From: Sinohyriopsis cumingii
Taxonomy: Eukaryota; Mollusca; Bivalvia; Unionida; Unionidae
Assembly: GCA_028554795.2 (NCBI GenBank)
Contig: CM068839.1
Span: 90,678,182 to 90,742,181 of the forward strand
Reading direction: 5' to 3'
DNA length: 64,000 bases
Shown here: positions 1 through 64,000 of the stretch, one piece after another
Layout: each line of letters begins with the position of its first letter
Numbering within the stretch: the first letter of the stretch is position 1
The notes under the pieces: generated by a model
What the model saw: only the letters and a program-made list of their open reading frames with translations
The model's database searches: none
Told to the model about the DNA's origin: nothing
Translations under genes and position numbers: made by a program

Positions 1-176
1 CATTAAAAATGGTAATACTTTGCAAAATAATGGAAGACTAATACATCCTTTCCAGCATCCCTTTATGAAAACGTATGGATAAAGATGGCTAATATTTTTA
101 AACAAGTACGGTAAAGGTAGGAGAAAGATATACATATTTTAAAAAGAAATGAGGTATGATAATTACATATAAATGG

Positions 177-424
177 GGGGCCCCGAGTGGCCGAGTGGTC
201 TAAAGTGCTCTCCGGTACGGATCCCTGCCATCTCACCTCTGCCTGCGTGGGTTAGAATCTCGGATTCAGCCAAAGTGGGTATGTGAGAAAACTTGCTAGT
301 AGCTTCTCGTTAGTCAGTGGTTCTTTCCGGGGTTTTCCCGGGTTCTTCCTCCACCATTAATACTGGCCGCCATGTATAGCCTATCATGTGCGAATAAATG
401 ATGTTAAACCCTACAACAACAACA
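177..424 (+). repeat. tRNA-derived SINE, copy 1
   Basis: A tRNA-like head (A-box-like TGGCCGAGTGGTCTAA and a degenerate B box) is followed by a body and a (CAA)n-type tail. It is flanked by a perfect 12-bp target-site duplication, ACATATAAATGG, at 165-176 and 425-436, which fixes both ends. The same body recurs at 9767, 15158 and, inverted, at 22502. The head resembles tRNA-Leu/Ser in A-box layout. This is a retrotransposed copy, not a functional tRNA gene. Confidence 0.9.
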
Positions 425-436
425 ACATATAAATGG

Positions 437-1945
437 CTGAAAAATATAACTTCATGTTTTGTGTGTTTGCGAGTGTGTGTATTTGAGTTTTGGATTTTTA
501 ACGTAGCTTTTAACAATGTTTCAGTCATATCATTATGATGTCTGCAGTGTGGCAGTTTATAGTGATGTCTAGCACTGGGGCATCATGCTGCAGACATGTA
601 GCATCATGTCCTACCCAGTCACATTATCCTGACACTAGGTGACCAGTCCTAACACTAACCTATTAATGCTGAGCACATAGCAAGGCAGCTGCTAGTACAA
701 TTGTTAGTCCATGCCACCTCTAATCCCTTAAACATACAGCTCCACACCACAGAGATCATATCTAAAATATTTATTTTAATAGTCAATATCAGCATTTTAT
801 ATGAGAATACCACTATCACTTTAGTATATCAAAAATGAAAATAAAATGATATGCTTTTATAAATTTATAACATCAACATGATATTGTTTTTCTAGGCAGT
901 CTTATAAGGACATAGGGCCCACAATAGTAAAATGTCTGTTATTTTCATTTCTTGGGAATATGATACAGATGAAATGCACAACTATTTTGTAACTTTAGAT
1001 GGACGCATTGTGTAGCAAATAGATATAAGTACCTCAGCATGAAAGTTAGATTGGTATATCTCTTTGATGAAGAGAAGGATTTGTCTAACTTTTGGCTTGT
1101 CTCTCTGAATATTGTACAGTGTATTAGTAGTGTTACAATTGCAATAAAAACAAACTGCATGCCTCCTCACAGAACACAGGAATCAAAAGTTCTTGCTTTT
1201 GAAACAAGGTCAGAATCAGCAACCCCACAGTGATTCAGAAATACAGGCAAATACAAGTTTCCGTATTTTCACAAGTCTCTCAGATTCTTTTGTACCTTTC
1301 ATTCTTCATCAGAACATTTTGTGATATACCTCCACTTACTCTTGCTGGTAAATCTCAAAAAGTGTCTTGGATTTTTAATGTAGCTTTAACAATTTAACAA
1401 TTCAAAAAATATTGGTACACAGCATCCCACTTATTTTCAATCTTCATTAGATCTAGCAAAAGAGTGAGCTAAATATCCCTTATAAAGAGATCCTCTTCAA
1501 GTCCCCTCAGACTTCAGCTCACCTTCCTCGCAAAATGTAATCATCACATCGACTGAACTGGTAGTTAGAGGGGACTGTAAGACAGGGATCTCAGTGGATC
1601 TGAGGAGCAGATCTTTAATTTTGCTAAACAATACTGAGGAAAAATACCGAGACAAAACAGTAGGCTTTCATTGTGTGGTTCACAAAACAGCATTCATCAT
1701 GTCAAGACAAAAGAAGAAAAGTAGGGATTGTTGGGTAGAAAATAGGGATGCCGGAAAGACTGAAAATATGACAGGGACTTTTGACTAATTGTTGTAAGTA
1801 TCTGCTCCCACAGAAGTCGATGTACAAAACATGGGAGAAAATGGACTATCCTTACCTTTAAAAGCTCTTGCATCTGGATAGTAGACTTATTTACACTACT
1901 ATAAATTGATATTGAGATACAAAATGGAAAATGAATTTAAGTTCG
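437..1945. other. No gene seen
   Basis: This is AT-rich sequence with only short ORFs on both strands, none with recognisable domains or codon structure. It lies between SINE copy 1 and the 3' end of the long minus-strand ORF. Confidence 0.5.
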
Positions 1946-3955
1946 TTACCTCCAAGGTTTCCTTATTTGGCAGAATTGCAACTTAAAGCCTGGATAATTC
2001 TTAAATTCCTCTTCCAGCCATAAAAGCTCGGCCATTGCAATGTAAGAATTTGTGACACAAGCTGCTTCAAATTGACTTCCAGAGCTTTTCACATTTTGAA
2101 ATCGATCTGCCTTTACGTTATCTAGAAATGCATATACGTATACAATCTTTTTTGACTGAAACAATTTGATAAACTTTTCTTTATTTTCAGTCGTCTCAAC
2201 CAGATGATCTTTCTGTTCATTTTCTTTGTATTTTATGACACGGTCATACCACTCACCCAGTACATCTGGGTTTGTTATATGAGAAGCTGATTTGTACAGC
2301 AGACTAGCAGATATTCCAATCTGTGAAGCAGCATCTCTTGTTTTTTGTCCAAATCCTTCCTTTACATGATAGAGGTAGACAGTGTTGTCTGAATTTCGTA
2401 AAATGTCAAACAGTTCAACGTTTTGAACCAGTATCTTGTCTCCTACCAGAAAAGTAGGAACAGGTCCTTTGATTGTATTTTTTCGCCAAATTCTGTCTAA
2501 GGAAATATAAGCTTGATTATATTGGCCCTCATCCACTTGTTCCAAACTTTGCTTGTAGAGTTCATATTCTGATTGTCCTATTATAGCAATTAAATCATCA
2601 GGTGGTGATTTACATTTACCTGGAATTTTACTCTTTATTGCTGATATAATCTCCTCACCAACAGTTTTCTTTAATACACTTTCGCAGAATGTGATGCAGT
2701 GTTCTGCATCAATGGTACCTTCATGTTGGTTGCCACATCTGCTGTGCCAGGGTAGTGGCAGACACATTTCATTTTTTTTAGTCATCAGCTTCTCTTGCAT
2801 TAGTTTATTAAAACTTTTTTCTATTTCTTCAATGTGATTTTCATCAACACTGTACCAGTTCTTTCCAGCATGAAAGTAACGCTTGTTTTGGCAGATAATA
2901 CTACCGTGTACATAATTTATCAGAGTTTCATATTTCACCCATTTTCCATTTGCCTTAAAGTTTAGCTCAAAACAGGCAGGATCTTGGTTATCCAATGCAA
3001 CAATGACATCTGAAATATGCGGCTGACATATCCATGACTTTTGGATCATCTTAGTATTTTTTTCTCTTAACTTAACTTGTTCACATTTAGCCCATTTCTC
3101 AATATCATTCGGACACAAAGAAAATCCATTTTCATTTAGTTCATTATTTTCTTTTAACACATTTTCTAACTCGGTGTCTAAACTTTTAATGAGTTCCTTT
3201 TCTTTTATCTGTCTGGCAACGTCTAAAAACTCAAAGCCTGCAGTGTCTTTATGTTTTAAATTTGACAGATCATGCATCAGATCTAAGATTTCTTGCAGAT
3301 TGAGGGATGTATGGAATGTTAAATTAGACTTCTTCACCTTCACCTTCACTTTGCTTTTCAAAGCTAATTCCTTAAGTTTCCGATAATTTGTTTCATTAAC
3401 AGGTGCAATAGTGCTCTGGAATTCTTCAACTATGAAAAATATATTGTGTAAGTACAAGACCCGATTTAAACCTGGAGTGCTTTTATGATAGTATCTGTCA
3501 TCTCTAATTGTTGTGCCATTGAGATATCTACACTTTATTTGCGTTATATTATTGGGGTCCAGAACTGCTTTAGCAACGTTAAAAGGAAAATCCATGTCAG
3601 CAAATGGAAGTATATGAAGATATGCCTTGCCTGAACAGATGGCAAAAGCATCTTGATTGTTCTTAACAGTTACTATTAGAATATAATTATCTCTTGTGTA
3701 TGATTCATTTGTCTTATTACCAGAGATGTGTTTTTTTAAAAGATTCACAAGTTTGTCTTTTGACTTGCTGTCAACCGCATGTAATGTCAGCCCAAATTCT
3801 GTTTCGAATTCATGATAATTCAACCCAACATTAATGAAAGGATCTACTGATAATTTTCTATTCAGTTCTTTCACATTGCCTTGCTGAATTTTATAAATTA
3901 CAATGTTACTTAATTTAACTGTTTTATTTTGTTCATCCTCTTCTAATTCTGCCAT
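1946..3955 (-). CDS. Single-exon 669-aa protein, TIGR04141/DUF6119-like
   Basis: This is by far the longest uninterrupted ORF in the window, starting at an ATG (MAELEEDEQNK). The N-terminal third reads as an alpha/beta domain (NYILIVTVKNNQDAFAICSG, then HILPFADMDFPFNVAKAVLD). The middle is charged and helical. The C-terminal half has KYFH-like and WYSVDENHIEEIEKSF segments and ends with LYHVKEGFGQKTRDAASQIG. That order resembles the sporadically distributed TIGR04141/DUF6119 family, which I know mainly from bacteria; this is recognition by eye and moderately uncertain. There are no introns and no transposon termini within it. A degenerate tRNA-like SINE lies just upstream. It could be a retrocopy, a transposon-borne gene or a horizontally acquired gene. 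The reading frame is intact, so the gene is probably young or under selection. Confidence 0.6.
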   Translation of the reverse strand: MAELEEDEQNKTVKLSNIVIYKIQQGNVKELNRKLSVDPFINVGLNYHEFETEFGLTLHAVDSKSKDKLVNLLKKHISGNKTNESYTRDNYILIVTVKNNQDAFAICSGKAYLHILPFADMDFPFNVAKAVLDPNNITQIKCRYLNGTTIRDDRYYHKSTPGLNRVLYLHNIFFIVEEFQSTIAPVNETNYRKLKELALKSKVKVKVKKSNLTFHTSLNLQEILDLMHDLSNLKHKDTAGFEFLDVARQIKEKELIKSLDTELENVLKENNELNENGFSLCPNDIEKWAKCEQVKLREKNTKMIQKSWICQPHISDVIVALDNQDPACFELNFKANGKWVKYETLINYVHGSIICQNKRYFHAGKNWYSVDENHIEEIEKSFNKLMQEKLMTKKNEMCLPLPWHSRCGNQHEGTIDAEHCITFCESVLKKTVGEEIISAIKSKIPGKCKSPPDDLIAIIGQSEYELYKQSLEQVDEGQYNQAYISLDRIWRKNTIKGPVPTFLVGDKILVQNVELFDILRNSDNTVYLYHVKEGFGQKTRDAASQIGISASLLYKSASHITNPDVLGEWYDRVIKYKENEQKDHLVETTENKEKFIKLFQSKKIVYVYAFLDNVKADRFQNVKSSGSQFEAACVTNSYIAMAELLWLEEEFKNYPGFKLQFCQIRKPWR

Positions 3956-3989
3956 CTTAAAGAAATTACTCTAGAAAATGGCAACTATG

Positions 3990-4112
3990 TGCCTTTCCCA
4001 AGAACACACTATTAGGCGGATGACCCAGGCTGGCCTAGGCAAGTACTAAATTCATGACCCATCAATGATAAACACAAAACTCTACCAAATGAGCTACTGT
4101 GAACCATCCTGG
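3990..4112 (-). repeat. Degenerate tRNA-derived SINE-like sequence
   Basis: Read on the minus strand, this has a good Pol III A box (TAGCTCATTTGGTAGAG). About 50 bases downstream is a weak B-box-like GGTCATGAATTT. It differs from the four Leu/Ser-headed SINEs. It sits immediately upstream of the 669-aa ORF on the same strand. Confidence 0.35.
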
Positions 4113-4358
4113 CACATCAACACATTGGTTTGAGAATTGCACCATAATAGTTGATCTGGAATTCTGATTACGGTGATCATGCATTTGTTTTAGACTCCTT
4201 TATCTGCAAAAGAAAACAAAACTAGCTACAATTTATTTTCACATGTACATTATAAATCAATAATTTAATGACAAATCATTAAAAAACAAGACATAATACA
4301 CGCAAGTAATAAATGTCTGAATGTTAGAGAAAAAAATGTAAAAAGATCACACACAGAG
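4113..4358. other. No gene seen
   Basis: AT-rich spacer without a credible ORF, leading into a compound microsatellite. Confidence 0.4.
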
Positions 4359-4359
4359 G

Positions 4360-4410
<51 letters not shown>

Positions 4411-4412
4411 GC
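4359..4412. repeat. Compound (TA)n-(GA)n microsatellite
   Basis: An alternating TA run passes directly into a GA run. Short antisense ORFs here are repeat translations. Confidence 0.9.
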
Positions 4413-5028
4413 AAACAGAGAGAGACAGAGAAAAAGAGGGATACATATGTAAGGTAGTCAACCAATTATCTAGGTGGATAGGGGTGCAATAAAAATATTC
4501 ATCAGTTTTTGTTATGCCATTCAAAATGTTTTTGCAAATCATACCTGTTTATACTAACTTTAAAATTCTGATCTTTGATCAATGTATTTCCTTTGAACTT
4601 TGAAAACTGTTGGTAACCAGCATAGCCTCAGTAATAGTCTATTAGGTTTTCATCATATACATACATTCAAGAATCAGTTTGTAAATATCAGTGTTTATTG
4701 AGGAATCTCTTAAAGACTGCTGAGCATAGTACAAGAAAATCAATCATACACATTGACAGATGGACCATTGAACTGTCGTGCTTAGGACTGGCTTGTTTGT
4801 GCTATGGGAGAAGTGATACTTCATATCTTTTATCATTGTATTTATTTATTTTATATTTTGCACTGTACATCCTGGCACAAGGCTTCTTGGCTTCAGAATG
4901 ACCACAAGGTTCAGCTTGGGTAGCCTCAAACATGCAACACTCTCATCTGGACACACCTTCAGGAGTGACTTCATGACTGCTAATCATGTGGATACCGATG
5001 AAAACTTCCTGAAGAAGCTTCTTAGCTG

Positions 5029-5406
5029 TCATAACAGCTTGAGTTTACACATGTCCGCAGCAGCATAACACAACGGGATTCTTTCTCTTGTGCTTGGGCA
5101 ACTTGTGCCTGTTACTGAGGATGTGATGTTGAAGTCTTGCCAAAAGTAAGAAGTTGCCATTGTGTGGAGGTTTCGGTGGAAAACTTTCTGGCAGCCAATA
5201 AGAACTGACATCACTCCACCTGCAGTATCTTTGTTGTGGTAGCTGCAGGTGCCTGCACATTTGACCATTTCTTGGTGGCTTGTTGGTTGTATGGGAGATA
5301 TTTGACATTTTATCTGTTCTAGCAGCTGGGACAAGCTGTCATTTGGCTTCAGTTTAATTGGGTAGACTTGTTGATCAACTAATACAATATTGGAGTTACT
5401 CTGCAA
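5029..5406 (-). CDS. Unrecognised 125-aa ORF, possibly an exon
   Basis: The ORF is richer in Cys, His and polar residues than the surrounding AT-driven ORFs (KCAGTCSYHNKDTAGGV, then CPSTRERIPLCYAAADMCK), so it reads more like a real or former protein. No family is recognised. It may be a single exon or a transposon-gene remnant: the local sequence has less AT than its surroundings. No neighbouring exon could be linked to it with confidence. Confidence 0.25.
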   Translation of the reverse strand: MQSNSNIVLVDQQVYPIKLKPNDSLSQLLEQIKCQISPIQPTSHQEMVKCAGTCSYHNKDTAGGVMSVLIGCQKVFHRNLHTMATSYFWQDFNITSSVTGTSCPSTRERIPLCYAAADMCKLKLL

Positions 5407-6899
5407 TGTCTATCATATTTTCATTATCTTAATAAGCTCACTTGAGAAGATCGTGGTCTGTATTAATGGATTTTGTACCTGCCATTAATATATAAAATAT
5501 AAATAATGTGCATCCTTAATAGCCCTGTCAAAGCAGTGACATGACTGATTCAGCTTTATGTAGTTTTATTCATTATTGATATGCATTTTATTTTTAGGCA
5601 ATAGTTATGCTTTATTTTGATGAAGAGCAATAGATCTAAAGGATCAGAGCCATTGTTTTTGTGTCGGATCGGTAATCATGTTTGGGATCTATGAATCGGG
5701 TTGGTGGTTGATTATAGTGGAGTAATCAAGTGTGATTCATGACCATTCATAAAAGGTTTGTGATCACCTGACGACAAGTGATTTTCAGGGGTATTGGTAA
5801 TGCAATAAACCAAGTTTATGTGTTTTTTTCAAGTCTCCGTTCTATTTTTGTTAGATATTAGTAATTATTTGTTGATTATTGGGAACTGATGTTCAGAACA
5901 TAGTTCTCAACCCAACTAATTAGCCAATTTATAGAAGCAGATGCCATGATATACAGCATTCATGACACTTCATGACAGCATGGATTAGTTTCATAAAATG
6001 TACCCTCCCTAATTTTTTCACAGGAAAAAACTCTTTGTAGGTACACATGTTTAGTATTTTGTTACAGGAATAATTATTTGTATTGTTTTTATATTACATG
6101 GCATGAAATGCTAACATCTGGCTTGGAAAGGCATACTAATAAGTCATACAAATATAAAACAAAAGGTAAACCATGCAACTATGAGTTTTGCGATGTGTGA
6201 TGATTAAATGATTATAGGAACATTTCTGTAGTATTGGCATGTTTAAGAACCTGTCAGCTGTCAATGACTTGTGTTCAGGTCCTTGGAGATGGGTAAAATA
6301 TGGACTAACAAACCACATCACACAGGAGCCTGATTCACTCAGTTGTGAGGCCTCTTGCATGTAACATTATAAAAAGTCTCTCAACTGTACTATTCAAAAT
6401 TTCAAATTACTGTTGCAACCACAGAGCACATGTTTATAACTGGCAGACATGAAATGTATGTGTAGTTTGAACTGTGTAGTTGCTTAAATATTCACCCATT
6501 AAACTAATTATTTGCTTCATATTTATGTTCTAGATTTGTTCTCTCACTTGTATAAGTGACAGTTATGGGTATAAAGAATTAACTATGGTAGTACTTGGCA
6601 TCTTAAACAGATTTATCATGAAAATTTCAAAAGGCATGATTTTGCAGGAAAGTGATTAGCATTATTCCACAGTTAATGGTGAAGCTACTTCAATGAACTC
6701 TGCACCATTGTGTTGATCTTAAAAGACATTTTGAGTGGTATAAAATAGCTGCCACGATCACAAGTGTAAGAAAAACGCTTGTCACTGTTACCCCCATCAA
6801 TACACTGCAACACTGAGCATTGGTTTACAGCATACCTGTCAAGTCTCAAGCACTGGGCATGCCTGCTTGGATGCCCATCCTGAGTTTTTAATGCATTCT
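5407..6899. other. No gene seen
   Basis: Non-coding AT-rich sequence with only short ORFs on either strand. Confidence 0.45.
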
Positions 6900-7560
6900 T
6901 AAGAAATATATGTCACATACATTTAACCTTTGGTGCAGTGGACAGATTTCATCCATAAATTTTGATGCCACAACAACCTGTCTCATACAAAATGAAAAAA
7001 TAAGGTCAAAAGGTCCATATTTCAGATAACTATAATAAAGGAAAATATGAGAATATTATTCACTTGACCAAACAAGTCAATGGAAGCTCACAACAAAAGA
7101 AGTTTATGCACCTCAGACCCAAATTCATACGTGTACTTTTCATGTCCAAAGGTGATTGTTGACAGAAAGTCATGCTCACGATGCAAACGCAAGCCCTTTC
7201 CCTATGTGATAATTTTGAAGAAAAACAAAATTTGCAATAAACAGCTTGATGCAATTCATAATATTTGCAATCCTGCTATTTCTGAGATAGTCTACATCTT
7301 GAACCCACAATAATTGTTTACTGCTATGTGTGGCTAGCTCTGCTTTGAAATCAACTATTGGTCTGCATTCTGTGAAGTAACTATGGGAGGCATACACACC
7401 TCACATTAATTTCATGAACAGCCCCAACCGAAACATCTAATTCACAAATATATCCATATCTTTAAATATTAAACATTAATAGCTGAAAAAGTCACATTAT
7501 CTACATTAAAAATTTGACACTGTCCAATTTATGAAATGATTCCCTGTCACCTTAAACATT

Positions 7561-9599
7561 CTGCTCCAAGTAGTCTGTGAAAAATTATGTAAGTATCACA
7601 TATTCAGACTTTATCTAGTAAGCTGATGTAAAGGAAAATTTATTATATGCAAAACTAATATGACTCTCTTAGAAAAGTGACTGCTTTGCAGCTAACAGCA
7701 TTTTATTGTGTACATTGTGGGTAAAGACTCCCTGCATTTGTTTAAAACTTTTAAATTTTGTGCAACCTCAGATTTTTTTTGACTTTGTTTAGTAGTAAAA
7801 CAGCATCAGGACAAAACCATAAATCCTTTACATTGTTACTTAAATGCCAAGTTGGAATTTCTGACTTTCAAAATTTTATGAGGAAATATAAATTAGTGCT
7901 GTGCTATTTTAGCTCCCTATGACAAAACTGCCATTCTTGAGGCAAATATTTATTGGAGTTCGTTGTCTAAAGTGTACTAGAGAACTTATGAAAAAGACAA
8001 AACCACATAGTTAAATAAACAATATGCTTAAGACATAACTTTTAGACTAATATAAAAATCAGTTCCTTATATTATTGTTCTGGTGGTGCTAATAGCAGCA
8101 TGAAATGGTGCATGTCTGTGTGTTGTTTTATCACCACTGCCAATAGCTAATTAACAGGGATCAAATTTTATTCAACATACACTTGGCCATTTTGGAACAC
8201 TGATTTACTTCTATGTGGGACCCAGCTATAAGCTTGCAGAGTGACATCAAATAGATCCAATGATTAATTTTCTTCTCAGACACACATTTACTTACAACTG
8301 ACTTTAATGACTGTTGCAGTTTACAAAATGAAAGTAAATAGTAACATGAGGTACAGAACAAATATTAACAAAGGAAAATTCAGTTGAAGATAGGAAGCAT
8401 TTCAAATGATTTGCTTTTAATAAGTCCATACCACCAAACACAAATCTTGCAGAAGCTAAGTCTGGTCATCAAGCTCAATCCCTTACAGAACAGGATGTGT
8501 AACTGGATAAAGGTCAAGTTAGTGCATCCATCAGCATGACTAATCCATTAGTCCTAATATTTTACCATGCAAATTCAGACCTGAGAAAAGAAAACAAACA
8601 AATGATATTAATCCTCTTTCTGAATACTCAATTAAAACATAAAAATGTCAGAGGAAAAACTATAGTAATAACTCAGAAAAGGTATGCATTAATTAGAAAG
8701 TTTCAGCTGTATGAATGTGAAACTGTTTGTCCTGCTGTTTAAATCCATATAATATGAGGCATGTACCTTTAGCTTCAGATTATAAAGGCAAAGTGGTTTT
8801 GGCTAGGGCAATCAGAATTCTGTGAGGTAAGAATGATCTCATTTTTCAACACTTTACCTGTGAAACAAATTGTTGATACAATGCAATGATGACGATTATC
8901 TCATTAGATTTTTTATTAAAAAAATAAAAGTGGTATACTATTCAAAAGAAGCAAAGTAACAGGAAATTATACGCAAGTTCATTTTGCAGACCTGCTGAAC
9001 CATCAACAAGAAATGAACATACATATGGCATAATTAACCCAACAGAATATTTACCTCTTATGATACATACAGCTCAAACGTTACATGTCCAACTTGTAAG
9101 TTTTTCCTCTTTTGTTAATTGACCCATGAATTTTCAAGAAAGAATGGACAACATTGATACATTTCTTATTATCACTCAAGTGTGAGATTTGAATCTCCGA
9201 TGTTGACTTCACAGTGGGGTCATAAAGTTAGAGACTAAATCAGTCACTACTTCAACTTTTATTCTTCTCCACCAAAATGTGGCCACATCATTATTTGCAA
9301 GAATTTTCAATGGTGGTATTCATGATTCATGACAGTATCTTTCTTCATTTTGTCTCTGAAGCATATCTGCTTATGTAGAGTTACTTTACATTGAAGAATA
9401 CATGTTGACATGTTATACAATTGTTTATGTGTATCTGTACTGAAATATGAATACTATTTATTAAAATCGGAATGCAGAACTTGCTTGACACCTACTGAAA
9501 AAAAAAGACAATACCTTAGAATCGTCATTATTTTCCCATATCTAGTAAACCAAAAATATTCTACTTTGTCTTGATGCAAATAGTTTTAACTCAGAGTGC
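7561..9599. other. No gene seen
   Basis: AT-rich spacer between repeat copies. The short ORFs at 8161-8361 and 8536-8742 have no recognisable features. Confidence 0.4.
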
Positions 9600-9766
9600 A
9601 AATTTAATGTTATATACACCTGCCTAATATAAAAATTCATAAAAACCAAACACATGAGTGAGGACAAAAACATCTGTATTTGGACTATTGTTATTTCAAT
9701 GGCTAAATACTATGCAGTGACTACATGAGATGTACATGCCTCATGTCAATTTCAAGCACACCACAA

Positions 9767-10017
9767 GGGGCCCCGAGTAGCCGAGTGGTCTGAAGCGCTC
9801 TCCGCTACGGATCACTACCATCTCACCTCTGTCTGCGTGGGTTTGAGTCTAGGATTCAGCCAATGCGGGTATGTGAGAAAGCTTGCCAGTAGCTTCTCGT
9901 GGGTCAGTGGTTCTTCCCGAGGTTTTCCCAGGTTCTTCCTCCACCATTAATACTGGCCGCCATGCATAGCCTATCGTGTGCTGTAAAATGGCATTAAACC
10001 CCAACAACAACAACAAC
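9767..10017 (+). repeat. tRNA-derived SINE, copy 2
   Basis: This has the same head, body and (CAA)n tail as copy 1. It is inserted into the second ~650-bp repeat at the CACAAG of 'CACCACAAGCTG', which is seen uninterrupted in the next repeat copy near 10670. A short duplication (CACAA) is the only visible target-site signature. Confidence 0.88.
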
Positions 10018-11660
10018 ACAAACTGGAAATACCAGGTTCACAGGTATGACCATATCTTTAACTATAACATAATAATAGCTCAAAAAGTCACACCATACCC
10101 TTAAGTTAAGACATTTGCCAGGGGCCAATATATAGGAAACTGTCCCCTACCACTTTAAGGGTGCAAGGGACAGTTTTTATCCACAAATTTAATGTTACAT
10201 ACAACTGCCTAATATAAAAAAAATTCATATGGAATTAAATATATGAGTGAGGTCAAAAATGTCCATATTTTTGGATAAGTATAAAAAAGCAACACATAAG
10301 AATATCATTCATTTGATCTGAGAAGTCAGTGGAAATTCATAGAATAAAGTGTTGATGCACCCTACCCACAAATTTATAGATGCATTTTTCATGTCCAAAG
10401 GCCACTTTTGAGAAGAAGTGATGCACACAGTGCAAACACAAGCCCTTTCCCTGTATGAGTATTTTGATAAATATTGTGTACTTAATAGTTTGATGCTATT
10501 CAAAATAACCGTTATCCAATCAGTTTTTGACATCTTCTACATGTCTTGAGCCAACATGTCTACTGCTGTAAGTAGCTAGCTCTGCCTCCTAGCCAACTAT
10601 TGGTATTTCACTGGCTATATACTGTGCAGCGACTACATGAGGTGTACTTGCCTCATGTCAATTTCAAGAACACCACAAGCTGTAAAGACAAAATTCACAA
10701 ATATGTCTGTATCTTTAATTATTAAACAATAATAGCTCAAAATGTCACACCATACCTTTAAGCTAAGAAATTTACAAGGAACCAATACACTAAGCTGTCC
10801 CCTGCCACCTTAAAGATGCTATGAGTAGTTACTTCCCTTGCACAGTCATCCATACAGGAAAGAGTGGTATGGGAGAAAAGGAATATAGCATAATGAGGCT
10901 AATGCATAATAACAGCATATATATAGATTAAGAATCAGAAAGAATAAACAGGATGTCAAGTGGTTGTATGCACTAAGTTTTTCTCAAGGGCACAAGAGAT
11001 AATTTTATGCATAAATTTAATACTAAATTGACCTAATACAAAAATTCTTAAAATAATAAAATACACCCTTAATGTCAAACTGGTCCCTTTCTTTAGATAG
11101 CTATAATAAAACAAAACATAAGAATATAATTTATCCGATTTAACAAGTCAACTGAAGCTCAAAGCAAAAGATATGTATGCATCCCAGCCCCAAATTCATA
11201 TATACAATTTTTCACAGCTGAAGGTGCTGACAAAACATGATGCTATCTGTGCAAATGCAAGACCTTTCCCAAGGTGATAATTTTTAAAAACACTGAATAA
11301 AATCCAGCTTGATGCAATTCAAAATAGTTGCCATCCAAGCTTTTTTTGAGATATTCTATTTGTCTTGAACCCATAATAAAAGTGCAACATGTATGGGTGA
11401 CTAGCTCTGCTTCCTAGCTGACTATTGGTATTTCAATGTAAACATACTGTGAAGTAACTTTGGGAGGTGTATACGACTCGTATCAGTTTCAAGAACAGTG
11501 CAAACCTGAAACATAAAAATTAACAAATATATGCATATTGTAAATTATTAAACAATAATAGCTGAAAAGTAATATCATAGCCATATGTTCAGAAATCTGA
11601 CAGGGGCCAAATTTACATAACGATCCCCTCCCACCATAATGGTATGGTTTCCTGACTCTT

Positions 11661-12521
11661 GCAAATAAATTTCCATTTTTATGCAATAAATTATATTTAA
11701 AAATGAGTCAGAGGAACCATTTAATTGATTTCTGATTAAACTATAATGTGTTGGCTTCAGTAAGACATATCCACACTGATTGTCATTTTATTTATGTAAC
11801 CGAACATTCTTTATAAAATTAAGAAATCACTGATGCTTTAATTTTTCCAAATTCTTTTGCAGGTAATAAAATATATCATAAGATCGCTATCATGGATGCC
11901 AAGTTTACTCTTAGATTAGACAAACAAAAGAAATCAAATTTAAGTACTTTTTAATATCATCAACATATGCCAAACACGTGCGTTAATCAGTTTGTTAAGG
12001 TGCACAAATTTACACCTGAAATGAAGAGCATATATTATCAGGGTTTGCAAGGTCTATACAGCTGTTTAGCAGTGGTCATCATGTGATGTCAAAAATCACT
12101 ACCTTGTATCTAAAAAATAGAATGCAGCTACAAGTTTAGACAAACAGATTATATGGTAGGTCAGTACCACTATTTAAATTATAAAAGATTAAGGGTGAAA
12201 TGATACACCTATGCTGCGCATCGATATGATTCACAAGACACAGCATGTGATATGCTGCATATCGATACACATATGAACTTAATGTTCTTTCCATCTTTGG
12301 AAGTTATGTGGTGCCCCTTTATGCATTTGACATACTGGCTGTACTTCCAGCATGCAGATTACAAATATAGTTATCATATTTATATGTAATTCTCATTGAT
12401 GACAAGAAAAAACAATACTTTTAAATAGACTACCTGTTTGTTGTCAGTGAGTTTTATTCCCTGTTTTAGGCCATTTAATGTTGGCTCCATTTAACTCACT
12501 TCATCTACCAGGACTTTTGTT
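11661..12521. other. No gene seen
   Basis: AT-rich, non-coding. A pair of 'ATCGATATG'-type words occurs near 12220-12265, without further structure. Confidence 0.4.
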
Positions 12522-13016
12522 TTGCATGACATGAATTCTTTGAAAACATCTTATTTGCATGACATGAATGCTTTGAAAACATCTTATTTGCATGGCATGA
12601 ATGCTTTGAAAACATCTTATTTGCATGGCATGAATGCCTTGAAAACATCTTATTTGCATGGCATGAATGCCTTGAAAACATCTTATTTGCATAACATGAA
12701 TGCCTTGAAAACATCTTATTTGCATGGCATGAATGCCTTGAAAACATCTTATTTGCATGGCATGAATGCCTTGAAAACATCTTATCTGCATAACATGAAT
12801 GCCTTGAAAACATCTTATTTGCATGGCATGAATGCCTTGAAAACATCTTATTTGCATGACATGAATGCTTTGAAAATATCTTATTTGCATGACATGAATG
12901 CCTTGAAAACATCTTATCTGCATGGCATGAATGCCTTGAAAACATCTTATTAGCATGACATGAAAGCCTTGAAAACATCTTATTTGCATGACATGAATGC
13001 TTTGAAAACATCTTAT
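12522..13016. repeat. Exact 15 x 33-bp minisatellite
   Basis: There are fifteen head-to-tail copies of a 33-bp unit beginning TTGCATGRCATGAATGC, differing by a few transitions. Because 33 is a multiple of three, long repetitive ORFs appear in several frames (LHGMNALKTSY on plus; two frames on minus). These are repeat artefacts unless expression is shown. Confidence 0.97.
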
Positions 13017-13239
13017 TACCAATTTCATGTCTCACTTAAACTTGGAAAACATAAAGATATTATCTTCAAAACAGAAAAAATAAAGCAATGTCCTCGTGCA
13101 AAAATAATCTCATATAGAACAAATCCCGACATGAGGATGAATACCAACGACATATATCACACTGTACTTCCTGCAGATGCAAAAGACTGCTGCGGCCACA
13201 GGTACCTGTATTTATTAGTGGAAAAGGAAAACTATTGAC

Positions 13240-14769
13240 AACACCCAGTCCTATTATATATTTTTTTAAATTTTACTTAAGGTGATAAACTTGAGTGGTT
13301 TGAAATCTGCACCCTTGCTGATTCTGTGCTCATTTTATTTATTCAATCAGCACCTTCATTCACTGGTTAAATATCTCTGCTTAAAAAGAGAAATTCTAAA
13401 TTTGTTCAAAATGAACAATTTAAGGAGAGATGCTGCCAGGATTTTATCTTAAGGGGGACTTCAACCTTTGTCAACAAAAGGGGAGAGTAGAAAAGGAGGG
13501 GGAGGAGGAAACTGTCATAGTTCAATATTTACCTAACACTTCAATATCTATCTATCTTCCTGCTCCACTGTTTTAGCGTTCAAATGAAATCAAAATCTTT
13601 AAGAGATCTCATTTCCAGTTGTATGTGGTAAGTATTAATCGGTTAATTTTCTGAGCATCATCTGTTCCTTATCCGAGTATAAATATTTGTATTTCCTTCT
13701 AAAGAAACATATGACTAGCTAGCTTTGTCAGCTCAAAGATGTTGGGTAACTGATCCTCATGGCTCTTATTTATCACTTTCCAGAGCTCTATTATCTATTG
13801 GATACATCTGCTAAGATAGGATATTTCACTACCAAATTTACTTTTTTGAATCGGTAAATAATTGACTACAATGCCTGATGTCTTATCTGTTCAGTAATGC
13901 TGTACTAAGGGTTTTTAGTCCATCAATGCCAGTCTGCTTGTGCGGACAGAGGTATTCAAATAAATATCTTTATTACTTCTTAATTTCATTTTTTTCATCC
14001 TTACTTATTCAGTTTATCTTAACCTTGATATAGATATATGGTTTTGCAGCACATGATCCGCAGCTTTGCGGCAGGGTAAACTGACTGATGAAAACATGAA
14101 AATTGCATTCTACTTTTAAATTGTCTTTTTTAAATTAGATTCAGTATTCTGCACTTTCTAAATTTAATTTCGAAATACCGCTGAAAAGGAGACTGACCAT
14201 CATGCTGTTTATTTTTCTCCATCCAACATTTACATACGACTCGTATTTAACACCATTTTCAGGCTCAAAATCACTTACTGGTATCTCCATTAACAATTAC
14301 CCATCTCCAATAATCAATTTGTTGTCATCATCACTATCACCAGCCAGTATCTGCCAAATCAAAAAGTAATGAACCACGCTGGTAATCAGACATTTTGGGT
14401 TTTCTAGGTAGTCTGTATTTTAAAAATGCATTTGTAAAACTTCCTTCATGGAAGGTTCAAATTACTCCACAATGCTTATTGTTATTATAACAACCATTCA
14501 TGACATGCTAGAAGAGCCCACATATGTAAACAGTTGCCTACTCTCAACAAACAGATGTTAAATAAAACTATACTTTGCTGAACACATTTCCATATGCATG
14601 GCTTTCAACTAAATAGTGGGAATTTTTGCACATAACTGTTGCCCAAGTGTGCGAATTCATACAAATTTTGCACAATTCATGCAATCGCACACCCTGTGAG
14701 CATCTCTGCTTAAGTACTTTACATATCAACGACATTTGCACGAAGTTTTCTGTTGTATTACATGTTTAG
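13240..14769. other. No gene seen
   Basis: Non-coding AT-rich sequence. There is a short G-rich purine tract near 13480-13510. Confidence 0.4.
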
Positions 14770-14930
14770 GCTCTAACAAATAGTAACAAAAGAAAGAGTG
14801 AAAACAACAAGCTTAAAACAATATAACAAATAATTTATTTCCCTGGAAAACACTGTAAAGATAAAAAAATAAGAACTTACAGTTTTAAGAATGAAATCCA
14901 AAATTAATCCAAGAATACTCCACGAATTCA
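14770..14930 (+). repeat. Dispersed repeat, copy A
   Basis: This matches 27505-27640 in direct orientation. Shared words are 'AAGAAAGAGTGAAAAC.AACAAG', 'CAAAT.ATTTA.TTCCCT', 'AAGAACTTACAGT' and 'AATCCAAAAT'. It has no coding content. The family is unknown. Confidence 0.6.
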
Positions 14931-15157
14931 ATTTTTGAAGTCCTAGTAATGAAATATTCTAATGAATTCAAGTTCGAGTCCTGACGAAAAATCCAGAATG
15001 GAAGGCGATGACATATACTGTCTTCAGTATGGTGCTGTATCATCTACAGTTCTTTTTATTGCACAGTCAATAATATTCTGGTGTTTGAATTTCCAAATAA
15101 AATTTATAGAAATGTCTTTGTCCAAGACTTCTGTATAAGCACACAAATATTTCCAGG

Positions 15158-15417
15158 GGCCCCGAGTGTCCGAGTGGTCTAAAGCGCTCTCCGTTACGGA
15201 TCACTGCCATCTCACCTCTGTATGCGTGGGTTCGAGTCCAAGGTTCGGCTAATGTTGGTACGTGGGAAAGCCTGCCGGTAGCTTCTCGTGGGTCGGTGGT
15301 TCTTCCCTGGGTTTTCCAGGGTTCCTCCTCCACCAGTTATACTGGCCGCCATGTATAGCCTATCTTGTGCTGAAAAATGGCGTCAAATCCTACAACAACA
15401 AGAACAACAACAACAAT
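15158..15417 (+). repeat. tRNA-derived SINE, copy 3
   Basis: This is a full-length copy with a well-preserved B box (GGTTCGAGTCC) and a (CAA)n tail. It is bounded by a perfect 13-bp target-site duplication, AAATATTTCCAGG, at 15145-15157 and 15418-15430. Confidence 0.92.
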
Positions 15418-15430
15418 AAATATTTCCAGG

Positions 15431-16705
15431 AAAAAGAATTAATCTTTAAGAATCCAAATACGCTGAATAAAAATTAAAATATAACTCCAAACTGATCACA
15501 ACAAAAGGAACACCTTTACATCCCAGTATTTAGAAGCCTGACAGAAATATCTCTCTAAACGTCACTATTAAAACTAACTACTGCGCAATTTTAAAAAAAC
15601 CAGAATTGCGAAATAGAGGCTGTTTACATATAAAGTTACGTATTCCCAGTATGACCTTGATAAAAACCAATCATTTTATTCTAAGAATAAGATAAAAATA
15701 GAACGTTGTTTATTTGACTCACTGATTTCTGAATCAAGGTCAGGAACATGGTCAGCTATAGGTGTTTACAACTTAACAGTCAGGTCAAACTAATTTCTGG
15801 AAAATATCAAATTCCTAGTAAACAAAATTACATTACTTTGACATGTAATGAAAATTAAAAATAAAAAGATTTTAAAACTTATAAGCAATTAAATTAAATC
15901 AAATATAAATTAAATCCAATATACCTAACAGCTGTTTTGCTAGTACTTCCTATTTGTCACACAACGATTAAGCTATACTAACTCCTGATTGGTAGTTATT
16001 ATTTAACCGGGACTGGAACAAGCAACAATCATCAATGAGATCTGAATGCAACATATTTCACTGTTTGACCCACTGGTGATGTAGCTTTCAAATCGACCAA
16101 AGTAGACAAGATATTATTTAACGTAGAAACTTTGCATAAATATAGTTATTAAATGATGAGTAAAGTACTTCTTTATACACGTGGAACACGTTTGGAATAT
16201 ATGGTATGAACATGCTGCTGGGTTAAGATAATTAGCATGGAATGGGGGAGAAGTCAGATTATAAACCATGTCACTTTGGTGCAATTTGTAGATGGCAAGC
16301 AAGTATTCTCCAGTCATTTTCGTTTTCACTAATAAAAATGAGTGCCTAGGACTGCAAATGATGTTTCAGATGAATTCTATATTTAAAGAATAACAAGGGA
16401 AACTATTAATAATTGTTCATGACTGCTGAACAAGGTTACAATGTTCAACACTAACTTTTTTAAGTAGGACGCCTGCAGGACTTCATGCTCTTGAAAACTG
16501 GTGGTCCTTTTTACTGACAGAAGGTCCTGCTCATTTATGGCTATAGTTACTGAGAAAAATACATAGGTGTCAACCCCTTGCGATAAAAACATGTACGCCA
16601 GACCAATAAAAACCTTACAAAGACCAAAAAATCCTTACATGAAAAAATGTATTAATATATTATATAAGATCAACAGTTTTAAAACAACAAATGCTACACA
16701 CAAAG
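15431..16705. other. No gene seen
   Basis: AT-rich, non-coding. Short minus-strand ORFs (16114-16329, 16383-16592) have no recognisable motif. Confidence 0.4.
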
Positions 16706-16710
16706 TAGTT

Positions 16711-17058
16711 TTACACATATTTACATAAATATTTACATTTCTGAAACTTTCTCTCATTCTTTTCACTTATAACACTATCATCCTCCTGCTTTGGCTGAGC
16801 AAAGGAGGTTTTGATGGATACTCCCTTCATTTCAAAATTTCTTTCATACAGTTTTGTTCTGAAGTGTTCCTCCAGATCATATACGCCCAACACCACCACT
16901 TTAATGTCTTTACTGCATACTTTACAAAACGCATGGGAAGATCCTAACTTGGATACATCTACAATGCCAGGGAAGAATTTAATCCAATCAGCCTGAAACT
17001 TGCCATGACCTCGGTCAGTGTCTTCATACTTGTGATTTTTTTAGTTAGGCTCAGCCAT
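16711..17058 (-). pseudogene. BED-type zinc-finger-like fragment (hAT-related?)
   Basis: Reading minus from an ATG at 17058 (MAEPN), the frame meets TAA at 17041-17043 and then continues in the same frame. It shows DWIKFF, AFCKVCSKDIKV and EEHFRTKLYERN, followed by a KTSFA-type end. A tryptophan-containing start, a C-x2-C and a downstream His are the layout of BED-like fingers at the N terminus of hAT-type transposases and their domesticated relatives. The usual final His is not evident, and no catalytic domain follows. I interpret it as a decayed fragment or a single exon. A possible acceptor (CATCTAG) lies just upstream. Confidence 0.45.
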
Positions 17059-17059
17059 T

Positions 17060-18751
17060 TGATGGATGGAATATTTCACCTAGATGAAAGAAATATAAAC
17101 AAAATTAAAAATTTAGATTTGACATGTGATAGAGGAAGATCTCCCGATTACAAATGTGTTACGAATTTATATTTATCCCCATAAACCCCAAGATGTCAGG
17201 AGCTCTCCAAAAATTGAAATTGAAAAATATTAAAAAAATCGAAAAAGTAGCAGTCCAGAAGTTTATACCTCATAAGTTATTGATTGTTTCTATTGAAATT
17301 GCATATCTGGTGCTTGAAAAGTTATGAATTTGCTATATGGTGTGCCGATTTTGGTCAAAAACTTTATATAAATTGACAGTGTTACATATTTTCAAGCCAC
17401 GAGAATGACGTCCCTCAGTTTCTGTAGTACTTCCATCATTATGTAAATGCATCTTCTTGTTTGCATTATGTATGACAAATTTAAATCAAAACTAAGACAG
17501 CACGCTAAAATGCCGGTGCTAAATTCAGCAGACTATTTAATTTTAGTGAGTATATTGTTTAAAATGTTAATAAATCAACTTTATCTCCACACAGAAAAGT
17601 CGGACGAATTTTGATTACACCAGCATGACCGCCACACTTTGTAAAGTGATGTAAACTTTATGCATAAGTATAAATAATAAAATAATAATGTATAAAATAA
17701 GAAAACATACTTACTACACAGCTAGTTTAGTCAATATTAGAAATCCGAGTGAGCATCAAATTTTCTGAGCGATAAACGACAAGATCTTCACACAAACAGG
17801 AGTTGAACCATGAAATTAAACTAATTTAAATATCAAAGGAAAAGCACGGTTTTGAGTATGATTTGACTGGTTGTTTCAGGCCACCCTGCACACAAAACAA
17901 AACAAACAATTTTTTTAATGTTGTACAAAAAAATTTACAAAACGGTTGTATGGCTGTACACTGAAGAAAATGGAAAAAACATACAAATTATGGGTAAACC
18001 GTACAAGTTGACACCTATGAAAATGTGTAATATATATTATAAAATAAAACACACATACAAGGTTTGCATTAAATTCATCAACAGTTTTTATGCTCTGTTT
18101 TTTAACGCTGACAAACGTTGTGTGTGGTATTTATTATCCTCATCACAATCATTGTCGTCATCAGCTGCATCAACTTCATTTACGCACCACCTGTTCCCAT
18201 TGCATCAATCTTTTTCATCCCTTTCTTCCCATAATCTCTGACATAAGGCCCGCTATAAAATGACTGATGGTTTCGCTGTACACCTAGGGTACATTTTTTA
18301 TACCAAAAAAGTGAGTTGGTGGTTTAAGTGTTTACAGTGTTATAAATGGAATGGATCTAAATTTTAAATTTATGGTTAAGTAGTTTAAATCTCTAGCATT
18401 ATAGTTTAAATTCAATAGTATAAAATGAAAGTTAATAACATTTACCCTGAATTCAAAAGTATGGATACAATTTCTGCCTCTTTGTTAGATGTATTAGTGG
18501 AGACATCATCAATAACAGACAAAAAGAGGCAATGATATGGACCTGTTCTGACCCTGATAAATTTATGCCAATACTGCCTATTTCCAAACCTTGTCCAACC
18601 CACATAATTTCACATTGTCAGTATATGGGTTTCACCACAAAATGAGCATTTATAAACATGAGAGGTAGTTTTTAAAAGGCTGCCTTATTCAGCAACAAAA
18701 TAGATTTCTCACCTTCAGGGGAGCCAGGGGCTGCATTCACAGCTTTCTCTC
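17060..18751. other. No gene seen
   Basis: No supported gene. The plus ORF at 17918-18241 is low-complexity at its C terminus and lacks recognisable domains. Confidence 0.4.
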
Positions 18752-18755
18752 TTAA

Positions 18756-19220
18756 GGTATAACGGTACCAAATGCGCAAGTCCAGGTGGGCGGAGCTTAA
18801 GGTGTATGGAACATTGTATTCAGAATTAAAGAACAACACTAGCTGTGATTGGTGCATTATGTAAGAGTTGTACTTTCTGTTTGGCTTAAAAAAATGTTGA
18901 GCCTCTTGGCAACATGTGAGTTTGTGTTAATTTCTATCTAGATCATATTTTGTATTTTTTATGATTTTTTTTAAATTATGGTACACATGGCTGAAAATGC
19001 GCTTGTTGTGACTAGATAACTCTTACCCCTGTCTAGTTCCAGTAGAGTTATCTCTCTTAAATGCAATGGAGTACCTGGTTATGTCATTGTCAAATTGACA
19101 ATCTAGCATTGTTCTATATGACAGTGTGTGACATGCATGCCCAAGTAGGACAGAAAGTATATTTATTTCACAAAACATTAGCATTGAGGTATATGGAAAA
19201 ACAATTGGTACCGTGATACC
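18756..19220. mobile_element. 465-bp MITE, copy 1, TTAA target site
   Basis: Terminal inverted repeats GGTATAACGGTACCAA and TTGGTACCGTGATACC bound a non-coding 465-bp body. It is flanked on both sides by TTAA (18752-18755 and 19221-19224). The TTAA target site suggests piggyBac-type mobilisation; the autonomous partner is not in the window. A near-identical copy lies at 42418-42882. Confidence 0.88.
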
Positions 19221-19224
19221 TTAA

Positions 19225-22200
19225 GCTATTCCTTTTGTGGCTCTCTGATGAGTCATGGGTTCTGACTGTACCAATTTTAAAGTTTTTGCAGCCAACTAAA
19301 AAATGTTCCTGAGCGTAATATATACAGAGCAAACTGAACATGTCATCTCATCCTTCTCCTTGTTGCGAGTTAGCCACGGGAATTAGGTATCTTGCAATTT
19401 TCATTCTCTTTTAGTTTTATCGTACACACGTATTTTGAGTTTCTTGTTTTTGGTGGGGTTTTCTTGGTTTGGGGAGGGGGTTGAGGCAGGGGGTGGTGGA
19501 GAGATCAAGAAATCTCCATATTTGTCAAACACATGAAACCAAACAACAAAAGTCAATCACCAAAATGTTTGATGCTCTTACATGATAAACAAAGTAAGCA
19601 CCCAAACGATAATTTACTGTAAGTGCTCTTTGCTTTATTTTAACTTCATTTCACTTTTGATTTTCGGCGTGTTTGACATGTTTCTAATTAGATTTATACA
19701 ATCCTATAACATAGGATAGATATAATTTTAATATCCACAATTTAAAATAGCAGGCCCAAGGTACTACCCAGCTTTAGGAAAGTGGTCGTCCTTCTCAAAA
19801 TCAGGTGGCCTCGAGCTAGTGACCCTGCGTTAGTGTCGAACCCTGCTGAAGACTAAAATAACGTCCATACAGTATTGTTTTGTATTGATTCTCCATCTCT
19901 TGTATCGATATGTGTATCGTTACGGAAAAAGTACTGATGTATCGATATATCGATCAATTGTTTCATGTCTATAAATTACTGTTCTTAATGAAAATGGAAA
20001 ACCAATTTAACTTTTCATAAATATAATGAAGCAGTAATTACTCTCACTAATTGCTTTGTACATACTTTCCTTGCTGCCTAACAACCTTTATGTACGATGT
20101 TCTCATCTATTTTTACATCTCTTTAACACTATTTATAAACCTATACTTCTGATTTAATGCACTATAATAATTATGTACCCAAACTGTTATTTTAAGATCC
20201 ATTTTAGAATGATTACATAGTTTTCCAATTTTATCGTTCTTTCAATGATTTTAAAATCTGATGTCTTTTTTATGTAATAATATATAATTAAAACCATCTG
20301 TAATTCTTTTTTCAAAATTCAAATAATTCTAACAGACAATACAACAACATGCATGGAAAGATATAAAACATCCCAGTTATGAAAGTATGAATGCACCCGG
20401 CTGGACACCACAACCCCAAAATTTAGTAAACATATTATTTTAATAAAATTTTTTGGAGGTGCATGGTACAAAAAGATATGTGAACTTTGACTTTTTCTGA
20501 ACCAGGCCCTTAAGTCTTTGTATCATTTCTGTAACAGTTGCAATTAAATGAAGTAGTTTGTGCTCTAACATGGGGAAAATAATTTTACTGTTAAAATCAC
20601 AGGATTTTTCAGAGTGGTGTGGGCATTTAAGATTGAATTTGAATGGGTTACTTTGTTTTACTCTATTCAAAATGGTCTAAACTAAATAATTTATATCATT
20701 AAAATGCACAAATATTTTGAAATTCACTTCACAAAGATCAAAATATAAAAAACAATATTAATAATAATAATAATATTAATTATCATTATTATTCATCCTT
20801 ATATATCTTTGCAGGATTAAACAATGCATAAAGACAGGAACAGTCAGTCCAATTTCCATTACAAGGACTCGTGTCCTTGCTAACAAATTAAAGGCACAAA
20901 AGTGCAGCTGAAGGTGCATTTTCTTATAAAAATGTTGGGACATCTATGTCAATGAACTGATTAAATACTAATTAAAAGGTAATTATGGGGTAATATCAAG
21001 TACTTAGAGGTTTTCATTATGAAACACAAGCTCTCTGAAATCTTCGTATGTAGCTTAATTATCTATTGTCTCCGTATTGAAATGCCGCTCAGCAGTGATC
21101 GGCAGATCCCAAACAAATAAGACACATCCGGTGACCGAAATTTCCATACAGTGATTATATGACAAATTGTGTACAATGAAGTTGATGACGTAAAACACAA
21201 ACACGCTACGAGACTGCATAAAATGTCAACAACAGTAAATACAATCTTCTACTGATCTTGTTCTTTTCTCCTTATCCTTTTCCTTTTTAATTTTGAGTGG
21301 AAACATTGAAATTTATTTAAAAGTACTTTTATACTTATATTTAAATAGAAAATGACTTAAATCTATGGGCTTTGTACAGTATTGCAAAATTCCACAGTTA
21401 CTCGATTTCTTGTATAGTATTCACAATCCTTTAGTCCCATTCAATTTTATAAACGAAAATCGTCTAGAATATTTACTTTTATTGATATTCTCAAAACTTA
21501 GTAATTTCATTAATCATTTTATAAATTCTAACCAGATTGTCACCAGTGGACTCCTAACACTCTCATCTTCCTGGCGTTTCAAACAAAGCAGAAACAAATT
21601 CATGTTCTGCTTCTCTAAGTTAATACCTTACATACACAAGGTTTTAAAGATGAGTTTTATTAAAATCTGCAACTGGAGTATGGAATTCAGGTCCAAAAAC
21701 ATAGGGCCAGATCATAAAGAGTACACACACTCAAATGTACAGTCACTTGTCACTTGAAGTTTGACCACCATTTTATTCTTGCACATGTTTATTGGGTATT
21801 ATGCACACCGATTATATAGACACATAGACTTTGCTTTGGTGCCCTTTTGAGGAAAGTTGGGGCCCTTTCGAAATTTTGCTCCCCCCATAACACTTTACAT
21901 GATGAAGCCCAGAAAACTTCCATCAAATCACAACCTCACGTGTATTAGTTTCTGATTCTCAATTAGGACTATATTCCTATAAGTTTGATAAGTAATCACG
22001 AATACATTAGTTATCAAATTATGAAATACTTTTGCATATTAAAATTCATTAGAGAGACAACTGGACCACGGTAGCAATCATCGCGTGTAACAGAGAAGAT
22101 ATACACCAAAAGATAAATTCAAACGTAGAAACTTTGTTATTACCCGGACTGAAATCAGCTCACTTTGAAGCTCAAGTCCAAAGTGACCTTTAAGAAGGAG

Positions 22201-22489
22201 AGGGAGAGAAAGGACGAAGCATGGAGCAATAAACAGAGGGGGGAGAGGAGGACCTGCTGTGCAGCCTGAAAACAGAGCTGACCAAGCTCTACACATAGTT
22301 CAAACAACTTAAAGGCAGACAAGAATGAGTGTAATTGTTTATTTATATCTTGCAAAACAAGTACTAATACATACTGAAAAATGTTTGGTACTAGGTAACC
22401 TGGCAAAGACTCTAATATCTACAAGTCGGTAGTGTTCTGCACAGCATAGAAAACGGATACTTATATTGAATGATTCTTTTTTTACCAAA
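19225..22489. other. No gene seen; G-rich tract near 19450-19500
   Basis: Non-coding. A G-rich tract at ~19450-19500 (GGTGGGG, GGGGAGGGGG, GGGGGTGGTGG) could form a G-quadruplex. An (ATT/AAT)n run lies near 20757-20790. The ORF at 21365-21757 is AT-driven and unconvincing. Confidence 0.4.
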
Positions 22490-22501
22490 CAATATGTTTA
22501 A

Positions 22502-22748
22502 TGTTGTTGTTGTGGGTTTTAACGCCATTTTTCTGCACACGATAGGCTTTACATGGTGGCCAGTATTAATGGTGTAGGAAGAACCCGGGAAAACCCCGGA
22601 AAGAACCACCAACCCACAAGAAGCTGCTGGCAAGCTTTCTCACATACCCACATTGGCTGAATCCGAGACTCGAACCAGCACAGACAGAGGTGAGATGGCA
22701 GTGATCCGTAACGGAGAACACTTTATACCACTCGGCCACTCGGGGCAC
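22502..22748 (-). repeat. tRNA-derived SINE, copy 4 (inverted)
   Basis: Same family in reverse orientation, beginning on plus with the complement of the (CAA)n tail. It is bounded by a perfect 12-bp duplication, CAATATGTTTAA, at 22490-22501 and 22749-22760. Confidence 0.92.
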
Positions 22749-22760
22749 CAATATGTTTAA

Positions 22761-24046
22761 ACTGCTTTACTTTTTGTTGCTACTCACCAGCCCACCCCAA
22801 TATCATTTGATAAAGGAAGACTGTGCACAGATAGCATAGAAAATACAGAGGCCACCTCATTTATATGGCCACCTTATATAATACATGTCATCTATTTCGC
22901 CTTTGTCAGTCATTGTACTTAATGATATAGGACTATTAGCTTAGAGTAGCAAAATAGAATGATGTAAATAAGTGCTTGTGGTACAATTTTAATTCCTGTG
23001 GCAATCAAAATATAACTAGCTAAAATCATTTCATATATACAAACAAATATTTCATACTGTTAAGTTCAACTTGACCTTTTTCCATTTTAAGTAATAAGTT
23101 TATATTTTTTACTTTAAAAAATAAAAAAAGGTAACAAAAAGTCAATGCGACCTTACATTAAGGTTCCTCAATTAGACCTGGCTAGGTTGCAGTTTTTTAA
23201 AAAGTTAGACCTGTGCAAAATTCATAGATCCATTTAAATCTTGTAAAATAATGATTACACCTTTATTCTTCTGTTTTAAATATGATGCATGCCTTCTTGT
23301 GCATTTATAAAACCCCAAAATATGTTAAGATAATACTACATATGCACTATCATGATAAACGTAAGGACTTAAAAATCCTAAAATATTTTATTTGCCCAGC
23401 ATTTTGACTGACATGCAGGGTCATAGAGAGCGATCACGGGCCCTGGGGTAAGAAACACCCATGCATCTCCAAGTTCTTGTTCAAAATTTTCTTTAATAAA
23501 ATTAAAAAGTGTTGCTCAGCCTGGGCTCCCTTATGGGTCCAGACCCCGGGGATATATTCCCAGTTGCCCCCATCTCTTGTTGACCCTGCTGACATGAAAG
23601 CTCTCAAAATTTCTACATGGCATTCAGTTTTTCCACCTCTGAACTGGTGATTACTGCTAATGATTTTTCTAATAAAAAGTTTACTTGATGCAATGGCAAT
23701 TTTGAAACTTCTTTCATTCTTTCAATAGCTTGTATGTATTCCTTGACCATGTGATTGCCAAAACTTACAACTGCCTATGAATTTGCAACTTGCACTTTCT
23801 ACCGATAAAATAAAAATAATGCATCCATTTACACAAACAAATAAAACTTTGGTGGTTACTCCTACAATACAACATTTGCAATCACTTATGTTTCCAAGGT
23901 GGACTTGCAACGAGTGATACCTGATGTAATACATAATTATTGTAAATTTCCACGGTATCATGATTTTAGTTTTCAAGCTTTTTGTACCACATACACATTC
24001 AGTATGCTTAACCTTAACCGTTTAAACAAATTCATGGAGATCATAG
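22761..24046. other. No gene seen
   Basis: AT-rich non-coding sequence upstream of the P2X7-C-like exons. Confidence 0.4.
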
Positions 24047-24237
24047 GAAATATGGAGCCAGACAAGCTGAGGGAACTGTTCATACAGATGTTGCAGTTCC
24101 ACCCCAGCCTTGTCAGTGTGATGGTTATCACCCAAACCCTAACACAGGAGTATCAGAATGGTGTCTGTGGAAAATGTAGGGAGATGCCCACTGATTTGGT
24201 GTGTTGTGAGAGAGAGCACTGCATATCACTTCTGTAG
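24047..24237 (+). CDS. P2X7 C-terminal-domain-like exon 1
   Basis: The frame reads NMEPDKLRELFIQMLQFHPS and then NGVCGKCREMPTDLVCCERE. This C-x2-C...CC cluster with REMPTD is characteristic of the zinc-binding C-terminal 'ballast' domain of P2X7 receptors, which also occurs in many invertebrate proteins without the channel. A plausible acceptor (CATAG) precedes it. The 3' boundary is unclear: GT at 24234 would avoid the in-frame TAG, while GT at 24238 would include it. No transmembrane P2X exons were seen upstream. Confidence 0.6.
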
Positions 24238-24831
24238 GTAATGAATATATAAACTTTGTTTCGAATGCGTACTGTCACTTAATGCATTATCAAATGAGGC
24301 ATATGATTTGATTATTTCTTTACAACCACTGTGAATGAATTTTAAAATTGTAAGCCGTCCAAAAACAGACATGCATGCATGATAAAGACTTTTTGTTTTT
24401 ACAATTGATCCTCAATGAGTAGATTCTTTTCATCACCCGGTTTCAATGTGGGTACCGCACTATGCCAAACAAACCTAAGCTGATGATGATACAAGGATAA
24501 GATTCTTGTGTAAATATTCATCTGCAATCAGCCATTCTGATTTGATCCCAATGCAGGAGTCGCTGACTTCTAGAAATGCTCCCCCAAAACTTTGAGTTGT
24601 CCATCTTAACATAAACTACACTTCATATCAGTTCTAGTTGTGATAGCAGTCTAGTACTCATGTCAAAATAAAAACCATGTGCAGTTTTGATCCATGTTTA
24701 GTTTACAGTGGAATTTGCTGATTGAAGATGAATAAAATTTGAAAAAGTGCATGTTCCTGTTGTTTTTATAAAATGTGTTTTTATATTTTTGAAATAGCAT
24801 ATTACAAATTGGAATAATTTTTCATGATTTT

Positions 24832-25071
24832 CAACTTCTAATCCTTGATGAGACTGTACTTGCCTTGGCCAGGATGTACAGAAGGGATGTTATTGTCGTC
24901 AAGGATGAAGTTGACTTGATGTGCGCCAACAGACATGCTGCCTATATGCAGTTCATACTATGGCAACATAGAAGGCTGGGGTCTGGACAGAGACATGTCA
25001 TTCCCTCTTGCAGTGTCTGGCGGATACGTGACAAATATCTGGATGCTTTTGGACAATACACTTACTTCTAG
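24832..25071 (+). CDS. P2X7 C-terminal-domain-like exon 2
   Basis: The same domain continues about 600 bases downstream: [17 protein letters not shown], then [27 protein letters not shown] and GQYTYF, ending at TAG. The RHAAY.QF..WQH and VIPSC..W.IR signatures are the second half of the P2X7-C domain, and the order matches exon 1. No clear AG acceptor was found directly before LILDE, so this pair may be a decayed gene or may use a more distant acceptor. Confidence 0.6.
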
Positions 25072-26170
25072 GCTTGCATGAACTTAACCACTTTCTTGTG
25101 TGTACGAATTTGTATATAGAGGAATACAGTTGACTTGATTCTGTGTTGTCTTATAACTGAACATAACAATGCATCAAACAATAATGTTTTCATTCAGATT
25201 TTTTTTAACACCAGTCTATGTCTGCCTATAAACAATGTGGGCAAGAAGATCATACATAATCAATATAAAAAGTTTTCAGCAATTCCACATACAGCATTAT
25301 CAACTACTGATACAGGATATTATATAAATTGTAACCTGCCTTAGCAGACAGCTCCATATATCAGACACTTTTTCATATTTTACATAACTAAATTCAAAAG
25401 ATCTTCTCCTTTACCAAGATTTGAGTTGATGGTGGTTCTTGAAGCACCAGGTTTTTACAAATTCTCCTGGAATCACGTTCCTTTAGTTCTCTTCTCCTCA
25501 TATCCTGCTTGTCCCAAGGTTGACAGGTGAGGGCTTTCTGTATAAGCTCCCTTATGTGGGGATATATTTTCTTTTCTTTTTAAGGGTAGACGGACCATCT
25601 GCCACTTTTTTGTTGTAACATCGATGATACCTATTTTCTTAACTTATGTGATAAGCATCCCCATGCTAACTCATGGACTTTTCACCCAATATTAGAGCCT
25701 CATGACCAGTCCCCAAGAAGGAGTTGTAGAGGGGTTCGTTTTGCCCATTTCTTCAGAAGACAACATATTTTCATGAACATGTATCATCATCATGACAAGT
25801 ATTTTCCCCAAACCTCCTAAGGAAATTCCATGAACCCTATTATCCTTAAAAAAAAGTATGTCAGTCCCCTGGGAAAATGCTATGTATATCATTGAATCTA
25901 ATTATTCGATTTGCATTGCTAAAGTCAAAAGAAATATCCACTAGAATGATGACAATACTAATTACAAGATTTGTATCACGAAAATATAAGATTCCTTATC
26001 ACTAATATTAAAAACGTGTCCAGACTGTTGCAAAATTACTTGTATCTAATACAGTTTCCATGACTTGTGTGTGATTTATATTCCATTGGCTTGATGTCCA
26101 AGCAGGGATCATAATGTTCAATCAATATATAAAATTATTTCTAATTTCCTGTAGTAAAATAAACTTACAC
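25072..26170. other. No gene seen
   Basis: Non-coding sequence between the P2X7-C-like exons (plus) and the minus-strand exon fragments. Confidence 0.35.
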
Positions 26171-26171
26171 T

Positions 26172-26350
26172 ATCTCCCCTTCTTTGTTTCTCATTACACC
26201 TCTGCCACTATGGATGTTGTGATCCAAAGCAGCCAGCTCATTCCTAATCCTGTACACATGAGGGATATATGAAAATCTCTTGGCACAGTACATCAGGATG
26301 TGTTGATGAAAACATCAGGTTCAGCAGTTCTTCTGCAATTATGAAGAACA
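26172..26350 (-). pseudogene. Exon-like fragment with RNELAALDHN motif
   Basis: The minus-strand frame reads FHQHILMYCAKRFSYIPHVY and then RIRNELAALDHN, with stop codons upstream in the same frame near a possible acceptor (AATTGCAG). I recognise this as part of a recurring animal protein family of apparent transposon origin, in which this block follows the block found at 26692-26919. Its name and function are not known to me. The stops suggest decay. Confidence 0.45.
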
Positions 26351-26691
26351 TGCATCTTGTAATGTGTGTCATCTGTAATCTACTAACAGATACAATTATT
26401 AAATAAACATTACTGTTGGCAAATTTTGCATACATAAAGTCTTTACTGCAATGTTTATTAATACAGAGTGTCATGGAATTATTTATACCGGATGTGCATG
26501 TATTATACCTAAACATACCAAAGACTCGAGGAGAGTCACTGTACATGTATCATGTACACACATCTATGAATCTTCAAAAATGGTAAATATATACAGTAAA
26601 ATATATATTTAAGTTGAGAATAAAAACATTTAATGCTTTCTTAACATTTTTCTTTTAAATCTCATGCAATTAATGCAATCCTGAAATGGCA

Positions 26692-26919
26692 TACCTGAAG
26701 TTAATGTAATACTCCACTCTGTTTAGGAATCTTAGGTCCAAGAGCAACTTATCCGAGGTTTTCGGCACTTTACCATCCTTCTTGGGATGAAGCCAAGGTT
26801 TTGTCAGCTCTTCAGTCTCCAACAAAGGTTCATGTAGGCATTTATTAATGCCATGGCCATTTAAGAGGATCCACTCATGTGTATCGGTGATGTGATGTAG
26901 GACACTCCTCCAGATATTT
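26692..26919 (-). CDS. Exon of a transposon-derived-type protein
   Basis: Open on minus between an acceptor (TTCTTTCAG) and a donor (CTTCAG/GTATGCC). It reads HHITDTHEWILLNGHGINKC, then KPWLHPKKDGKV and LLLDLRFLNRVEYYINFR. Both splice sites and the protein-like composition support a real or recently real exon of the same gene as 26172-26350, which lies downstream in transcription. The function is unknown. Confidence 0.5.
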
Positions 26920-29310
26920 AAACTGAAAGAATGACACAATCAATATTTAAAGCACCTAAAGCTGGTCTCTTTTGTCATGGTGACCCAACATTGATAGATT
27001 ATAATACAGCTTGATTTATATCATTAAGCGAAAGCTACACTCTAGATTTGGCTAATAGTTAATGTAGCAGGATTGCAGTTTTGCTCAGGTCAATGTTCCT
27101 TCAATATTCCACATTACTCTGACATTCCAAGCAAATTACTTTTAATAGACTACATACCTACAGGGTTTGGTGATGTATATACATGGAAAAAATATAAATT
27201 AAAAGAAATCAGAAGATAAGGATTATGCAATGTAACTTCGATTTCATAAAAATATCATACAGTAACAAACATTTATATATATCTGTACAAATTACAAGGA
27301 CAGAAATCTCTCCAAATATTTTTCATAGCTGCCAATAGTCCAGAACAAAAAAAAAAATAATGGTTTATGATGTTTTTGGACCATTGTAATAAAGCCACAT
27401 TTTCCTTTCGTTTCACAACCTTGAAAATAAGGTAGATAAAATAAAGTTAAAAGTGCATGAACAGCAATCATCAGAACAGAAACAGCATTCCCATTCCAAA
27501 AGTTTTATAACAAGAAAGAGTGAAAACCAACAAGTTTTGTAAAATTCAACAAATCATTTAATTCCCTAGAATACAAAATGAAAATTTAAAAAAGAACTTA
27601 CAGTATTGTGAATTAAATCCAAAATAGTCCAATAAGTTTTATCACCTTAATGAATAAAGTTGTATTTAAATTCCACTGGTGTTCAAAAACACTTCAATTC
27701 TTTTACAACAATATGTTGTTTTTAAATTAAACATGTCCTATGTGCATTCAGCATGAGCTAAGTGGATAGATGGGAAGAGGGTGTTAGCAGGAATTGCTTG
27801 CTGGACACAGCTGTAAAGGAAACTGCATAGAGAAAGCATATGGGGTATGTAAACACAATTTAAAAATATATCATCACTGGTACTCTAAGTATTGATTTAC
27901 CAGTAGTGAGGGAAGTGGAGGGTGGGGGAAAACAGCTGTGATTAATGGGTTAGCCAGCATAGTATACTGGAACTTTGTTCACTAACTAAAACAATTGCAG
28001 TAAAAAGCATGCCTTTTTTCCATGCATCAGGCAGCACAGTCTAGGTACCTCACCCAATTTCTGTGAAAGTGAAATTCAATGTATTTTGTTTTCTAACTCA
28101 AACTAAGAAAAGTATGAAGTGGGGACTCAACCTGCTGCCACAGTTTGAAAAATATCGTTTATCAGCATTGCACTTGTTACAGTATTGTTTTCAGTAGAAT
28201 GACAATTGTAGCAACCCCATCCCCAAAAGAAAAATCTGCATGAAATTTATAATTTTTACATTCCTGACTCAATAACTGATACTTCAGATACTTAAGGTGT
28301 CTTCATTCTCTCTGTATGTTGCAAAAGCATTTGGCCATGTGTTGATGTGAAGCATGGAGATGTACTGGCCATTGATTCTGTATGCTTGGGTTTATCTTTT
28401 ACTACATTCTTTTTAGCTTTATAACTAAAAGTATGCAATAAATAGTCATTTGTATTATAATTTACATTTTAGATCTGTTTCTTTTGTGTTAAACACTTAG
28501 AACTGAAATAATTCAGTTTAGCAAGAATACATAATAATAAATCTAACAAATTGTCACATAAATAAAACTAACTTGATTGCAGCTCAAAACTTTAACTAAT
28601 AACATAACAACCTGCCAACGATATATTCTGGTAGCACTACAATATCCTTTCTTATCACGACTAGAGATCCTTTTGTAATTGTAGTCAATACAGTGCTTTA
28701 TAATAAATTTACTAGTAGTTGAAAGATGCACAATAAAATCTTAGCATCCAGCCTACTGTAATCATGAGATGAAACTTGTACTGGATCATTTCTACATTCT
28801 GATACAGAAAACCCTATGAACAGTTCAACATTAAACAAGTATTATTTGTTCTACACGTTTACATAAGATTATTAAGCTTTTATACAAGTAATGTGCTTGT
28901 CACATTAACCTAAGGTGTTTGTGTGTGTGTTAGGGATACAGAGGGTATGCATATTGACAACGCTTGTATATGTATCTAAGTTCCTGAACGGGATTTAAAG
29001 AACATGTCTCACGAGGGTAATGGACATGCATACAAATGACCTTTGTGAGCAAGCTGTCATAAAAAAATAATAAATAAATTCCACCCCAACATATATAATA
29101 CACACAATGCAATCAACGATTGAAATATCGATCAGCCAATCATATCTACTTTGGGAATCTTACAAAGCAAATTAAGTCCTTGTGCAAACAGAGTAATAAA
29201 AAAAACAATGTACCTCAAACATAGAAACAAGATAATATTATTGACAATTGGAGAATACTTTCTATAGTCTGACTATACTTCCCCATTTGTTTGTACCCCT
29301 TACCTATGTC
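26920..29310. other. No gene seen
   Basis: AT-rich, intron-like or intergenic sequence. It contains dispersed repeat copy B at ~27505-27640 (see copy A at 14770). Confidence 0.4.
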
Positions 29311-29950
29311 AATAATGGATACCTTTAATGTGATAAAAAGTGCAAGGAACTTAGTCAATTCATTCACTGAATTATAATTTCTAACCTGACTGTGAGCAGA
29401 GTAGCCCTAACACCACCATCGTCTGCGCGTTTCATGCTTAACAAAGTTTTCATTATAATAGAGGGGCATGCTCGAGATCCATTTCCAGTTCCTGGACAAG
29501 TCCATTTTCAGCAAAAGGGTGTGTGCACGGCTACAAATGTACATATATATGTCATCTGCTTCCAATATTTGGAATGTTGAATCAAGCAAAGGACACAAAT
29601 GACAACAACAAAATTGCCTTTCACATGGATTTAACAAGCAGTTTAATTTCTAAGTTCATGTGTGCAAAGGGATATAATTCCAAACTCTCAACGTTCTGGT
29701 CATTTACAGAATTATCCAGCAGTTACTGAATAGGATGAACTACATCATTATGTTGTCTGAAGGAAATAAACTAGCCCATATTGTATGCAATATAGGGCCG
29801 TGTTAGTATGGAAAGTCCGTTAAGCATGAAAGTTGCAGGTGATGCCAGTATTCGTGCCATTCTGGTCACAGTCAGGTTAGAAATCATACATCAATGATTC
29901 AATTGACTTAGTGCTGTGCACTTTATACCACATTAAACGTTTTCATTCTT
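29311..29950. repeat. Inverted duplication containing an exon-like block
   Basis: 29311-29440 on minus matches 29821-29950 on plus. Both arms contain AAGCATGAAA, a short open stretch ending TVR, a donor-like CACAGTCAG/GTTAGAAAT, and then CATTAAA-G/CGT. The minus arm's frame reads MKRADDGGVRATLLTVR and could belong to the 26-33 kb minus-strand gene. The plus arm reads MKVAGDASIRAILVTVR. The arms could form a long hairpin with a ~380-base loop. Confidence 0.65.
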
Positions 29951-29989
29951 GAAATGGGGGGAGGTTTACAAACAAATGGGGATGTATAT

Positions 29990-32935
29990 TCAGGCTGGTA
30001 ACGGGTCAGAAAGGACCGGTACGTAAAAAGGTCCGGTCCAGAAAGGCCAGCAACGGATCAGAAAGGACCTGGATGTAAAAGGCCCGGGTTAAAATAACCC
30101 GTTTAAAGACTGATTAATAATAATAATAAGAAGAAGAAGAAGAAGAAAACAGCTTTTCTACAATACACATATCTATTCACTTCTAAGTCAATGACATTGT
30201 TACATATATTACTAAAACGCTGAGCTGCAAAAACTGAAGCACTGGTCAGTATGGATGAACTCCAAGACTAAAATAAAAAACAGCAGACCTTTACATATTA
30301 CACAGATTGTAGTACCAATATCGGGAAAGAATCACAATCGCATTGTACTTGTCACACTTCCTTTATTTGTTTTCTATCTCAGATTTATTTAATGTTAGGA
30401 AACTTTGATAATCACAATTAACCCTTTATCTCATACAGCATAGTGGCAAAGTGCAGCGCGCTGTAAATAGAACACCTGTTACCAAGTTGACCGCATACAC
30501 ATAGGCCTGCCCTGAACTGTTAAGCAATGCAGTGTATGTTATGTTTAACAGCAATTTTAACCATTTTACATTTTTGGTATACATCTATTATATGTGGAAA
30601 AATTTGAGAGTAAAGTCCGATTGTTATAGCTGTGTAATTATTTTTCATGGAAGAATTTTTTATGTGCTTTAAAATCTTGAGAGAACTCGTTCACCGTCAA
30701 GTCAGTGAGGCCGCGTGACCAACCGTAGCTGCCATTTCCCATACTCGAAATTTACATGTTTTTCGTCAGCGTCTGCATCACTAAGTCATCTGAATTTGAT
30801 AATTTATAAAAAAACTAATTGCTGCCTACATCAATATCAGAGCCTTTACCTAAGTTATTGAATCTTTCATAGTTGTGATTCTAATTGTGAAAACTTCATA
30901 AGTACTAAATGAAATCCGTGACCACCATTTTGGAGAGTGGAGATTACGACTCACTTTAAATAGCAGATATTGACCAGTGCATAAACAGCGACCACGTGAT
31001 CTGATGTAATTGTCATTCGCAGAAATGAATGTAGTAGCTAATAGGGGGGTTTTCCCCGAAGGTGGCGCTATGAAAACCAGCTCAAAATGGCAGATGTTTA
31101 TAGCAGGCGCCAAAAGGCGCTTCCATGCGAATGGAGTAGAGGTGTCAAAGGGCACTTTCATGCGAATGGAGCAGAGGCGTCTAAAGACGCTTGCATCGGG
31201 TAAAGGGTTAAGACGCGAAAAGAAGTTTCTAAAATCACAACTCTGATATTTTCAATATCTTCAACATGAATAATTTATGTATCTTTCAAAATTGCTGTGA
31301 CTTTATCAAAGGATACAGATTTTGAAGCTACTGACCTTGTATTACGTACTTGTATAATGAAATCATTGCCATTTTGTTTAAAAAAGAGAAAATGTATGAG
31401 TGTGCAATATTCATAGATCTCACATTATAGTGTCTGGACCCACAATGGAGAGATGCTTGATTGCTTTCGTGTAATTTTGTTACAATTGTTCAATTGCGCC
31501 ATACAGTTCTGTAACAGTTGTCATTACACTACTGCAGTAAACTGAAATCAAAATTCGGCCCTATATGTAGTATTAAATCAAAATGTTTGAACTATGTGTC
31601 ACACATACAGTTCCATAACTGAACTTTTCTTTAAGCATTTATTTACGATTTTGTATGCGAGTGTTTTCTTTTCTTGAATGTCCAATAAAATCATCTGTTC
31701 TTATGAGACTTTCTGATAACCACATATCTGACCTTGAGTTGTAACACCGTGTTTCAGCATTATTTTCTACCGAGCATTTTAATGTTTTGTTATCCACACT
31801 AGGAAAACAAAGGCTTGGAAATTATGAATCAATTTTGACAGCCACTGTGTGCAATTTTGTTTTATTTTGTTGAAAAGTGAATATCTATGTATGCATGTTT
31901 TTATAGTTCGGTGATTATTTGTTGCTGTTATTGTAGAATTGTTTACTATATTTTGCTGTTAAATTTATCTGACAGCCATGATGTGCAATATTGTTGTAGT
32001 ATTTTATATAAGATTTTAATATTTATGTATTTGCAATAATTCTTGTTATTATTCACAAATTTATAAATCTGAAAAGGCATTAGCATTTGTCTTTTGTTGC
32101 TTATGCTAGTCAGACATATGTTTTCTTCTTTTTGTCTTTCTATCCCACTACAAAAAAATTTTGTTACTTTTTTAATAAATAACCTCTTAATTCTCTTCCA
32201 ATTTCGACATGACTTTCATTGCAACCAAAACGCAATAGCAGTGCCTAAAAGGCACAGAATATAGCAAATGTCTATTTAAAGCATACATTATAATTAACAA
32301 AAATAAATTACGCATACACATGAATTAACGATATTGAATGAATGTGAAATAGGAAGAGTCAGTAATCTTTGCAAATGAAAATATTCATCCATCATTAATG
32401 AAATAATCATTACTTAACTAAGGTATTACCATTACAACGTTGGCATGCACATATCACACGTGGGTGACACTAACTCATATTCAGTCTTGATATGTTATAA
32501 CAAAGATACTATTACTTCCAATGCATTCTTACACAATTATTATTTGCCTTCTTTTAACATTCTCACATTCAGTAAATTTGTTATTTTCTGCTTTGTTCAT
32601 TTTACATAGAACAAGTAGTAGCGTGTTGCAATTAATTTCATGATCACTGAAGGACATACTACACAATGATTCTCTACTGCACATTATTTATAGACATTTC
32701 ACAGTAAAACGAGGATTTGATATTTACGTATTAGACATGTTTAGTAGACATGATATTATAATTAGACATGTTTAATAGACATGATATTATAATTGGTACA
32801 TGTAATTCATATATAAATGGGCCTTTTTGGGTCGGGCCTCTTCGGATCGGGACTTTTAAGCATTAGTCCGTTTTCGTCGTGGCCATTTTTGGTACTGGTC
32901 CGTTTTGACCCTGATCCATCAGAATATACATAGAG
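29990..32935. mobile_element. Possible 2.9-kb element with inverted subterminal arrays
   Basis: 29990-30110 carries repeated 'GGTCAGAAAGGACC' / 'AAAAGGTCC' / 'AAAGGCCC' words. 32815-32935 carries their inverted counterparts ('GGGCC', 'GGTCCGTTTTGACC'). Outermost are GATGTATATTC on the left and GAATATACATAG on the right. This is the look of a non-autonomous DNA transposon. No transposase is recognisable inside. The interior includes the hairpin repeats at 31105-31200 and a tandem 'TTAGACATGTTTARTAGACATGATATTATAA' at 32730-32790. Confidence 0.45.
31105..31200 (+). repeat. Three tandem ~33-bp hairpin units
   Basis: The consecutive units contain GGCGCCAAAAGGCGC, GTGTCAAAGGGCAC and GCGTCTAAAGACGC. 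These are short stems whose bases change on both sides, each followed by CTTxCATGCGAATGGA-type sequence. The overlapping ORF (31010-31246) is probably a repeat translation. Confidence 0.6.
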
Positions 32936-32945
32936 ATTGGCCTAC

Positions 32946-33147
32946 CTGTCCAACAACAACTTCACCATTTCAATGTCTGATGCCAGTCCTAACTCCTCCA
33001 TCAATGTTCTCCATTGAACAAACTGGTCCCAAAGACAAATCATTGATAGGTCCCGTTTGGTTTCTCTGATAGCTTTTCGACATTTCTTCTTGGTAGCGAC
33101 AAGCGCTGGCGACCTTTACATTTTAGACTCACTCGTGCAGCTGCCAT
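32946..33147 (-). pseudogene. Exon-like segment, possible 5' exon of the minus-strand gene
   Basis: An ATG at 33147 (MAAARVSLK) begins a frame that soon closes. In the adjacent frame a strong protein-like stretch follows (KKKCRKAIRETKRDLSMICL, FVQWRTLMEELGLASDIEMV), ending at a good donor (GGACAG/GTAGGC). A one-base shift between the two frames is implied. Its orientation and donor fit a 5' exon of the gene whose later exons lie at 26.2-26.9 kb, but the link is inferred. No family is assigned. Confidence 0.4.
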
Positions 33148-33511
33148 ATTTGTGTAGTAAATATTTAAATTGTAACCATGTGACTTATAACCCGCCCACT
33201 AGACGAAGATGACGTGTCCGTTTTTGTGGTCATGTGAGGTTTCCCTAACAGTTCGTGACTTACAAGTTTCAATTAAAGAGGGCCCCACAAAAATACATTT
33301 TTTCTCGTTTATTTATCAATTATTCTGATTGAATCTTCACAAACTCTAGGTTTTTGTGAATTATTTCAGATTATAAGTTTACACATTTCATTAGTTTCAT
33401 GATCTTTAAAATTCATAAAATTACAGACACTCTGCAATTTTAACTGTCAATATTACATTAGTATAATCAAATATCATTTTATACAATAAGATACTATAGT
33501 CAAAATGGCGA

Positions 33512-33556
<45 letters not shown>
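33512..33556. repeat. (AT)n microsatellite at edge of the long inverted repeat
   Basis: An uninterrupted run of AT directly abuts the left arm of the 33.5-43.3 kb inverted repeat. Confidence 0.9.
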
Positions 33557-33557
<1 letters not shown>

Positions 33558-34022
33558 TACACACAGGAATTATGATTTGTTTTTGCTTGAATAGTAATAT
33601 AGAGCAAAATGACATCTGACTGGAGCGATTTTGATACGAATTATTTATTTTTATCCTAATTATAGCACTCGTCAATCGGCTGTACTATATCGGACGTGTA
33701 CAAAAAAGCTGATCGTTCCGGAACAGAGGTGGCATGATAAAGACTAATCTACAAAAGGGACAGTGTAAGTTGGCTTAATTCATATTAATCAAAAGTTAAT
33801 GTAAATATAAAAAATATATAATTTCAGAGAATACTTTTGATTGTTTTCACTTTCATGCTGTGTATGTGTTACTAGATCCTCTGTTAATCGGCTCATGATC
33901 ATTCCGTAACCAAGTCATTTTGTACCCAGTGGAAATTGGTCATTTAGTACCCAAGTTGCTAGTCGTTTCGTACCCGAGGTGCTGGTCGTTTCATTCCCAA
34001 AGTGGTGGTCGTTTCGTACCCA
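33556..34022 (+). repeat. Left arm of long imperfect inverted repeat (MULE TIR)
   Basis: The arm starts at GTACACACAGGAATTATGAT, matching in inverse the right arm near 43290. It ends in a subterminal array of GTCGTTTCGTACCC-type words with a ~25-base period (33905-34022). Long TIRs with internal arrays are typical of Mutator-like elements, and MULE transposase exons lie inside. Confidence 0.65.
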
Positions 34023-35032
34023 TTAATTTACAAGGTCAAATATACAGTATTGTCATATTTACCGCTCCATCTCTAGGCCTAATCTTTTTTCTACCTTACA
34101 AATTGCATGAGCAAAGCATATCCGGTGAAATAATTAACCAAACACGCTGTATAATAGCATCTATGTGTAATAAAGAATTTTTTTTTAAAATTCACATTGT
34201 CATTAAAAAGGAAAAGAAAACGTTGGCGAGGTTTAATTAATGTAATAAGCTCATTCTTTTTTCTTAAAGCATGCAAAAATATGCAGGAAATTTTGGCTGC
34301 ACACATCGGTGCAAATGTTTATCCTATCAAAGCAACTAGAAATTCTGCAATCTTTTTTAAACAGGGCTGAATGCAGATAAAACATTGTTGCTTGATTACG
34401 TTTCTCTTCTCCAAGGACCAATACTGGTGTGAATGTGGTATACTATACGGACCGCCAAGCCATTTTTGGGTACACTGCCGGCCAAATTAGCATACTTGTT
34501 CAAAGTTTTGGACACTTTCCCTGATCACAAGAAACTAATAAGTTGGTGGCATAATGGAAATTCTCTGTTTTCAACTACCGCTAAGTATAAATATTAATAT
34601 TTTTTTCATGGCAAGTTAAAATTTGTTTTCATTGTTTGGCATAATCTGTTTAATCTCTTTTTATTTGTTGGTTCGAAACAGATTTTCGGAACACAGACCA
34701 TGATTCAACCTGGAATGTGGTGTTCGTAATCCAGGTTGACTCCACATAGTCAACCCAACTGTATAACGGGAATCTTTGTGGACTGCTTCTTAAGACTGAA
34801 AAAGGCAAGGGGCTATATGTTATGTAGGCAAAATTTGTTTGTGCCATCACCTGACAAAGAGACACATAATGAAATCAAGTTTTTAATACGATAACACATT
34901 TTAAGTTTTACAAAAAATAACGAAGCCCTAAACATGGGAGAAAATACAATGAAAAGTTACCAAACCAATGACAAATATATTATTCAAAAAACAAATTAGC
35001 AAATTCATTAGAGTGCCAGTTTTAATTATTAC

Positions 35033-35184
35033 CTTCCTGCAAAACTGATGAATACTCTTTGCTTGAATGTAGATTGTTCTCAACCCCAATTCCTGCAGTT
35101 TTTGCCACATGGCTTGCCCCATGTGAGATGCACAGCCATGAATAGGCACTCCAGGATACACACGCCGGAAAGCTAGCCAGATAC
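35033..35184 (-). CDS. MULE-type transposase exon (C-terminal part of catalytic domain)
   Basis: The minus frame reads IWLAFRRVYPGVPIHGCASH and then QAMWQKLQELGL, the GC.xH / LGL block that follows the second catalytic Asp in MULE transposases. It is bounded by an acceptor (ATTTAG) at the high end and a donor (GGAAG/GTAATA) at the low end. Its phase matches the exon at 35453-35525: splicing recreates the Gly after DFEA. Intron length is 268 bases. Confidence 0.65.
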
Positions 35185-35452
35185 CTAAATAATTAAAAAT
35201 AAAATGTGATGATGATGAAGAAGTCTGTGCGAGTGTTAAATAATATAAATAAACAATTGTTAGCAACTATGTTTCAATTTAAAGGTACAATGAAATAATA
35301 CCGAAAGCTAACATGAAAAGAGGGTAAACGAACGTATAAAATGGCTACAGCTTGCTAGAATCAAGAAAACTAGTTCGTCGGTAACAATACAAAATATACT
35401 TTGTTTGCTAATAATTGGAGAAGAAAGAAAATACTACTACTCTGTACTAACC

Positions 35453-35525
35453 TGCTTCAAAGTCTCCAACAATCTCTTTGACAGCACGAGGAGATGGGAA
35501 ATGTAACTTCAACGCTTTGAATACC
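35453..35525 (-). CDS. MULE-type transposase exon with catalytic DFE
   Basis: This 73-nt exon reads VFKALKLHFPSPRAVKEIVG and ends in DFEA before a donor (GCAG/GTTAGT); the acceptor is ATTAG. The D-F-E preceded by a hydrophobic strand is the second catalytic Asp region of MULE transposases. A further candidate exon upstream in transcription (~35679-35757) reads LTYVPLLIVCRQ, matching the 'VPL...' strand that precedes this region in the family. The first Asp region was not identified, so the gene may be incomplete. Confidence 0.65.
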
Positions 35526-35559
35526 TAATTACGAACAAAGAAGACCATGATAAGTTACT

Positions 35560-37579
35560 TTAATATCCAACATGAAATAATAATAATAATAATAATAATA
35601 ATATGATTATACATACCTGTCTAACATGTACGAAGCTGCCACTGAGATAGAAATCAAAACGTAAATTGTACAATACCTGACGACAAACAATTAGGAGTGG
35701 AACATATGTCAATTGTAACCGACAAAGTAGACTAAGAGCAGAGACAATTAGTAACAATGTATGTGCCCATAAGAACTACTGAATATATTTTCTAACTGAT
35801 TCTTCTTGGCTTAATGATACATTTTTAATTCATTGTATATAACTCCAAGTTTGCCTTCTGATCATTATTCTAAATTATAAGTGCCTGAGCAAAACAGATT
35901 TAAATTTCAGAAGATAAAATAAAACCCCCGTAAACAAGTGAGGTAAATAGAGTATTAATGTCAAAAAATTCTGGACACGGAATTTATTAAGATTTTTCCG
36001 AATCAATAGACAGCTGAAAAACACAGACCGCGTGTAATTATTTCAAAGTAAAACAAAAAAAAAAAAAAAAAAAAAAAAAATAATCAAACACGTGTGAAAT
36101 TGAATTAAGCTTGAAAGCTTCAACTTACTAGATATCCGTGGATTTTAACATTTGATAACTTAACATTTCAATTATGCTTCCTCTTAAAGTATACAAGGTC
36201 ATGTAGTATTCATATAATATTATCCCTTAATTAGGCTCCTATTATTAATCGTATTATTATTATTATTATTATTATCCATTTATAAATAGCCGTTGCTTCA
36301 CTAACATGTAGATTCGTTTTAGCATTAATCGTTCGTGTAATTACCTTTGTAATTTTGTATGTATGTATGTATGTAAGTATGTATGTATGTATATAAGTAT
36401 GTATGTATGTATGTATCTATCACAAAATGAAAAGAGCAACACAGAAATAGTTTATTCTGATGAAATGAAAACTATACTGGTTAGAGACCAATTCTCGTCG
36501 TGTACCAATTGTCGCCATAGTAATAATAACTCGTGACCGCACGCTAAATTTTGGTTTCTGTTTAGAAAATAAGAAGATTGATTTAAGCTGACAAGTGCGA
36601 ATGAAGATAAGCATAAGGTAAGTCCACTAAGTAAAGAAAATAACCAAAATCCCCACTTTAGCCCCTTATGCCTCCATTTACTAATGTGTGGAGTCACGTG
36701 GTACAATTAGCATACATCGGTCAACAAGAACTACGTCATAAAACAATACCTTGATGTAGGCTCCCGCTTTTATAACAGACGCTGTAAAGGAGAATTACAA
36801 CATTTCCACAAAATAGCGTCCTCAATTAAGCGTTTTCCTTTTTCCACACTTATGCAAAAACACAACAAATAGCATGGCTGCAGCATTCATATCTAATTTA
36901 TTATCAGATCATGTTAACACAATTCCACTAGCATTCACGGCGTCTTCAGACTCCATATTTAACTTGCAAAGAAAGGTCAAGGGGCAAAAGCCATGGAGCA
37001 TTGATTATTACATTTCTCCCTAAATGGGGGAAACATCTCTTTTAGAAAATATTACACTGAAACACAATTGTTACCCTCCTATGGTACTGTGTGCACCATT
37101 ACTATCAACACGAAAGCAACTATCAATTATTCCAGGTCATAATAAAAGATGTATAAACTAGTAAAATTAAATACTTCTATTTTGGGACAATTAAAAAATA
37201 ACCAACCTCCTAATTGGCATTTAATATATGTTTTATTTATCTTTCTTTTGGTTATCAAAAATGTATATGAAACAGCTATGGAAAAAAAAAATAGTCAGCT
37301 GACAAATATTCATTAGTCCACATATTAAGGCATCTAAAAGGTGTTTTCCACTGCACATTATTTTAATGGATTTTACTTTAAGATTTTTTACATTTTTGTG
37401 CATCATTATACTTCAGTGTCACAATTTTAATAATTCATGAGAAAGAGAAATGATGATCTTTTCCTCAAATAAATCAACACAAGCAATATGAAAACTGTTA
37501 AGGAAAATAAAATATTTCTGGTGAATGTTACCTACAGCAGTAAAGACAAGAAATAAATTACTTAATTTTATTTTTAGCA
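35560..37579. other. Simple repeats and no clear gene
   Basis: This holds (ATA)n at 35576-35602, a poly-A run at ~36053-36080, (ATT)n at ~36250-36274 and (GTAT)n at ~36356-36418. Apart from the candidate MULE exon at 35679-35757, no coding sequence is supported. Confidence 0.5.
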
Positions 37580-38974
37580 ATGCCAAAGAGGTATAGAACT
37601 GAAGAACTTCAATCGGCTGTGTCATCTGTAAAGCAGAAAAGGCTCACAGTTTCACAAGCATCTAGGGAATTCCAAGTCCCTAGAAAAACTGTAGAAGACC
37701 ATGTCATGGGGAAGGTACAAGAAAAGGCTCCTGGTAGATGTCCAATGTTAACAAAAACTGAAGAATTGTCCATGGTCAATTATATGAAGTATTCAGCACA
37801 ACAACGTTTTCCGCTGACCAGAAAAATGACCAGGCAATATGTAATTACCATCATGAAGCATAATGGGCGCCATTCTCTATTTAACATGAATAAGAGTCCC
37901 AGCGACACATGGTTCCGAAATTGTTTTTAAGAGACATCCTGAATTATCAGAGAAACATGCTGAGCCACTGGACCGAGGCAGGAACAGGATGTCAAACATG
38001 CATGTGATGACTCAATACTTCACTCTTCTTGAAAACACACTACACAGATTAGGATTTGACAACAAACCAACTACGATGAAACAGGATTTAGTGGAAAAGA
38101 AAAAAGTAGTCAAAAAGTTATTGGTATCAAAGGCCAACAGTTACCAACAATATGTCACAACATCCGGTCACATCACTGCGCATTTATGCATATCTGCAAG
38201 TGGAAAAATTCTTCCAACCTTTTGGATTTACCCCATTTGGCTTTTAAGGATGGTGTTCCAGGTTCATGGTTATTTGGATCCTGTGCTAATGGGCATATGG
38301 ATGGAACACTCTTCACTCATAGGTTTAAGGAATTTATTTTACATCATTGTGGATCAGCAAGACCAGTGCTACTTATCATGGACAACCATGACAGCCACAT
38401 AAGCCTAGATGTCATCAAGCTTGCACGAGATAATCAAACTGAATTACTGGGGTTGCCACCACACACAAACCACATTATACAACCATTGGATGTGCAAATC
38501 ATTGGTCCACTTAAAGCAAAATTCACCTCAGTTGCAGTTAACCTTGGCTACATCAACAAGAATCAAATATTAAATAAAGCCAAGTTTCCAACAGTGCTGT
38601 CCTATGCCCTTGATCAGTTTACCACTTATCAGGTCAAAGAAGACTTTAGAAAATCTGGTATATACCCATTTATTCCTGACACTATTGACAAGACACAACT
38701 TGTCAATAGCCATTTGAAATTGGTGATTTGTCAGCTAGTTCCATCATGTGAACCATCCACATCAGAAAAACCATCATCTGATGAAGAATTACAGGCATCA
38801 AAATCAGTCTGTCCAACATGTGTTAGTTACATTGGAGTAAATCCTTTGGTAGCAGAAGGCTTATACCTCAAACATTATCTAACATCTTCCCAGCAGTGCC
38901 TGTTAAACCACAAGTTAGAAGAGCAAAACTGGTGTAACATTCTAGATAATTGTTATATCATTAAATGGTTCTAG
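37580..38974 (+). pseudogene. pogo/Tigger-type transposase, two frameshifts
   Basis: The N terminus (MPKRYRTEELQSAVSSVKQK, TVSQASREFQVPRKTVEDH) is a pipsqueak-type HTH, followed by a CENP-B/Tc5-like second HTH. The frame shifts near 37917 and again near 38220. The last segment (262 aa) carries the DDE domain: LLIMDNHDSHIS (second catalytic Asp), LLGLPPHTNHIIQPLDVQII (the PPHTSH.LQPLD hallmark) and a C-terminal CPTC pair. Between KPTTM and KQDL the usual segment with the first catalytic Asp appears to be missing. This is an inactive member of the Tc1/mariner superfamily. It lies inside the MULE-like inverted repeat. Confidence 0.85.
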
Positions 38975-39720
38975 TAAAACCTGTTATGAGAGACCGCACC
39001 TTCTGCCAACCAAAAGCGGTCTCTCAAGACAGGTGGTCTCTCATAAGAGGTGTGTGAAAATGGACTGGTTTTCAGGGTCATAGTTAGCATTGTTGACAAA
39101 TAAATAAAACCCATACTCACTGTACATGTATCATATCCTTTATTCATAAATCTTGTTAAATATTGCATGCATTCCTCTCAAAATATCTTTATATAATAAA
39201 GATATACATCTATCAAACAACAAGAATAAAATTTATATTTCAGCATCACATTAATATATACAATAAATGAACAGTTAGATATGATGTATATAATTCTATA
39301 CACTTATTCACTTGTTTTTTTTAAAAAAATTCATTATACTTTATTGACATGTTTTACTCAGCTGTTTGGTCTGAACATGTATATCAATTATTGCCTTTTC
39401 CTGAATCAACTTTCCACTTACTGGTATGTTTTTACTCCTTGCAACACAAAACCACTCCCATACTCGCTCGTTCAGATCTCCGTAAACTGTCCGTCGTGCC
39501 GTAGCATATTTCCTCTGTGCTTGTGCACCTTTCTGCCGTTCGTTTCTAATGGACTCCTTGTCTTTGATTACATTTTGAACTTGCGTTTTACCGACGCTTA
39601 AGCTGACTGCTATTTTGCAAGCAGTCTCCCGTTTTTCATTTCTTTCAATGACATTAATCCTTTCTTCCAGTGTTAAAATTTTTCTTTTTTTCAGCGGAGG
39701 TTCTGCCATTGTTATTAGTG
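38968..39720 (-). mobile_element. Second, truncated Tigger-like element
   Basis: A minus ORF at 39341-39709 (122 aa: MAEPPLKKRKILTLEERINV, RRTVYGDLNERVWEWF) is a pipsqueak HTH plus the start of a Tc5/CENP-B HTH. It breaks off after VSGKLIQEKA. At 38975-39050 the sequence AACCTGTTATGAGAGACC...GGTCTCTCATAAGAGGT resembles Tigger-type termini and gives the likely 3' end. The catalytic domain is absent, so this is an internally deleted derivative. Confidence 0.6.
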
Positions 39721-42417
39721 TTGACGTTATAAAGACTATCGGTTTTTATCAGGTTTTGGGGAAATGTGGAATAAATATATATTATGTACCAATGAATGAA
39801 ACCAAAAGACATAATTAACTCATCAAGAAACAATACATTTATTCTGAGACGAAGTTTAAATCAAGAGCGTTATAGCTCGATAAACAAAGGTTGCGACCAT
39901 CTGCACCCAGGTAAACAGATGGTGGCTTGGTGAAACACTAACAAAAGAAATAAAAAATAATTTTAATAAAATCCGGAAATGATTCTCACTTACTAGTATT
40001 AATGACACTGAGCTCTTTCCCCCTCCAGGCCTTTATGGATTAACTGGAAAGACAAACGATGTACTCAAACCTACATTGAAGCCCTTTCAAACAATTTCTC
40101 ACTGGGACATAAGGACTACCGGCGTTTTGTGAGTTTTCATAAAGATAAAGAAAAAATACAAACCTCTAAATTGACTGCGTATATCCATCATTACTCCCTT
40201 TGATGTTACTCTTACTGGCAATTCACATGACTTCGGCACTACAATGGCGGTTAGTGACATGTACTTTAGTCTGGTTTACTGCAGTTTACAAATGACAGAT
40301 ATTGGCTATTTTACCTGCAAAAGATGAAAAATCATGTGTACAAAAACAGCTATCTTGTTCTTGTAAGGCATGCCATAAACCAGGATAGAGAACACTCTAA
40401 ATACACTTATAAATAGATCACTTGTACCATGTGAGATGTTCTGGCATGAGTAATTTTTAGGAATTTATTAAAGATATGGTATTCCTTCCCATTTTGATTT
40501 GAATTGTCCTGCTCTAATTGTCCTTTTTTTTTTACACTTTCCTGCTTTGAAATTGTTCAGGTAGTTAGTTCAGTTCTCTTGCATTCCCTTTTGTTGAAGT
40601 AGCAGTGAATACCAACAAACAAGAACAGTTTCTTTTAAGTCTGCATTTCCCATTGGCACTTGTATAAGCCCAATTATAATCTACCATTGACTTTCAATTA
40701 ATCCTATTTCTTTCTGTCAAGCTACTCTTGTGGAATTTCCATGTTTGGTCCAACATTACAGAATGATAACCATTTTAGTCACACAGTGCGCATTCATTCC
40801 ATTCAAATCCACACTGTTCTCGAAACTTTGCATCCCATCGTAAGAATCCAAATTGGCATGAGATCATATCTGCATGGTTATGAAAGGCTGCACTCTACAT
40901 GCCGGCATTGTAGAAAATATGAACTATGTGATATGAAAGAGCTGTGTCAACTTAGAAATTAAAATTACATGACTCTTGAGGTCTCCACTAAATATAGGAC
41001 TAAATGTTAGGTTCTCACTTTATCAATAATGTATTTTGAGATAATTTAATTGCAATGAAGTTAATTAGTACAGGTTGTTGACGAACTCGTCCTTATTACA
41101 TGGATAATGTATTAGAGGTTACCATACCTTATGTATATCATTCAGTTATCTCCCTTACACCAGTCATAACATTTCAAGGAAATAAAATCTCACATTTTCA
41201 GTGACTGGTTATGAAAATAAAGAGAAGATTTGTGAAGTATTATATTAGCCCTCAATCTTGATGCAAATGTAAGTAGAAGCAATTTAATAATTTCTCACAG
41301 TAAAGTTTACAAGTTTAAAAACTGATAAGGTATGTTCTGTTTGGTTCTGAGATAAGTTCCTCTCTATCTTATGCCAGTTATTATTAAATTCTTATGTAGA
41401 AGAAATATACTTTATATGTATCTATATTATCTAAATTATTCACCCTTTTATATTAGATGGAAATGAACACAGCTTCACCTGAAATTTGGGTACCTGTAAG
41501 GGATGTTATAGCACATTTGCCATTGGGCTGTCCTTGGACCTGTTGGGCCCTGCCCCATATATTTGTCCAAGGTAAGGTCATCAAACTTTCACTTCTCATT
41601 TTTCGCATTGCTGATTTTGCCTCCTTTAATTCCTTTATCAAAAGCTACCTCTCCCTTTTAGATAAACACTTTCCTCCTGTTTTTAACTCCATTTGATGTG
41701 CTATACTTAGTGTTTATATTTGGCATTTTTCTGTATTTTATTCCCCTAATTTCACCCCCCCATCCAACATAACCACTTAGAAGCTGCGATTTACTATATT
41801 TGGTGACTGACTGGCTTACTGAAACAATTTTATTCATATTACAAAGGAGGAAAGCTTACTATTTGTGTTACAAAGAGGATGGGTAGGTGGACCTTTGTGT
41901 GAGGACTTGTGGTTAGTGACCTCTTGTAGCTGTAGACAGTGTAAAGTGGTCAAAGCTTATACTTTGTAATAAGATTGGGTCATGTCCACCTGTCTCTGAT
42001 GTTAAGTTATGCACCTACCAAACAAATATAAATTCCTTTCTTTTAGGTGAATTGTACATTCTGAAGTAGGACAGGTACATACTATTTGGTACATTGACCT
42101 TTGACCTAGTTATTACATAATATGATATAATGTGATTTATCCCATATCACCTATGTAAAGTTCAATAAGTGTTGATATGAATAAGATGCAACTCATAGTT
42201 TAAAGAATTCATTTTATTTCAAAAGATGATTTTGATAGTGAAGCAAAAGCATGAAAACAATAGTCCAAACATCTCAATGACATTTCTATAAACATTCATA
42301 TAAGACATAGGTTAGTACCTCATCAAATTGTTTTTCACAAGTGAGACTAAGTATATTTGTTACTTATACAGTCCCGAACTATTTCACAGATTACTGGAAA
42401 AATTAAGGTTTGCTATA
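39721..42417. other. No clear gene
   Basis: Mostly non-coding. One exon-like plus segment at ~41457-41571 (MEMNTASPEIWVPVRDVIAH) ends at a donor-like CCAAG/GTAAGG, but no family or partner exon was found. Confidence 0.35.
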
Positions 42418-42882
42418 GGTATAACGGTACCAATTGCGCAAGTCCAGGTGGGCGGAGCTTAATGTGTAGGGAACTTTGTATTCAGAATTAAAGAACAACA
42501 CTAGCTGTGATTGGTGCATTATGTAAGAGGTGTACTTTCTGTTTCGCTTTTAAAAAAAGTTGAGCCTCTTGGCAACATGTGAGTTTGTGTTACTTTCTAT
42601 CTAAATCATATTTTGCATTTTTTATGATTTTTTTAAAATATGGTACACATGGCTGAAAATGTGCTTGTTGTGACTAGATAACTCTTATCCCTGTCTAGTT
42701 CCAGTAGAGTTATCTCTCTTAAATGCAATGGAGTACCTGGTTATGTCATTGTCAAATTGACAATCTAGCATTGTTCTATATCACAGTGTGTGACATACAT
42801 GCTCAAGTAGGACACAGAGTATATTTATTTCACAAAACATTAGCATTGAGGTATATGGAAAAACAATTGGTACCGTGATACC
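42418..42882. mobile_element. 465-bp MITE, copy 2
   Basis: Same terminal repeats, length and body as copy 1 at 18756. Here the immediate flanks are not TTAA: TTAA occurs ~12 bases to the left (42402-42405) and 2 bases to the right. Either the flanks have changed or the insertion followed a different pattern. It lies near the right arm of the MULE-like inverted repeat, inside it. Confidence 0.85.
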
Positions 42883-43009
42883 ATTTAATACGAGGAAAAA
42901 TATTGTTAAATGCCCTGCTTTTATGTATTCTACTGCCAAGGAGCAAGTTCATGTCGGTAGTGGATGATTAAAAAAAACAGGAAAAAGTGGCGAGAATTGG
43001 TCTCCAACC

Positions 43010-43312
43010 CGTAGCATTGGGTACGAAACGACCAGCAACTTGGGTACGAAACAACCATTGCTTTTGGTGCGAAACGACTGATTTGTGTACGAAACGACTT
43101 GGATACGAAACGACATGGGTACGGAATAACCAGTTACCCTGTTAATCATATTTGTCGAATCAAGTACGACCAAGTGACGCCATTACAAGAATGTAGTTAT
43201 AAACAGTAAAAAAAAAAGTCAATAATTCATATCAAAAGCACACAAACCATACTCTGTTTTGCTTTAGATTAATATTCAAACAAAAAATCATAATTCCTGT
43301 GTGTACACTGAT
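43010..43312 (-). repeat. Right arm of long imperfect inverted repeat (MULE TIR)
   Basis: The inverse of the left arm. A GGGTACGAAACGAC-type array (43018-43128) is followed by TAACCAGTTACCCTGTTAATC, a diverged stretch, and then ATCATAATTCCTGTGTGTAC as the outer end. Together the arms enclose about 9.7 kb. Confidence 0.65.
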
Positions 43313-43544
43313 ATATAGAATTTAATGAACGCTGCACATGTTTGTCAGAAAGCAATATGGTTGATGGTGCAATGCCTCGTGGGTAGTGTAAATGAAATCA
43401 TACAATATTTAATATTATAGCTTGCTCAACAACCCCATCCCGATCGAAAGATTGGTGTAATGTACAGCCGGTTCATCAAACGAGAGCCAGTAAATTACTA
43501 TCCTTTTCTAATATAATGTAATACAATAATAGAGAAACTAACTT

Positions 43545-43622
43545 ACCTCCAATCCTTCCAATAATCCCTTGTTACTCCAAAACTCGGCAACATTGTGAAC
43601 ACCAATCTCAGACTTTTTAATT
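43545..43622 (-). CDS. Exon-like segment of unknown gene
   Basis: The minus frame reads KKSEIGVHNVAEFWSNKGLL and then EGLE, ending at a strong donor (GGAG/GTAAGTT). It lies just outside the MULE-like arm. No family is recognised and only one exon is visible. Confidence 0.3.
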
Positions 43623-44539
43623 TTCGATCGCCTTTCACGGCTCAACAATAGTTAGGAGGCTAAGAACATTTCTGGTAATCGGATTACCATTATATAAATA
43701 ACACAAACAAGTTCATGGCGATTAATAAATCCGCTCCTTGTTAGGCCTAATGCAAGTTTTCAGAAACTAGCTTGCTTACAACAGGTCGCTTGCAAATCTA
43801 GTATTGATGTGTACCAGGTGGATTGATGAAACTGGTTGCTGCGATTGGATAATTCCATGCTCTGCAACCAATGGAAGAATGCAAAAGAAAAATATTTTCT
43901 AGAACTTTCCACAGCATTTCAATATTGTTTTCATTTAACAGCTGTTAAGTAGATAAGCACTTGCTACGAGTATTACGTGGGGCTCTTCAGTTATCTCAAT
44001 TTTTTATATTTTTTTAAATAAATTAAAATTATCTCCGAGCTTCCGATCGTGAGTAGGATTCTGCCACTCACATTCATAATGAAAGCCCAGTTATTAGAAT
44101 GGCGCTCTACAGTTTCGTATTTTGCATAGGGAGGGTTAGAATTTTAAAGAAAAAAAATTTCCCCGGCTTTCATCACTGCGTATACTGGCTATTTAAAAAA
44201 AAATAAAAAAAAATAAAATAAAAATGTATACCTTAGGTATAGTTTGAAGAACCTTTAATTCCCTTTATTTCTGGTGTATGATTGATGGGTGTAATATGGG
44301 TTATAGAGTATACAGCTTGGCCTGACGCTTTTGTATTGTTTCATAGATAAATCAAGTGGAATGTGCCTCGAATTATCTTACTACGGATGAGCGTTCTCAG
44401 TATTATTTTCCAAATCTATGGAACAAATGAACCCATGTGTATCATTGAGTTCCCGTAATTGCATATAGCTTTGTCATCGAATCACCTCAAAGTATATAAC
44501 TCCTACAAAATCAATAAATCAGGATTGGTTTTTCTTTTA
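43623..44539. other. No gene seen
   Basis: AT-rich flank between the MULE-like repeat and the Polinton-like element. Confidence 0.4.
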
Positions 44540-44815
44540 TCAGCAGCAGAGAGAGCGATCAGACCACTTTAGGGAATGGTCACCCTTGTTTTCAGACAAA
44601 AAAAAAAATAGTGACCCTTCATAGAGGTCCATACCAAGTCTACGATTATTGTTTGTCCCAAACAGAATTGTAGACGAGCCCTCTCTGCTGCTACTTCGTG
44701 GACCAGCATGAGGGTTTTTCTTTATAAGATAATTATGTTTTTTACAATATTCTCCACGGCATCTTTTATCACATTTGTTAGTGGTTCCTTGACGCAGCCA
44801 CGCACAATTGTTCAT
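44540..44815 (-). pseudogene. Truncated small Cys-rich protein of the Polinton-like element
   Basis: The start reads MNNCAWLRQGTTNKCDKRCR and then GEYCKKHNYLIKKNPHAGP, a C...C...C...C-x2-H zinc-binding pattern. The remaining ~50 codons run straight through the 56-bp terminal repeat and outside it, so they are not part of the original protein. The gene was probably truncated where the terminal repeat now begins (~44697). I have the impression that similar small zinc-binding proteins accompany other Polinton-like elements, but cannot confirm that here. Confidence 0.55.
44638..44693 (+). repeat. Left 56-bp terminal inverted repeat of the Polinton-like element
   Basis: It begins GTCTACGATTATTG and ends CTCTCTGCTGCTA, and is the exact reverse complement of 61443-61498. 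Internally GTCTAC...GTAGAC and TGTTTGTCCCAAACA can pair, so each end can fold into a hairpin. The flanking six bases on the two sides do not match, so no target-site duplication is visible. A partial copy of the inner edge (AGCAGCAGAGAG) occurs inverted at 44542. Confidence 0.9.
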
Positions 44816-44864
44816 GATATTAATGATATCTTTTTAATTCAATTTAATTTTATCATCACCCCTG

Positions 44865-45530
44865 TTATCCAAATATTTTATCAAGACCCACACGATATCT
44901 TGTTCTAGGATCATGTAAATTTATTGTTATAAATCCATGCGGAGTAGCTTGCGCTAGTGAAAAGAAATTTCTGAATTTAATTATATCCATGTCACCGCTG
45001 CACCAAATTTGTTGAATATTTCGCAGCGTGTGTGTGTCTACGCCATTAAACACAACTAAAATATTGCAGTTATCCCTGATTACTTTCGGAATTTGTGTAT
45101 ATCGTTGAGTAACATAGATCACATCTGTATTTTTTTGTCTACCGCGAGAAAATATTCTGGCTGGATTTGATTGTTTATCTAGCATCACATCATCATAAAC
45201 AACTAAATTATTAATAAATCCGTCTAAAACATCAACGGACGGTGCTTCATCAATATCTGTTATAAACTCTATAACATCATTATCTTCGTCCAGTAATCTT
45301 GCGTTTTCATTAAAGTCTTTTAATACATCATAACATCGTTGATCTTCAACGGATGGTGCTACTAAATATAATTTATCCCATTTCAACCATCTCATTATCA
45401 GATTAAGTAATAATTGCGTCTTACCCGATCCAGATGGTCCTATGATAATCATTCTGATGGAATTTGGTAACGCAGGATGGTGTTTAACTGGCTCTCGTCG
45501 CCGAGTTGCTGATAAATCAATTATATCCAT
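44865..45530 (-). CDS. A32-like genome-packaging ATPase
   Basis: 221 aa, intact. Walker A GPSGSGKT is at residues 31-38 and Walker B LVVYDD at ~109-114, followed by RGRQKNTDVIYVTQRYTQIP (sensor region). Length and motif spacing match FtsK/HerA-superfamily packaging ATPases of Polintons, virophages and poxvirus A32, which drive DNA into the capsid. The start ATG is preceded directly by an AAAATAT tract, as in several other genes of the element. It is the most intact core gene here. Confidence 0.93.
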   Translation of the reverse strand: MDIIDLSATRRREPVKHHPALPNSIRMIIIGPSGSGKTQLLLNLIMRWLKWDKLYLVAPSVEDQRCYDVLKDFNENARLLDEDNDVIEFITDIDEAPSVDVLDGFINNLVVYDDVMLDKQSNPARIFSRGRQKNTDVIYVTQRYTQIPKVIRDNCNILVVFNGVDTHTLRNIQQIWCSGDMDIIKFRNFFSLAQATPHGFITINLHDPRTRYRVGLDKIFG

Positions 45531-45542
45531 ATATTTTATAAC

Positions 45543-46014
45543 ATGAATTTATATTGTTTACGTTGTAGAGTTAAAACTCCAACTACTGATTTAGCTACGG
45601 TAACGACAAAATATAAAAAAAATAGCGTATGGTGGAAAATGTTCTGTGTGCGGTAAAAAGAAATTTTCGTTTTTACCTAATAAGCGCGGTGGTGATATTG
45701 CTAATTTGATGTCAAAGTTTCCAGGTACTCCATGGGCTAAATACCCAGGAGAAAAACATCTACCAGGATATAATTATTGCGGTCCTGGTACTCGACTCGA
45801 TATCAGACTTGATAATCAATATCAACCAAAACCAGGCGAGGAACCAGTAAACGCTATTGATCGAGCATGTCATGTTCATGATGTTGCGTATAAGAGTAAA
45901 AATCTACAAGACAGGCATATTGCAGATGTGAAATTAATTCATGCATTAAATTCTATAAAAAATAAAAATATCAGAGAATCATTAGCTAATTGGTTAGCAA
46001 GATCTGCGATGTAA
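45543..46014 (+). pseudogene. Zinc-ribbon + phospholipase A2-like virion protein, frameshifted
   Basis: A first frame from ATG 45543 (MNLYCLRCRVKTPTTD) supplies a C-x2-C. After an A8 run near 45615 the reading moves one frame to CSVCGKKKFSF (second C-x2-C), GGDIANLMSKFPGTPW, NYCGPGTRLD and DRACHVHDVAYKSK. YCGPGT resembles the Ca-binding loop, and the His-Asp of CHVHD the catalytic dyad, of parvovirus-type phospholipase A2 domains, used for endosome escape. The break is at a homopolymer, so either decay or an assembly error could explain it. Confidence 0.8.
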
Positions 46015-46046
46015 GGTAAATTAGCGTTTGGGTCTGGTAGTATATA

Positions 46047-47000
46047 ATGGAATCAATTTATTATTCACCAAGAGGATACTGGAAAGGTAAAGCAGCAATT
46101 AGTAAACTTGCTAATGCAGCAGCGGTTAAACATTCTACTGCTAAAACCTGGTTATCCAAACAAGCAATATGGCAAATTTACCTACCACCACCGAAACAAA
46201 TTCAGTACGCGTATTTCGATGTTAGTGTTCCTAAAGAAGTTCATCAAGCTGATATTTTATTTTTACCATATGATACTGTACGTAGAAAAATTTACAAATA
46301 CGCGTTAACTGTTGTTGATGTTGCAAGTAGATATAAAGATGCAGAACCTCTATCAACGAAAACATCATCTGAATTAGCCGATGCGTTTGAACGAATTTAT
46401 CAACGAGGAACATTACGATGGCCACAATTATTACAGGTTGATCCTGGTAAGGAATTTCTTGGTCCAGTATCATCGTTGATGAAACAACATAATACCAAAA
46501 TACGACGAGGACATGCTGCGATTCACCGTGATCAGGCAATTGTTGAGCGATTTAATAGAACACTTGCTGAGCGGTTATTTGGATATCAATACGCTAAGGA
46601 ATTTATTCAAGATAAAAGATCTCGCGAATGGGTTGCAAGATTACCAAGCGTGATAGCTGCATTAAATAATGAGATTACACGAACAACCAACATGAAACCC
46701 ATTAATGCAATTACAAAAAGAAATATACCAACACAACGAAAAGATATAGAAAAACAAAAAATGTTGGGTGATGTTACAGTTAGATATTTATATGAACCGG
46801 GTGAACTTGAAGGTGGTAAAGCGAGAGCGACTAATCCTATTTGGAGTGTTACCACACACAAAATATCCACCGTGACAAGATCCTCAGGTAGACCTGCAAT
46901 CTATAGATTAGATTCGGCTGCTCCTCAACGTTGATTTACACGTGAACAACTACAAATAATTCCCGAGGATACACAATTACCACCGCGATCACTTAACTAG
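46047..47000 (+). pseudogene. Retroviral-type (rve) integrase, premature TGA
   Basis: The 295-aa frame has an N-terminal helical part, then the rve core: D69 (HQADILFLP), D132 (LLQVDPGKEF) and E167 (AIVERFNRTLAERLF). The D,D-35-E spacing is as expected. A C-terminal chromodomain-like stretch (NPIWSVTTHKIS, GRPAIYRLD) follows. TGA at 46932-46934 interrupts the frame; 21 further codons (FTREQLQIIPEDTQLPPRSL) continue in frame to TAG at 46998, so the stop is a late lesion. It inserts the element's DNA into the host genome. The start lies on TATATAATGG. Its tail overlaps the convergent helicase/HNH frame. Confidence 0.9.
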
Positions 47001-47532
47001 CACCCAAGGCGCTGGCGCCTCTACGTCGATTACACTCGAGACAGGTCAACATCACATTTTCTCGTGATTGACCGCGACTATTATCTTTTCTGTCTACGGT
47101 AAATTGTCTTGAATCATTATTCGAATACCTCCACAGCATTATACAATTACAACTTGCGCAATGATTATTCTGCTGCTGTTTTAACTCAATAATAAATTCA
47201 ACATCAAGATCAAAGTCGCGTTTATTTTTTTTATCAGATTGTTTGTATCCGATTAATTTTTTTCTTATTATATCATCATCGATGATGTTAAAATTATTAA
47301 CGATTTCAGGAATTATAATTCTACGTAATTGAGATATTTTTCTAACCCTCGATACCGCTAAATAAACTAAATTTAACCACTCGATGCGATCGTCTACAAT
47401 CCAAACTCGTGTATCAGAAATAGTTAATCCCTGAGACGAGTGGATCGTCGTAGCGTATCCCAACACCGATGGAGATTTGTCAGCGCGTAATGCATCTTCG
47501 ACCACACTTGATATCAACAGCGACAATATCAT
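46993..47532 (-). pseudogene. Helicase C-terminal domain fused to HNH nuclease
   Basis: 179 aa. LGYATTIHSSQGLTISDTRV and then LVYLAVSRVRK are SF1 (Pif1/RecD2-like) motifs V and VI. A zinc-bound HNH module follows: HCASCNCIMLW, FTVDRKDNSRG and CLECNRRRG. The frame is shifted by one relative to the upstream helicase part (break near 47500). It is therefore the C terminus of the polymerase-helicase frame, not a separate gene. It overlaps the integrase end by 8 bases, tail to tail. Confidence 0.8.
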
Positions 47533-47545
47533 TTAATACGAGATT

Positions 47546-48427
47546 TTATTTCTCAGTCTGTCCTGGAATATCAACATTAATATTCTGTTTTCGTGTATCT
47601 GATGGTCTATAACATAACGGTACGGGTAATTCTGAATATTTTTCTTTATGCAGCTGAAATAACTGCTGTTGTAAAGCGTCTCTGATTATTTTTCTGCTTG
47701 CTACTATCAAATCGTTGGGTCTCCATAAATTTAAAAAATCGTTCATTGAGGTCTCTGAGATCACTTCACGTATTACTTCACACTGAATTTTGTTTGATTG
47801 TAATCTGATTAATTTTTTAAACTCCTTTAAATTTGTATCGAGATCTCTATGATCATCATCTATTTCTTCGTAATAATCAACGAAATGTTTTAACCAATCA
47901 TGTGGAAATGGTCCAACAAAAGGCGGCGGTTGACCATGATCGCCACACATTATTATAGCGGTATTTTTCGTCAACAACCAATCAAGAAACATTTTTAATG
48001 TATCCAATGACACCGTGCATATCTCGTCCCAAATAATTTTTTTATGTATATATTTTTCTCCCATTCGTTCAGGAGTCCATGTATCCCCGCGCCACCGAAA
48101 GAAACTATGTTACGTGCACGATTGTACTTGCCGTTGTTTCATCTCTCGTGCAAGTCTATGTGCGGGTGTCAGCACGATCATATCTGAATTTCTAAAAACA
48201 TTAATTGCTCGAGTCGTTTTTCCGCATCCACCAGGTCCATTGAGATATACTGTCTTATATCTAGTTATTCGATCACTCAACGATGGTGCTTTCCACATTT
48301 CTGATATTTTATTACCCTTACGATAAATATCTCTCATTGGAACACCTGTTGATTCTGTGTAACTGTGTAATATTTCCTTTTTTATTCTCCACGAACTCCA
48401 TCGTTCATCATTACTTGTGAATTCCAT
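47546..48427 (-). pseudogene. SF1 helicase N-terminal part
   Basis: TVYLNGPGGCGKTTRAINVF is Walker A (within the ORF ending at 48110). After an in-frame TAA (48110-48112), the same frame continues to IIWDEICTVSLDTLKMFLDW (Walker B) and AIIMCGDHGQPPPF (motif III). It ends at TAA 47546-47548. Superfamily 1 helicases of the Pif1/RecD2 type unwind DNA during replication. It is continuous in frame with the polymerase upstream. Confidence 0.85.
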
Positions 48428-50470
48428 AACAGATTCTAAATATTTACTCGACATATAAAACGAATCTGTTGCGACTCTGACTGCGGTCTCAGGAAATCTA
48501 TTAATCATCGATAACAAATTTATAGAAACATAAGCCAACATGGAAGATCTTAGATGAGTATACTGTGGGGAGATATCATTTATATAACTAACGATCGTAC
48601 CCAATTTTGTTCCGTCGGATAAATAAACACTTTCTCGCTTTGCAAATATATTTCTCGCTGTTGTATCAGCGATTATAAAATCGTACTCGGCATCATCTAG
48701 AATTAATCGTGTGTGATGTCTTTTATGATCATATGCACCACCTTAAGTAAATTTACCTATAATTTTTCTACCGAGATCTTTTGCGGTTTTGAGTTTAATC
48801 TCGAGAATTTTAGGAGCTTCTCTGATAATATCATCTTCGGAAACACCAGGACATTTTTCTTTAAATTCCTTAATAACTTCATCGAGACTGATGGAATCTG
48901 ACATGGGCAACCAAACTTCGGTCTGCGCGTGATATGATATAATTGCCTTACTGACAACCAACGATGTCAGTATCGCACAATCTAGCATATATCGTAATAA
49001 AACTATAGGCACCCAACGTTTTTCACAAAAATGTCTGCCAAACCAAACATAACAAATCTTGTGAAGATTTTCGTTAAACTCGAATGATTCAACACAAGCG
49101 AATCCAGTCAGATCAAAATCAGGTAATGGTCCATTAATTGCCACTCGCGTCATCTCGTTAGTAGGGTGACCAAATCTTTTAAAGTACACAGAACAATCTC
49201 CGTATCCTAGAAAACTTCCCGGATAACATGCAACCATATCAACCGAGATAACATCATTGTAATTATACTTGGTATTCCACAATCCGCCGTGTCCGTATTC
49301 GACGCAACTTGCGTGTACGTCCTCGAGTAAATCAAATCGTGTTGGTTTCCATGAATTTTTTTCTCTGGCAAAATGAGCCGCAACAGATGGAACGGTAAAG
49401 CAATTAGTTAGTAATTTGTCAGTATTTTCCGCGTGCTTGCACTCTAAAAACTTCTCCGCGAGATTTTTCATCTCGTCATGGAGAAATTCTGTTCGATATA
49501 TTTCACCGTTTGGTCTAACAAACTGATCAAATCCACCTTCCTCATTACTTTTAAATAACCATACCGATACAGGATCGTTTTTACTTATTTCGTTGATAAA
49601 ATCAAACATGCTCATATCTGAGGGGTAAAATCTAATAGTTCGATCACGTGGAAATATTGTTACTGCGCTGGCCCATGCGTGCGCGTTATGATCAATAATA
49701 TTTATTGAAGCTCCTTTCGATTTATATTTTGATTCGTACAGTATTTATCCCGTTATTGTCGCTACGGTTATTGGAAATTTTAAAATTTTTCCTAACTCAG
49801 CAACATCTTTTATTGTAGCACCGGTATCCTTAACTGAATCAGCCCACGAGTTTATATTTTCACGTCTTAAATCAGTTAATCCATTTCCACGCATCGCGTT
49901 TGTAAAATGTTCTATTACTCGTTCAGCTACACAATTTAACCTTGAAAATTTCATGGGTGTCAGTTTATCAACGTTGGGTTTTTTATTTATCTCATAGATT
50001 CCATAAATAACTGCTGTTACAGGACACGCTCGCTCATAATAGGGTTTGTCAATACACGTCAATAGACCCGGTCTGGAAATTTTACTTAATAAGGCAATTT
50101 TATTATTACCAAGGACAGGATCATATTTGTCACGGATAATCCAACTACCTGTTTCTGTTCACACAATAAATTTTACTCTGAAGAAATATTTTTGATTGCC
50201 CTCGTACTCAGCGATGTAGTTAATGATAGTTGCCGCTCGTTTGTCATTCATTGTGGCGTCCTTGATAGTATTACGTATAATCTTGAACGTTGACCATACA
50301 TGAGATGCACCATCTGCATAAAATTCTTTCTTGGCCTCGTGAATTTTATTGATCAAACTTTCATTTTTCGGATCAACCAAATCTCGTACTGGTAAGTTAT
50401 GAGATAATATGTCGAGATTAAATTTATATTTAGAAGGCCTAGTTTGGGATAATCTCTCAAACTCATCCAT
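48428..50470 (-). pseudogene. Family B DNA polymerase (viral/organellar type), broken
   Basis: The start is MDEFERLSQTRPSKYKF at 50470, on an AATTATATGG tract. The same frame continues through TGA (50159-50161), TAA (49745-49747) and TAA (48743-48745). Motif A is SVDMVACYPGSFLG, the motif B region is LKTAKDLGRKIIG, and motif C is VRVATDSFY. The segment with NIIDHNAHAWAS precedes the catalytic core, as in DNA_pol_B_2-type proteins. A clear 3'-5' exonuclease triad was not identified. In Polintons this enzyme is the protein-primed replicase; terminal-protein function is not shown here. Four fragments in one frame indicate decay by point mutations rather than indels. Confidence 0.85.
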
Positions 50471-50510
50471 ATAATTAAAACAAATATTTAAATAAAAAAT
50501 ATTATATATA

Positions 50511-50771
50511 ATGAATCAACAAATCCTGTAGAGGTGAATTTTGTTGGATGCACTTACAAAATATACGGCGAGGAAGCTTAGGACCAATACCATGTCTGCG
50601 ATGTGGTATTGGGGTGCGAGGAAAACAGAATTATGTGGAAAGTGCGGTGGAAAACGGTTCAGAGAACTTAAAAGATATTATGACAAAAAAAATAATAATA
50701 GTGAAAACGCTATAAAATCCGTGGAGGATTATATATCAAGATTTCAGACAAACAATGATTTAAACAAATAA
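50511..50771 (+). pseudogene. Short CxxC-containing hypothetical
   Basis: An ATG at 50511 sits on TATATAATG, but two in-frame stops (50529, 50535) follow after six codons. The frame is then open with ELCGKCGGKRFRELKRYY, a possible zinc-binding CxxC and a basic region. No family is recognised. It could be a broken small gene or chance. Confidence 0.3.
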
Positions 50772-50783
50772 TATTATTGTATA

Positions 50784-51242
50784 ATGGAGCAAAATATATT
50801 TGTCCCACATCCTGTCATAACAAACTATGAATCAGATCGTAATGGTGTCATCAGACACTGCAGGTTAAAAAGACCGGTTGGTGTTGTTACTAATACTGGC
50901 CATCTTAGATTTACTGTAGGGAAGAAAAGATATCTCTGTCATCGTTTCATCCACGAATGTTCCTTCGGAGTGATCAAAGATGATCTTGTTATTGATCATG
51001 TTGACGGGGATCCTCAAAATAATAGTTTATCCAACCTTCGAGTTATCACACAAAGCGAGAACTCTGCATGTGGTAATACTGGAAGATGTAAGACAGTTTC
51101 TAGAAGGGCTGTAAATTCTACAAACACAGAAACTGACGAAGTAATTATATTTCGTTCGATATGTTCTGCTGCAAAATACTTTGATATTCACTCATATTCA
51201 GTACAGAAAGTAGCAGAAAATATATATAAAACCGGTTTCTAA
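50784..51242 (+). CDS. HNH (HNH_3-type) endonuclease
   Basis: 152 aa, intact, starting on TTGTATAATGG. An N-terminal strand-rich part (NRNGVIRHCRLKRPVG-like) is followed by the HNH core CHRFIHECSFG, LVIDHVDGDPQNNSLSNLRV and ITQSENSAC. The C terminus, FRSICSAAKYFDIHSYSVQK, looks like a NUMOD1-type DNA-binding helix-turn-helix. This is the architecture of phage and giant-virus homing endonucleases. It lies between the polymerase and the repeat-rich middle of the element. It may be a passenger selfish gene. Confidence 0.85.
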   Translation: MEQNIFVPHPVITNYESDRNGVIRHCRLKRPVGVVTNTGHLRFTVGKKRYLCHRFIHECSFGVIKDDLVIDHVDGDPQNNSLSNLRVITQSENSACGNTGRCKTVSRRAVNSTNTETDEVIIFRSICSAAKYFDIHSYSVQKVAENIYKTGF

Positions 51243-52165
51243 AAAAAATATAAGCAGAAAATCACCTTTCGATATCAATAACTATCATCACCACCTCGAA
51301 TTAGATTTATTAACTATTTATTTTTGGGTCATAAATTATCATTATTATACTACTTATTTTTTTACTCATGAAAGGGAGGTAATTTTATGATCCTCGGTAT
51401 ATGGTCATAATCATATACAACATCCAAGGTCTGTGATGCCTGGTGGAGCATACCCGTTTATGATTTCTAACTTACAAAAATATACAGTTCGTTTATTTTT
51501 CTGCTCTATTCGTGAAACATTTAGAACAGCGAAACACATAGACAGCACATAGAATACATGTATATTTCATCTAACCTACAGAAAACCGAGCGCAGTATGA
51601 CATGTATATTCCAGCTTACTGAGTGCAGAATCCAGCGTCTAGCCTGTACGATCGTGGCGGGTTAATTTTAGATCCAATGTACAGCACATGGATCCTGCAT
51701 ATACTGACTCGATTACAGAAATACGTGCATAATAGTGTTTGGAATTAAACATTAGTTGCATTTTTCTTGTTCAGTGCAGAAATATAATGCGAGATTGTAT
51801 ACGTATGTGTGATTATTTATTTATCGAGTAATACTCCCTTTGACCATGTTCACGGATACAGATTACGAATGGAAAATCTCGTAATATATATTTCTCCATT
51901 GAACAATCATAGAGAGGAGGGAAAAATCTAGCAGTTAGATGATCTGGACCGGATGTTCTATCATAGATGGCGTGATTATGTGCGGTATAGTAAATAGGAA
52001 ATTCCTTAATCCAGCTTTATAAATCTAACTTGTTTGGTGAAAATATATTGTATAAACGTATTTCTTGAATTCAGAATTGTATTTTGAGCAAAAATATTTG
52101 AAATTAGTTCCTTTTCAATGATTATTAGCTATATATTAACTTCCGAAACATATGTTTGTAACAAG
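51243..52165. other. No gene seen
   Basis: Non-coding sequence inside the Polinton-like element. It has no ORF with recognisable features. Confidence 0.45.
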
Positions 52166-52238
52166 TTTCGATAGCTCAATCGGTATCGTATTGGACTGTG
52201 ACGCTTGCGGTCCAGGATCGAATCCCCATGGCTGACAA
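52166..52238 (+). repeat. Degenerate tRNA-like sequence
   Basis: An A box (TAGCTCAATCGGTA) and a B box (GGATCGAATCC) are correctly spaced, with a pairing TGGAC/GTCCA around a GTG. The T-stem and acceptor stem do not pair well, so it is a tRNA-derived remnant or SINE head rather than a functional tRNA. Confidence 0.35.
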
Positions 52239-52414
52239 CTGGTCGGTGGTGTGCGCATAATTGCGATTTTTATAATAATTGGGGGCACCGCAAAACCCCC
52301 CGCTCAGCAAAACTCAACCACATATCAACCGGTGGTTGATACATATTTTCGTATCATCCACGGGCTTGATTATTGTGGGTGGGTTTTTTTTCTGAGCGTA
52401 TATGTTTGTACTGT

Positions 52415-52715
52415 CCTTCATTCATTTCATTCATTCATCGTATATATTCATTCATTGTATATATTCATTTCCTTAATTAAGTTATATGTTTGTACTGTCC
52501 TTAATTAAGTTATATGTTTGTACTGTCCTTAATTAAGTTATATGTTTGTACTGTCCTGAGCTCGATAATACACTCGATAGGAGCTCGTCATTCATCGTAT
52601 ATATCCATAATCTGAGCTCGCTAATACACTCGATAGGAGCTCTTCATTGTATATGTTGTGCTGTCCTTGAAACATCCCGACGAACTCGCTAAAGACTCGA
52701 TAGGGGTTCTATAGG
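52415..52715. repeat. Two adjacent short tandem repeats
   Basis: Four copies of a ~28-base unit (TATATGTTTGTACTGTCCTT, then AATTAAGT) are followed by copies of GAGCTCGATAATACACTCGATAGGAGCTC-like blocks that contain SacI-like palindromes (GAGCTC). Confidence 0.8.
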
Positions 52716-52753
52716 GATATTTTATTTTATTTTAAAGATTTATATATTATATA

Positions 52754-53124
52754 ATGAACCATGAAAATATCAAAGACATTATTTCTGCTATTAAAAGACT
52801 AGAAGAAAACGGAATTAATATATCTGATGAACTAAATCCTGAATAATATCTGATTTTGAAACGTTAGAAGAACTTAAAAATGAAAATAAGTATGTTCTAT
52901 CATCTCAATATAAGTTCATAAAGCGGATTCAGGCAGCTATGTTTCAGTCACTGGCTATGGTGAACGATGATCAAGTAAATGAATTTATTCCTCTTTCTGT
53001 CGCAGTAGAAAAGATCAGGTCGGGATTATCCAGCGAGTACGAAATGAAAAAAACAATCAGTACCCGCATAAGATACTTAAGAAAAATTATGTCAGCGGGT
53101 AACGACCAAAGCAATCCTGAGTAG
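52754..53124 (+). pseudogene. Small acidic/helical hypothetical, frameshifted
   Basis: ATG 52754 sits on TTATATAATG and encodes 30 residues (MNHENIKDIISAIKRLEENG) before TAA 52844. An adjacent frame, open from 52843, continues helical sequence to 53124 (EELKNENKYVLSSQ, ISTRIRYLRKIMSAGNDQ). The two together would give ~120 residues, mostly helical. No family is recognised. The shared TATA-ATG start suggests a former gene of the element. Confidence 0.45.
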
Positions 53125-53189
53125 TAATATAATTTCCCTCATTGTATATCACATCAGAATTAATTTACATAAAAAAATAAAATATTTTA

Positions 53190-54265
53190 GAATAATAATA
53201 AAATATTTTTTGGAAAGCTGATTGATTTTTATACTTTTAAGTGGCAATCACCCCATCAGAATTAAGAAATTAATTAATTTACATAAATAATAAAATATTT
53301 CAGAATAATAATAAAATATTTTTTTGTAGTATTTTTTGGAAAACTGATTGATTTACATAATTTTCAGTACCAACCACTCCATCAGAATTAATAAACTGAT
53401 TGATTTGTATACTTTTAAGTACCAACCACCCCATCAGAGTTAATAAACTTATTGATTTGTATACTTTTAAGTACCAACCACCCCATCAGAATTAATAAAC
53501 TGATTGATTTACATAATTTTCAGTACTAACCACTCCATCAGAATTAATAAACTGATTGATTTACATAATTTTCTGTACCAACCACTCCATCAGATTGATT
53601 CATAAAAAATTAAAATATTTCAGAATAATAATAAAAATATTTCAGAATAATAATAAAAAAAATTTTGTAGTATTTTTTGGAAAACTGATTGATTTACATA
53701 ATTTTCAGTACCAACCACTCCATCAGAATTAATAAACTGATTGATTTGTATACTTTTAAGTACCAACCACCCCATCAGAATTAATAAACTGATTGATTTA
53801 CATAATTTTCAGTACCAACCACTCCATCAGAATTAATAAACTGATTGATTTACATAATTTTCTGTACCAACCACTCCATCAGATTGATTCATAAAAAATT
53901 AAAATATTTCAGAATAATAATAAAAATATTTCAGAATAATAATAAAAAAAAATGTTGTAGTATTTTTTGGAAAACTGATCAATTTGCATAATTTTCAGTA
54001 CCAATTACCCCATCACAATTAGCAAACTTATTAATTTACATAATTTTCAGTACCAATTACCCCATCAGAATTAGCAAACTGATTGATTTGTATAATTTTC
54101 AGTACCAATTACCCCATCAGAATTAACAAATTGATTGATTTGTGTAATTTTAAGTATCAACCACCCCATCAGATTGATTCATAAAAAAACGAAATATTTC
54201 AGAATAATAATAAAAATATTTCCGATTGTACAAAATTGATTAATTTGTGTAATTTATCCCATCAG
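53190..54265. repeat. ~1.1-kb tandem-repeat array with higher-order structure
   Basis: A ~52-base unit containing AAACTGATTGATTTACATAA and CCAACCACYCCATCAGA is repeated many times. It is interspersed with AAATATTTCAGAATAATAAT blocks. A larger block of ~340 bases (53320-53660) is repeated at 53660-53945. It has no coding potential and separates the left (replication) genes from the right (virion) genes. Confidence 0.9.
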
Positions 54266-54282
54266 TGATTATATTTATTTAT

Positions 54283-54552
54283 TTACTCTGAAATATTATT
54301 TTTTTTAAGTTGATCGAGTTTAATACAGGAGTGTATATAATTTAGAATCTGATCTCTGTTACAAATGATCTCGATAATATGTTCTCGGCGGAGCTCATCT
54401 AACTGTTCTTGTGTTAATAAGAAATCCTCGTTTCCGTATTCATCAATAACTAAATTAACGTTAAATTGCTCTGTGTTTTGTGAAAACGCTGTTCTGATGG
54501 CGTTTTCAAGTGCTTCTTTGTCATGCATAAAAACCATCACGTGCTGGTACAT
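54283..54552 (-). CDS. Hypothetical 89-aa protein of the Polinton-like element
   Basis: Intact ORF starting MYQHVMVFMHDKEALENAIR, with the ATG fused to ATTATATAATG. It is acidic and helical (DFLLTQEQLDELRREHIIEI), with no recognised domain. It is first of the long minus-strand virion block in map order and last in transcription. It is likely a real gene because of its start motif and packing. Confidence 0.55.
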   Translation of the reverse strand: MYQHVMVFMHDKEALENAIRTAFSQNTEQFNVNLVIDEYGNEDFLLTQEQLDELRREHIIEIICNRDQILNYIHSCIKLDQLKKNNISE

Positions 54553-54586
54553 TATATAATATTTACTGGATTAATTAAGATTTCAC

Positions 54587-55374
54587 TTACAGATTTATTA
54601 CAAACTCTTCTCCACGTATGTCAGTTAAGCGATTAAGGTGGTCTGTGAGCTTAAAATTTATTCGTGTTAACATATTATTGTGACACCGCAGATACACAGG
54701 ATTAGTTGGTTCCTGCACGAATAAACTTCCAGGGGGGACTTGTGGTGTAAATGTATATAAAATATATCCCTGTTGAGCCTGATTTGATCTTCCGAGATCT
54801 ATTTGATAGCTGCCATCGACTACGTCACAAACCAGATTGACCACGATCGTGCTGGTTACATTAACGATTCCTGGAGATATGTGCCTGCCACCGCCATGTG
54901 GATCATTATCATGTCTGAGAACAGTTGGAGGTGGTATTAGTTTTTTCCACGCATCGAGTATTTTAGGAAAATTTTCCGTGATAAGATCGTTGAATATTTT
55001 TACTAGTTCCCCAGCATTAACCCCTGGCACCACAAACGTTGGTAATTGTTGTTCAGTTATTTTGTAATGATTAAGAAACAATTCTCTAGCGCTGTAATTA
55101 TCAATAATTTCATGACCGGATTTAACCATATTCACAATGATAGTTTTATTAACGTAACTAAGATCTGATATAACCTGATTTAGACGTTTTATCGTCTCAA
55201 TGATTTGCTGTTTCACATCATCGCTGTAGCTATCAGAAAAGAAATTTCGTAGTTTATTGATTGATTGTTTCAATTCAAAATTAACAGGATCAGAATATGA
55301 TTGAATAAATTTTTCATCGACGAGTGGATGTTTTCTAACATTTCCATAAGTACGTACATCATTTATTATTTTAG
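54587..55374 (-). CDS. Putative minor virion protein B
   Basis: The frame is open from ~55374 (NDVRTYGNVRKHPLVDEKF follows a stop); the first ATG-type start is unclear. The middle is helical. The C-terminal ~110 residues are strand-rich: VNVTSTIVVNLVCDVVDGSY, YTFTPQVPPGSLF, NPVYLRCHN and FKLTDHLNRLTDIRGEEF. I recognise the TITP.VPPG...P..VYL...RI.F.L.D...R....RGE pattern from Polinton/adintovirus-type virion proteins of unassigned role, possibly vertex-associated. It pairs with the next gene, which carries the other half of that pattern. The start may have been lost by a small deletion. Confidence 0.55.
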
Positions 55375-56037
55375 GAAAGCTTTACCATCATCTGCTCTTA
55401 TAAAAACGGAAAAAACGGTCTGTTTCCACGGATATTTATCTCGATATTCAGGAACTGTTATAAATTTCCTTTCATCTGTAATAAAATCAGCCCGAGTTGG
55501 TTCCAGTGGTATCGGTGTTATCTGTGGTGGTGATATTTCAGGCCAACCTAGTACGGATCTTATCGATGATTGATAAATATCAACGGCATAATCAGGAGAA
55601 TGTATCTCAACCGTCGAGGACAGCGTCGGCTCATAAACATTAATTGATTTTTTTGCTTCTTTTCCTGTTATTGATTTTATTCTACGTTGAAATTCCTCAT
55701 TGATTTGTTCGATCTCATAACTACCAGTGGGTATTCCAACATCTATCCAGTCAGGAGTACCATCTGGTTTGTTCTTGTTAGCAAATACAAGCGAATTATT
55801 TGCTGGTGTACCATTAAATGATTTTGATCTGATATTTGGCCAGCTGTAATATACCCGTAATTGCGCTAGTGCTATTTCTTTTACTGGAATTGCAGTAGGA
55901 AAGTTAATACTAAATTCAGGATCAGATGAACTTACCGAGATCATCGTTATCTTTGGCGAAGTTGTATTAGTCACGATCTGCTGAAGTAATTCTGTCATTA
56001 TTAGTACTTGTATCTTTAATACCGATACCTTCGTCAT
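55366..56037 (-). CDS. Putative minor virion protein A
   Basis: Intact 223 aa, starting on AAAATATATGACG. It shows KITMISVSSSDPEFSINFPT, LAQLRVYYSWPNIRSKSF, IPTGSYEIEQINEEFQRRIK and YQSSIRSVLGWPE. The sequence YYSW.NI...P.GSYEI..IN...IRSVLG is the N-terminal half of the same virion-protein pattern seen in the preceding entry. The 3' end overlaps the neighbouring frame by a few bases. It is probably a capsid-associated (penton-like or minor) protein; the role is inferred. Confidence 0.55.
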   Translation of the reverse strand: MTKVSVLKIQVLIMTELLQQIVTNTTSPKITMISVSSSDPEFSINFPTAIPVKEIALAQLRVYYSWPNIRSKSFNGTPANNSLVFANKNKPDGTPDWIDVGIPTGSYEIEQINEEFQRRIKSITGKEAKKSINVYEPTLSSTVEIHSPDYAVDIYQSSIRSVLGWPEISPPQITPIPLEPTRADFITDERKFITVPEYRDKYPWKQTVFSVFIRADDGKAFLK

Positions 56038-56148
56038 ATATTTTAGTCATCATTGAAAATTCAAAATCAGATATAATTCAGTCACTGAGACTCGCTGATA
56101 ACAACGAAGATTACTTCGAGTATGCGACCGTCGCTGTATGTAATCTTA

Positions 56149-56451
56149 TCATGTAGTCGGATAATTTTTCATTCGTGCAGGTACATATTTTTTTGCGATG
56201 ATATTAAGCACACCTGCAATCGTTGTTGCTGCTTAAATACAAATAGTTACAGCTACTGGTGCCATCATCGTCACCGCTGATAATATAACACCGGTTCCAG
56301 CAACAACAGCGGATACTGAATAAACGATTACGTCCACGATAACTAATCGTAGTTGATATTTTTTTACTTTTACTGTATATTGTTCGACTCGATCTTTTAA
56401 TGCTGCCTGCCATTCACGCGCTTGATTGTACCTGTATTGTGCACCGTCCAT
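56149..56451 (-). pseudogene. Small membrane protein, in-frame TAA
   Basis: The start MDGAQYRYNQAREWQAALKD lies on AAAATATATGG. An amphipathic helix (RVEQYTVKVKKYQLRLV) precedes two hydrophobic segments (IVDVIVYSVSAVVAGTGVIL, VTMMAPVAVTICI). TAA at 56233-56235 is followed in frame by AATTIAGVLNIIAKKYVPAR to TGA 56149. Size and topology are SLATT-like, and small membrane proteins of this kind accompany virion genes in Polintons. The predicted two-segment topology is visible; the function is inferred. Confidence 0.6.
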
Positions 56452-56457
56452 ATATTT

Positions 56458-57464
56458 TTATGCAGTAAATAATTGAGGTGTTTCAGCTACAAATTCCAAA
56501 CACCACCAGTAAGATGTTGCGGATATCTTATCAGCTGCTTCCAAAATAAATATTTCTTCGGTTCCGCTATTTAATACAACAGATACAACCCCGGAAAACT
56601 TATCGGTTGAATGACGCCATGGAAACGTTGTAAATATTTCAAATTTTGCAGCACTGAACACAGACAACCTGTACACGCCAGTGACTGTTGCGGTATATTT
56701 GATAGTTTTATTTTGCTGCGACCATGTTGCGAATCCAGATGATACAGTATATACGATGTTTGTGATATGTCCTGGAGTTATTCCGGCTGGAATTTTAATC
56801 AGACTGGTTTTGTTAACGATATCAGGAATCCCCGCTACATATCCTGCTGTGTTTGTTTGATCGTGTCGATGTTCGTCTTAATATCAGAAAGTTTCATGTC
56901 GATGACGGGAGGAGTTCCAAAGAACTTATCCATAGATTCATCGGTTTTTAGATGGTTTCTGCGAAATCTTCCAAAAACGCCTACGTGAACGTCATACTCG
57001 GCCCGCAACGTGGATAATTTACTATCTACGTTTTCAACGTATAGTTTGTTTGCGACGTCGTTGTCAGATATTGGAATTGTTACAGCTGTTATTTTGTTTC
57101 CGTTCATGCTGAGTTCACCCGTCATTGTGTCGCCGGTGTTTTTCACGCGATTAGCAATACTTGCTGTAATTTGATCTCTGATGGTTATAAACGATATACT
57201 TGAATCCCTGATTTTGCCGCTGTCAGTAAACACAGGAATATTATCCGTAACTGCACCGAGTACTCGTCGAACTATATCATTCCATCTGATGTTGCTCGTT
57301 TTTAGTTTTCCATATCGATCCTGAAAAATAACAACTTCATCTGGGTCAACTCCAGCCAGGTTCATGATATCAGCGAGTTTTTCTTTAGTTGCGAACTTCG
57401 ACAGATCAACGTCGGATTTTTTTTTCTTACTGGTAGAAGAAGATCTTCCGTAAATATCAACCAT
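56458..57464 (-). pseudogene. Fibre-like virion protein, frameshifted
   Basis: The start MVDIYGRSSSTSKKKK lies on AAAATATAATGG. The stalk-like region has NTGDTMTGELSMNGNKITAV and DNDVANKLYVENVDSKLS, phage tail-fibre-like repeats that form trimeric beta structures. The 209-aa frame ends at 56835. The adjacent frame carries a strand-rich head (GIPDIVNKTSLIKIPAGITP, TGVYRLSVFSAAKFEIF) to a stop at 56458. The frame change is near 56840. The head probably binds host receptors. The intact length would be ~335 aa. Confidence 0.65.
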
Positions 57465-57470
57465 TATATT

Positions 57471-57911
57471 TTAAGATCTGTTTAAAACGAATCGGTTACT
57501 TGTATAATCATGCACGACTTTATGTGGCGGTTTGGATGATTTTGATATAGCGTTAAGTACATTAGTTACTTCACGGCCACATATTGGCGGATCTGTCATT
57601 GTTTGTGTGGGTAGCGTTGAATACAAAACTTTGGAACCAGAGGTTCTTGCGTGATGTGGTGCGACGTACTTGATAAATTCAACGGGTGGAGCTAACCCGT
57701 ATGAATCAAAATAAACAATTCCACGTGGATCAACCGCTTATGATACCCAATGAGTACCGGGTCCTGAATTTGAGTCTAGATTAATAATACCTGTTTCGAG
57801 TTTGTTTGGTTGTTTTGGTAATTGATCTCGCATAAAAACACCTCTAAAGTTTTTATTCTTAATTTTTAGCAACATCAAGTAAATCAAAATTTGATGCTGG
57901 AACGTCTAACG
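57471..57911 (-). pseudogene. Adenain-like maturation protease, broken
   Basis: Missing from a simple ORF scan because of breaks. Reading minus, NFDLLDVAK is followed by a one-base shift in an A-run near 57868. Then come NFRGVFMRDQLP, GIINLDSNSGPGTHWVS (catalytic His in GTHW), TAA at 57738-57740, and in frame GIVYFDSYGLAPPVEF (acidic residue) and PPICGREVTNVLNAI (catalytic Cys). The end is at 57471. This His-Asp-Cys order and NFRGVFMRD block identify the adenovirus-type cysteine protease that cleaves virion precursors. The 5' end overlaps the pX-like gene. Confidence 0.85.
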
Positions 57912-58349
57912 TGGAAGCCTCAGACCTCTTCCCCAGCAAGATCCCGGTAATCTTAGGCCGCGTCCCTTTTTTTGTATCCATTTCCTGTTGCTTTCTTTAG
58001 AGCCAATGCAGCAGCTGTTCCAACAGCACCTAACGCGGCTGCTTTTGCTACGGCTGGAGCAGCAGCAGCTATTAACGCTGGAATAGCCGCAAGAAGTGGA
58101 AATATACTACCCGTTTTAACCATGTATTTGATGGCGCTCGGAGAAAGATGGAATTGAACTCCGGTTTTTTATTCTAGGACTTTATTGAAATGTTTAATCT
58201 GATTATTTGTCAACGCTAATTTGTTTGGACCACCACCCATCTGATCTCGTTTTAGTGATATTTTAGTTCCGCATTTGCTGGTGGTTTTTGATTGAAGCTT
58301 TTTGACCTGACCGGGAGTCAGAGTAACATTAGCATGACTATACGACATT
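57906..58349 (-). pseudogene. pX-like membrane-active virion protein, broken
   Basis: Also missing from a simple ORF scan. ATG 58349 (MSYSHANVTL, on TTATATAAAAATG) shifts frame near 58320 to PGQVKKLQSKTTSKCG. It meets TAA 58169-58171, then continues VQFHLSPSAIKYMVKTG and a hydrophobic Ala-rich segment (PLLAAIPALIAAAAPAVAKA). After an A7 run near 57975 the adjacent frame ends with GRGLRLPGSCWGRGLRLPR. A basic N terminus, a hydrophobic helix and repeated G-x-G-L tails are typical of Polinton pX/pVI-like proteins, which are protease substrates. Two indels and one stop are present. Confidence 0.75.
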
Positions 58350-58377
58350 TTTATATAAATAATATTTTTCTGAATAG

Positions 58378-59801
58378 TTAAAGATTTTCCACTGGTGCAT
58401 CAACGACTCTCATTCGACCACTACCACCTTCAAGTAACATGGCTTTATCGCTGAGTATGACCGCGATTGCTCTGTAGAAGGCAGCACCACCTGGTGGGTT
58501 AGTAACACGAGCTCGAAAGTGTATATCAACGACAGATTGTTTGGATAAATCAAGATGTTCCAGTGAAAAATAATAAATCGGATATAGATTTGTAAAATCT
58601 AGTTGTGGTATTTGCAAACCAGTATCTATATTTTGATCACGTCCCATGAATGACATTAAACGATTATATGCACGCGCTACATGATTTTGATCAAAATTTA
58701 ACAATATATCTTCAGTTGGTTCTTGATGTCCATTTATCCACAAGGAAACTTCATTAACTCCAAGATTGTCAAATATCATATGTGAATGTTCTTGATTATT
58801 TGTCCGGTCATTATTTTGCAGCGCAATAAAAATATGTCGTGGTGAAGAAACACCCTGTTGTGATGCTATATGCCATGTAAATAAACCATTAACATTACTG
58901 TGAATAGCATCTGTGGTTACTGTTAACCATGATAGCAATGATTTACCGCCTGAATCCATAAAAGAAAGTAATTTTTGTTCCTCAGTAATTGATGGAGTCA
59001 TTACTGGCATCCATAATGAAAGTTTTGATATATTTACTTTACCATCAGCAACACCAGCACCTCGCCAGATTGCATCATTATCTCACCTTTTCTTACGAGC
59101 ACAATTGTGTGTTTAGCTCCAAAGATGACCTTTCTAACATTTCTGCAAAATCCAAAGATGTGAGATAATGGAATTGGACACGAAAAATTTCTATCATTTC
59201 CTGACAGCGCTGCTCGACGTGTTGCAAACCCTAAGTTGTAAGTCGTATTAACACTTCCTATAATATCAAAAGCAGTACCTGGTCTGGCTGCGTGTTCAAA
59301 GTCAACTGGCTGTGGATCAACTGCAGTATCCTGTGCTGTCCGTATTTTAGTATACTGAACATGATCAGCGTGGTTAGTAATATCCTTGGCAAACATCATT
59401 GTTGGACCAGCTGATCTTGTGTAATCATCAGAATATCTCGCTAGACCAATTATTATTGTAGCAACATCAACATCCTTCTGAATCGATTCGATATTTTTTC
59501 CATCGATCATGTAAGTGGCGCTATCAAACAACGCCATAATTCCGTTTTTGACAAAACCAACACGCAAATTAGCAGCATATGGCGTATTAGCTACAACATT
59601 CGTTACAAGTCTATCTTCTACTTCAATAAACGCCTCAGAGGGCAAGAAATATCTACTTGTATCGTGAACCTGTAATTCGATTCTCCCCCGCTGATTTGGT
59701 TGTCTTGCGTCATAGGAATAAAACTGATAATCACGTACAGATTCATACTTAAGGACAGGTGCCTCCATATCAAATGCTGTGTCTGTTTCACGCTTGAACA
59801 T
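58378..59801 (-). pseudogene. Major capsid protein (double jelly-roll), frameshifted
   Basis: The 255-aa N-terminal frame has a strand-rich start (LQVHDTSRYFLPSEAFIEVE), ALFDSATYMIDGKNIESIQK, and the hallmark CPIPLSHIFGFCRNVRKVIF followed by GAKHTIVLVRKG. A one-base shift near 59085 (A-run) moves to NDAIWRGAG and then the 210-aa frame: MPVMTPSITEEQKLLSFM, RHIFIALQNNDRTNNQ, VSLWINGHQEPTEDIL and VVDIHFRARV, ending at 58378. Combined length ~474 aa fits Polinton-type capsid proteins. It forms the icosahedral shell. Confidence 0.9.
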
Positions 59802-59839
59802 TTTATTATAATTACCATTTTTCCAAATGTTGATCTAAA

Positions 59840-60296
59840 TCATCGTCGACGAAGACCGCTTCCTGCTATTAAATTTGCTGTTATATTTTTTTCTGCTTCT
59901 TCAGATAATTCCGCTAGTTTTTTATTTGCAGCCTGATTGGGTCCTTGATCTGCTAACGCCGCTAGTTTTTGATTTGCTGCCTGATTTATTATTTTACTTA
60001 CGTCTGCGGGCATCACCTCAGTACTTGGTAATTTTGCCGGTTGTTGTTTTCGTCGCAATAATCGTGCTAGTCTATCTTTGATCGCCGAGAACGCCTTACC
60101 AGCAACATTGACAATTGCTCCAGGAGCTTTATCACGAACAATATCGATATCTTTCATCGATAATTGGAGCTATCCTTGTAAATAATCCCTGAATAACATC
60201 ACCAAGTCCATCTCCGTAAGTAGCTCTGTAGATTGGTAATCGTGAGTTTACCGCTCTGACCTGTACAGGTTTACGATGATTATTATGTATGATCAT
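59840..60296 (-). pseudogene. pVI-like minor virion protein ending in GSGLRRR, frameshifted
   Basis: ATG 60296 (MIIHNNHRKPVQVRAVNSRL) reaches GDGLGDVIQGLFTRIAPIID and then shifts one base near 60160 into the 105-aa frame DIDIVRDKAPGAIVNVAGKA. It is lysine/arginine-rich, contains a duplicated QAANQKLAALAD/QAANKKLAELSE segment, and ends AGSGLRRR. A short amphipathic start followed by a basic region and a glycine tail is reminiscent of adenovirus pVI-type proteins. It lies between the capsid and coiled-coil genes. The role is inferred. Confidence 0.6.
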
Positions 60297-60324
60297 CTTA
60301 TTTTATTTGTTATTTATCAAACAA

Positions 60325-61413
60325 TTAGTCACTATAATCATCAACAAGTTCATCGATAAGTTCTCGGTAAACTCCGATATCCATAATACCGCCTTGAAAT
60401 AATCGCCGACAAATATCAGCTGCTTCATTAATTATTTCTGGTGAATTATTTCCGGCACGTTTTCCTCCTATGAGAACTTCTAACCGTGACACATCATTAA
60501 TGATATTATCAGGACATAAACCAGATCCTGTTTTAGGTTCATCTTGAGGTGTTTTAAATACTGGTGGTTGCATCACCGGATAAAGTACTTCAGTGGTGAC
60601 CGGGGATATGTCAGGTGAGTCACTTATTCGAAATCCATGTGGTGAATCTACCGGTGAATATGTCATTGCCGGCGCAGAAATTTTTTTACGTTGTAAAGCT
60701 GGAGGAAGCTGATACTGGGAGAGTTGTTCTTGTTCTTGTTCTAGTCTCTCTCTACGAAGTATTTCTACTCCTTTATAAAGATCTTTGTATTTCGAATCAT
60801 TACCTTCAACCCGTCTTTTGTTTGCATGTATACGATATATCCATTTAATAAGATCTTCATTTTTTACTTTTTCATGACGGGGTTTTAAAATACGAGATTT
60901 GTCAGATATATAATCTAATATTTTTTCGGGTAATTTTTCTCTTTCTAATATCTTCAGAACCTCTTCCTTAAATCTTGCAATTAATTTTATATTTTCTTTT
61001 ACTGGCTTGGATTTAGGTGCATGTTCCTTTTGCACGTCGGCGACTTCAGCACGAAGTTTTCCAATACTTTCAAGTATTTCTTCACTAACAGGTGGAGGTT
61101 GAGCCACAGCTATATCAGGTGGAAGATCTCGTAAAATCTTTTTTGTCTGTTTAGTTCTTCTTGCTATTTTTTCGGTTTGTTCTGCTGTTTGGTTTGATAC
61201 CGGAAGAAGATCTTCTTTGATGACTGTTGTAACTTTCTCAGTAGCTGCAGTGACGGGTTTAAACAGTTTTTTAGTGTCTTCTTCGTACTCAACTTGTGCT
61301 TCTTGCTGCGCTTGTAGATTTTTTCTAAATAAATCTCGCACGGGAAGAAATTTTTTAATTGCTTCTAGTCTCTCTCGTGCTATTCTTGCATTATGAGATT
61401 CTGGATGTACCAT
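60325..61413 (-). CDS. 362-aa coiled-coil virion-associated protein
   Basis: Intact. It starts MVHPESHNARIARERLEAIK, with long charged helices (EEDTKKLFKPVTAATEKVTT, RTKQTKKILRDL). A middle WIYRIHANKRRVEGNDSKYK block resembles a small helical domain, and a Pro/Ser linker follows. A GSGL tail motif (KTGSGLCPDN) is followed by LEVLIGGKRAGNNSPEIINE. That final block (short helices around AGN.S.E..NE) recurs in unassigned Polinton proteins I have seen. It is first in transcription of the minus virion block and ends 24 bases before the right terminal repeat region. The function is unknown. Confidence 0.7.
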   Translation of the reverse strand: MVHPESHNARIARERLEAIKKFLPVRDLFRKNLQAQQEAQVEYEEDTKKLFKPVTAATEKVTTVIKEDLLPVSNQTAEQTEKIARRTKQTKKILRDLPPDIAVAQPPPVSEEILESIGKLRAEVADVQKEHAPKSKPVKENIKLIARFKEEVLKILEREKLPEKILDYISDKSRILKPRHEKVKNEDLIKWIYRIHANKRRVEGNDSKYKDLYKGVEILRRERLEQEQEQLSQYQLPPALQRKKISAPAMTYSPVDSPHGFRISDSPDISPVTTEVLYPVMQPPVFKTPQDEPKTGSGLCPDNIINDVSRLEVLIGGKRAGNNSPEIINEAADICRRLFQGGIMDIGVYRELIDELVDDYSD

Positions 61414-61442
61414 TATTTTTAATATAACAATTTTTTAATTAA

Positions 61443-61498
61443 TAGCAGCAGAGAGGGCTCGTCTACAATTCTGTTTGGGACAAACAATAATCGTAGAC
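61443..61498 (-). repeat. Right 56-bp terminal inverted repeat of the Polinton-like element
   Basis: Exact inverse of 44638-44693. With the left copy it encloses ~16.9 kb carrying the complete Polinton-type gene set. It is followed outward by GTGAGTAGTG; no duplication of the left flank (ATACCAA) is visible. Confidence 0.9.
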
Positions 61499-61514
61499 GT
61501 GAGTAGTGAATGGG

Positions 61515-61765
61515 GATACTAGAGCCTCAATGGGAATTAGCATTACAGACCCCCCCCCCCCGGGAACATATAGCCTCAATGGAAATTTAACATGGAGAAA
61601 AATCGTGGGAACATATAGCCTCAAGGGAATTTAACATGGAGAAAAATCGTGGGACGATATAGCCTCAAAAGGAATTGAAAATGGGAATAGAGGACTGTAT
61701 AGCGTCAAAGGAATTTAAACAGGGTGGGACTGTATAGCGTCAAGGGAAATTGAACATGGGATTTT
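61515..61765 (+). repeat. ~44-bp minisatellite beside the element
   Basis: Five to six imperfect copies of a unit like GGGAACATATAGCCTCAA, then GGGAATTTAACATGG. They degrade to ACTGTATAGCGTCAA variants towards the right. A C10 run sits at ~61552. The array lies between the element and the histone-type module and is non-coding. Confidence 0.85.
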
Positions 61766-61834
61766 TTTTTTTTAAATTTTTTTAAAAAAAGGGGTAGGCA
61801 ATTGAAAGTCATTCTCTTTTCGAGAAATGTGGGT

Positions 61835-61850
61835 GGCCCTGAAAAGGGCC
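61835..61850 (-). terminator. Histone-type 3' stem-loop (minus gene)
   Basis: On minus the sequence is GGCCCTTTTCAGGGCC followed by ACCCA. This is a six-base stem with loop TTTC and the canonical flank, as in replication-dependent histone mRNAs. A purine-rich GAAAAGAGAA (complement at ~61811-61820) follows as the U7-type downstream element. It begins ~24 bases after the stop codon at 61875. Confidence 0.9.
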
Positions 61851-61860
61851 TTTGGGTTTA

Positions 61861-61880
61861 TGTTAATATTAATATTAACA
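61861..61880. repeat. Perfect 20-bp AT palindrome
   Basis: TGTTAATATTAATATTAACA is fully self-complementary and overlaps the last codons and stop of the minus 77-aa ORF. Confidence 0.85.
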
Positions 61881-62108
61881 TAGATGGCATCTGTCACATC
61901 TTCTTCTTCTTCTTAAACTCCTTCTAACTGCAGGTCCATACACAAGTACGCTCTTCAGACATCCTTGTCTTTCTATGTAAACTCTTCTCATCCATAGACT
62001 AGTATCTGTCCTATCAACAACAATCCACTTGGACCGGACATACATGAGCATGTCCGTCCTAAACATCATTGAAGACACAAGGGTGGATGATTCAACTGTG
62101 GTCCACAT
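61875..62108 (-). CDS. 77-aa protein with histone-type 3' end
   Basis: The ORF MWTTVESSTLVSSMMFRTDM ends in a strongly basic, Cys-containing tail (RRSLRRRRRCDRCHLC). No family is recognised and it is not a histone. On minus a TATAAATA (plus 62152-62160) lies ~45 bases upstream of the ATG, and the stop is followed by a perfect histone-type stem-loop. It is divergent from the 191-aa gene, in the layout of animal H2A/H2B pairs. The promoter and processing signals support it being a real transcription unit. Confidence 0.65.
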   Translation of the reverse strand: MWTTVESSTLVSSMMFRTDMLMYVRSKWIVVDRTDTSLWMRRVYIERQGCLKSVLVYGPAVRRSLRRRRRCDRCHLC

Positions 62109-62149
62109 CTTGAAGCGACGAGAACAGGTGAATCAATGCAGTGAACTGC

Positions 62150-62300
62150 GATTATTTATAGGTAGAGGAAGGATTCAAACGGATTGAGTTCATTCACCAA
62201 TCCTAACACGCGTTACAAAATTCAGTCAGCCCGCATCCAATCCGAAGAGAGCAGTTTGTGACGTCACGTGGTCTATATAGATTCGCTAGCGCCTGTGTGC
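62150..62300. promoter_or_regulatory. Divergent promoter region with CRE, E-box and two TATA boxes
   Basis: For the plus gene: TGACGTCA (62259-62266) overlaps CACGTG (62265-62270), with TATATA at 62274-62279, ~50 bases before the ATG at 62328. For the minus gene: TATAAATA at 62152-62160. These are standard animal core-promoter elements arranged back to back. Confidence 0.75.
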
Positions 62301-62327
62301 AGTCAATCTATGCGACAGTGAATCAAC

Positions 62328-62903
62328 ATGACGGAAACTCAGAAAACGATCCAATGGGGTGCACCAGCAGGGGAGACCGCCCAAGGGAACCCGGACCTAC
62401 TTTCAGAAGAGGTAAATTGGGATTTTGTGGATTTTCTTACCTCGCAAGAATTTGTTCCGGAACCTTCGTTACCTTCTTCATTACCGCAAGTGGAGAATTT
62501 TAGACAGAGACAGAAAGAAGAATTGGAGAAATTTATACAACGACAAAAGGAAGCGGAACAAGCTTTTCTCCTACAGCAACAGCAGCAAGAAGAAGAGGTA
62601 AGAAAAAAACAACAACAAGAAGAAGTAGCAGCAGCAGCAAAGAAACAAGAGGGTGAAAATCAAACGGTCACAGTACTGTTGGACATTTCAGCGGAGTTAA
62701 GAAGTCTGAAACAAATGTATCAGACTTCTTTATTACGACCGAAGAGAATACGACCTTCCCGAGCTAAACACGTCAACCCTGTGACTAAGCCTACCGTACC
62801 ACCCTTAGTGATTTCAACCCAATCATCATCATCAACATTACGCAGTCCAGAAGTAGGCCTTGGCCGTGGCAAAGGCTTAAGACAGTTAAAGTTGATTGCT
62901 TAA
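62328..62903 (+). CDS. 191-aa coiled-coil, Gln/Glu-rich protein with histone-type 3' end
   Basis: The start MTETQKTIQWGAPAGETAQG matches the first ATG after the TATA box. Residues ~55-105 form a Gln/Glu/Lys-rich coiled coil (RQRQKEELEKFIQRQKEAEQ, QQQQQEEEVRKKQQQEE), followed by TVTVLLDISAELRSLKQMYQ and a basic tail (RPKRIRPSRAKHV, GLGRGKGLRQLKLIA). No histone fold or other family is recognised. The stop at 62901-62903 is followed 24 bases later by a perfect histone-type stem-loop. A structural or DNA-binding role is possible but unproven. Confidence 0.8.
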   Translation: MTETQKTIQWGAPAGETAQGNPDLLSEEVNWDFVDFLTSQEFVPEPSLPSSLPQVENFRQRQKEELEKFIQRQKEAEQAFLLQQQQQEEEVRKKQQQEEVAAAAKKQEGENQTVTVLLDISAELRSLKQMYQTSLLRPKRIRPSRAKHVNPVTKPTVPPLVISTQSSSSTLRSPEVGLGRGKGLRQLKLIA

Positions 62904-62926
62904 ACTCACCCCTACACCAAAGAAAA

Positions 62927-62942
62927 GGCCCTTTTCAGGGCC
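62927..62942 (+). terminator. Histone-type 3' stem-loop (plus gene)
   Basis: GGCCCTTTTCAGGGCC then ACCCACATTTCTC, with a purine-rich GGAAAGAGA at 62957-62965 as the downstream element. The element is identical to the minus copy at 61835-61850, and spacing to the stop codon is typical for histone mRNAs. Confidence 0.93.
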
Positions 62943-63191
62943 ACCCACATTTCTCGGAAAGAGATAGCCTTTCAATTTGCCAATAACTCAACAAAAAAAA
63001 AAACAACCCATTTTACCCCTATAGTACGTGTCTTTGTATCAGTACGTGAGTGTACGTTCTTATTTTAAAATCAAAACTCAAAGACACTTACCTTATATAA
63101 TTAATTTATTCTTTTATCCATTGTTACAATCCAATTCACAATTCACAGCAGAACACTTTAAAAAGTTCATTGACTTCTTCTGTCTCATTGT

Positions 63192-63676
63192 TTACTCTCT
63201 CTGTTTTTTAAATTTCTTCACCGTCTTTTCCTCTTCTTCCTCCTCACTTTCTTCCCTTCTTCTTTTCTTCTCCTGTTTCTTTTTCTTTGCCTCTTGTAAA
63301 TAGAATTGTCTTCTTTCTTCCTCTTCTTCCTCTGAAGAATCCCTCTCTTCCTCTGAAGAATCCCTCTCTTCTTCTAAAGAATCCCTCTTTTCTTCTGACT
63401 CCTGTTGTTTCTTTTTTGGGCAATCTGGAGACCAATGTCCTTTTTCTTGACAATAATAACAGGTATCTTGACTTTTGTCTTTTCTATCCGCTTTTTTTCT
63501 TTTTGACGGTCTGGACACTCTGAAGACCAATGCCCTTTCTTCTGGCAGATATAGCAAGTATCTTGACTTTTATCTCGAAAGGAAGGAGAGTAGTCCGTCG
63601 GCTGGTCTGAAGAGAATTTTCTAATGACCCCTCGCAAAGCTCTGATGAAACGTTCGATTTGGCTCGTCTCTTCCAT
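63192..63676 (-). pseudogene. Two-zinc-knuckle (CCHC) protein, frameshifted
   Basis: The ATG at 63676 (MEETSQIERFIRALRGVIRK) follows a TATATAAAAGG (plus 63730-63740, inverse) by ~55 bases. The first frame carries CYICQKKGHWSSECPDR. A one-base shift near 63500 leads to the second knuckle, CYYCQEKGHWSPDCPKK, then an acidic EEERDSSEEE repeat and a Lys-rich tail (KTVKKFKKQRE), ending at 63192. C-x2-C-x4-H-x4-C knuckles bind single-stranded nucleic acid, as in Gag and CNBP-type proteins. Its 3' end has AATAAA (minus, ~63098) rather than a histone stem-loop. Confidence 0.7.
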
Positions 63677-63727
63677 CGTTGTGCTCGGTTTGAGAGTGAA
63701 ATGAATAGTGAAAGGGCAAGACACACA

Positions 63728-63770
63728 CCCTTTTATATGCGCTGGTCTGCCATGACTATAAATTAGTCTA
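63728..63770. promoter_or_regulatory. Second divergent promoter with two TATA boxes
   Basis: The complement of CCTTTTATATGC gives TATAAAAGG for the minus zinc-knuckle gene. CTATAAATTAG (~63757-63767) serves the plus ORF at 63811. TATA-to-ATG distances (~50 bases) match those of the first divergent pair. Confidence 0.65.
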
Positions 63771-63810
63771 TGGTGTTTAAACTTGAGTCATTTGACGTTT
63801 TGCTATCAAG

Positions 63811-64000
63811 ATGAAACGATCCTATTCATTCGAGAAGAAAGAAGAAGAAAGTAAGAGGCAGAAACGTGATCTATCGCCTCGTACCAGGGCTGAAATCTTG
63901 GCACAAATTCATGCCAGTGATTTTGAAGAGGACATGAGTGAACCAGAATCCGAACCCTCTAAACCAAGTTCGTCACCCTTAGTCAACCCTGAAAAATACT
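63811..64000 (+). CDS. Partial ORF running off the window
   Basis: The ATG begins MKRSYSFEKKEEESKRQKRD, then RTRAEILAQIHASDFEED and an acidic Ser/Pro-rich stretch (MSEPESEPSKPSSSPLVNPE), still open at the last base. The start is basic and resembles a nuclear-localisation signal. A TATA box ~50 bases upstream supports this start. No family is recognised from the 63 visible codons. Confidence 0.6.
   Translation, partial: MKRSYSFEKKEEESKRQKRDLSPRTRAEILAQIHASDFEEDMSEPESEPSKPSSSPLVNPEKY

Follow-up and report, generated by a model that had tools for sequence, protein, structure and literature searches.

Histone-type 3′-end signals on a divergent pair of conserved non-histone genes in Sinohyriopsis cumingii

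Replication-dependent histone genes of animals are marked by a dedicated 3′ end. SLBP binds the histone hairpin, U7 snRNP binds the purine-rich element, and the pre-mRNA is cut a few nucleotides past the stem. The poly(A)-free histone-type mRNA that results is stable in S phase. ACCCA and ACCCACA have been given as histone cleavage sites (PMC6303110), and histone mRNAs have been described as the sole non-polyadenylated protein-coding transcripts in animals (PMC12819152). In Lucina, the palindrome is present in the histone mRNAs and purine-rich elements are found near it only in some of them (PMC6210712). Adomaviruses encode histone-like ‘Histoid’ proteins, with no stem-loop mentioned in the passages on them (PMC11071296). 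The znf460 and sesn3 mRNAs are non-histone and poly(A)-minus, and the portion of the source that deals with them mentions no histone stem-loop (PMC3188798). The bracovirus histone H4 described in PMC12819152 is a case in which a viral or symbiont element turns the host's histone system to its own use; there, however, the protein itself is a histone, while at the locus described below the mRNA 3′ end alone is histone-like. Among the titles and abstract openings listed from the open-licence literature, no non-histone or viral genes with a histone-type 3′ end are described.

The locus lies in a 64-kb stretch of S. cumingii DNA, which we refer to as the window and to which all positions relate. 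It comprises two divergent, single-exon ORFs, one coding for a 191-aa protein (62328-62903, +) and the other for a basic 77-aa protein (61875-62108, −). As in histone genes, each stop codon is soon followed by a stem-loop, an ACCCA cleavage site and a purine-rich downstream element. The Rfam family RF00032 (gathering score 34; E values computed for the whole window) matches twice in the 64 kb, once past each stop: at 62922-62967 (+) for the 191-aa gene (38.6 bits, E 8.9e-8) and at 61810-61855 (−) for the 77-aa gene (40.8 bits, E 1.4e-8). Beyond these two sites, the window holds no gathering-level Rfam match. Both stems are perfect copies of GGCCCTTTTCAGGGCC, located at 62927-62942 (+) and 61850-61835 (−). 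They are followed by ACCCACA (62943-62949, + and 61834-61828, −) and, beginning 13 nt past the stem, by the purine-rich GGAAAGAGA or GAAAAGAGA (62956-62964, + and 61821-61813, −). The gap between stop and stem measures 23 nt for the 191-aa gene and 24 nt for the 77-aa gene (26 and 27 nt counting the stop codon). An earlier sequence-only reading, that both ORFs stop about 24 bases before a perfect stem-loop with a purine-rich element, is borne out by these gaps and by the RF00032 scores. When the two 3′ ends are aligned, 53 of the 58 columns match (4 mismatches, 1 gap), and the 58-column inverted repeat that flanks the pair is the 3′-end signal itself. Both ends fold into a hairpin of 6 bp with a 4-nt loop, for which 2/200 and 0/200 shuffles fold equally well. 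The pattern GGYYYTTTTCARRRCC has two matches in the 64 kb, both being the hairpins of the pair. With none in 100 shuffles, and given the RF00032 scores, a chance origin of the hairpins is ruled out.

The poly(A) signals give a matching picture. Downstream of the 191-aa gene 289 nt were examined, and 432 nt downstream of the 77-aa gene; neither stretch contains AATAAA or ATTAAA. The minor variants AAGAAA (+17) and CATAAA (+13) are present upstream of the hairpins. The neighbouring zinc-knuckle gene, on the other hand, carries an AATAAA at 63110, about 82 nt beyond its stop, so that two kinds of 3′ end are contrasted inside one window. Between the two genes of the pair, a stretch of 219 bp (62109-62327) comprises a putative bidirectional promoter and the leaders, a designation based on its motifs and on the aligned read-through of three relatives (see below). 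It contains TATAAATAA at 62160-62152 (−), CCAAT at 62197 and 62237, TGACGTCA at 62259 and TATATA at 62274. This layout of a TATA box, two CCAAT boxes and a second TATA box between divergent genes resembles that of a histone H2A-H2B pair. The pair thus shares with replication-dependent histone genes the stem-loop, the ACCCACA, the purine-rich element, a short 3′ UTR, the lack of AATAAA in the tested stretch, single-exon ORFs and a divergent CCAAT/TATA promoter. It differs from them in that neither its products nor its neighbours in the window are histones.

The 191-aa protein is composed of a disordered N-terminus with a conserved NWDFVDFL(S/T)SQEF, a long helix (residues 53-134), a PKR(K/I)RPSRAK stretch and an LGRGKGxRQLK tail. 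Its AlphaFold2 model is a single long helix over residues 53-134 between low-confidence flanks (mean pLDDT 68), and the protein is probably helical and nuclear. The conserved C-terminal LGRGKGxRQLK motif (encoded within 62328-62903) is similar to the GRGK of histone H4/H2A N-tails, a resemblance that could be due to chance. From 720 candidates, 20 relatives were accepted at an E value of up to 0.001, with identities of 59-95%; four of these are partial and cover 24-72%. The family alignment (A1) takes in 18 of the 20. Across 19 members, Pfam yields weak matches to 24 unrelated families (best E 0.007), of which R3H-assoc is shared most often (7/19) and E7 appears in one member (E 0.79). In a midpoint-rooted tree of the 17 proteins longer than 150 aa, the window copy pairs with P0001 (support 100/99), and both fall in a 10-member group (99/97). 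For the 77-aa protein, two relatives are found (77% and 75% identity over its whole length). AlphaFold2 predicts four strands and a C-terminal basic helix with modest confidence (mean pLDDT 66.5), and at E ≤ 0.001 this modest-confidence model finds no structural match in PDB (best 0.35) or BFVD (best 0.079). Searches of the 77-aa family against Pfam and against PDB sequences return no matches.

Histone homology is not detected for either protein. Pfam scans of both families contain no histone family, tblastn with four core histones gives a best E of 0.06 across the window and of 0.61 inside the pair, and phmmer of histones against 66 frame pieces of 61500-63000 reaches a best E of 0.11. The earlier statement that the proteins are not recognisable as histones therefore stands. 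Judged from sequence, the two proteins are genuine, conserved and non-histone.

Flanking DNA of the relatives was inferred from predicted proteins that run past their normal ends, and fits are expressed as codon compatibility with the window DNA. On the 5′ side, the upstream extension of P0021 fits the promoter at 90/120 positions (next best 68) and that of P0009 at 46/60 (next best 37), while tblastn alignments of P0021, P0009 and P0006 reach into the leader. On the 3′ side, TTTCAGGGCCAC is codon-compatible near the expected place in 2/25 proteins, namely P0022 of the 77-aa family and P0011 of the 191-aa family. Shuffled TTTCAGGGCCAC 12-mers (n = 200) average 0.12 sites, and 4% reach two or more. 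The codons of P0022 also fit GCCCTTTTCAGGGC and those of P0011 fit the 18-nt TTTCAGGGCCACCCACAT. From the last family residue to the hairpin, the distance is 40 nt in P0022 and 31 nt in P0011; the corresponding window distances are 27 and 26 nt. The hairpin part fits the homologous window site best (P0022 45/57 vs 36 for the next; P0011 47/63 vs 39), and over the whole 3′ read-through this site keeps a narrow lead (79/123 vs 75 and 57/93 vs 53, respectively). Both hairpins are imperfect: in P0022 the first (outer) stem base has to be an A, and in P0011 TTTTCAGGGCC is not encodable, the loop-closing T being excluded. As both proteins have also lost their stop codon, these copies may be decaying. 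By codon compatibility, P0022 and P0011 show homology of the 3′ end, which is visible in 2/22 relatives, rather than selection on the hairpin. By the same measure, the 3′ ends and the promoter are homologous in some relatives.

The relatives also provide clues about what carries the pair. The longest contig is at most 2.3 kb for every relative, a pattern that high-copy repeats sequenced at low coverage would give, as would plain low coverage. P0008 and P0021 each have a longest contig of 1455 nt in the same two sources, which is suggestive of both genes sharing one contig elsewhere. Identities are mosaic: P0003 and P0005 are 97% identical in the N-terminal and 80% in the C-terminal part, and P0003 and P0015 58% and 91%, respectively (the comparison covers 17 of the 19 rows of A1, two partial rows being excluded). 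Such mosaics would imply either recombination among co-resident copies or chimeric metagenome assemblies.

To the right of the pair lies the zinc-knuckle gene (63192-63676, −; PF00098), with two CCHC knuckles and an acidic/basic tail. Querying the protein database with its downstream-frame piece gave three relatives, P0023-P0025, whose contigs do not exceed 2.2 kb. While the relatives have both knuckles in one frame, the window copy switches frame between them, due to either mutation or a sequencing error. Like other CCHC zinc-knuckle proteins of PF00098 it has two knuckles, but it is small and stands alone, and neither gag nor protease nor polymerase is seen next to it in the window. A divergent gene start with an open frame and a TATA box (63811-64000, +) runs off the window, and together with the zinc-knuckle gene it forms a second compact divergent pair. 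On the other side, about six diverged units of 35-49 bp with a TATAGCSTCAANGGAA core form an array between the Polinton end and the pair (61513-61760, +). The array possibly belongs to the same element as the pair, weakly supported by a tblastn match of P0022 that reaches it at 61857-61729 (E 2e-4) and of which a part is the stem-loop itself.

Known viruses and prokaryotic replicons did not supply a source. The sequence-only reading had suggested looking in viromes; IMG/VR, scanned by pattern and then by tblastn, contains no relatives of the 191-aa, 77-aa, zinc-knuckle or 63811 proteins. Phage and plasmid records hold no relatives of the 191-aa protein, the DNA of 61500-64000 matches no phage record, and none of 80 pattern-matching stretches of prokaryote genomes encodes a relative of the 191-aa family. 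A zinc-knuckle match (L111, one locus of 93 prokaryote stretches) was dropped, as the generic knuckle alone matches. Its contig, NZ_VCHY01000054.1, is titled Labilibacter sediminis and is probably contamination; the ORF looks like a copia-type polyprotein from a eukaryotic retrotransposon. The idea that known viruses habitually use histone hairpins was likewise rejected: of 101 IMG/VR stretches with GGCYCTTTTCAGRGCC, none has ACCCA, ACTCA, ACCAA or ACAAA within 7 nt. Nine IMG/VR stretches with CTTTTCAGRGCCACCCA give no gathering-level Rfam match.

Overall, we give a somewhat better than even chance to the reading that a conserved divergent non-histone pair uses the replication-dependent histone pathway, most likely as part of a compact mobile or virus-like element that exists in multiple copies and also includes the zinc-knuckle gene, whose linkage to the pair is seen in this window alone. 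One 219-bp bidirectional promoter would drive both genes. SLBP would bind the hairpin that ends each pre-mRNA, the purine-rich element would serve U7 snRNP, and cleavage behind ACCCA would yield an mRNA that lacks poly(A) and accumulates in S phase. The products would be a helical, probably nuclear 191-aa protein and a basic 77-aa protein, and S-phase expression would time the mobile or virus-like element to host DNA synthesis. The mosaics and the short contigs count for a mobile carrier, as do the compact neighbouring pair and the apparently decayed copies that lost their stops. Given the mosaics, the short contigs and the lack of relatives in the IMG/VR, phage, plasmid and prokaryote searches, an undescribed mobile or virus-like element is favoured. 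We infer this carrier rather than observe it, because the pair has no linked gene for a transposase, replicase or capsid, and the viral, phage and plasmid searches made brought up no relative. Our preference for a mobile or virus-like multi-copy element over a family of host genes descended from a histone-like unit is close to a coin toss. The stricter version, in which an unrecognised animal nuclear DNA virus or mobile element expresses the non-histone pair only via the host histone mRNA pathway, falls slightly short of an even chance.

The strongest competitor, though an unlikely one, is a host lineage-specific gene family in which the coding part of a duplicated H2A-H2B-like unit was replaced by non-histone sequences, so that the genes would be S-phase but not mobile and could encode, for example, a chromatin or germline protein. 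The two CCAAT boxes between two TATA boxes, the near-identical 3′ ends of both genes and the basic tails and nuclear-type motifs of the proteins all agree with such a family, and so does the failure of the searches made to find viral relatives. Yet no histone remnant is detected in the pair, the zinc-knuckle neighbour is not a histone gene, the next pair (zinc-knuckle/63811) is just as compact and the relatives are mosaic. The sequence-only interpretation had offered a selfish or viral module and a replaced histone unit side by side. Its core, histone-type ends on two genuine conserved non-histone genes, holds, while the two origins may both be partly true because the promoter layout resembles that of an H2A-H2B pair.

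It is improbable that the 3′ ends are mere relics picked up from histone DNA, with transcripts that are polyadenylated or genes that are silent. The frame change in the zinc-knuckle neighbour and the imperfect hairpins of P0022 and P0011 would suit such a history, but drift would break hairpins, whereas both in the window are perfect. Moreover, AATAAA and ATTAAA are absent from the tested 289 and 432 nt downstream, and homologous 3′ ends persist in P0022 and P0011.

Still less probable is that the pair represents an accessory early region of the adjacent Polinton/Maverick. This element of about 16.9 kb (44635-61501) lies immediately left of the pair, which begins about 300 bp from its end. The proximity speaks for membership, and no target-site duplication is seen by eye at the Polinton ends; its 59-nt inverted repeats (44635-44693 and 61443-61501), however, close before the pair, which lies outside them. 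The Polinton contains an A32-type ATPase, an rve integrase that falls marginally short of its curated cut-off and double-jelly-roll capsid pieces, of which one passes its cut-off and one does not. As its capsid gene seems to be broken up over two ORFs, this copy looks decayed. A large tandem array is present inside it (53393-54222; 289-bp unit, 2.9 copies, made of 52-bp units). Elsewhere in the window, we observed a 669-aa ORF with a strong DUF6119 match (1946-3955, −; E 7e-19), a 33-bp tandem repeat of 15 copies with several frames open (12521-13017), and DDE_1 transposase pieces at 37989-39709 with an opposite-strand ORF carrying HTH_Tnp_Tc5/CENP-B domains.

Finally, a decayed H2A/H2B repeat with coincidental ORFs, named in the sequence-only reading as the outcome that would overturn it, could explain the histone-like 3′ ends and the divergent layout, but is rejected with near certainty because other DNA encodes conserved relatives of both proteins and four core histones match nothing significantly.

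If the preferred reading of a mobile or virus-like pair on the histone pathway is true, a genetic element can plug into the host histone-message pathway, and these would be, within the reach of our searches, the first protein-coding genes other than histone genes for which use of the histone 3′ signal is shown. A conserved non-histone user would break the rule that reserves the hairpin signal for histone genes in animals. It would also test what the signal alone confers in terms of S-phase coupling, export and decay.
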